Source: Mugil cephalus (lineage: Eukaryota; Chordata; Actinopteri; Mugiliformes; Mugilidae). Taken from it: a DNA stretch of 64,000 nt. Below are positions 1 to 64,000 of this stretch, one piece after another. The notes beneath the pieces were generated by a model. It saw only the letters and a program-made list of their open reading frames with translations. It made no database searches and had not been told where the DNA came from. Positions within the stretch are counted from its first letter, which is position 1. Each line of letters starts with the position of its first letter. The DNA is taken from contig NC_061774.1 of NCBI RefSeq assembly GCF_022458985.1, positions 15,338,197-15,402,196 of the forward strand, read 5' to 3'. The position numbers and the translations under genes are program-made.

Positions 1-455
1 ACCCAAAACAAAAGTCCAAGCTATAACAAAACTACCTCAGGAAAAAAGATGGTAAGCTTGAAAACATAGAGTGGCCAGCACAGTCTCCAGACCCCATCGA
101 GCTGGTTTGGGATGAACTGGACAGAAGAGTGAAAGCCAAGCAACCTGCAAGTGCCACACATATATGGGAACTTCTGCAACAGACTTGGGAAGAACTTTCT
201 GAAGAATATTTGATTTCTATTGTAGAAGGAACGCCAGTGTGTGAGTGTGTTCAGCTGTTACATCTGCCAAAGGTGGCTACTTTGATGAGTCAAAAGTTTA
301 GAATACATTTTGGTCTATGAATTGATTCCATGATTTCTTTTCCAACTCAAATTGCTTATTTGTTCTATGCTTTCATTTCATAGTGCAATGACACAAACTG
401 AATAATTTTCTGTATAAAAACTGGAAAAAGTGTGGTGTTCTAAAACTTTTGACCC
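1..455 (+). mobile_element. Tc1-like transposase C-terminal remnant
   Basis: From about base 35 to the stop at 318-320 the + strand encodes the C-terminal part of a Tc1/mariner-family DDE transposase. It shows the motif WPAQSPDPIELVWDELDRR, then the helical tail with WELLQQTWEELSEEYL. Family members normally read SPDLNPIEL here, so two codons are missing and the copy is degenerate. The stretch at about 431-460, ending in TTTTGACC and GTAGTGTA, resembles the element's terminal repeat. The 5' part of the element lies outside the window. Family assignment is from remembered motifs. Confidence 0.85.
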
Positions 456-1019
456 GTAGTGTATATATACACCTTGCTAGTAAAAGGTTGGACCACCTTT
501 TGCCTTCACAGCTGCCTTAACCCAGTTAATCTCAAATTTTTGATGCAAAGTAAGTGCATGCCGCAAGTAAAGAGGCCTAGTGATGTGGCCATTAACACTA
601 GTTACATGATATTGATATATGCTATAGGGGACACCGTATTCTTTAATTTTAAAACTTTATTAGCTACCAAAAGTCAAACTAACGCTTCAAGAGCTTCCAA
701 AAAGTGCAGCAACTATTGTTGCCAGTGGGATTAAACGGGTTCTCAGTGCTCAGTTTGTACTAAGGAGCTCAAAGTGTGCCGAGAAAATATCCCTAACACC
801 ATTACACAATCACCACCAGCAGCCTGAACTGCTGATACAAGGCAGGATGGATCCATGCTTTCATGTTGTTTACGCCCAATTCTGCCCCTGCCATCCGAAT
901 GTTGCAACTGAAATCGAGACTCGTCAGACCAGGCAACGTTTTTCCAATCTTCTATTGTCCAATTTTGGTGAACCTTCAGCAAGTTGTCTCTTGACCTCTG
1001 CTGCTAAACCTCTACATGC

Positions 1020-1020
<1 letters not shown>
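456..1020 (-). mobile_element. Internally deleted Tc1-like element
   Basis: On the - strand, 982 down to 743 encodes a piece of Tc1-like transposase with HQNWTIEDWKNVAWSDESRF and later QHESMDPSCLVSAVQAAGG. The segment around 485-520 (AAAGGTTGGACCACCTTTTG) matches the terminal region of the same widespread fish element. The middle of the element, including most of the catalytic domain, is missing between about 530 and 745. It is a dead copy. Confidence 0.8.

Positions 1021-1022
<2 letters not shown>

Positions 1023-1058
<36 letters not shown>
1023..1058. repeat. (GT)n microsatellite
   Basis: An uninterrupted run of about 18 GT units abuts the end of the Tc1-like remnant. Confidence 0.97.
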
Positions 1059-1061
<3 letters not shown>

Positions 1062-2178
1062 CATTTGTTTTTGCAGAACATCGTTATCTCAGAGTGAAAT
1101 CACACCCCAAAACACGTTTTTTAAGTTCATAGTGACCATTGACCTTTGATCATACCCTGACCCTGTGATTCTACATTCACATGAATGGATGAACCGCATC
1201 AAAATTACTTGCAGGTAACATGAAAACATAATGCATGCATACAGTTTTTTTTTTATGTATACATATAAGAAAACTACAAAAAAAAACGTAGCCACTTGTT
1301 AGTCATTCAGTAAATCACTGTGCACCTTTCCACTGATCCAAGGTGATGAGAAGCACAAAGATCCTCCTTCTCAGATCTTTTGTGCATCAAAATAAGAACT
1401 CTTCAGAGAGTTCAAAAGCTTACCTGAAACTATTGGTCTGAGTCAAGTCAGAGTTCAAGAAGCACAACCAAGTTCACGAGAGCTTCTGATCAATTTGTGA
1501 TAAATTTGCTGCTAAAGCTGCTAAATAGACGTAGAATAAATTATCAGGCCTGATTAAATGTAAGCTCAGCCTGAGATGGATCGGGCCCATAGCGGATGTG
1601 GACGCCGATTCTTATTATTCACAGATTCAAAACCTCTTTTAAAGTGAATCATTGACGAATTTCGCGCTGGATTATTCAGTAAAAGTGAAGATGTAGAAAA
1701 TTTGACATTTACTGTCTGTGAAGTGAGACGAAGTCCATGTTAATTTGTTTTTTTGTGCTCCATCAGTATCTCTCAGCATCAGCAACAGAAACAGTGAAGG
1801 CCGAGTGAATTCTTGATATCTTGTTTCGAGAGGAACAGGATGTGTCATATCAAACTAATCTGCATGCCTAGATAAGATCAGGGTGCTCTGGTGTCTGTAG
1901 AAAATGTGTTAAAAACTTGCTGAGGCCTGCCATTTCACACTTTTATTAACTGTTACGAACAACCTTTAGAGCGATGCTCTAAAGGAAGTGAAACTCGCAG
2001 CTTTTTATCCAAAATGTGTTTCTGGAGCAGGATATTTCCCCGTTTTTTCTAAATGTCAACCGACAAAAATGACCCACTTCGTCACTTTGTCGGCACGGCG
2101 CCATTTTGTCTACTCACACTCAAAAAGCAGCAACCTCCGCATACCGAAGCTAACGTTTGACTCTCTTCTGCCCTACAG
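1059..2178. other. sh3rf2 intron, no gene recognised
   Basis: I see no coding exon, RNA gene or clear repeat here. No RING-type cysteine/histidine cluster is readable on either strand, so the 5' exons of the SH3RF2-like gene must lie before the window. Confidence 0.5.
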
Positions 2179-4468
2179 GCCGCTCTCAGAGCCTCGATGT
2201 ATAACCAACGCGGTGATGTGTCGGGAGAGCCCGTCCTCGCGCCTGGGAACGGCATCGCCGCTAAACACAAGGCGGACGACAACTGGCGCTACGAAGAGTC
2301 GTGTGACGGCAGCGGCGCGTCGGTCACCGCGCTGCAGCCCCTCCAGCCGTCCCAGACGCCGGCTCTCTGCAGGGCGCTGTGCGACTTTAACCCAGAGGAC
2401 CTGAATGTGGAAGACAGTAAATATTGTCTCAGCTTCCTCAAGGTCTGCCACCAAAACTATTGACACGACAGGAAAACTCTCCTTTTCATTCAGCCGCATG
2501 TATATTTACACTTAGCTTCACGTTTTACTACGTGTTTTACCGACATCATGTGAGGTCAGGACACTTCGTGCACGACTCACGTGTACAAAGCAGAAACGAA
2601 ACATTAACTTAAAGGGGAAAATAGCGATAGAATAGACGACTGTATTCGATAAGCGTTTTACTGTTTTTTAGTCTCATGGTTCGAACCTGAACTGTGGTTA
2701 ATATCATAATACACTTTTTAGCAGCTGATCTGACTTAGACTTAGACAAACTTTAGTGATCCACATGGGGGAATTACTTGGTCACAGTAGCTTAGTTGCAC
2801 ATAAAGGGAACACTCTTAAAAACCACAAGTAAAAAGAAAGATAAAATAAAACGAGATTAGATTAAAATAAAATAAAATGAAGAGATTATTAAAAGAAAAG
2901 TATTGTCTAGTAAAATAAAAGAGATAACGGTGAATAATTTATTTTAAATTGATTTTAACTTTTTAAGGACAAAATCATTTATTTACTTAGCACAAAATGG
3001 TAACTTTACGATGTTTCAAACAGCCTCCGAGCTTATTGGATAAGCGTGGTAGGTTCCCTGCTCCCATATCAGTTGAATCAAGTTTTATTTAGAGTATCTT
3101 TTATTTATACCTGAAACTCCCAGAACAAGCACTGCGGAAAGGAAGGGAGGAACTCCTTTTTTTAAAATCGGGGACTGCCATCTGCTTGAGGTCAGAACAG
3201 AAAGGCGGAGATGAATCAGAAATAAACAGCTAAATTCACACATCAGATCAAATTCGGCTTTATTGTCGTTTTGACACACACACACAACCCAAGGATCTGA
3301 TCCGCAGTCTAAGCGGCTACGTGACATGCCTATTGATAAAGCCAAAGTGCAGCATGTATACGTGATACAAACAAGAGTGCATGATAGTACGTGTTGCATG
3401 ACGGATAGTATTAATAGAAAAAAAGTGAAAATGGAAAAATGAATGAAAAAAACATGGGTGGATGGTGCAACTCCGCATTGATCGTTTAGACGTGAATTCT
3501 TTAGCAGCCTTTGATTGTGTGTAGCACAAGGAGTTCCCAGTTGCGCGTATGTGTAATCGTCACTGCTCCGTGTTCTTTTGCCCGAGACTGAAAGCGGAGA
3601 CACATTGGTCTCTCGTCTCAGACCTCTCCCTCGGTGGCTGTTACTTAGCCTGAAGGAATTTTTGAGGCAGTTACGTAAGGGCCTTCTCCATTAAAGCACA
3701 CTTGAGCTTGGCCTTTTTCGAAAATGCGGGTGGTCAAATGGTTTTTTTAGAGGCAGGCCGCAGAAAGGACCGGGCCCGCAGACACAAAGAGAGCTGATGT
3801 CACATGCTGCTGGAGGAACGCAGGGCTGAGTGCTCAGTCTCCCGGCTGAGCGCGCTCTGTTATGACCTTCTGTTTTCTGTGTGTCTGCTACTTGTTTCCC
3901 CCGCGCAGGGAGACATCCTGGCCGTCGTCAGGCGAGTGGACGAGCACTGGGTCGAAGCCAAACTAGGGGAGAGAGTTGGAATTTGCCCTCAGCAGTTTCT
4001 GGAGGTGAGGCATCCCTTTCCTTCCTCGAACGCAGGCCGCGGCCCGTTGGGCGTGATCGAGTGCGGCGCCGGGCCGTTTGGCACCTCGCTCTGACGGCGC
4101 AAGCGCTCGCAATCGGCCGAACCGTCCTCGCCGAGTGTCGCACATTCCAGGTCACTGGCGGGACGCTACCTTGATTTTCATAGAAATCTTTTGATTCATC
4201 AGTGAATGTCACTCCCGCGCTGCAAAGTGCTGAGGCAGGAAGCTTATCTCTGAAGCCCTGCTGTGTCTGCAGCGGCTCATTAGCGTGTGACTGTGTGGCT
4301 TACTCAGGTTTGCAGGGCTTGCTTAGCTGGCTGACTTGTCATTTGTTTTCCTCTGTGCTTTCTGCCTCCAGGAATTAACTTCATCCACGCCGGGGGGAAA
4401 ATTGTACTTTTTCAGGCTGCGGGGTTAAGATCTCTTTTTCTTCCGTAACTTGTCATTTGTTTTGACAT

Positions 4469-4503
<35 letters not shown>

Positions 4504-7500
4504 ATATCTCCCTTTCACATGTGTCTTCTCTTAAGGCGCTGCCTCGGTGATGCTCTTCTTCCACCCATTCTTTCTCCTTTCACTTTCCTCCCCTCCTCTC
4601 CCGTCTCCTTCCCGAGCCTGCCTCTCCTTGTGTCGTGCAGCCAGGCGTGAAGGCACAGTAATGCTTTCTCTGCTTGGGTGGCATAACAGCACATCACTGT
4701 GGGGAGTGAAAGCATTAACCCTGCCATGCCTGTCCGCGCGCCTGCCTCTCTGTGCGTCTCCTTTCTCAGCACCAGTCATCCCTCCCCGGCTTATTGGCTG
4801 GTACTTATCATGCTCCCTGCCTGCCTGTCCAACAAGTAGTAGGGGTGAGTCGAGTGGTAGATAAGTGGGTGTATTTAGCCGTTCCTTTGGAGCGTGTTAG
4901 AGAGGATTTTCCTGGAGATGTACTGCTCCGTGTTAGGCTTCACCCAGATGTTTTTTTTTACTGTAGCTTCTCTTTGCGTGTGTTCGTCCGTTTCAGCCAA
5001 ACTCCGCCGCTTCCAAACTGCTAAAGGGGAAGAGTCGGCGCGGGGGTGAGTCAGCAGAATTTCACCATCAGCCCGGGAGCGGGAGCGGGGGCAAAGACAA
5101 GGCCGCTGACGCACCGAGCAGGACCGCCCATTACGGAGCCCCTCTAGTCCCGGCAAAGGCGCCCATCATCAATGCTCTACCCGTCTCCAACCAGCGGAAG
5201 CAGACCGCGGCCGGCAGCAGCAACTTTTACCAAGCGGCGCCGGGGGAGGCGACCAACGTCAACGGCGGCAACAACCACCGGGGTCAGCCGCCGCGTCTCT
5301 CCGCGCCCTCCGCCGCCCAGGGCCACTCGCACCGCTCCAGAGTGAACTCTCATCGCTCCAGACGCCACTCTGAGCCGCACAGACACCTGTTACATGTGAG
5401 TCACCCGCCTCCCACTTAAATGCACGCTGGTTTTTTATTTTTACCCAATAGGCTCTTTCTTTCACAAGCGTCGATTGAAACCACGTCTGGGTTGGCAAAA
5501 CGTGGTTTTCTGAGAGATAATAGAGGTGTTTATTTAAGTCACCGAGGGATCAAGCTGACCTTAGTGGTGCGGGGTGGGAACCATGACACCACACCGAAGG
5601 AATGACTGAGAAAAGAGGGCTCGCCCTTGTGTTATGATTAAGCGGCTTTCATAAAGACAACACAGATGTGGAAACGAGCGAGATACAAAAGGACTGAAGG
5701 TGAGTGGACTGTGGCTTTGAAAGGTATTTAATCATGAGTCCTGGGACGCCGGCCAGAGTCTTCCCTCGGAGGAATTACCGTCCAGCAGGGTGTGTGTCCT
5801 TTTTCTTTCTTCAGCTCAGGGAGATATATACGGTTGTTCTCAAATGGTGAAACAGTATATCCGGAGAGAATAGAAGAGCGTTTCTTGTACTGAATAGAGT
5901 TGTTGAAGCGTAAGACACAGAGGCTCTCAATTTAAATTCCTCCGTCGGCCCAGAATTGGTTCTCTGTGATTTTATTGTTTTTTGGGGTTAGTTCAGAGCA
6001 AACTGTGGCCCCTAAGAATTATACAAAAGATAATACTCTACGGAGTTGGTTTCTCAAACCATCGGGGAATGTGCAAACACTCTTCTAATGGACTGAGATA
6101 ATCCCCAGAACAAGTCTGAGTAATCAGCTGAATATTTTTGGGGGATGCATCATCCGTACAGAGAGGTTTAGAGGACTGTCTTTATTTTCTCAAAGCTGAC
6201 ATCGTTAAGTTATTTCTGCTCGAAGAAACTGAAGCAAAAGTTTGAATTCACATTTCATTTTTCTGTTTGGTGATTGTCAGAACTAAGCAGATGAGGGCTA
6301 GGTGCTCTTCTCAAAATGTTTCATATCACATTTTTTTTTTTTTTTAATTTAAATAGCATGGCACACATTCATTTAGTCGCGAGACAATGTGACAAAATGT
6401 TGCAGCCACGCAGTTAAGTCACAGCCAGCTAGTGAAAGCCTCTGGAAGGTTTAACGGTGTAAACCTGCTGCCAACTGCCCTGCCCTCCGAGATAATGATT
6501 TCCTTTGATTCGGTGCTTTCGGTGCTTAACCCTGCCATTATACGCGTCAGGGCGTCAAAACCGCTAAACCTTGTGCAAGCGGGAGTGAGGCCAGACAGGA
6601 AGGGAAATGGGTGAGACTTCACAAGAAGATAAGGCAGGGACACGTTAAAGGTGTGGTAGAAAAGTTGGAAGGAGCTGGGAAGAGAAAACAAATTTTGACA
6701 GCTGCAAAAAATGCAAAACACAAGGAGGAGGAGGAGGGAGAGCGAGGGATAGATGGAGAGAGTGGGAGGCTTGGAGAGTCCCTCGGTGCGTCTGCTTATC
6801 TCTCTCATGCTGCTGATGATGAGTCACTGGTGAAGTTACATAACAGACCCCTCTCTCCCCTGCGTTCAAGCGCCTTCCTCTTCACTAAGCAGGTAACACT
6901 CACTTTCACATCCGTGGGCCAGTAATGTCAGACGAGCCGCGCGCTCCCCCTTTTCTGAAGGAGTGCAGAGCTGTGTCCCCAAAAGCCGAGGCTGAGCTCT
7001 CCGGTGACCAAGCCCGGCATGCGCGCTATTCTGAGTGTCGCCTCCCGTCGGCTCTCACCTCTGGCTCCTCTGTTTGACAGAGAGCTCGCAGCTTCACTCC
7101 CACTGTGGATGGAGTAATGCGTATTAGTGCGAGTATCGACACGGTTACGTAAGAGCAAGTTTTAGGATAGAGCCGAGCCAAGAGCAAGAGCAAGTTCAAT
7201 CCCATTTCATTCTTCACTGTTACACCAGAACGTCTGGAATGATTGTTAGTATTACTGATAATAGCTGAAGTCTGTGAACTGGTCGGAAACGGGCAGCACG
7301 TGGTTAAGGCGCATACCACCAGGATACAAATGTCCTGAACAGAGAGGCCTCGGCTGCCCGGAGCTTTGTTTACATGTCACTCCCCCGCTTTCTTTCCCAC
7401 GTTTCCTTTCTTTCTCCATTGTTTCTATTGCATAAAAGCCCCAAAAGTGAATCTTAAAATCTGAAAGGATTCGGTTAAATAACTGACTCTGCATGTTCAA

Positions 7501-10500
7501 GTTGGAGCATGGAATAGAAGCCTAAACTTATAAATTACAGAAATAAAAAAATTTGTGACGAAAACGAAGAAGCTGTTCTCAAATCTCAAACCCTGCAGCA
7601 TCAACACATCACAGTGTTCATCGTGTAATGCTGCAACAGACTCATCCATGTGGTTCAGCACCATGCAGGTCATACTAGACGTAATGACAGTATCTGTGAA
7701 GGAATGAAAGCAGGATTGAATAGATTTTAGCAATCGTTCAATCAGTCTCTCGTTCCAGCTGTTACTGACTATTTACAGATGACAAAACGAGCGAACTGAC
7801 CATTTTGAGACACGACTTGAGAAATAACCGTGACACATAGAAACGATGTTGCCTGATTGCACTGACACGTCCATGGATTATTTGCCTTTAAGCTTGTGTG
7901 GACATGTGCAGAATGACATGTCCCACGCTCTCCTGTTTGCCTTTGTTGCACGTGTTAGGGTGGATAAAAAAATAACACTATTAACAAACTGCACAGAAGA
8001 TTAATTTTAACTCACCTGGTTTAGTTGATGAGTACTAGTGGGTGTAGCTGACGGAAGCAAAAAGAAAATGCACTAAATGTGTCATTTTTCATTTTTCAGT
8101 CAGGAACATAATATCCTATTGTATTAGGTTCAGATTCTGCAACATAAAAAAAATAGAATCAAATCAACTCCATTTTCTTTTGTATACATGGATACAAGTA
8201 CAAGGATTTTTTTCCAGGTGAGCTTGGAGAAGTGAACAGCCTTACAAGGTGACTGAGGTGCAGTTTGAGGTTTTATGTGATTGCTTAAGGCACCTCAGTC
8301 GAGGACCTTCCCTAAACCACTATCCCACAACAATTCAAATGTTATGCAGTTGCCCAGTCTATTAGACTTTTATTCTACAATACATGTTGCTTAATAATTC
8401 AACAAATGCATGATAATGACTTGGCAGTGTTTACGCTTAAACCTTAATACCATTGGGATGTTATCAGCCACAGTTAGACTGTTACAGCCTTGCATCAGTT
8501 TACCTAGCAGTTTTTTGTTGCCCCAATATCTCTATGACGTTAGCTGGAGGCAAAACAGAGGCAAGCTTGAGGCTAGCGCTGTCACTTTGAAACCATGAAA
8601 ATGCCTTCTTGCTGTATTTTCTCGTGGCAAAACCGAAAAATCAAAAAAAAAACAAAAAAAAAAAAAAACTTGGAAGTTTTATCACATACCAGCCACTGCC
8701 AGGTGTAGACAACTTTGATTTGACTTTGGCGATTAAAAGAAAGGATTGGAGTGAGAAAATCAACAAGGGGCACACTTCTTAGATTTCAGATAAGATTAAT
8801 ATGTAATGCGTCATCAGTTTCAGCCTGGATGACGTCGTGGGTTGGAATAAATCGGAACTTAAATTACATTAAGTTAATGCTTATTTAAGGGATTCTTGTT
8901 ACATGTTAATGCTAATGCTAACCGCGAGCTAACGCAGCGTTAGCTGCATGTTTCAGGGGTGTCCAAGCAGAAGTTGCATTAGCTACGTTACCCTCCACAG
9001 TGTGTCCACTTACTTATTGTAATATCTTTGCTGGAGAGGTTTCACTTGATAAAGACAGACCAGGCTTAGTCCCCTCTGTGTCCTCCTTCGGTTAAATTGT
9101 CCATCCAGTGAGTGACAGTGTAAGTGTACGTATCGAATAACTGTTCTCCTCTTCCACACTAGGTGGCGATACGTGTCTTTTCAGCGGGTTAATACCATAT
9201 TAATACGGCCCGATTTCCGGGTTGACCTATTACGCGATATAATAAACTAGAGTCGTTCATGCAGCAGACCGGCATTTCAAACAACAACCAGACGGATAAT
9301 AGTAAATTGTTTAATCTTGTACGTAAATGTTCGCGCTACTTCTGGTGCAGGTAAGATCCGCGATATCCCTCAGACGGCTCCGTTTCTTCTTCTTCTGCGA
9401 CTGGCTTTCTTGGACGTTTTTGTTCCGGGTTCACACGCCAGCGCAGCGGTCGTGGAGCATGCGCACACGCATTATCCGATTGAAAAGTCTGATTCAATCG
9501 CATTATCTGGGTGTCTCAATCGATAATGAGAACTTCATTTCTTCATTTACTTCATTTTAATCTGAGTGACGTGTTTACATGCACTTAAATTCTCCTGTTA
9601 TAGTCCGATTAAGGCAACAATTCGTTTTTTGAGTGTATTACTATATTCTCTAAAATATACGTTTCCCTTGTCCATTCTTGCCAAAACATATCTCTTGAAA
9701 TATGCTAATCGCCGTTTTCAAGCTATAGTGTTTGAGACCTTTTGCTTCCAGTTAAGCCTCGCCCATCAAAACACGTCACATTGTTTACAAACCGTGAATG
9801 GGGTCTATTGTATCTTGAGAATAAATTTAACAATTAGAAATAATTACACATAAAAATTCAGACTTTCATTTGACAGCCAGCCATTTTCCCAACAAGCCCG
9901 AGGTCTTTTGCATTCAGTGGAGAGCGACTGATGAAAACTGCACCCGCCGTGGTTCTGTCTGTGACATTACTGTTGGTGATGTCGACGCCATGCCACAGCG
10001 AGTTGAGATCAAGCTGGACAGGAGTCACACTTCCATGACACGCTGGCGGCCTCTGATTCCGGGTGCAGGCCTGGCTCGTCTCCAGCAAGCCTGATGTTAG
10101 TAGCTCACAGGGATGTGTAGTTGTTCCCAGCACAACGACACCCAGCTGCAGCCTGGCTAGAAGTCTAATTCACCGGCGTAACTGAAAACATTACATAAAT
10201 AATTCACTGTTTAAAACTTACGCACACTTTATGAGCGGGTGTTGAATGTGTTTTGGGGGTTTTTCAACAGAAAATGTTGCTGGCTTTTTTTTTTTTTTTT
10301 TGACAACTTGAGTTATGAAAAAGTACCCATGAGTTTCTAACAGTAGTATTTTTCTTGCCCAGAACAAGTAAATAGGCTTTGTGCTGCTTGTATGGACATG
10401 AAGGTAAAATGTATAATGTAAATCAGCTGTGTTTGAAGCCAAATGCACTATTGTAACTACAAATCCACCGTTCGCTTTGAGGATGGAGTTCTGAAAGAAT

Positions 10501-13500
10501 TTGGAGAAAATGTACAAATTATTTAGAATGAAAATGACCTGCAGTAAACTCTTCTAATACTTTTTAATAAGTAACAGGATGAACCTGCATTTAACATTAA
10601 TGAGCAATTAAACAAATGATCTATTATTGATTATCTATATTCATTCATTTTAATTTCACAAGTCCATACAAACTGTCTTTCTTATTTATGCCAGCTGGGA
10701 TTCTCACTGCAGGAGCACGGCTAAATCATTTCCAGTCCGACTAATTGCAGAGTTCTGACCTCGGTGTGTGAATCTAGTCAGTTGTATACTGGGTCAATGC
10801 ACCTGGACATTGCGTGACTGCAGCGTAACCGAAGCGTGCTCGTTGTATCTGGAAAAAGCCCGGTCCAAGAATAGAAGGAGGACACAGACTCATGCGAAGA
10901 TTTAAATAATTTAATACGTGAAGAATTATTATTTATTTATTTATTTATGTGCATTACACAACATTTGTACGAAGATGACAAGTGCTTTGATGTTAAAAAA
11001 TAGTGATTTTTTACAAATCTAGTGTAAAAATGATATGATGCCATTAATTATTACTTTCCTATGGCCATTGCTGCTTTAGGTGTACGTCTCATATGGATAT
11101 CATAAAAGCCATATAGATGAAGAAACACGGCAGTACTCATCCACCCACTCTCATATATAACAAAAAGCAGATGTGTCTTCAGGACATGCTTCCTAACTTC
11201 GTCTCCTTTTACTTCTGCCTCACAGCACTGCCTTTGAAGTGAGACTGGATGCATCTTGATAATGAGCGTCTTAGTGCTTTTCAGTTGTAGTGAGAATCTA
11301 CACATACTGTATAGAGCAAACCTTCTGCCCTCAAGTCAGCGTTAATGCTTGAACCAGTAGCTGAATGGCTGGGCCGTAAATAGCAGCAAACATCTGTGAA
11401 CGTTACTGCGATGATAAGTCTTGGTGAAGGAAAAACTTAACATGTTTGTCCAAAGGACGAAATAAAAAAAGGTCAAATCTTCCACAGTAGGGTAATTGCC
11501 TCATTAGGTATTCAACTTCACACTGTACAGTTGATGGTTGGGAGACACACCTCAGTGTTACTGTCTGTCACTTAATGACTGTGGCGGGCCTGACTCACTG
11601 CTGATTCAAGCCCGGCAACACCTTCTTTAAAGAGAAAAGGTTTGATTTACTAAAATAACCATCATGCTTTTACTGCGGCTACATTTTATACAGCATTTAA
11701 TGTGTGCATCATTATTTCTCTGTAAGCTGAATGTAAAATAAAACATTAGAAGAGACAAGGCATAACATTATGACCACCTTCCTAATATTGTGTAGGTCAC
11801 CACTGTGTCTCCAAAACAGCTGTGACTCATCAGAGAATGAACAGGGGTCTTCTGAGGCCGACCTGTGGTGTCTGGTAACAGGATGTTGTTAGTCGGGGGC
11901 TTTGGGTCCTGTGGGTTGAGGGGAACGGCCTCTGTGGATCATCCCACAGATAATTGATCAGTTTGGGATCTAGTGAATTTGGAAGAAAGGTCATCACCCT
12001 GGTGCTGTGTTTCCATGTTTGTTGAGTTTCCCCAGCCGGGTATTGTATGGGCTGGTCACTGTATACAGACTGGTCTTGGATTAAAGGAGAAACTTGAACA
12101 AAAAAACAGCAGACGCTTCCACACATAAAGGATCAATGAACTGTTTTATGAAGAGGATGGAAATTCTATAATCTTATCTGTCAAATAATGCACAGAATAC
12201 ACGTTCCTCTTAAATTGCTTTTGCTTTCTGTAACCATTCTTCCTGTTCCCACCAGCTATTAAATATCCATTCTTAATGGTGCTTTCAGACAAAATCCAAA
12301 GTCTTTATTGCATAGAAAAATACTCTCACTTGCCAATTCTTCTGGTACCCTAGTGGTGTTCAGCTTTTATTAAAAATAACTGAGAGAGCCATTGATTCAG
12401 CTGTGTTTTCATTTCAGAGGCTGGGGTTTGTAGTACAATTGAAAAGATAATGTTTCGATTATTTTCAGGCTAATTTAATAGAAACGCTTGTGTTATTAAA
12501 TGCGGTTAGACAGCACCACAAACTACAGCTTCCAAAATGACCATACAGTTGAATTACCACATTACTTACACTGTTTAAACATGCACTGAACACTGTAACA
12601 GTCATGAAGAGGGATCTAGTGCAGGACAGTTATATTAGAACGCATTCATTTTCACCGGAAAAGAAGTCAGAAAAATCATCTGAATATCTTCTGAAATTAC
12701 AGTATTTTTAGGACACACTTGTCTGGTCAGTCCACCACTATGACATGAATTAACATGAATTAACATCAAATTACTGCATTTTTTTTTTTTTTTTTTCCCT
12801 GAAGGTGAATCTGAATAACTGCGGTGATCCCATGACTTTTTCATGTCGAGCCACCTTCCTGTCAGGACCTGTCAAAGTGACAGAATTTCCCACATAGTTG
12901 GTGGCTCGGCTGTAGGCTCTTGTTTTCATGCTGTGCTCAGATAAAGATGCCGTGCATCACCCTTTGTGTTAAATATGATAATAATGGATCCGCCTCATTT
13001 CAGAGTCAGAAGAAGATGGCCAGCGAGACCCCTCCCACCATCTCCATGGCTCTGCTGAACCCCCAGATGACCTCTGCCTCTGCTGACAGCAAAAACTCCT
13101 CCACACAGCAGCTCTCCATCAGTGTGTGAGTCACCGCTTTAAACGTTCCATTAATGGTATGATAATGAATGCTAATGTGCAGGAGGGGAACATGACAAGA
13201 AACTAGCGACTCGGCCTCTCACGAAATACGCGTGGAAATCTGGCACGATCTGGATACGTACTGTAAAAAGTGTGATAGTAACAAGTAAACCGTCCTCAGG
13301 TGTGCCGTCCTGTACTCCTACAAACCACGGCGACCAGAGGAGCTGGAGCTGAGGAAAGGAGAGATGGTGGGAGTCTACGGACAGTTCAAAGAAGGCTGGC
13401 TGCGTGGGTTGTCGCTCAGGACGGGAAAAGTCGGCATTCTGCCCAGCAACTACATCACGCCTGTGCTGAGGTTAGAGGCTGTGATCTCTGACTGCAGAAA

Positions 13501-15061
13501 GTGGGGGCAAAGTGACATTTGTATCCTGACAGTAATTTTTGTGTGGGCAGGACATTCCATACTGCACACAACACGACATATAAGGCAGCGGCTTGTGCTT
13601 GGTTAAAATGATTAACAGTCAGACTCAAACTTCCTCTACAGTATAACATGATATTCTGCAGGTGGCTTACACTAATGTGTCTCATTTCCCAACTACAGAA
13701 CCTCAGCCAGACTTGTGGAGACCAAAGCAGCTAGTGCGTCCTCACAGTATAACACAGTAGATGGAAAGAAATCCACCGCTGCCAAGAATCCTGCTGTGGT
13801 CCTTGCTCTTGACAGGGTGAGCAGTGATGGAGCGATATACTCAACAGGACAAGTCCCATCTGTGCCAAATGGAGCACAGCATGCAATGTCGTCCACTGGC
13901 AGCGGAAAGCCGTCCTTCTACGGGGGTTCACAAGGTTGGGAGAGTGTGAGGCGTATTTTTAACCCACATAGAGGTGAGGGTTGAACAACTTCATCGTACG
14001 GCTTCATTAAATGACAAATTTCGTCATATGTGAGAATATTTTTAATTATTGCTTTTTGTTTTGTTGTTTGCTTCAGCCTCAAATCGCCTTTCTCACATGT
14101 CCCATGTCAACGCCCCGTCCAACTCGCAACATTTTGCACAAGTTCAGACGTCTGGCTACTCACCTGCCCTTCAGAGGAAGAAGAACAGCAGCGTCCTACC
14201 CAGTGGCAGACCGCTGGGCTGGATGACTGAGCCAGCAGCGCCCTCTACTGCCACATTTATGAAGGACAGGGACTACGCTGCTTCACACTACGAGAGACAG
14301 CCTTCCAACGGGCCTCAGTCAATTCTAGTCAGACCTGACACACACAAGAACAATACAGACAAGGTAACTGGTGATTTGAAGCATGTACGTACACTGTCCA
14401 GTGTTCTCAAACTATTCCTATTATTCATGAGACTAATAGCAAATGTTTTTACTTCCGTAGCCTGCAAAGTCAGTGCGGTTCCTCACAGATGAAGACTCAC
14501 CTCTCCCGAGACGTCGGACCTCCTCTTGGTCATCGGGAAATCAGGTTCCGTCCTCTAACAGCCGCGTTGGGCCCCCTCCTTTAGAGGTGTGGGCTCCATC
14601 ACTGACCCTGGGAAGAGATGGACCAGGGATCATCCTCAAAGAAGGAAAGGGCCCTATCCTCAGGAAAGGCCTCGAAACTGCCACCTCGGATCTAAACTCT
14701 AATCCACAGAAACAAATATCCTCGCAGTCGCCGCTATCAGCAGCGTCAGCTCAGTTCAGCCCCAGCAGGTATTCAGGATCTGTGTGTTCGCACTTGAGAG
14801 TAGAGAACCGTATTTAATTATTCAATATCTGAGGTAGGATTGAGAAAATCTCCTCATCATTTGATTTTCTTTTTTTCCAGACACAGAGTGACCACAACAC
14901 ACTTAGCCCAGACAGACTCAGAGCTCAGTCTGCTTCAAGGAGAGCTTGTCCTCGTTCACAGACCTCGACCTGATGGGCGGGTTCTCGTTACTCAGGAGAG
15001 CAGTGGGCAGACGGGCTTATTCCACACTAGTGTTCTTCAAGCTCTTGAGAGGCTTAGCTGA
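2179..15061 (+). CDS. sh3rf2: SH3RF2-like (POSH family) protein, 3' nine coding exons
   Basis: Coding exons: 2179-2442, 3909-4004, 4997-5395, 13004-13125, 13300-13470, 13699-13973, 14077-14363, 14461-14768 and 14881-15061 (TGA). They join in frame to 700 residues. POSH/SH3RF proteins are RING E3 ligases and scaffolds with several SH3 domains. SH3-2 spans exons 1-2 (ALCDFNPEDLNVEDSKYC, then GDILAVVRRVDEHW) and is followed by NSAASKLL, the family's conserved linker. SH3-3 is exon 5 (ELELRKGEMVGVYGQFKEGW, then GILPSNYI). A weak fourth SH3 is in the last exon. A PP1-type RVxF motif, KSVRF, lies at 14467-14481. SH3RF2 is the family member described as a PP1-binding protein, and the human gene is also on 5q, like KIF3A; hence SH3RF2 rather than SH3RF1 or SH3RF3. 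The RING lies outside the window. SH3-1 is degenerate (see findings). Confidence 0.85.
2733..2800. repeat. Interspersed LINE-like 3'-tail fragment
   Basis: The segment AAACTTTAGTGATCCACATG with flanking bases resembles the 'tttattgatcc...' 3' tail common to fish retroelements. It is a short fragment, identified by recall only. Confidence 0.4.
4471..4500. repeat. Homopolymer C30 tract
   Basis: Thirty consecutive C residues lie in an sh3rf2 intron. Runs like this can form i-motif (C strand) or G-quadruplex (G strand) structures and are prone to length error in assemblies. Confidence 0.97.
5396..13003. other. Large sh3rf2 intron (7.6 kb)
   Basis: The intron is bounded by the donor after 5395 (GTGAGT) and the acceptor before 13004. 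It holds A/T homopolymer runs (about 6331-6345, 8641-8667, 10286-10302), an apparent interspersed repeat around 9300-9620 ('gtgtttacatgcacttaa' type, weakly recognised) and the repeat listed at 11757. No ORF in it looks like a conserved exon. Confidence 0.6.
11757..12125. repeat. Interspersed repeat, copy 1 (shared with 21461-21790)
   Basis: It begins CATAACATTATGACCACCTT and includes GGCTTTGGGTCCTGTGGGTT. The same blocks recur in diverged form inside kif3a at about 21461-21790, so this is a dispersed family. The phrase 'acattatgaccaccttcctaatattgtg' is one I recognise from many percomorph fish sequences. The element class is not determined. Confidence 0.65.
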
Positions 15062-15456
15062 CTGTGTATTTATACTATAGTAGAATATATTTCTGTATTC
15101 CATGAGTTCAGGCTGCCAAATGACTTGATCAACCTTCTAAACAAGATTCGTGTGGATGTCCAAAGGTTAATACTGCCAAATGACAATCCTATCAAATATG
15201 TTTATTTTTGTGCATATTAAGAGTTCAGTTTAAATATTTGGAGATATATATATATATTTTATGTCCCTCCACGTGTGTGCATGTTTGTTACACATTAGAT
15301 TTTGCACAAAGCCACCCACTTGATGACTGTTCCTTGATTCAAACCTATGTTACACACAATGGACAGTGCCTTTGTCGAAACCCACAAAGGAAACAAACTA
15401 CATTTGTATATATTTAGAGAAATTATGAAGCAAAATATCTGTACTGCTTATGTGGT

Positions 15457-15462
15457 AATAAA
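15457..15462 (+). terminator. sh3rf2 polyadenylation signal
   Basis: AATAAA lies about 395 bases after the sh3rf2 stop codon and is the best candidate signal before the kif3a promoter. The 3' UTR would be about 0.4 kb. Confidence 0.6.
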
Positions 15463-15769
15463 GCATACCTCCAGAACATAAATGGTTTGGCGTCTTACTT
15501 GAAGTGTCATATATATCATATATCACATATATATCATGGGAAGCCCAATGAGAGGGATGTCATACACAGAATGGAGAACAGTATTTATTAATTGTTTCGC
15601 TTTTGTTTTGTTTTTTCATGTGGCTCATTAACGGCATGATCCACTTATGTCCATCACATGCACTTCCATTGCCTAGAAATGAAACCCCCTCCAATTAAAT
15701 ACATGAACAATGGCGCTATTTACTAAACCAGTGCAGCACTAACCAGTATGCGCTGCACCGTCCCCTGCG

Positions 15770-15779
15770 GCGCATGCGC
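15770..15779. promoter_or_regulatory. NRF1-type palindrome in the kif3a promoter
   Basis: GCGCATGCGC, a perfect NRF1 consensus palindrome, lies about 170 bases upstream of the kif3a start codon in a locally CpG-rich segment (about 15740-15800). No TATA box is evident, as expected for a housekeeping or ciliary gene. The call rests on motif match and position only. Confidence 0.5.
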
Positions 15780-15945
15780 ACACCAGCGCAGCCCTGACAA
15801 CAGGCTATCGGATGTGAGCCTTTGATGATATGGACACACCGCTGACATTTTAATTCTTCTGCTTGCCTTTAATCAAATGAACAAAGCCTTAGAAACATTT
15901 TATTTGATCATACATACATTATAATTGCCTTTGTGTGGTCTCGCC

Positions 15946-28408
<12,463 letters not shown>

Positions 28409-29530
28409 TGACGGCGACGTGAAACCGACATTGCAACTTTCATGATACCTAAAAGAAGTCAGTAATCCAGTTTATGGCCGACAATTATTTAAAAGATGAT
28501 CTGCATTCACTGTATAGCTGGTAAGGTCTTAAATGTAAAGAAGCTGCACCTGTGATAGGATTAAGACCTCTTGGCTAAGAGGACCTGTTATATGTACTGT
28601 AGTGTGAGACTGTTTTCACATTGTCTGATATTTTAATGTTGCGTTACACATTTCACGTTTTGCAGGAGCAGTTTGCAATGAACAACCACTAGCTAAGGAA
28701 AAACGCTACCGTGAGAATATTTCACAGACAGCTTTGCAACATTTTGGCAATGACCAACAATCAATGAAAGTGCAGATTTGTCAGGATGCTGAAAGTAGAA
28801 TCGGAGGCATGGACGACAAATTACAAAACATCACTATCTTCGAAGATTTTCTGAGTGTATGTAACTTGTGGCTTCTGTTTTTGTTAAATTCTAAATGTGG
28901 GTGCATTTTCACTAAAATGACACCAGATTATTCTACTCTTAAAAGAAGCAAGAGCCTTAGTGATTCTGTCTGAGGAACGCAAGAAATCAAGTTGAAAACA
29001 GAAGTCAAATTTAGTGAATTAAAGGATTAAAGTAAAAAGTGCTTTATACTCTTTCCTTTAGGTCAGAAGCATATTGGCGTGCATGCCAGCTTACGCTCTT
29101 ACGTTAGTGCCATTTGCTAACCTAAGTAAATCATCGGGACACTTTGTGTTATATTAGGAAAATCCATGCAGTACAGTGTACCTTAGTATAATGCACTACT
29201 ATGATTTTTTTTTGTGGAAATGTTATGTAGTGGAGGCAAACTCCCTTTTATTTTTTATCGTAATGTATGTCAAATGTTTACATCCACCACACCTTCAGAT
29301 TTTATTTATTAAATTATTTTACATGTTTTATCTCACATTCTTCTTGTTCTCAATTTGTGGTCCATTATTAAATCAATCCGGTTGTTATATAGATGATCAG
29401 GATGCAGGCTACGGCCAGAAACGGCTGATTTTTAACTGCATCTCTAAACCCAGAAACTAATTGATGTAACTTGTAATGATGAGGATGCATTGCTGATGAA
29501 GGACAAAAAAAAGATCTGAGATGCCCATAT
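28409..29530. other. kif3a 3' UTR and convergent intergenic region
   Basis: This holds the kif3a 3' UTR. No perfect AATAAA is seen in its first kilobase apart from weak ATTAAA variants near 29017. The segment from about 29383 to 29520 (TATAGATGATCAGGATGCAG onward) recurs at the 3' side of other cytokine units (for example 31412 and 34029), so it already belongs to the amplified array. Confidence 0.55.
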
Positions 29531-29532
29531 GA

Positions 29533-29538
29533 TTTATT
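29533..29538 (-). terminator. Polyadenylation signal of cytokine gene T1-1
   Basis: AATAAA on the - strand, about 80 bases past the stop of the gene at 29619. The same arrangement recurs in the other T1 copies. Confidence 0.65.
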
Positions 29539-29618
29539 TATGCAAGTATGAAACCTACAAAAACAATGTGTGAGACAATAAATGTTACATTAGACAATAA
29601 AAGCTGATGTCTGTCACA

Positions 29619-30430
29619 TCATCTTCTGGGATGACCGTGGTTCAAGGTGTAGGTTACACAAGATTGGATTTTTTCCAGAAATGCCCGTATGGGATAAAAG
29701 CCACTTGTTTTCAGGTGACACGTGACATTCTTAATCTGAAGAAGTAAGAAAAAAAAAAGTTAATTTTGAAAATGCACATTTTAAGATCACAAAAAATACC
29801 AAACACGACTAAATTTACATAAAACCTGTTTAACATTATAGATGGTATTAAATATTAGAGGATATGCCGTTTAGATTCACTGTAAATCATTTGACGCTTT
29901 GGCTCGGTGTGAGCCTACAAACAACTCGCTGACATACATGAACTCCCCTTTACCTTGTTGTAGCTATGCAGCCCGTGAGAGAGATTGCCAACATCTGTGG
30001 GGATATTTGGATGTTTTTTCTTTGCTTCCTCCAGAACTTGCTCCGCCAAGCAGAAGAAGTTCTTCTGTGAGGTCAAATCCACTGTTAGTAATGTTGTCCA
30101 ACACAGTCACAGATGTCTTAAACCACTGTAATATCAATAAATGTAAAAGATTTCCAACATACCGGACATGGTGTGTGGTTTCCTGTTATCATTCGCACAT
30201 CTATGCTTAGCTTCAAGAATGACAAGATGAAAATGTCAGTATGTCATAAAACACATTCGACAACATGCAGTTAGTAGATTTCTTACATTTTTCTCAGTCA
30301 AATCTTTGGCTTCTTTTCCAATCGTCTTGAGAAGCTTTTTCTCCTTTTCGTCTGATGCTGCGCAGACCATCACGATCACCATCAGCAGCAGATACCGAAC
30401 ATGTAGCTTCTTCGCGTCTTTGGAAGACAT
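29619..30430 (-). CDS. il4/13: il4/13-like cytokine, type 1 copy 1 (intact)
   Basis: Exons in transcript order: 30430-30287, 30210-30163, 30064-29954, 29735-29619. All introns are phase 0 with GT-AG ends, and the product is 139 residues. Exon 1 gives a signal peptide (MSSKDAKKLH, then YLLLMVIVMVCAA) and helix A. Exon 2 has exactly 16 residues with an N-glycosylation site and Cys (GNHTPCP), the size of mammalian IL4 exon 2. Exon 3 starts KNFFCLAEQVLEEA, like the TFC helix of IL-4. Exon 4 has NVTC and FLEKIQSC. Four cysteines recur in all intact copies. The gene converges on the 3' end of kif3a, as human IL4 and KIF3A do, which is the main support for the family call because sequence identity to known IL-4/13 is low. 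The product would be a secreted type-2 cytokine. Whether it corresponds to teleost il4/13a or il4/13b cannot be told. Alternative: another short-chain helical cytokine. Confidence 0.75.
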
Positions 30431-30497
30431 CTTGAGCCAGTGCTGTCAGGTTGAGCAGAAAAGTTGAACTCCCTACACAGTCTTACTACTGATGCTA

Positions 30498-30503
30498 CTT
30501 ATA
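30498..30503 (-). promoter_or_regulatory. TATA box of cytokine T1-1
   Basis: TATAAG on the - strand (within GCTATAAGTAG) about 70 bases upstream of the start. It is conserved at the same spacing in every T1 unit, and in T2 units as CACTATAAGTAG. A CRE-like TGACGTA lies about 30 bases further upstream. Confidence 0.65.
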
Positions 30504-31124
30504 GCGCCACTGTAACCACTGCTTAGATACGTCAGACTGTTATCAAATTTGATCTTTTACTAAGAAATTATCTGGTCATTCATTATCTCCAGAGTTGCCA
30601 CCAAGAATTGCAGGTCATTACCCAGTATTAATATCTGATGTGTAATTTTTTTTTTTTTGAAGCCACCATGATGCTGATTTCCTTATTGTCTTTCCCACAC
30701 ATAGCTGCATTAATAATGATGAGTTGTATTTCTAATTTTACTGGAGCACCTGTGTCTCTCCTGTATGACAGGCCAAACTGACTTGGTTGTGTAGGCACAC
30801 GGGGAAATATGTAATCAATTTTTAACTTAACACACACATTAGGAAGGAAGGGGAAAATGTGTGTGACAGGAAGAAAAAAAATAAAACCCTGTCAGCTTCA
30901 CTATGCGTTAGTTTGACAGCTTTTGTAACTCGACGCCTGTCCACTTGTTTTTTACAGAACACAGTAAGATGTGATTATTTCAAATAAAATGAATGAAATA
31001 TCGTGTATAGAATTATGTTGTAGTTCTTATAAAGTCATTTGAGAGAAAATGTATCCAGTATATCACAATATATTTTATGTGTCATAAAACACATTCAACA
31101 ACATGCAGTTAGTGGTTTTCTTAC

Positions 31125-31280
31125 AACTTTTTCAGTCTGTCTTGTGGCTTCTTGCGCTGTGTTGAGCATCGTGTGCAACAGTGGTCTACCAGTATTTTGC
31201 AGCGATGGTGTGTAGACCATCACAACCATCATCAATACAAGAATTTGAACATATAAGTTCCTCATGTCTTTTCTAGACAC
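31125..31280 (-). pseudogene. Orphan exon 1 of a type 2 il4/13-like gene
   Basis: It encodes a T2 signal peptide and helix A (residues matching RNLYVQILVLMMVVMVYTPS, then TRQTEKV) with an intact donor GTAAGA. The first codon is GTG where the intact T2 gene has ATG, so translation could only start at the internal Met (codon 6). About 45 bases into intron 1 the homology to other T2 genes breaks at 31080 and passes straight into intergenic array sequence. Exons 2-4 are absent, so this is a deletion relic. Confidence 0.85.
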
Positions 31281-31644
31281 GTTGGGTCAGCGCCCTCAGG
31301 TTGAGCAGGAAAGTTGAACTCCTCACACTCTCTCACTGCTACTTATAGTGCCATCAAGCTGACACTGTGACTTTGGTATTGACGCGTCAAAGGAGAAGCC
31401 ACCATGGTTATATAGATGATCAGGATGCAGGCTACAGCCAGAAACGGCTGATTTTTAACTGCATCTCTAAACCCAGAAACTAATTAATGTAACTTGTAAT
31501 GATGAGGATGCATTGCTGATGAAGGAAAAAAAAAAGATCTGAGATGCCCATATGATTTATTTATGCATAAGTATGAAACCTGCAAAAACAACGTGTAAGA
31601 AAATAAATATTACATTAGACAATAAATAACTGGTGTCTGTCACA

Positions 31645-32462
31645 TCATCTTCTGGGATGACCGTGGTTCAAGGTGTAGTTTACACAACATTGGATTTTTT
31701 CCAGAAATGTCTGTATGTGATAAAATCCATTTGTTTTCAGGTGACACGTGACATTCTTAATCTGAAGAAGTAAGAAAAAAAAAATAAAAAGTTAATTTTG
31801 AAAATGCACATTTTAAGATCACAAAAAATACCAAACACGACTAAATTTACATGAAACCTGTTTAACATTATAGATGGTATTAAATATTAGAGGATATGCT
31901 ATTTAGATTCACTGTAAATCATTTGACGCTTTGGCTCGGTGTGAGCCTACAAACAACTCGCTGACATACATGAACTCCTCTTTACCTTGTTGTAGCTACA
32001 CAGGTTGCGATAGAGATAGTCAACATCTTCGGTGATATTTGGATGTTTTTTCTTTGCTTCCTCCAGAACTTGCTCCGCCAAGCAGAAGAAGTTCTTCTGT
32101 GAGGTCAAATCCACTGTTAGTAATGTTGTCCAACACAGTCACAGATGTCTTAAACCACTGTAATATCAATAAATGTAAAAGATTTCCAACATACCGGACA
32201 TGGTGTTTGGTTTCCTGTTATCATTCGCACATCTATGCTTAGCTTCAAGAATGACAAGATGAAAATGTCAGTATGTCATAAAACACATTCAACAACATGC
32301 AGTTAGTAGATTTCTTACATTTTTGTCAGTCAAATCTTTGGCTTCATTTCCAATCATCTTGAGAAGCGTTCTCTCCTTTTCGTCTGGTTGCGATGCTGCG
32401 TAGACCATCACCATCAGCAGAAGATACTTAACATGTAGCTTTTTCGCATCTTTGGAAGACAT
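31645..32462 (-). CDS. il4/13: il4/13-like cytokine, type 1 copy 2 (intact)
   Basis: Exons: 32462-32319, 32242-32195, 32096-31986, 31761-31645; 139 residues, all phase 0. The signal peptide region is MSSKDAKKLH then YLLLMVMVYAA. Exon 2 carries GNQTPCP. Exon 3 carries KNFFCLAE and then an extra Cys (RNLCSYNK). Exon 4 carries NVTC and EKIQCC, which adds another Cys. These two extra cysteines (one each in exons 3 and 4) are not in copy 1 and could form a third disulfide. Splice sites and frame are intact throughout. Function is as inferred for copy 1. Confidence 0.75.
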
Positions 32463-33166
32463 CTTGAGCCAGTGCTGTCAGGTTGAGCAGAAAAAGTTGA
32501 ACTCCCTACACAGTCTTACTACTGATGCTACTTATAGCTCCACTGTAACCACTGCTTAGATACGTCAGACTGTTATCAAATTTGATCTATTACTAAGAAA
32601 TGCGCTGTTCATTCCTTATCTCCAAGTTAAAACCAAGTATTGCAGGTAAGTTTTTTTTTATTTTATTTTTTTTACACTATAATATAACTGCTGGCTGTTA
32701 GTGAGGTATTTCACTGAAATGACAATGTAAAAAAAAGCTTCTAATCAAATGACGTATACTGAAGTGAATATGTTATGTGTGTAGCATATGTATGTGCTTT
32801 TCCATTATCACATCATTTCTATTTGTCCAAAGGCAAATTTTACTGGTTATGATGGGTGGCTGCAGCCAGAACTGAAATGACAAGAACACAACTAAGATGC
32901 TGTTATCATACAAACGTTGAGCTCGTCTTGGAAAGTTTCACCCTTCAACTTGTGTTGTTACTCGTTTGCTGAACAGTTTTACTCACAACGACGAGGATGC
33001 ATTAGTAAAACTTAGCAGATTATATGCAGAAAAAACAAACACTTTGCCAAACACAAACCACTGTTGAATCATTTATTGGACTATAAACACAAATAGAAAA
33101 ATAAATATTAAATTACGTGATAGATAACTGACATGTAATAAATATGTTAAATAATCCTTCATGTGA

Positions 33167-33885
33167 TCAGCTGTTGTGCAAGACATAGCATGCACACCGT
33201 TCAATTTGTTTCAGAAATTGTCGCACATGATATCAGCCTGTGGTTCTACGGTGACATCGGACACCGTGAAACGAAATCATTTTGACATTTTAAACTCACA
33301 AAACAATGTAGCCCAACAGATCTTAATTTATGTAAACCCTTTTTAACATGAAATATCATATTTAACATTAGAGGATATGTTGTGATCCATTGCAAACTGT
33401 ATGACGCTTTGGTTTTGTGTAGAACTGCAAAGAAAGACATGAACTCCTCTTTACCTTGTTGTACTGGTGCAAGATGCGAGTGAGATTAGAAAGCGTCTTG
33501 TGAGTTGTTTCATTCAGAGCTGCTTCCGCCAAGCAGAAGAACTTCTTCTGTGAGGTCAAAGTCAATGTTAGTAATGTTGTCCAACACAGTCACAGATGTC
33601 TTAAACCACTGTAATATGTCGTCTTCTGTTATCATTGTCACATGTATGTGTAGCTTCAAGGATGACAAGAGAAGAATGTCAGTATGTCATAAAACGCATT
33701 CAACAACATGCAGTTAGTGGTTTTCTTACAACTTTTTCAGTCTGTCTTGTGGCTTCTTGCGTTGTGTTGAGCATCTCTTGCAACAGCGGTCTACCAGTAT
33801 TTTGCAGCGATGGTGTGTAGACCATCACAACCATCATCAATACAAGAATTTGAACATATAAGTTCCTCATGTCTTTTCTAGACAC
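33167..33885 (-). pseudogene. il4/13-like type 2 copy, multiply disabled
   Basis: Exon 1 is 33885-33730 (GTG in place of ATG). The exon 2 region starts at 33653, exon 3 is 33547-33455 (KKFFCLAEAALNETTH), and an exon 4 remnant runs from about 33271 to 33167. Three lesions are visible against the intact T2 at 36.2-37.0 kb. About 40 nt are deleted across the exon 2 donor, so the GTATGT site is gone. The exon 4 acceptor CAG has become CAC. A TGA interrupts exon 4 where the intact gene reads GGC AAA TAT. The relic is unlikely to make a full cytokine. Confidence 0.85.
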
Positions 33886-34255
33886 GTTGAGTCAGCGCTG
33901 TCAGGTTGAGCAGAAAAGTTGAACTCCTCACACACTCTCACTGCTACTTATAGTGCCATCAAGCTGACACTGACTTTGGTATTGACGCGTCAAAGGGGAA
34001 GACACCATATAAGGACTATATGTTGGTTATATAGATGATCATGACGGCAGGCTACAGCCAGAAACAGCTGATTTTTAACCGTGTTTCTCAACCCATAAGT
34101 TACTTGTAATGATGAGGATGCATTGCTGATCAAGGAAAAAAAAAAAAGTCTGAGATGCCCATATGATTTATTCATGTATAAGTATAAAACTTACAAATAC
34201 AATGTGTAAAAAAATAAATATTACATTAGACAATAAATAACTGGTGTCTGTCACA

Positions 34256-35082
34256 TCATCTTCTGGGATGACCGTGGTTCAAGGTGTAGTTTACACAAGA
34301 TTGGATTTTTTCCAGAAATGCCCGTATGAGATAAAAGCCATTTGTTTTCAGTCGACACGTGACATTCTTAATCTGAAGAAGTAAGAAAAAAAATAAATAA
34401 AAAGTTAATTTTGAAAATGTACATTTTAAGATCACAAAAAATACCAAACACGACTAAATTTACATAAAACCTGTTTAACATTATAGATGGTATTAAATAT
34501 TAGAGGATATGCTGTTTAGATTCACTGTAAATCATTTGACGCTTTGGCTCGGTGTGAGCCTACTAACAACTCGCTGACATACATGAACTCCTCTTTACCT
34601 GGTTGTAGCTATGCAGCCTGCGAGTGAGATTGACAACATCTTCGGTGATATTTGAATGGTTTTTCTTTGCTTCCTCCAGAACTTGCTCCGCCAAACAGAA
34701 GAACGTCTTCTGTGAGGTCAAATACACTGTTAGTAATGTTGTCCAACACAGTCACAGATGTCTTAAACCACTGTAATATCAATAAATGTAAAAGATTTCC
34801 AACATACCGGACATGGTGTGTGGTTTTCTGTTATCATTTGCACTTCTATGCTTAGCTTCAAGAATGACAAGATGAAAATGTCAGTATGTCATAAAACACA
34901 TTGAACAACATACAGTTAGTAGATTTCTTACATTTTTGTCAGTCAAATCTTTGGCGTTGCTTCTAATCCTCGTCAGAAGCGTTCTCGCCGTTTCGTCTAC
35001 TTTTGGATGCTGCGTAGACCATCACGATCCCCATCAGCAGCAGATACTGAAAATGCAGCTTCTTCGCGTCTTTGGAAGACAT
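34256..35082 (-). pseudogene. il4/13-like type 1 copy 3, exon 1 frameshift
   Basis: Exon equivalents: 35082-34932, 34855-34808, 34709-34599, 34372-34256. Exon 1 is 151 nt against 150 nt in the closest paralog (40769-40620). One extra G near 35010 shifts the frame just after the signal peptide and leads to a stop about 16 codons later. Exons 2-4 and all splice sites otherwise look intact (KNVTC-type exon 4, FFC in exon 3), so the loss may be recent. A base-calling or assembly error is an alternative. Confidence 0.8.
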
Positions 35083-36135
35083 GTTGAGCCAGTGCTGTCA
35101 GGTTGAGCAGAAAAGTTGAACTCCCTACACAGTCTTACTACTGTCGCTTCTTATAGCGCCACTGTAATCGCTGCTTAGATACGTCAGACAATTATCAAAT
35201 TTGATCTTTTCCTAAGAAATTATCTGGTCATTCATTATCTCCACAGTTGCCACCAAGAATTGCAGTATTAATATCTGATGTGTAATTTTTTTTATTTATT
35301 TTTTTTCAGCACCACCATGATGCTGATTTCCTTATTGTCTTTCCCACACGTAGCTGCATTAATAATGATGAGTTGTATTTATATTGTTACTAGAGCACCT
35401 GTGTCTCTCCTGTATGACAGGCCAAACTGACTGGGTTGTGTAGGCACACGGGGAAATATTTAGTCAATTTTTATCTTAACCCACAGGAAGGGGAAAATGT
35501 GAGTGACAGGAAGAAAAAAAATAAAATCCTGTCAGCTTCAATATGAGTTTACTTCTGGCTAAGAAGACCACCAGACAACTATTATAACTCGACGCCTGTC
35601 CACTTGTTTTTACACAATATAGTAAGTAGTAATTATTTCAAATAAAATGAATGAAATATTGTGTGTAGAATTATATTGTAGTTCTTATAAAGTCATTTGA
35701 GAGAAAATGTATTGGTTGAGTATCTCAGAAAGTAGGTGAACTATAATATAACTGCTGGCTGTTAGTGAGGTATTTCACTGAAATGACAATGTAAAAAGAA
35801 GCTTCTAATCAAATGACCTATACTGAAGTGAATATGTTATGTATGTAGCATATGTATGTGCTTTTCCATTATCACATCATTTCTATTTGTCCAAAGGCAA
35901 ATATTACTGGTTATGATGGGTGGCTGCAGCCAGAACTGAAATGACAAGAACACAACTAAGATGCTGTTGTCATACAAACGTTGAGCTCGTCTCGGAAAGT
36001 TTCACCCTTCAACTTGTGTTGTTACTCGTTTGCTGAACAGTTTTACTCACAACAACGAGGATGCATTAGTAAAACTTAGCAGATTATATGCAGAAAAAAC
36101 AAACACTTGGCCAAACACAAACCACTGTTGAATCA

Positions 36136-36141
36136 TTTATT
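36136..36141 (-). terminator. Polyadenylation signal of the intact type 2 cytokine
   Basis: AATAAA on the - strand (in CCAATAAATGATTC), about 85 bases past the stop at 36223. Confidence 0.6.
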
Positions 36142-36222
36142 GGAATATAAATACAAATAGAAAAATAAATATTAAATTATGTGATAAATAACTGACATCT
36201 AATAAATATGTTAAATAATCCT

Positions 36223-37000
36223 TCATGTGATCCTCTTGCGCAAGACATAGTTCGCACACTGTTCAATTTGTTCCAGAAATCGTTGTAGAGGATATTTGCC
36301 TGTGGTTCTACGGTGACATTGGACATCCTGAAACGAAATCATTTTGACATTTTAAACTCACAAAACAATGTAGGCCAACAGATCTTAATTTATGTAAACC
36401 CTTTTTAACATGAAATATCATATTTAACATTAGAGGATATGTTGTGATCCATTGCAAACTGTATGACGCTTTGGTTTTGTGTGGAACTGCAAAGAACTCC
36501 TGCAAAGTAAGACATGAACTCCTCTTTACCTTGTTGTACTGGTGCAAGATGCGAGTGAGATTAGAGAGCGTCTTGTGAGTTGGTTCTTTCAGAGCTGCTT
36601 CCGCCAAGCAGAAGAACTTCTTCTGTGAGGTCAAAGCCAATGTTAGTAATGTTGTCCAACACAGTGACGGATGTCTTAAACCACTGTAAAATCAATAAAT
36701 GTAAAAGATTTCCAACATACCGGACATGGTGTTTGGTTTCCTGTTATCATTGGCACATCTATGCTTAGCTTCAAGAATGTCAAGAACAGAATGTCAGTAT
36801 GTCATAAAACACATTCAACAAAATCCAGTTATTAGTTTTCTTACCACTTTTTTAGGCTGCTTTTGGACTTCTTGTACTGTCTTGAGCATCGTGTGCAACA
36901 GCGGTCTATCAATTTTGTGCAGTGATGATGTGTAGACTATCACAACCATCATCAATACAAGAATTTGAACATATAAGTTCCTCATGTCTTTTCTAGACAT
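36223..37000 (-). CDS. il4/13: il4/13-like cytokine, type 2, the only intact copy
   Basis: Exons: 37000-36845, 36768-36721, 36622-36530, 36327-36223; 133 residues, all phase 0 with GT-AG introns. The signal peptide is MSRKDMRNLY then VQILVLMMVVIVYTSS. Exon 2 is 16 residues with a glycosylation site and Cys (GNQTPCP). Exon 3 is KKFFCLAEAALKEPTH, six residues shorter than in T1. Exon 4 has VQCHRRTTGKY and FLEQIEQC. The four cysteines align with those of T1. This is the only T2 copy with an ATG at the first codon, a complete exon 2 donor and a good exon 4 acceptor. Exon 2 and intron 2 look like T1 sequence while the flanks look like T2, suggesting gene conversion or retention of the ancestral state. 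The role is inferred to be a secreted type-2 cytokine, as for T1. Confidence 0.75.
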
Positions 37001-37011
37001 GTTGAGTCAGC

Positions 37012-38364
37012 GCTGTAAGGTTGAGCAGAAAAGTTGAACTCCTCACACACTCTCACTGCTACTTATAGTGCCATCAAGCTGACACTGTGGCTTTGGTATT
37101 GACGTGTCAAAGGAGGGAGGGAAGCCACCATATAAGGACTTACGGATGATGTAAATAGTTTTCACCAAATTAGTGTCCATTGCCAAGAAATCATCTGTTT
37201 TTTTCTTATCTGTGGAAAACTAGTGAGGGTGGTCATCAACTTGGGCTAAAAGCTGAAGAAGCAAGGTATGACTTCATCAGAAAAAAAAGAAGGTTTTATT
37301 ATTGTCCCACACATTAGAAAAGGAAAATGTGAGAGACAGTTTAGTTTCTTGCTAATAAGACCACCAGCTGTTATAGTTAGACACCTGCCCACATCTCTTT
37401 TGTATTTATGACTCACTTATTCGCATGACAAGCAAAGTAGTGACTCTGCTTGAATTTCCCTCTGTGATGTTTGAAGCTTTAGGTTGATTACATCTCTGCA
37501 TACTGTCACACGTTCACATCACTTCCACATTTTGCATTTAACACTGATGGCGTCAACTGACAAACATTGAATATGAGCTCCCTCTGCAGGTAGTTTGTTG
37601 CAGCCGAGCATGCAAAGTATTCAACCCTTTATTCAAGTGGTCATGCCTATGTCTGTTTTGCAATTAGAAAGTCCCACTTCCAATTTCAACAGCTAAGTAC
37701 TTACTTAGCATAGTTAGCATCTTTTATTTAACTACATCTATCATAACTGAAATAACCTAAAACTAACTTAAACTAACAGAAACTGAGGCTAATCCACTTT
37801 CCAAATCTATACTAGTTCATATGGATCATTGCCAAGTCCAATTGTCCTCAGTTTGATTTGATAATCCACATTTTCCCCAAGTTTCACTGTATTTAGTGCT
37901 ACATTTCACCGTGTCTTTGCCACTCAGGGGGCGTGGCCCAAGGCGGCAGTGACATCAGTGCATACCCTCTATTGAAGCTGAGATCGTTTTCCAGCACCCT
38001 GGCATAAAGTTTCCTGTGTAGGCTGAGCAGTGTGATAATGGCAGCACACCCTGACACAACTCTGAGAAGGAGAGCTCAACAATACCCAGTCTTCAGCATC
38101 TCTTGTCCACACCCAGCTAGGGAGCTTCTTGGCTACCTCAGGCAACAAGTATCCCCACACCTGTCTGTATATCTGTATATTAATTCCCATTATTCTACAA
38201 CAGAAATCTGTTTTTAATTCATTTTATTTGATACGATTGTCAGCCAATATTATTTCAGGGACAGGGATTTCATGGGACAAGGTGCAAGTATGCTTGTCCA
38301 TCCATTGTCCAATCTGTGGCAATTATTTTTTTGTCAGGCTAAGCTGATGTACATGTGTGTGTGC

Positions 38365-38411
<47 letters not shown>

Positions 38412-39143
38412 GGGGAATTCGCATATTAATAACATACATGAAAGACATCGTTTTGTTTCTAAGTATGATAATATGAAATTTGCTATTTGATATTACAGTA
38501 TAAAACACTTGCAATTCCTGCAACTAGACCCTCTCCAAATTCATAATTTGTCTATTTTCATTGGAGTCAGCCTCAACCAAAAATAAATAAATAAATAAAA
38601 CTAATACAAAATACCATTTGGAACAGCATGAATTTCGTTATATATAACTTGTATAAATAATTGTAAACACTGTGAAATATGTAGGCTATTCGTTTTGTTT
38701 TATAGGGATCTTTGAAATATGTGTCTACATATTAATCCTATATGCGGTTATTTAGGCTATTAGTAGGCACCTTTGTTTACATCTATTTCAGTTACCATTT
38801 TATTTTTGTAATTATTGCAATTTTTGTTAGCTTATATCAACCCCAAAAAAAAATCAAAATAAAATTAAAAAAATGCACACACACACACACACACACTCAC
38901 ACAATTGATGAACAAGTGTCGCCCATCATGTTATCTTATTCACTGCAACGCCTACTTCTCCTACAAAAACTACATAGCCTGAAGAAGAACTTTATCAGCG
39001 CTCACCTAGCCCTGCAGACATGAGCCTATGGCGCAGCGGTGCTTTGATGATGGACCAGTCGGGGCGGCGGCGGTCAGCCAATAGGAGCGCGCACAGGATT
39101 GAGGCTAGTTGCGCCATTTTAATGCGTCCACAGCTATCCGGCA
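37012..39143. repeat. Duplicated atrx-upstream block, copy 1
   Basis: About 2.1 kb runs from a T2 promoter, through non-coding sequence with a (GT)n tract (38353-38411) and a CA tract (about 38875-38902), to a CpG-rich end carrying GGCGGCGGCGGTCAGCCAAT. It is near-identical to 42928-45030 and, for its last 1.8 kb, to 48342-50165. The last of these runs directly into atrx, so copy 1 is a displaced duplicate that includes the atrx promoter (CCAAT at 39078-39082). It ends at CAGCTATCCGG, where cytokine sequence resumes. Confidence 0.85.
37062..37067 (-). promoter_or_regulatory. TATA box of the intact type 2 cytokine
   Basis: TATAAG (- strand, in CACTATAAGTAG) about 65 bases upstream of the start codon. 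About 35 bases further upstream lies TTGACGTGTCAA (37099-37110), an imperfect version of the perfect palindrome TTGACGCGTCAA found in other T2 units, for example near 31378. Confidence 0.6.
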
Positions 39144-39189
39144 TGTAGCCCAACAGAGCTTAATTTATTTAAACCCTTTTTAACATTAA

Positions 39190-39580
39190 GTCGTGTGAGT
39201 TGTTTCATTCAGAGCTGCTTCCACCAAACAGAAGAACTCCTTCTGTGAGGTCAAAGCCACTGTTAGTAATGTTGTCCAACACAGTCACAGATGTCTTAAA
39301 CCACTGTAATATGTCGTCTTCTGTTATCATCGACACATGTATGTGTAGCTTCAAGGATGACAAGAGAAGAATGTCGGTATGTCATAAAACACATTCAACA
39401 ACATGCAGTTAGTGGTTTTCTTACAACTTTTTCAGTCTGCCTTGTGGCTTCTTGCGCTGTGTTGAGCATCTCTTGCAACAGCGGTCTACCAGTATTTTGC
39501 AGCGATGGTGTGTAGACCATCACAACCATCATCAATACAATAATTTGAACATATAAGTTTCTCATGTCTTTTCTAGACAC
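39190..39580 (-). pseudogene. 3'-truncated type 2 il4/13-like copy
   Basis: Exon 1 is 39580-39425 (GTG first codon). The exon 2 region carries the same deletion of about 40 nt over the donor, and exon 3 starts at 39242 (KEFFCLVEAALNETTH). Exon 3 breaks off after about 17 codons at a deletion junction near 39190 that brings in a TAA, and exon 4 is missing. Beyond the junction a short piece of T2 intron 3 is fused to the atrx-promoter block. Confidence 0.85.
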
Positions 39581-39948
39581 GTTGAGTCAGCGCTGTCAGG
39601 TTGAGCAGAAAAGTTGAACTCCTCACACACTCTCACTGCTACTTATAGTGCCATCAAGCTGACACTGTGACTTCGGTATTGACGTGTCAAAGGGGAAGAC
39701 ACCATATAAGGACTATATGTTGGTTATATAGATGATCATGACGGCAGACTACAGCCAGAAACAGCTGATTTTTAACCGTGTTTCTCAACCCATAAGTTAC
39801 TTGTAATGATGAGGATGCATTGCTGATCAAGAAAAAAAAAGTCTGAGATGCCCATATGATTTATTCATGTATAAGTATAAAACCTACAAATACAATGTGT
39901 AGAAAAATAAATATTACATTAGACAATAAATAACTGGTGTCTGTCACA

Positions 39949-40769
39949 TCATCTTCTGGGATGACCGTGGTTCAAGGTGTAGTTTACACAAGATTGGATT
40001 TTGTCCAGAAATGTCCGTATGGGATAAAAGCCATTTGTTTTCAGGTGACACGTGACATTCTTAATTTGAAGAAGTAAGAAAAAAAAAAAAAGTTAATTTT
40101 GAAAATGTACATTTTAAGATCACAAAAAATACCAAACACGACTAAATTTACATAAAACCTGTTTAACATTATAGATGGTATTAAATATTAGAGGATATGC
40201 TGTTTAGATTCACTGTAAATCATTTGACGCTTTGGCTCGGTGTGAGCCTACAAACAACTCGCTGACATACATGAACTCCCCTTTACCTTGTTGTAGCTAC
40301 GCAGGTTGCGATAGAGAATTTTCACATCTTCGGTGATATTTGGATGGTTTTTCTTTGCTTCCTCCAGAACTTCCTCCGCCAAACAGAAGAACTCCTTCCG
40401 TGAGGTCAAATCCACTGTTAGTAATGTTGTCCAACACAGTCACAGATGTCTTAAACCACTGTAATATCAATAAATGTAAAAGATTTCCAACATACCGGAC
40501 ACGGTGTGTGGTTTTCTGTTATCATTCGCACATCTATGCTTAGCTTCAAGAATGACAAGATGAAAATGTCAGTATATCATAAAACACATTGAACAACATG
40601 CAGTTAGTAGATTTCTTACATTTTTGTCAGTCAAATCTTTGGCGTTGCTTCTAATCCTTGTCAGAAGCGTTCTCGCCGTTTCGTCTAGTTTTGATGCTGC
40701 GTAGACCATCACGATCCCCATCAGCAGCAGATACTGAACATGTAGCTTCTTCGCGTCTTTGGAAGACAT
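39949..40769 (-). CDS. il4/13: il4/13-like cytokine, type 1 copy 4 (two acceptors altered)
   Basis: Exons: 40769-40620, 40543-40496, exon 3 ending at 40287, exon 4 ending at 39949. Reading frames are open: a 50-residue exon 1, NHTPCP in exon 2, FFCLAEEVLEEA in exon 3, NVTC and FLDKIQSC in exon 4. Both 3' splice acceptors used by the sister genes are mutated. The exon 3 acceptor reads CACGG instead of CACAG, and the exon 4 acceptor reads TTCAA instead of TTCAG. In each case another AG lies 3 or 6 nt downstream in the same frame, giving starts at 40394 and 40059 and the loss of one and two residues. The gene may therefore still be functional, or may be an early pseudogene. Confidence 0.6.
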
Positions 40770-41739
40770 GTTGAGCCAGTGCTGTCAGGTTGAGCAGAAA
40801 AGTTGAACTCCCCACACAGTCTTACTACTGTCGCTTCTTATAGCGCCACTGTAATTGCTGCTTAGATACGTCAGACGGTTATCAAATGGGATCTTTTACT
40901 AAGAAATTATCTGGTTATTCATTATCTCCACAGTTGCCACCAAGAATTGCAGTATTAATATCTGATTTGTAATTTTTTTTATTTATTTTTTTTCAGCACC
41001 ACCATGATGCTGATTTCCTTATTGTCTTTCCCACACGTAGCTGCATTAATAATGATGAGTTGTATTTATATTATTACTGGAGCACCTGTGTCTCTCCTGT
41101 ATGACAGGCCAAACTGACTGGGTTGTGTAGGCACACGGGGAAATATTTAGTCAATTTTTATCTTAACACACAGGAAGGGGAAAATGTGAGTGACAGGAAG
41201 AAAAAAAATAAAATCCTGTCAGCTTCAATATGAGTTTACTTCTGGCTAAGAAGACCACCAGACAACTATTATAACTCGACGCCTGTCCACTTGATTTTAC
41301 AGTAATACAGTAAGTAGTGATTATTTCAAATAAAATGAATGAAATATTGTGTGTAGAATTATATTATAGTTCTTATAAAGTCATTTGAGAGAAAATGTAT
41401 TGGTTGAGTATCTCAGAAAGTAGGTGAACTATAATATAACTGCTGGCTGTTAGTGAGGTATTTCACTGAAATGACAATGTAAAAAAAAGATTCTAATCAA
41501 ATGACCTATACTGAAGTGAATATGTTATGTGTGTAGCATATGTATGTGCTTTTCCATTATCACATCATTTCTATTTTTCCAAAGGCAAATATTACTAGTT
41601 ATGATGGGTGGCTGCAGCCAGAACTGAAATGACAAGACCACAACTAAGATGCTGTTGTCATACAAACGTTGAGCTCGTCTCGGAAAGTTTCACCCTTCAA
41701 CTTGTGTTGTTACTCGTTTGCTGAACAATGTTACTCACA

Positions 41740-41908
41740 ACGACGAGGATGCATTAGTAAAACTTAGCAGATTATATGCAGAAAAAACAAACACTTTGCC
41801 AAACACAAACCACTGTTGAATCATTTATTGGAATATAAATTCAAATAGAAAAATAAATATTAAATTATGTGATAAATAATTGACATCTAATAAATATGTT
41901 AAATAATT
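41740..41908 (-). pseudogene. Relic 3' UTR of a type 2 cytokine gene
   Basis: This matches the 3' UTR of the intact T2 (36050-36222) up to GTTAAATAAT. It then switches to foreign repeat sequence exactly where the T2 stop codon region would begin. The matching T2 promoter reappears at about 42925-43060 beyond the repeat, so the whole T2 coding region has been replaced. Confidence 0.75.
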
Positions 41909-42924
41909 CGGTAACACTTTCTATGAAGGTTGTAATTATAATCCCCTATGAATGCATCCATAGTATTTTATAAGGTGTCTATAAAGCATTATAATGATCA
42001 TTATTACCATCTATACATATTCACAAGTCGTCATAACCAACTTCATGATGCATTATGACAACTGGTTATGAATGATTATAATTTTAATCTGAATAGTGCA
42101 TTATAAATATGTCAGTATCTGCCTAGTCACTTGTTCATTTTATGATGCATCATAACTACTTTGCTTTGCTAAATGTGTATAGTGATGCATAATGAGTTTT
42201 GACTACTACTATAGTCCTTTATATCTGTAGCTATAAGTATATGTAATAAAGTTATAATAATGTATACATCTCCCTACAGCACACAGTTATAAACAGCTAT
42301 GCAATATCATGAGTGCTATTTGTCAGCTCTAAGTAAAGTGACAAGAATATGACACTATTATTAACAGATGTAAGTTATTATGAGTAATCAAAAGGTGCAA
42401 TGAACTAAGTCCTGAGTCAAACATCTTTACCTCATATGCACAATATTATAAATGACTATGTTAATGTCATAGGTGTTATTTGTCAGCTTTAGGTAACGTA
42501 GTGCAAATGAGGTGTTGTAGATACAAGATTATAAACAAATATGAGGCACAATGAAATGAGAGCCTGGACAGTAAAGACAAAAGGAAAGCATTTAGTTCAC
42601 TTTATTTTCATTTAAACCAACACACATAATCAGAATGATTATCAATGCTCTGAGCACATTACACAAACACATGAAACATGTGAAACAGGCCACAAAAGTG
42701 GCACGGCATTTTCCTGGAGATGTGGCTCTTAAAAGTGCCTTTGGGTTGGTGAGGTGTTTCAGGGTCAGAGGTCAGGAGATGGTTTGACAGCAACTACAAG
42801 AAGAACAGAGGCAAATCTTTAGTGCTCTAGCTGGGTTTGTTTTTTTTTATGCAGAAAGGTTTGATTGAAAACAAATAAACAGATCCCATTTTTTTGTTTA
42901 AAGCAGCCTAATGAGATATTATGT
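41909..42924. mobile_element. Interspersed element replacing a T2 gene, copy A
   Basis: It begins TCGGTAACACTTTCTATGAA, typical of a family of AT-rich fish repeats built from 'cattataatgatcattat'-like segments. It continues to about 42920, where T2 promoter sequence resumes. I see no transposase. The right part (42600-42900) is unrecognised. A second copy lies at 47737-48340. Confidence 0.6.
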
Positions 42925-42927
42925 TGA

Positions 42928-44263
42928 GGAACAGAAAAGTTGAACTCCTCACACACTCTCACTGCTACTTATAGTGCCATCAAGCTGACACTGTGACTTT
43001 GGTATTGACGCGTCAAAGGAGGGAGGGAAGCCACCATATAAGGACTTAAGCAAGATGTAAATAGTTTTCACCCAATTAGTGTCCATTGCCAAGAAATCAT
43101 CTGTTTTTTCCTATCTGTGAACACTAGTAAGGGTGGTCATCAACTTGGGCTAAAAGCTGAAGAAGCAAGGTATGACTTCATCAAAAAAAAGGTTTTATTA
43201 TTGTCCCACACATTAGAAAAGGAAAATGTGAGAGACAGTTTAGTTTCTTGCTAATAAGGCCACCAGCTGTTATAGTTAGACACCTGCCCACATCTCTTTT
43301 GTATTTATGACTCACTTATTCGCATGACAACCGAAGTAGTGACTCTGCTTGAATTTCCCTCTGTGATGGTTGAAGCTTTAGGTTGATTACATCTCTGCAT
43401 ACTGTCACACGTTCACATCACTTCCACATTTTGCATTTAACACTGATGGCGTCAACTGACAAACATTGAATATGAGCTCCCTCTGCAGGTAGTTTGTTGC
43501 AGCCGAGCATGCAAAGTATTCACCCCTTTATTCAAGTGGTCATGCCTATGTCTGTTTTGCAATTAGAAAGTCCCTCTTCCAATTTCAACAGCTAAGTACT
43601 TACTTAGCATAGTTAGCATCTTTTATTTAACTACATCTATCATAACTGAAATAACCTAAAACTAACTTAAACTAACAGAAACTGAGGCTAATCCACTTTC
43701 CAAATCTATACTAGTTCATATGGATCATTGCCAAGTCCAATTGTCCTCAGTTTGATTTGATAATCCACATTTTCCCCAAGTTTCACTGTATTTAGTGCTA
43801 CATTTCACCGTGTCTTTGCCACTCAGGGGGCGTGACCCAAGGCGGCAGTGACATCAGTGCATACCCTCTATTGAAGCTGAGATCGCTTTCCAGCACCCTG
43901 GCATAAAGTTTCCTGTGTAGGCTGAGCAGTGTGATAATGGCAGCACACCCTGACACAACTCTGAGAAGGAGAGCTCAACAATACCCAGTCTTCAGCATCT
44001 CTTGTCCACACCCAGCTAGGGAGCTTCTTGGCTACCTCAGGCAACAAGTATCCCCACACCTGTTTGCATATCTGTATATTAATTCCCATTATTCTACAAC
44101 AGAAATGTGTTTTTAATTCATTTTATTTGATGCTATTGTCAGCCAATATTATTTCAGGGACAGGGATTTCATGGGACAAGGTGCAAGTATGCTTGTCCAT
44201 CTATTGTCCAATCTGTGGCAATTATTGTTTTGTCAGGCTAAGCTGATGTACACGTGTGTGTGT

Positions 44264-44300
<37 letters not shown>

Positions 44301-45030
44301 GGGGAATTCGCATATTAATAACATACATGAAAGACATCGTTTTGTTTCTAAGTATGATAATATGAAATTTGCTATTTGATATTACAGTATAACATTTGCA
44401 ATTCCTGCAACTAGACCCTCTCCAAATTCATAATCTGTCTATTTTCATTGGAGTCAGCCTCAACCAAAAATAATAAATAAATAAAACTAATACAAAATAC
44501 CATTTGGAACAGCATGAATTTCGTTATACATAACTTGTATAAATAATTGTAAACACTGTGAAATATGTAGGCTATTCGTTTTGTTTTATAGGGATCTTTG
44601 AAATATGTGTCTACATATTAATCCTATATGCGGTTATTTAGGCTATTAGTAGGCACCTTTGTTTACATCTATTTCAGTTACCATGTTATTTTTGTAATTG
44701 TTGCCATTTTTGTTAGCTTATATCGCGTTGGCAACTCCAAAAAAAAAACAAAAACAAATAATAAAAAAAAACACACACACACACACTCACATTTGATGAA
44801 CAAGTGTCGCCCATCATGTTATCTTATTCACTGCAACGCCTACTTCTCCCACAAAAACTACATAGCCTGAAGAAGAACTTTATCAGCGCTCACCTAGCCC
44901 TGCAGACATGAGCCTATGGCGCAGCGGTGCTTTGATGATGGACCAGTCGGGGCGGCGGCGGTCAGCCAATAGGAGCGCGCACAGGATTGAGGCTAGATGC
45001 GCCATTTTACTGCGTCCACAGCTATCCAGC
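42928..45030. repeat. Duplicated atrx-upstream block, copy 2
   Basis: Near-identical to 37012-39143, with the T2 promoter at its left edge (a TATA core in CTACTTATAGTG near 42967), a (GT)n tract (about 44252-44300) and a CA tract (about 44769-44790). A CpG-rich end carries a CCAAT box (44966-44970). It ends at the same point (CAGCTATCCAG) and is fused to the same piece of T2 intron, so it shares one ancestral junction with copy 1. Confidence 0.85.
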
Positions 45031-45077
45031 ATGTAGCCCAACAGAGCTTAATTTATTTAAACCCTTTTTAACATTAA

Positions 45078-45468
45078 GTCGTGTGAGTTGGTTCTTTCAG
45101 AGCTGCTTCCGCCAAGCAGAAGAACTCCTTCTGTGAGGTCGAAGCCAATGTTAGTGATGTTGTCCAACACAGTCACAGATGTCTTAAACCACTGTAATAT
45201 GTCGTCTTCTGTTATCATTGACACAAGTATGTGTAGCTTCAAGGATGACAAGAGAAAAATGTCGGTACGTCATAAAATGCATTCAACAACATGCAGTTAG
45301 TGGTTTTCTTACAACTTTTTCAGTCTGCCTTGTGGCTTCTTCCGCTGTGTTGAGCATCTCTTGCAACAGCGGTCTACCAGTATTTTGCAGCAATGGTGTG
45401 TCGACTATCACAACCATCATCGATACAAGAATTTGAACATATAAGTTTCTCATGTCTTTTCTAGACAC
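45078..45468 (-). pseudogene. 3'-truncated type 2 il4/13-like copy (second)
   Basis: Exon 1 is 45468-45313 (GTG first codon). The exon 2 donor deletion and the truncated exon 3 (start 45130) use the same break as the copy at 39190-39580. The common lesions show the two were duplicated after becoming pseudogenes, as parts of a unit of 5-6 kb. Confidence 0.85.
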
Positions 45469-45823
45469 GTTGGGTCAGCGCCATCAGGTTGAGCAGAAAA
45501 GTTGAACTCCTCACACTCTCTCACTGCTACTTATAGTGCCATCAAGCTGACACTGACTTTAGTATTGACGCGTCAAAGGGGAAGACACCATTGGTTATTT
45601 TATAGATGATCATGATGCAGGTACAGCCAGAAACAGCTGATTTTTAACTGTCTCTAACCCATTAAGTTTAAATTGTAATGATGAGGATGCATTGCTGATC
45701 AAGGAAAAAAAAAAAGTCTGAGATGCCCATATGATTTATTCATGTATAAGTATAAAACCTACAAATACAATGTGTAAAAAAATAAATATTACATTAGACA
45801 ATAAATAACTGGTGTCTGTCACA

Positions 45824-46649
45824 TCATCTTATGGGATGACCGTGGTTCAAGGTGTAGGTTACACACATTTGGATTTTTCCCAGAAATGTCTGTATGTGAT
45901 AAAAGCCATTTATTTTCACTTGACACGTGACATTCTTAATCTGAAGAAGTAAGAAAAAAAATAAATAAAAAGTTAATTTTGAAAATGTACATTTTAAGAT
46001 CACAAAAAATACCAAACACGACTAAATTTACATAAAACCTGTTTAACATTATAGATGGTATTAAATATTAGAGGATATGCCGTTTAGATTCACTGTAAAT
46101 CATTTGACACTTTGGCTCGGTGTGAGCCTACAAACAACTCGCTGACATACATGAACTCCCCTTTACCTTGTTGTAGCTACGCAGGTTGCGATAGAGAATG
46201 TTCACATCTTTGGTGATATTTGGATGGTTTTTCTTTGCTTCCTCCAGAACTTCCTTCGCCAAACAGAAGAACGTCTTCTGTGAGGTCAAATCCACTGTTA
46301 GTAATGTTGTCCAACACATTCACAGATGTCTTAAACCACTGTAATATCAATAAATGTAAAAGATTTCCAACATACCGGACATGGTGTTTGGTTTCCTGTT
46401 ATCATTCGCACATCTATGCTTAGCTTCAAGAATGACAAGATGAAAATGTCAGTATGTCATAAAACACATTGAACAACATACAGTTAGTAGATTTCTTACA
46501 TTTTTCTCAGTCAAATCTTTGGCTTCTTTTCCAATCATCTTGAGAAGCGTTCTCTTCTCTTCGTCTGGTTGCGGTGCTGCGCAGACCATCATGATCCCCA
46601 TCAGCAGCAGATACTGAACATGTAGCTTCTTCGCGTCTTTGGAAGACAT
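45824..46649 (-). CDS. il4/13: il4/13-like cytokine, type 1 copy 5 (intact)
   Basis: Exons: 46649-46500, 46423-46376, 46277-46167, 45940-45824; 141 residues, all phase 0 with intact GT-AG sites. The signal peptide region is MSSKDAKKLH then YLLLMGIMMVCAA. Exon 2 carries GNQTPCP. Exon 3 carries KTFFCLAKEVLEEAKKNHPN. Exon 4 carries NVTC and FLGKIQMC and ends GHPIR. It has several private replacements against copy 1 while keeping the cysteines, which suits a gene under constraint. This is the T1 copy nearest to atrx. Confidence 0.75.
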
Positions 46650-46834
46650 GTTGAGCCAGTGCTGTCAGGTTGAGCAGAAAAGTTGAACTCCCTACACAGT
46701 CTTACTACTGTCGCTTCTTATAGCGCCACTGTAACCACTGCTTAGATACGTCAGACGGTTATCAAATGGGATCTTTTACTAAGAAATTATCTGGTCATTC
46801 ATTATCTCCACAGTTGCCACCAAGAAGCACCACC

Positions 46835-46948
46835 ATGATGCTTATTTCCTTATTGTCTTTTCCACACGTAGCTGCATTAATAATGATGAGTTGTATTAAT
46901 ATTGTTACTGGAGCACCTGTGTCTCTCCTGTATGACAGGCCAAACTGA
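46835..46948 (+). other. Recurrent 37-codon open frame between cytokine units
   Basis: A short + strand frame beginning MMLISLLSFPH and ending LLYDRPN, with a good Kozak context (CACCATGATG). It recurs, open and of identical length, at 30668-30781, 35317-35430 and 41004-41117. Each copy lies about 180-250 bases upstream of a T1 promoter in the opposite direction. The N-terminus is hydrophobic. It matches no family I know. It may be a non-coding relic that stays open by chance in recent duplicates. Confidence 0.25.
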
Positions 46949-47569
46949 CTGGGTTGTGTAGGCACACGGGGAAATATTTAGTCAATTTTTAACTTAACAC
47001 ACAGGAAGGGGAAAATGTGAGTGACAGGAAGAAAAAAAATAAAATCCTGTCAGCTTCAATATGAGTTTACTTCTGGCTAAGAAGACCACCAGACAACTAT
47101 TATAACTCAACGCCTGTCCACTTGTTTTTACAGTAATACAGGAAGTAGTGGTTATTTCAAATAAAATGAATGAAATATTGTGTATAGAATAATATTATAG
47201 TTCTTATAAAGTCATTTGAGAGAAAATGTATTGGTTGAGTATCTCAGAAAGTAGGTGAACTATAATATAACTGCTGGCTGTTAGTGAGGTATTTCACTGA
47301 AATGACAATGTAAAAAAAAACTTCTAATCAAATGACGTATACTGAAGTGAATATGTTATGTGTGTAGCATATGTATGTGCTTTTCCATTATCACATCATT
47401 TCTATTTGTCCAAAGGCAAATATTACTGGCTATGATGGGTGGCTGCAGGCAGAACTGAAATGACAAGACCACAACTAAGATGCTGTTATCATACAAACGT
47501 TAAGCTCGTCTCGGAAAGTTTCACCCTTCAACTTGTGTTGTTACTCGTTTGCTGTACAGTTTTACTCAC

Positions 47570-47736
47570 AACGACGAGGATGCATTAGTAAAACTTAGCA
47601 GATTATATGCAGAAAAAACAAACACTTTGCCAAACACAAACCACTGTTGAATCATTTATTGGACTATAAACACAAATAGAAAAATAAATATTAAATTATG
47701 TGATAAATAATTGACATGTAATAAATATGTTAAATA
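47570..47736 (-). pseudogene. Relic 3' UTR of a type 2 cytokine gene (second)
   Basis: Same relationship as at 41740-41908: T2 3' UTR sequence running up to the repeat boundary at TTAAATAAT. Here no T2 promoter follows. Confidence 0.7.
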
Positions 47737-48340
47737 ATTCGGTAACACTTTCTATGAAGGTTGTAATTATAATCCCCTATGAATGCATCCATAGTATTTT
47801 ATAAGGTGTCTATAAAGCATTATAATGATCATTATTACCATCTATACATATTCACAAGTCGTCATAGCCAACTTCATGATGCATTATGACAACTGGTTAT
47901 GAATGATTATAATTTTAATCTGAATAGTGCATTATAAATATGTCAATATCTGCCTAGTCACTTGTTCATTTTATGATGCATCATAACTACTTTGCTTTGC
48001 TAAATGTGCATAGTGATGCATAATGAGTTTTGACTACTACTATAGTCCTTTATATCTGTAGCTATAAGTATATGTAATACAGTTATAATAATGTATACAT
48101 CTCCCTACAGCACACAGTTATAAACAGCTACGCAATATCATGAGTGCCATTTGTCAGCTCTAAGTAAAGTGACAAGAATATGACACTATTATTAACAGAT
48201 ATAAGTTATTATGAGTAATCAAAAGGTGCAATGAACTAAGTCCTAAGTCAAACATCTTTACCTCATATGCACAATATTATAAATGACTATGTTAATGTCA
48301 TAGGTGTTATTTGTCAGCTTTAGGTAACATAGTGCAAATG
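47737..48340. mobile_element. Interspersed element replacing a T2 gene, copy B (truncated)
   Basis: Near-identical to the first 600 bases of 41909-42924. It breaks at about 48340 directly into atrx-upstream sequence, so it lost its right part and the T2 promoter in a private deletion. Confidence 0.65.
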
Positions 48341-48341
48341 A

Positions 48342-49368
48342 TATTATCCCACACATTAGAAAAGGAAAATGTGAGAGACAGTTTAGTTTCTTGCTAATAA
48401 GACCACCAGCTGTTATAGTTAGACACCTGCCCACATCTCTTTTGTATTTATGACTCACTTATTGCCATGACAACCGAAATAGTGACTCTGCTTGAATTTC
48501 CCTCTGTGATGGTTGAAGCTTTAGGTTGATTACATCTCTGCATACTGTCACACGTTCACATCACTTCCACATTTTGCATTTAACACTGGTTGCGTCAACT
48601 GACAAACATTGAATATGAGCTCCCTCTGCAGGTAGTTTGTTGCAGCCGAGCATGCAAAGTATTCACCCCTTCATTCAAGTGGTCATGCCTATGTCTGTTT
48701 TGCAATTAGAAAGTCCCACTTCCAATTTCAACAGCTAAGTACTTACTTAGCATAGTTAGCATCTTTTATTTAACTACATCTATCATAACTTAAATGACCT
48801 AAAACTAACTTAAACTAACAGAAACTGAGGCTAATCCACTTTCCAAATCTATACTAGTTCATATGGATCATTGCCAAGTCCAATTGTCCTCAGTTTGATT
48901 TGATAATCCACATTTTCCCCAAGTTTCACTGTATTTAGTGCTACATTTCACCGTGTCTTTGCCACTCAGGGGGCGTGACCCAAGGCGGCAGTGACATCAG
49001 TGCATACCCTCTATTGAAGCTGAGATCGTTTTCCAGCACCCTGGCATAAAGTTTCCTGTGTAGGCTGAGCAGTGTGATAATGGCAGCACACCCTGACACA
49101 ACTCTGAGAAGGAGAGCTCAACAATACCCAGTCTTCAGCATCTCTTGTCCACACCCAGCTAGGGAGCTTCTTGACACCTGTTTGTATATCCGTATATTAA
49201 TTCCCATTATTCTACAACAGAAATGTGTTTTTAATTCATTTTATTTGATGCTATTGTCAGCCAATATTATTTCAGGGACAGGGATTTCATGGGACAAGGT
49301 GCAAGTATGCTTGTCCATCTATTGTCCAATCTGTGGCAATTATTGTTTTGTCAGGCTAAGCTGATGTA

Positions 49369-49413
<45 letters not shown>

Positions 49414-49878
49414 TGGGGAATTCGACAAATTAATAACATACATGAAAGACGAAAGACATCGTTTTGTTTCTAAGTATGATAATGTGAAATTTGCTATTTG
49501 ATATTACAGTATAACATTTGCAATTCCTGCAACTAGACCCTCTCCAAATTCATAATCTGTCTATTTTCATTGGAGTCAGCCTCAACCAAAAAAAAATAAA
49601 TAAATAAATAAATAAAACTAATACAAAATACCATTTGGAACAGCATGAATTTCGTTATATATAACTTGTATAAATAATTGTAAACACTGTGAAATATGTA
49701 GGCTATTCGTTTTGTTTTATAGGGATCTTTTGAAGTATGTGTCTACATATTTAACCTACATGCGGTTATTTAGGCTATTAGTAGGCACCTTTGTTTACAT
49801 CTATTTCAGTTACCATTTTATTTTTGTAATTATTGCCATTTTTGTTAGCTTATATCGACCCCCCAAAAAAATTAAAAA

Positions 49879-49926
<48 letters not shown>

Positions 49927-50165
49927 TTGATGAACAAGTGTCGCCCATCATGTTATCTTATTCACTGCAACGCCTACTTCTCCTGCAAAAACTACATAGC
50001 CTGAAGAAGAACTTTATCAGCGCTCACCTAGCCCTGCAGACATGAGCCTATGGCGCAGCGGTGCTTTGATGATGGACCAGTCGGGGCGGCGGCGGTCAGC
50101 CAATAGGAGCGCGCACAGGATTGAGGCTAGATGCGCCATTTTACTGCGTCCACAGCTATCCGGCA
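48342..50165. repeat. Native atrx upstream region (source of the duplicated block)
   Basis: Same sequence as copies 1 and 2, but continuous with atrx on its right side. It contains a (GT)n tract (about 49372-49412) and a CA tract (about 49896-49925). A segment of about 18 nt present in the other two copies (near 38132 and 44031) is missing at about 49173. Confidence 0.85.
50041..50165 (+). promoter_or_regulatory. atrx core promoter
   Basis: CpG-rich segment with a GC box (GGGGCGGCGGCGG) and CCAAT at 50100-50104, TATA-less. It lies just before a probable non-coding first exon (about 50166-50331, ending at the donor GTAGGA). The 18 bases GAGGCTAGATGCGCCATT include a YY1-like GCCATTTT. Confidence 0.55.
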
Positions 50166-50331
50166 AGATGGTCCCCTTGCTTTGTCTACCCTGACTGGAG
50201 TTGTTTCAGTATTCTGTGCTTATTCCAGGCTCCGCACCCACGGAAACGTGCATTTTGCATTTGAGCGGGCCGCCTGCACCGAAACTAACCCTCGTCTTTG
50301 TCGGTGGAGAAATGACGGCGGCGGAAAGCTG

Positions 50332-51995
50332 GTAGGAACTCTTTATTTGGCTGTGTTTGTTTAGACAAGTCCGCGTTACATTGATTGCTATGCTACCTTC
50401 ACTAGCGGCGAGCCCGTGACTAGTTAGCTAGCTATTAGCTGTTAGCTACGCAGCCGGCAATGTTCAAGTTCGCGCACACGCAGATTCAGACGCGCACATG
50501 CACATCCCAGACTGTTTGTCGGTGTAATGGAAAAATGAAGAACCATGCGATTCATTGCAAAAAAAGGCGCGCCTGTGTGTTTAGTGACTGGCTAAATGTT
50601 GCATCCCCACTTCGGGTGCTACGAGAAGGTACCAGGCTGCGGTGCCACGGCATCCTTCAGAGGCAGGGGAGGCCCGTGAATGCATCGGTGCATGGTCATG
50701 CATTGGACCTTATTTCCATCCGAGATTACGAGAGGTTGACAGGACGACGCAGAGTAAACGAAACGAAACGCTTCGGGTAGCCAGCGTTAGCACGGCTAAA
50801 TCCAAGCCATGTCAGCCAGCGGTTCCCGAGATAAGAAAAACACGGAAACGATAAAGAAGCAAGCTCAATTTGTGAAGCGTGGGTTGTTTTCCTTAGACTG
50901 ACACTGTGACTTTTGTGTAAATGTAATGGCGGGACCGAGACACAGTTCAACGCCGCTCATCTAATCAGCACATTATGATGACTCAAAATAAACAGCAGCG
51001 ACTGTGTCTCAGGACACATGCACCTAAAAAAAAAACAAAAAAAAACACTTCGTTAACTCACAGGTGTATTTGTAACCACACGAAATCATTAATCATTATC
51101 CTTTTGTTAGCACATTATCTGCAGGATTTAGGGAAATTCTGCTCTGCATAAAAACAAAACAAAAACGTAAACATAAGCGCTGTCTGGAACATTTAAAATT
51201 TCCCTCCAACTACATCGACTGTGTTTACCTCCACAGGAACACAATCAGATAAAAATCTTTATGACCTCTCTAGATGCTCACTGTTCTTGAATTCTTCACT
51301 TTTAATCAAATGATTGCATAGCTCTGACTAAATAGTGCATTTGTTTTGTGTGGAGGGAGAATATTTTTATTAGATCAAACACTCCTGAAAACCTATTCTA
51401 AGTGCATTTTTTAAATTTTTTTTGCTGCTCATTTATTCTTTAACTTTCTCTGTATAGTTGTATTTGTGATATGAACTGGAGACAGCGCTGTCTATTGAGT
51501 CTCCTACCTGTCTGCTTGTATACGAGACAATGAAAAAGCTGTCAGTGGTTTAACTGTAATATTACAGTATGCCAACTCTCTAAAAGTTTACATTCTTACA
51601 GTGAATATATGCACATCCTCACATCACTGCAATACAATCTCATCATCAGATGCTGTGAAGCAGTGCCAGCCTACGAACCGCACTAACACTTGTGTTGACT
51701 TAGCTAATTCAGAAAACCACACAGTGCTTTATAAGAACAGCTAAAAGCACGGTCGCCTTTTGTTGCTTTTTATGCCCTCTCTTGAGTCAGCGGGGAGAAA
51801 AGGACAAAAGTAGAAATAATATTATATATGTTATGAAATTCTGAACTGTTTTGTAATGAAAGGAATAAACTAGTTACAGGGACGTAAACGCAGTTTGTTG
51901 TGGTGGTTATTGTTGTTGCTGTAAATACATGCATATATGCATGTCATCAACACTGTGTATAATCTTAATTAAAAAACTTTCACATGTCTGTCCAG
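50332..51995. other. First intron of atrx
   Basis: No coding exon or transposon recognised. The proximal part (50332-50900) is CpG-rich and contains 'gttagctagctattagctgttagc' simple repeats, as is usual for a fish promoter region. Confidence 0.5.
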
Positions 51996-52000
51996 GTAAA

Positions 52001-55000
52001 ATGAGTCTGGCTTCTGAATCACACCTAGACCAAATGGCAGAAAAGGGGGAGGAGGTAAGTGCGTCCTCTCTTTGGCAGTCTGATGTTTACAGTGTGTTTT
52101 AATGTTCAAGCTGTTAAAATGAATCTCTTTTGCGCATCAGCCTGGTAGCTCAGGAGAAACTCTGAAGCACTCCTCTTCCCGCAGCAAAAGGTGAGAAGAT
52201 TTGCACTAGCATGTTATCTCAAGGGTTCAATAAGATGCAGCTTAAAGTGCTAATCTACTTGCTGACTTGCTTTAGGAAGCCCTCCACTGTATCTAAGCAC
52301 ACTGGACAGAGTGAATCTGGCTCTTCAGCCGAAAGTGAAAATGAAAGCGCCACTTCTGACAATCCTTCCGACAACGTATCTAAAGGTAAAAAGTGAACGA
52401 AGGCTCTTTCTTGTTATAATCTAGACATGGTTGTTGCAGGAAAGAATACTGATTTTAGATATTGATTGTTGTTCATTCTTCAGGTACTTTAGTGATGAGA
52501 CCGGCTGGGAATGAAAATAAAGGTGCCATGAAACTCAGAGTGGATTTCAAACAGAAAAAAACAGGTGATTTGATGTTGTTAGTTGTATGCTGTGTTTAGT
52601 TGTATGTGTGCATATAATTCTCAAGTGAATGATCTTCACTGATGGGTCGTTTACCACAGATGATACCCTGGAGAAGAAAGTCAGCTGCACTGCCTGTGGA
52701 AAACAAGTAAACCAGTTTCAGCGCAACTCTCTGTACGAGCATCCTGCACTCAAAGTTCTTATTTGCAAGGTAGGAAAGTTACATTCTCTCGACCATTACA
52801 ATGAAGTTTTTTCATACATTTTCTGTACTCATGGTGTGTCACTGATCACGTTATTTCCTCTTTCTCCAGTCATGCTACAACTACTACAAAAGTGATGACA
52901 TCTCCAGAGATTCTGACGGCATGGATGAACAGTGCAGGTACAACATTTTATTTATAACATTGCTTATTTATTACATTGCTTATACATTACGTATTAAACC
53001 TATAACAATAGGTTTGGCTGGACATCTCAAAGAGTGTGACATTATTATACATAGACATTTTTCAGTCAGATTTCCATAGTGTGTCAAACTCCTTAGTACG
53101 AGTTGTCCTAAAGAGTTTGGATTCCTCATTTACCCTTACACATTATCTAACTTTTTTCCTCCCCAGGTGGTGTGCTGAAGGTGGTAAGCTCATCTGCTGC
53201 GACTACTGCAACAACGCCTTCTGCAAGAAGTGCATTCTGCGCAACCTCGGCAGGAAGGAGCTGTCAGTCATAACTGATGAGAACTCAAAGTGGCACTGCT
53301 ATGTCTGCAGATCAGAGCCCCTCCAGGACCTGGTCTCCAAATGTCAGCGCATCTTGGAGAAACAAGAACTGGTGATACTGAAGCAGCGTAAAACCGATAA
53401 AACAGAGGAACGCGAGAGCAAGAAGCACAAGAACAAAGCAGCCAAAGAGCACAAAGCGGTTGTCAATGGAAAAGAACACACTGAAGGCTCGGGGACGATG
53501 AGTTTCTCCTACAAAAAACTGCAGTTACCCAAAGAACTTATAAAGAAAGCAAAAAAACTTGTTGAAACTACAGCTGGCTTAAACAACACATTCATCCAGT
53601 TCATCCAACAGGCAGTGGAGGACCAGGGAGATAAGTCTATCAGGTATCGGCATTTGAAAGCCTTCAAAGCTGTTCTCGCTGATTTGAAAAAGGCCCACAG
53701 TGCTTTGGAGGAGGCTTTGGAGCCCGAGTTCCGAAATATGGAGTTGCAGAACGGTAATGAAGGACAGCACGTTGTAAAGAACAGCTCTGATGCGGTAGCT
53801 CCTGCAGAAAGCGCAGCATCTTCTGCAGAAAGCGAAGAGGCCCCTGAAGAAAGCGAAGAGGCTCTCCCAGAAAACGTAGTGGCTTCTGCAGAAAGCGAAG
53901 AGGCTCCTGCAGAAAACGTAGTGGCTCCAGCAGAAAGCGAAGAGGCTCCTGCAGGAAACGCAGCGGCTCCTGTAGAAAAGGGCCACGCGGATAATGTGGC
54001 GGAGTCGGTTAAAGAGTCGGAGACTACTCAAGAAGCGGACGTGGAAGAGCGTAATGAGGAGGATATGGACACTGATCAAGTGTTGAATGACACTGAAATG
54101 AAAGACAATGAAACAGGAACTGACGTGCCCCTAAAGACGATTAAAAGGGAAGCCTGTGAAGAGGGACTAATGTCAGCTGGTGAAATGTCCTTAGATCGTG
54201 ACATCATGTCCGTGCCTACTTCGGTTCCTGAGGAGCTTTTTCAGATGGTGGAGAGTCTTTCAGATTCCACCATGCTCTCACAGACTGACGGTAATGTGGC
54301 CGCACATACTCCTGCAAAGTCAAATGAAAACCCAACAGACTCTCAGAGCCCACAGCCCAAAGTGAAGAACCTCATAGTCAAACTGACTCCCGTGCCAGTT
54401 GTGACAACGTGCGAGTCCAGGTCCTCCAGGTCCAAAAACAAGATGAAAAAAGAAGAGACGCCGAAAAAGAGTAAAGAGGAGCTTGACGAGGACAAAAGTG
54501 CTGCTTCGGATGCGGTAGACGGAACGGAGAGTCCACCACCCAGCCGTCGCTCGAGTAGAGTGAAAACCACTCCTTTGAGGAAGCAGGCTGAAAACACGGA
54601 CAAGAACGCCTCCTCGGAGTCAGAGTCTGAGGACGAAAGTAAGGACAAGGAGAAAGCCAGCCGCGTCAAACAGACAACCGAGAAGCAGGTGGAGGAGAAG
54701 ACACTAGACTCTGATTCAGATGAAGTTCCTCATGCATTGCTAGAGAAAGCTGCAGCAGGCCAAAGCACCGACGAGGAACAGGGCAGCAGCACTGCTACTG
54801 CTAAAAATAGTTCGTCCAAGCTAAATGCATCTGAAAAGACTACAAAGAAATTGTCCAAACGCAAAAGGAAGTCTGAGAGCTCTGATTCAGACCAGACGAA
54901 TAAAGACAAGAAGATGTCCAAGAAGAAGAAGCAGCAGCAGCAGCACCAGAATGGCTCCTCAGACTCCGACTCTGACGAGGAGAAGGAGGTGAAGAGTAAA

Positions 55001-58000
55001 GCGGGCGCGGCGAAGAGGAGGTCTACCCGCGTGAAGAAACAAAAAGAAGACAAAGAGGAGGATAAAAGCTCACCCGAAAAGAGGAAGAGGTCTTACGAAA
55101 AGAAGCGCAAGGGGAGGAGCTCCAAAGCAGCCTCCAAGCTGCAGTCTTCCTCAAGTGATGAGGACGAGGAGGAGGAGGAGGAGGACCAGCAGGCTAAAGG
55201 TGACTCCGGAGAGGACAGCGATGAGCAGAAGATCAAACCCCTCGTGGAGGATAACATCCTAGGAGGCAGTGGGCCCTTCCACCAATCTTCCGGTAATTTA
55301 GCCTAATTTGTAAATACATGCATTAAAAGATTAGTTGTAGTGTAATTTGCGGTTGCATCAGAAGTTACATCAGACGGTGAATGTCAGTCTCATATTTGTA
55401 CAGTAGTATACAGCAGGAGTCTTGTTTGCTAACTGCAGGATGCTACTCATCTGGAACTTGTTTGTACACGTGTATGCACATATATAGAGTCTCAATAATT
55501 ATCTGTAGAACAATAGAACAATTGTTTGTTTTGTTTTTTTTAGCTTTCGTGCTTTTCCATTAACTGTGTGTGTTTTGTCATACAGGGGATGAAGTGGACA
55601 CTAAAGACGAAATCTCTCGTGTTGAGGACGACGACGACGATCCTGAAAACAGGTACTTCCCACGATTCTTGTGACAGGAGCAAAAGACGGTTGAGTGACT
55701 CCTCACGTTTCTCAGTGAAGAATCTAATGTTTTCATCTCAAATGGTAATAATAAAAAGAAAAGAGGAACGAAAACACAGAAGCATGACAGCTCTTTTTCT
55801 TTATTAATGTATTTTATGCATTTAAAAAAAACTCATTTTAATTATGTGATTCATGTGAAACCCTCACACTTTTTCCTTCTTCCTGAAGGATTGCTAAGAA
55901 AATGCTTCTTGCCCAAATAAAATCCAACTATTCTTCGGGAGAAGAGAGCTCCTCTGACAATGAGGGAGAAGATAAGGAAGAGAAACCCCCCAAGAAAATT
56001 AAAAAAGGAAAAGAGGAAGAAGAGGGTGAGCAAGAAGGTAACATAGTTGCTAAAAATGAGCTGTTGAGGGTCAGTTGAGCCTTTTACTTTGAACTGTCTC
56101 AAACTGTTTCTCTCCTTAAAGACGACGACGATGACACAGAAGACTCGGACGGTTCTGATGTCGGTGTGAAGAAAGGTGGCAGACGCCACAAGTTGCTTCG
56201 TCACAAACTCTCGCTGAGTGAGGGTGAATCAGGAGAGGATAAAGCTTCCACAAAAGGGAACAAGAAGGGGGGCAAGAAAAAGTCAAGCCGGAAAGGTTAA
56301 CTATGAGTTTATGATTCACCCTTTTTGCAATGACTAGCAAATGTTAGTACAAATATTCTACGTTCAGAACTCTGGAGTGACTTTTTGTTTTTCCTCCGTC
56401 TGTCAGTGGGCAGCGACGACTCTGCAGACTCGGACTTTGAAAAGTCAGAGTCCAGTTCGGAGTCGGCGGTAAGCGAGGAGGTCAGTGAATCCGAAAAAGA
56501 CGACAAGCGCCGAAAGACCAGGTGAGAAGCGAGAGCAGCGGCTGATGAGTGAATGTAATTTATTTCCCTGCCAGTGGATCTGGATTAATCGAGTGCTGCT
56601 GTTGCTTAATTAAATAATGTTTCCCGTCTTTAGATCCTCCAAGAAGAAGGATGACGAGAAGCAGAGGAGTTATAAGCAGAAAAAGAAGCGACGTAGGATC
56701 AAAGTACAGGACTCCTCCTCCAGCAATGAGAAGGTGATTTTTAAATTTAGTTCACTTGGTAGTTTTCCTGAACTCTCCTGGAGTTAGTTTTTTTCCATCG
56801 CAGGATTACTAGGTAGAGGAGATGGACCCACGTGAAGTTTACCAGTCAAGTCACGCATGACACATAAAATGTTATTTAAACTTCCCCCTGCAGCGTGTTG
56901 TGAAGATTATTGAGCGTACAAATGAATCATAGGGTAACTCGGCCACTGATCATAGGAAGTGAGTCTTTTTTTCTCCCGAGGGCTGAAGATCAGAGGGCCG
57001 GGCTTAATGTTCATTTCCACAGAGCGGAGAGGAAGGCGATGACGACCAAGATGGAGAGGGGCGCAAGGGCCGAAAAAAGATCCGCAAAATCCTCAAAGAC
57101 GACAAGCTGCGGACGGAGACGAGAGACGCTCTGAAAGAGGAGGAGGAGAGGAGGAAGCGCATAGCTGAGAGAGAGGCGCTCAGGGAGAAACTTCGCGAGG
57201 TGAAAGTAAATTCTTATCTGTAATAACTGAGCTGTTTTATTCTCTGGAATTGAGTCGCCTAATCATTGGGCGTGTCAGGTGAAGTGTTCACGTCCTCGTT
57301 TTGTGCCGTGACAAAATTGTGTGTGTTCCCCAGGAAATGAGTTGTCCTTAAGTGATTAAAACACACGCGCGCGGTGTTTGGTTACCAGGGCAACTCAGGT
57401 TTTCTGAAAACTTAGGGACGTGCAGATCGAGGTTGAATAAGAACCGCTGTGAGTTGGGCGCACTGAAGACACTTCAGGCTGCTCACTCGGTCAGATCAAT
57501 AGTTCCACTTTGGACTCCACTTAATTAAATTCCTAAATCTACTCATGATGACATTGAGAGAAACCAAAGTAGCGTAACGACTAGTAAGTAAGACGCGTCG
57601 TCCAAAGGGATTAGAAACTCAGTTTAGAGAGGGCACATGAGATATTGTTTAGAAACAGCCCATATCAAGCCTTGAATATTATAAATAAGAACACATTGTG
57701 AATATTAAGAATTCAGTGTTTTCTGAAGTATTTTATGAGACTAAGGAGTGTGAGGAAGTGGTACTGTTAGGAAGAGGGGAAGGTGGGAATGGCAGCAGAG
57801 CAAAACACAACAGAATCAGTAAAACAATAAAATATTCCTTTTTGACAGAGACTATTGTGGCACGTATTAGGCTCTGGTGGAGCCACAGACGGGCTCATAT
57901 CTTTTATCACTGTTAGCTATGCTTTTCAGCTTAGTTCAACATTAGTAAGTAAGGTAACTGGTACCATTGACTGTTCTCTCTGCGTTGTGTTGTATCTGTT

Positions 58001-61000
58001 ATTGTTTATTCTTATCAGTGTGTCAGTCTAGTGACATATTTTAAATTCATTACAGAGTGTTTCACGACAGATATTCCTAGAACCAATCAGACCCGTTGTG
58101 TTGCAATCAAAAGCAACTCAGCTGTGCTTAGATGGTGTTTAGGACTATGACACATTTTTTTTTTTTTTTTTTTTTTTCCTTCGGCGCATACAGCCTGGAC
58201 AAACAATTCAATTGACATAGCAGAGACTGACTGGGCATAATGGCTTCAGAAAGTCCAGATTACACTGCCCTCCCTACACCACACTGCGACGCGCAGGCTA
58301 GTTATTCTCTTACACTCAATAACTACAAGTTAGTATCCCATAGAGAGACCGACATTGAATTTCAAACTTCACATCACGGCAGTAAACAGAGCAACACACA
58401 TTTTAGTTGCTTCTCTTTCTTCGTCAGATTCTTCTCTAATGAAATCCAGTAGCTCTGAGCTCTCCACACAGACTCTATCAGTGTATTAATGTTTGTAGTG
58501 AAATCTGAAGAAACTAAACAACACAATCCTACTGGGGAAACTCTGGCTGTCTTTCTCTTTGAGCTTTAACTTTTGTATTCATGTGACACAATTGATGGCT
58601 GCTTGTACGTTCAAATACATACATAGCAAAATCCAAAATACCAGAACATTAACAGTAAATAGTCTGACACATCTGCACGATCAAACTAAACAATGTTAGT
58701 TGGAGGGAGATGACACAGTGCGCTCTCTTGCTCTTTATTTGTTTGGGAAGGGACAATATGCATTAATTTGCCTTCAGATTAATGTAGTTGTACCACAGTA
58801 AGCTGAACGGCTAAGTTTTATTTGATGCATCCATCCAGGAATAATAGGAAATGCACTCAAATTAAGCAGATACGCGTATTGTCGCGTTAAAGGTGAAAGA
58901 AGGCAAACACCAGCCCTCGTTTGCCACCTGCTGTTTGTGTAACCCGACAGTCGCGCTGCCATTGTGGTCATCTATTTGTTTGCAGGTGTGTGTCAGGGTC
59001 AACTTGGCTTCCAGCCTCGGTCAGCTGTGCCCGCCGTAGAGAGCGCAAGTTGCCGTGGTTACATCTCACTGTGAATAATAATGAACCATGTCAAATTTCA
59101 GCTGCATGCTTAAAATTAAGAGGCACAGTGGACTGCAGCTGAATGCCTGCATAGGAAACGCTGCTCTGAATAAGCTTCGTACGGCTTGTGAAATAACAAC
59201 ATAATCAGTGATCTGGTTTCAGCTGAAATATTTATCTTTTTTTAAGAAGCAGGGTTAGCGTGTGTCATAATTAACAGTGTGCACATGCTTAAATACTAAT
59301 TAAGTGCATGATGAATTAGGATTTGATTTGTGAAATAAAAGACCAGCCATTAGTGTAATTAGGCTTTTGTCTCAAATACAGATGTAAATATATCTTTGAC
59401 CAGACGTAAGAAGGCAGATGTTTAGTTGTTTGTTTAAGGGATGAACATGGACTATTATGGAAATAAGAATATGAATGATACAATTAAAATAGCATCCCCA
59501 TGATATAGGGATAATATTTTCTTTCAAATAAAATCTAATTGACTCCATTTCAAAAAAGTGAAAATGGCCTCTTTTTGTTCCAGGTGATCGTGGTGGAGGA
59601 GTCTTCTGCGGTTGCCTGTCCCATCACCACTAAACTGGTGCTGGATGAGGACGAAGAGACCAAGGAGCCGCTGGTGCAGGTGCACAGGAACCTGGTCACA
59701 AAGCTGAAGCCTCACCAGGTTGATGGTGAGAACTAACTCAATTCAGTCCCTAAAACATTTGAGGAACTGCACTTGCAATAGCCAAGAAGACCCGAGATGC
59801 TTGAAACTAATGTATCCATGTGATTTGTTTCAGGGGTGCAGTTTATGTGGGACTGCTGCTGTGAGTCTATGAAAAAGATTGAGAAGTCTTCAGGCTCTGG
59901 TTGCATCCTTGCCCACTGTATGGGCCTGGGAAAAACTCTGCAGGTATGGAATAGCTCGCAGTATTGATTATGGTCTGTGGTTTCACTCTGTTATTTTCAG
60001 TCTTGTGCCAGCTGTGTCAGTTGCAGTTTTCGTAGACCTAAATCTCTGCAAAGACTTAATGTGGTGACTGTGTTTAAATGTAGTTCTTCTTCTGCCCTGT
60101 AGGTGGTGGCATTCCTTCACACGTTGCTTCTCTGTGACAAGCTCGACTTTGCTACAGCTCTGGTGGTTTGTCCCCTGAACACTGTCCTGAACTGGCTCAA
60201 CGAGTTTGAGAAGTGGCAAGAAGGAATGAAGGATGACGAGAGTTTAGAGGTGACGATCTCCTCCTCTGACCTTTTAAAGAAGTTTATTTATGACAACACT
60301 GTGGTGGTCGCCATATTGATCTCTGGTGTGATTGTCAGGTGACCGAGCTTGCCACAGTGAAGAGGCCACAGGAGCGGGCGTATGTCCTGCAGCGATGGCA
60401 GGAGTCGGGTGGTGTTATGATTATTGGCTACGAGATGTACCGAAATCTGACACAGGGGAGGAACATTAAGAGCAAGAAGCTTAAGGAGACCTTCCAGAAG
60501 ACACTGGTTGATCCAGGTAATGGATAAAGTGAAAGTATTAAAAAATACCTACGTTAAAGACATTTAAAATCATTAAGTTTCTGAGACCCGAGCTCTTATT
60601 TGGTATGCATTTTTAATTTCTCCACAGTATCTGGGCTCAGTAGGACCTGAGACGTATAAAAACTAAGCATCATCTTTCAACAGGAAGTAGTAGTCCTCAT
60701 ATGTGGACACTGGGATTATTTCATTATTTATGTTATAATAAAGTCACCCAATGTGTGACAAAATATAAAACTGCAAACAATGTCCTCAAACGAGTACTTG
60801 CTAATTAGCGATGTGGTAAAAATTTGTTAAATTTGCGAGTCAACTAGAAGCATAAATCAATAACTTTTAACCTTTGCTACCACTAGATGGCAGACCAAAG
60901 CATCCAATAATGAGGACAATCGGTGTAAATGCAGCTGAATAAGCTGCAATAAAACCTAAAACTTAATGTCCCCATATGAGGACATGGGGTTAATCACCCC

Positions 61001-62641
61001 ACTGTTTAAAATATAGGTGATGTAAGTAAGAAGCATTGACAGCTGTGACTGAGGTTTAAAAATGTTGAAGTGATGTCAATTAAAGCAAAGGACATATCGT
61101 GGTTGGTGTTTCAGTTTCATTGCTACTGAAACTTCAGTGTTACAAAACAGAGCCCAAACTAAAAAAATGTTCCACCTGCTGTGGTTCTCTACAAACTTTA
61201 CTTTCTTTCACAGTAAGCACACGGGTTAAGTGCTGGAAACTGCAACAAAAACAATCCACTGATTAGTAAATCACACATTATTAAGGCCATACCTTCCCGG
61301 CCGGAGTACCGCACTCATGCACCAGAGTGTGCCAGTGTTCAAACCTGCAGACATTTACCACCGTTCACACTCACCATCTTTAAAAATGAATGTAACTCAC
61401 AATGACCCTAATTACATTACTTCTGTTGAAGAATGACGTTCCTGGTATTTGGGAATGAACTGTTGAACCGACTCCACATGCAGCGCTCGGTTAGCCGGAC
61501 TAGTCCAGCTCTCGGTAATGCCTTTAATGTGACTCGAATTTCTGTCTGAAATAATCCTCGGGTTCCTTTTCACCAGGTCCAGACTTGGTGATCTGCGATG
61601 AAGGTCATATCCTGAAGAATGAGGCGTCCGCGGTGTCCAAAGCGATGAATTCTATCAGGACGAGGAGGAGGATCGTGTTGACTGGAACGCCTCTGCAGAA
61701 CAACCTCATCGAATGTGAGTCTTCCTGGTTCACCTGTGCAACACTTACATGAACAAAACCAGCTAATTATTTGCTGAGAGCCTGATTTTGCAGAAAGCAT
61801 CTGACCCCTGTGTCTTTCTTACCAGACCACTGCATGGTAAACTTCATTAAGGAAAACCTGCTGGGTTCCGTGAAGGAGTTTAGGAACCGTTTCATTAACC
61901 CCATCCAGAACGGTCAGTGCGCCGACTCCACGCTTCACGACGTCAGGATCATGAAGAAGAGGGCTCACATTCTCTATGAGATGCTGGCTGGTTGTGTTCA
62001 GGTACGGGGAAAAAAAAAAAAAAAAAAACTGCCTGTTGGCTCAGCTTTGCTTTAACTTCCTTTCTTTCGCCTCCTAAATATAATTATTTATTCCTCCCAA
62101 CAGAGAAAAGATTACACAGCGCTCACCAAGTTCCTGCCTCCCAAACACGAGTATGTGCTGTCGATCAGAATCACTCCTCTGCAGTGTAAACTTTACAGAT
62201 ACTACCTGGAGCACTTCACAGGTGAGAACCACGCTCTAATGAAGCTTTTTGGAGTTTTTTTATTGAAAGATTCAGCACCACTAGCTTGGGATTTCTGAGT
62301 ATGAGGTACAGCAGGGCCTCTAGAGGCTGACAGCAGAGCTTTTCCAACGTCGGGTCTGATTTCCCAGACAAAGGTTTTGCCTACGCTTGGACTAAAACTA
62401 AATTAAATTGAAAATTCCAGTGGAAAAACGTGCATAGTCCAGGACTAGACTAAACCCTGCGCCGGGAGTCCTGTTTCTGTTAAAAGTGCTTTTTTTTTTT
62501 TTTTTTTTTACTGGATGTCATTTACTCAGACAAGGTTTTTAGATAAATGGAAGGCCTTCCTGGTCTGTCACTTTTTTTTTTTTTTGCGGCGCATTGTTAA
62601 GTCGTTTAGTGGACTTTTCTCTCAGAATGTGGCCCAGGACG

Positions 62642-62705
<64 letters not shown>

Positions 62706-63964
62706 TGTGTCTGTGTCTGTGTATGTGTGTGTGTGTGAGTGGCAGCTGGCACAGTGCCGCAGGCAGGATTTAAGCCCAGTTTCCCACGTCTCCCTAATGA
62801 AGAGCTCTGGGAGAGAGGGAACAGAGGGTGTGGGGTAAAAGAGGGGGAAGTGGGGGCATAAAGGAAAGGGAAAGAAATTTAGAGGGAGTAGGGGCCAGAG
62901 GTTTTACACCAAAACCAAAAACAAAGAACAGGAGAGCTGGTATGTGAGAACAGGAGTGGTGGTGGTGGTGGGGGTTAGCTGGTATGTGCTGTGGCTCATT
63001 AGGCCGGGTTGTCCATAGTGCACAGTGCTGCTGTTGTGACTGTGGCTCTGGACCTCCACGGTAGCGTCATTGGACCAGAGACCATCAGTCATTACTTGAG
63101 GTGGGACTGGTCATAATTATTCCCTCCTTTTGCTGCTGTACAGTCACTCCCGACCTCTAAGAGACGTGTAGATCAGGTTTATTAGCGTTTCGACAACTGC
63201 CCTTCACTTTGAAAGCATCTGATTGAACGGATTTGAAGGCTCACCGTCTTTAGTGTCCACATCGTCGCCACAATAACAACAGATTAGCTCCTTGGTTTGA
63301 TTGGATTTGTTTAAACCTGACCACAGTCAGGTGCTTGGAGGCAGACATCAAGGTTTGAGTTTTGTTTCCTCGTGTCTAAGCATCTGCGCACACACGGAGA
63401 CTGAGGCCGTGCTGTCAGGTGTTTAATCCAAACACACATTCATCTTCCTTCTCATACTCTTTCCCTTGCATGCAGGTGTGGGGAATGCTACGGAGGGGGG
63501 CCGCGGCCGCTCGGGGACCAAACTCTTCCAGGATTTCCAGATGCTCAGCAGAATCTGGACCCATCCCTGGTGCCTTCAGCTGGACTACATCAGTAAAGAA
63601 AACAGGGTAGGGCTGAGGAAGACCAGACTAAACCACACCAAACACCAACTGAAAAACTGGGAATACATTAGCAAAAATCACACACACTGTGCGAAAACAA
63701 TAGAAATGTACTCCTGACAGGTCATGCACCAGAGAGAACAACACACACATTGCCACTGCAGCAAAAATTTCCCCTCATGCATCATTTCTGCTGCCCGTAA
63801 TCCAGTTTTCTATTTGGCTGACCTATATCTCAGCACAGTCGAGTCTCACGCCGGTGCAATTTCTTGCAGGGTTTCTTCGACGAGGACAGTATGGACGAAT
63901 TCATCGCTTCAGAAACCGAAGAATCCTCAATGAGCCTGTCCTCTGAGGATGAGAAAGCTAAAAA
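52001..63964 (+). CDS. atrx: ATRX chromatin remodeller (partial, 3' end off window)
   Basis: Coding exons: 52001-52054, 52141-52190, 52276-52385, 52484-52564, 52660-52769, 52870-52937, 53167-55292, 55586-55652, 55889-56037, 56122-56295, 56407-56521, 56634-56733, 57023-57199, 59584-59725, 59834-59943, 60103-60249, 60339-60516, 61577-61714, 61826-62001, 62104-62221, 63476-63606, 63870-63964 (continues). About 1,538 residues are present. ATRX is a SNF2-family ATPase that, with DAXX, deposits H3.3 at heterochromatin and telomeres. The ADD domain (about residues 100-225) shows [39 protein letters not shown] and WHCYVC. An LxVxL HP1-type motif (LIVKL) sits near 54370. The low-complexity E/S/K middle is followed by DDKLRTET. 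The helicase shows Walker A HCMGLGKT and Walker B DEGH, then [14 protein letters not shown] LTGTPLQNN. It is shorter than human in the middle. Frame is intact throughout. Confidence 0.97.
53790..53990 (+). repeat. Coding tandem repeat in atrx exon 7
   Basis: Degenerate units of about 10-13 residues built on AESEEAP and ENVVAPAE recur five or more times, from a GCAGAAAGCGAAGAGGCTCC-type DNA repeat. The result is an acidic, Ala/Pro-rich spacer after the ADD domain, absent from mammalian ATRX as I remember it. It is likely disordered and length-variable. Confidence 0.75.
57200..59583. other. atrx intron (2.4 kb)
   Basis: Non-coding. Contains a T homopolymer (about 58157-58177). No exon or recognisable transposon. 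Confidence 0.5.
60517..61576. other. atrx intron (1.1 kb)
   Basis: Non-coding. The phrases CCTCATATGTGGACACTGGG (about 60695) and CCCCATATGAGGACATGGGG (about 60968) bracket an AT-rich segment and may be the arms of an unclassified small repeat. Confidence 0.35.
62222..63475. other. atrx intron with long GT tract
   Basis: Contains a T homopolymer (about 62490-62509) and a (GT)n tract, with some TC/TA variants, at 62646-62738. The rest is G-rich purine sequence (62815-62900) without a recognisable gene. Confidence 0.7.
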
Positions 63965-64000
63965 GTAAAGTCGGCCTTACTTGCTGTTTTCTTTGTACCC

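Follow-up and report, generated by a model that had tools for sequence, protein, structure and literature searches.

Type-2 immunity to parasites is directed by IL-4 and IL-13. The genes directly adjoining IL-4/13B in sea bass and pufferfish are KIF3A and ATRX, and phase 0 is given for the introns of all teleost IL-4/13 genes (available text of PMC5440397). A sequence-only reading of the locus described here held that il4/13 genes are usually single in teleosts. This needs qualifying, since extra IL-4/13 copies have been reported in sea bass, medaka and salmonids, and likewise, in the accessible passages of published work, in frog and elephant shark. Within the available portions of the open-access literature searched, no tandem IL-4/13B array was found, although IL-4/13 tandem sets of smaller size have been described. 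The available part of PMC3017759 discusses whether selection on mammalian IL4 is driven by antagonism from pathogens or by co-evolution with the receptor. Further background was drawn from portions of PMC4905449, PMC11649633, PMC9465101, PMC7274943 and PMC7416321.

The Mugil cephalus locus analysed here is probably a lineage-specific tandem amplification of teleost il4/13b, whose products would be secreted cytokines that selection seems to have driven apart into several ligands. Within the window (the whole 64,000 nt stretch analysed, NC_061774.1 positions 15,338,197 to 15,402,196), self-comparison and a repeat search revealed a direct-repeat array at 29.4–47.7 kb, with pairwise identities of about 75–98 %. 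At least ten copies or relics of a small minus-strand gene had been claimed from the sequence alone; self-comparison and exon reconstruction gave ten copies with exon 1 and two 3′-end relics on that strand (Table 1). The copies are of two types, A and B, which are labels for this array and not the il4/13a and il4/13b ohnologues. Proteins of the two types are 45–52 % identical, and their genes alternate along the array. Each repeated segment carries an A gene along with a broken B gene, and two of them also carry a copy of the segment upstream of atrx. A tblastn search with eight exon peptides gave no hit beyond the array better than E 0.3.

Table 1. Features of the array and its flanks (window positions)
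Feature	Position	Strand	Exon 1 start (exon reconstruction)	Remarks
Kinesin-2 gene, read as kif3a	16328..27594	+		Exons in range; convergent with array; motor tested, rest by eye
A1	29619..30430	-	30430	Intact, 139 aa; exons 30430-30287, 30210-30163, 30064-29954, 29735-29619
B1	31125..31280	-	31280	Relic, exon 1 alone found; GTG replaces first ATG
A2	31645..32462	-	32462	Intact, 139 aa, six cysteines
B2	33176..33885	-	33885	Pseudogene; starts with GTG, lacks the exon 2 donor and the exon 4 acceptor, premature stop
A3	34256..35082	-	35082	Exon 1 frameshift; exons 2-4 otherwise open
B3	36223..37000	-	37000	Sole intact B, 133 aa; exons 37000-36845, 36768-36721, 36622-36530, 36327-36223
Copy of atrx-upstream segment	37300..39143	.		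Joined to broken B4 exon 3
B4	39190..39580	-	39580	Relic; GTG start, exon 2 lesion, breaks within exon 3
A4	39949..40769	-	40769	Open frame, 138 aa with downstream AGs, otherwise 141 aa
Relic	41428..41907	-		B 3′ end and downstream sequence only
Copy of atrx-upstream segment	43199..45031	.		Joined to broken B5 exon 3
B5	45078..45468	-	45468	Relic; GTG start, exon 2 lesion, breaks within exon 3
A5	45824..46649	-	46649	Intact, 141 aa
Relic	47259..47738	-		B 3′ end and downstream sequence only
Segment adjoining atrx upstream	48342..50165	.		
atrx gene body	53012..63717	+		ADD domain tested in 53012-53500, rest by eye

Misassembly is easy in tandem arrays, and the array is judged here from the assembled sequence alone, such that haplotypes or reads could in principle have been wrongly set in tandem. 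However, the longer aligned units differ by about 2–11 %, mostly above the usual divergence of allelic copies, and the copies are unevenly spaced and have indels and lesions of their own. Such divergence speaks against a mere duplication in the assembly, and an artefact of this kind is considered very unlikely.

The placement between kif3a and atrx proposed earlier is borne out by a kinesin-2 motor on one side and an ATRX ADD domain on the other. The best PDB matches of the motor are KIF3B and KIF3C, with no KIF3A chain among the matches; the gene is presumed to be KIF3A instead of KIF3B or KIF3C from its position. The ADD domain was matched in PDB, with no Pfam match for the exon that carries it, and an SNF2 match at 60103–60342 in atrx falls under the Pfam cut-off. 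The 5′ coding exons of atrx probably lie from about 51.9 kb. The segment directly upstream of atrx, likely the source of its two copies within the array, is GC-rich in its last 250 bases (GC 0.53, CpG observed/expected 0.82) and not as a whole (0.39 and 0.45). Given that KIF3A/ATRX flanks are those of the published IL-4/13B locus, the locus is read specifically as il4/13b, which has KIF3A as a neighbour and, in euteleosts, ATRX as well.

Only four copies, A1, A2, A5 and B3, are canonical throughout. In A4 the acceptors of exons 3 and 4 lack the AG and shifted ones are required, for which in-frame AGs are present 3 and 6 nt downstream. The expectation of several working ligands finds only partial support, as a complete protein could come from at most five copies. 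Five of the ten exon-1 copies are broken. A GTG stands in place of the first ATG in four of five B copies, and the lesion removing the exon 2 donor is common to B2, B4 and B5. B may have broken once, the broken form then being carried along during amplification of A.

The genes have the four coding exons of all IL-4/13 genes, separated by three introns in phase 0. As had been described, all six reconstructed genes (A1–A5 and B3) have phase-0 introns and an exon 2 that codes for 16 residues (48 nt), and the five products checked (A1, A2, A4, A5 and B3; 133–141 aa) have an N-terminal hydrophobic leader, judged by eye, and four cysteines in common. A conserved stretch of intron 2 was considered as an extra exon and rejected by eye because exon 3 would be put out of frame. 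GATA motifs occur upstream of A1, A3, A4 and A5 (three each), A2 (two) and B3 (one), with none upstream of B1, B2, B4 and B5. They were dropped as an A-copy signal and given no weight since mononucleotide shuffles give P 0.05–0.32 for the A copies.

Identity as il4/13 is supported by synteny, exon/intron structure, cysteine positions, a sea bass primer peptide and a weak human IL-4 profile match. Members of the family are secreted proteins of about 130–150 aa in which C3, C4, C8 and C9 are conserved, and the array products agree with this in length. Cysteines 63, 69, 107 and 127 of A1 parallel C3, C4, C8 and C9 of turbot IL-4/13A at 64, 70, 104 and 130. The peptide CVKEFSCL, encoded by a reverse-complemented sea bass IL-4/13B primer, falls at the exon 2/3 junction and is identical at six of eight residues in A4 and five of eight in A1, A2, A3, A5 and B3; the second sea bass primer has no clear likeness to the array copies. 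A profile built from the window scores 22.2 against human mature IL-4, which none of 300 shuffles reaches (maximum 18.7), at an hhalign probability of only 7–14 %; human IL-13 does not match the profile and scores within the range 9–15. Matches to IRAK4 at E 0.1–1 were taken by judgement as chance. The family-profile check proposed with the sequence-only reading came back negative in Pfam, and neither PDB sequence nor protein-database searches of the array products found any homologue, IL-4 and IL-13 included; a search of 5.8 billion proteins returned 41 candidates, none at E 1 or better. AlphaFold2, run on exon 3 only, predicts two helices at a mean pLDDT of 81, a value to be read in the light of the readiness with which short helical pieces are predicted as helical. 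The two helices agree with the published placing of helices B and C in human exon 3.

The related IL-3/IL-5/GM-CSF family, likewise composed of small secreted cytokines, could be the source of the genes or of one type, and in zebrafish and carp a doubtful ‘IL-5fam?’ gene sits beside KIF3A; however, no candidate was found in non-cyprinid teleosts (both from the available text of PMC4690019). Additionally, gar IL-5famA, human IL-5 and GM-CSF score 9–15 against the profile, below the best IL-4 shuffle. In both types a cysteine in exon 2 is followed six residues on by one in exon 3, the turbot IL-4/13A C3–C4 spacing. Membership in this family is accordingly held to be highly improbable, and il4/13b remains the preferred identity.

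Among the open A copies there is more nonsynonymous than synonymous change, most clearly in the mature part, which is a new finding. Omega and site-model tests were run with a home-made maximum-likelihood script in which recombination lies outside the model. For A1, A2, A4 and A5 omega is 2.12 (p 0.018; M1a–M2a p 1.6e-6), rising to 2.26 (p 0.006; site models p 4.5e-8) with exons 2–4 of A3 included, and for A1, A2 and A5 alone it is 2.30 (p 0.033). In the mature part omega is 2.50 for the four copies (p 0.010; site models p 2.7e-6) and 4.47 for A1, A2 and A5 (p 0.0036; site models p 7.5e-4). The signal peptide of the four copies gives 0.57 (p 0.38) over 26 codons only, and five signal-peptide codons are also flagged by the site model. 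An array mostly in decay, amplified by chance without selection and keeping one or two working copies while the rest drift, would fit the broken or truncated A3, B1, B2, B4 and B5 and the damaged acceptors of A4. However, relaxed constraint gives omega near 1, such that the mature-part values above 1 speak against it, as does retention of the four cysteines in all five products checked; decay is therefore an improbable account of the array.

Variable sites among the A copies are concentrated in exons (65/414) compared with introns (13/392; p 8e-10). This contrast is weaker than it appears because 60 bases of 3′ UTR are as variable as exons (9/59); 100 bases upstream have 9/99. Synonymous divergence (0.05–0.13) exceeds intron divergence (about 0.02), so the unusual feature is the likeness of the introns. 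The core from intron 1 to intron 2 has unusually high similarity even when A is compared with B, and similarity between copies shifts along the unit. These patterns are those by which patchy gene conversion, rather than protein selection, could have made the differences, either homogenizing introns but not exons and 3′ ends or converting exons from diverged donors. Within exons, however, five of the six A pairs have more nonsynonymous than synonymous change (the exception being A2–A4, omega 0.67), and this together with the maximum-likelihood tests makes gene conversion as the main cause unlikely.

Under the preferred il4/13b amplification, the products would be secreted short-chain four-helix cytokines whose helices A and C contact an IL-4R-alpha-type receptor and whose helices A and D contact a second chain, with signalling presumably via STAT6. 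The mature ligand may have been under selection that drove the copies apart, so that the array would supply several ligands with different receptor-facing surfaces. In a weak profile alignment A1 has His at the position of the receptor-binding Arg88 of human IL-4, where three other copies have Arg-Asn-Leu; if IL-4R-alpha binding has been altered or lost in any copy, A1 would be the likeliest. A more tentative and less likely possibility is that the array is a diversifying ligand repertoire, with several il4/13b paralogues co-expressed and their receptor-facing surfaces driven apart by selection, for instance from parasite antagonists, and with at least one, A1, having lost the Arg88 equivalent and acting as a receptor-shifted or antagonistic ligand. 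If so, a single fish would adjust its type-2 immunity with agonists and decoys encoded by one array. In an array of closely similar copies whose mature proteins differ much, a single genome holds natural variants of one ligand, so receptor affinity, antagonist escape and division of labour could be compared side by side.

In the available text of PMC5440397, IL-4/13B of sea bass and Tetraodon has the same neighbours, four coding exons and phase-0 introns, and the sea bass exon 2/3 junction peptide is similar to that of the array copies. Sea bass has one IL-4/13B, whereas the present array has ten copies with an exon 1, divided between types A and B, and its open copies show signs of positive selection. 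Sea bass IL-4/13A1 and A2 at the RAD50 locus are also a tandem duplication with divergent products (37.9 % identical), yet they are two copies at the other ohnologous locus (same source). The elephant shark TH2 locus likewise has several IL-4/13 copies, named up to IL-4/13D, but in a cartilaginous fish and an undivided locus (excerpts of PMC4690019). Mammalian IL4 is also under positive selection, concentrated at receptor-binding epitopes; that selection acts between mammalian lineages (PMC3017759, in part), whereas here it would act between tandem paralogues of one genome.

Self-comparison and repeat searches place a direct-repeat array, with its genes on the minus strand, between a kinesin-2 gene and atrx. 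Exon reconstruction yields five copies of gene type A (A1–A5) and five of type B (B1–B5) that retain exon 1; two further relics keep only a B 3′ end. These type letters do not denote the il4/13a and il4/13b ohnologues. Exons of A1, A2, A4 and A5 measure 144 or 150, 48, 111 and 117 nt, exon 1 of A3 is 151 nt and frameshifted, and those of B3 are 156, 48, 93 and 105 nt. Intron ends in A1–A5 and B3 are GT–AG, except for the A4 acceptors at exons 3 and 4. The intact copies encode 139 (A1, A2), 141 (A5) and 133 aa (B3). A tblastn search of the window with eight exon peptides gave no match beyond the array with an E value below 0.3.

Features of the window and their positions
Feature	Position	Strand	Remarks
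SH3-bearing exons upstream of kif3a	3798–14000	+	Pfam SH3 match clear at 13289–13606, below cut-off at 3798–4094; perhaps an SH3RF-type gene
Kinesin-2 gene	16.3–27.6 kb	+	Pfam kinesin match
Open stretches	25020–25742	−	By eye, similar to a broken Tc1-type transposase; no Pfam hit for 25020–25286
Array	29.4–47.7 kb	−	
Intron 1–intron 2 core	36580–36873		Matching stretches in every A copy
3.9-kb unit	37023–40946		Repeated at 42929–46826, 95.1 % identity
1.8-kb segment	48342–50165		Ends in GC-rich atrx upstream region
In-array segment copies	37300–39143, 43199–45031		Both end GC-rich (GC 0.52) and contain a single CCAAT box
~0.6-kb AT-rich repeat	41920–42510, 47740–48341		Abuts both relics
ATRX ADD domain	53.0–53.5 kb	+	PDB match, 1e-31

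The top PDB matches of the kinesin-2 motor are KIF3B (4e-46) and KIF3C (1.5e-45); naming the gene kif3a is a judgement from its sequence and its position at the locus. Downstream of the ADD domain lies an SNF2 match below the Pfam cut-off. PMC5440397 places IL-4/13B between KIF3A and ATRX in sea bass and Tetraodon.

Synteny, gene structure, cysteine positions, a primer peptide and the IL-4 profile together suggest that the array genes are members of the known IL-4/13 family. The four cysteines of the mature part of A1 (63, 69, 107 and 127) correspond in position to C3, C4, C8 and C9 of turbot IL-4/13A, which lie at 64, 70, 104 and 130. A2 has two additional cysteines, 97 and 126, the latter forming an adjacent pair as do turbot 130/131. 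The peptide CVKEFSCL, encoded by a sea bass IL-4/13B primer, has its counterpart here in CPK[NTEK]FFCL; the peptide of the second primer has no clear likeness in the window. A five-sequence window profile aligns with human IL-4 across 98 columns (hhalign), at an absolute probability that is low (7–14 %). Against mature human IL-4 it scores 22.2, a value reached by 0 of 300 shuffles (maximum 18.7), and against IL-13, IL-5, GM-CSF and gar IL-5famA it scores 9–15. Pfam, PDB sequence and protein-database searches found no relative, which is unsurprising given that the identity of sea bass IL-4/13B to the relatives it was compared with does not exceed 31.6 %. AlphaFold2 predicts helices at 2–17 and 22–36 of a 37-residue exon 3 piece (mean pLDDT 81); human exon 3 is described as encoding helices B and C.

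Each in-array copy of the atrx-upstream segment adjoins a B gene that breaks off within exon 3, and these copies might drive transcription that is antisense to neighbouring cytokine copies. GTG replaces the first ATG in B1, B2, B4 and B5, and an exon 2 lesion is common to B2, B4 and B5. A single break of B, carried along thereafter in broken form, would account for this pattern, A meanwhile remaining open in three to four units; alternatively, the shared lesions could have spread by conversion. By eye, the AT-rich repeat is possibly a transposable element.

Among A1, A2, A4 and A5, with gapped columns dropped, 65 of 414 exon sites are variable versus 13 of 392 intron sites (Fisher p 8e-10). 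However, sites just behind the stop (9/59) and upstream (9/99) vary too, so that the introns are the odd part, which counts against a simple exon-versus-intron reading. In exon 1, 13 of 156 sites vary among the four broken B copies and 24 of 138 among A; across the 250 bases that precede these four B copies, 36 of 230 do. Divergence of the A copies from B3 is 0.11–0.15 in intron 1, 0.05–0.06 in intron 2, about 0.32 in intron 3 and 0.53–0.59 at synonymous sites. The intron 1–intron 2 core differs far less between the two types than does the remaining gene, synonymous sites included; conversion or constraint could be the cause.

Codon comparisons give firmer evidence of selection than the exon–intron contrast. 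Pairwise omega among the A copies ranges from 0.67 to 2.56, with all but one of the six pairs above 1. Codon models, fitted with a home-made script rather than PAML and without recombination, give omega 2.12 for A1, A2, A4 and A5 (versus 1: p 0.018), and the comparison with M1a favours M2a (p 1.6e-6), which places 42 % of sites in a class of omega 6. For the same copies omega is 2.50 in the mature part (p 0.010) and 0.57 in the signal peptide (p 0.38; 26 codons only); nevertheless, the naive Bayes site list holds signal-peptide codons 12, 18, 20, 23 and 26. A1, A2 and A5 alone give 2.30 (p 0.033), and 4.47 in the mature part (p 0.0036).

The copies may also differ on the receptor-facing surface, a hypothesis drawn from a weak profile alignment in which S-H-G-L of A1 falls on human IL-4 Asp87-Arg88-Asn89-Leu90. 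The family alignment has Y-R-N-L at these positions in A2, A4 and A5, T-R-I-L in B3 and T-R-R-L in A3. Glu9 and Arg88 are described as supplying most of the IL-4R-alpha binding energy of human IL-4; the Glu9 position aligns, again weakly, with Lys in A1 and Thr in A2, A4 and A5. Sea bass IL-4/13B likewise has histidine at the receptor-binding arginine position, so the histidine of A1 need not mean loss.

Duplicated IL-4/13 genes are described elsewhere: two tandem IL-4/13A genes in sea bass (PMC5440397), IL-4/13A1 and A2 in a medaka table, B1 and B2 from genome duplication in salmonids, and tandem copies at the undivided locus of frog and elephant shark. No tandem IL-4/13B array was found in the open-access text searched. 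The gene family itself is already known; what is new is the array and the selection on the ligand.
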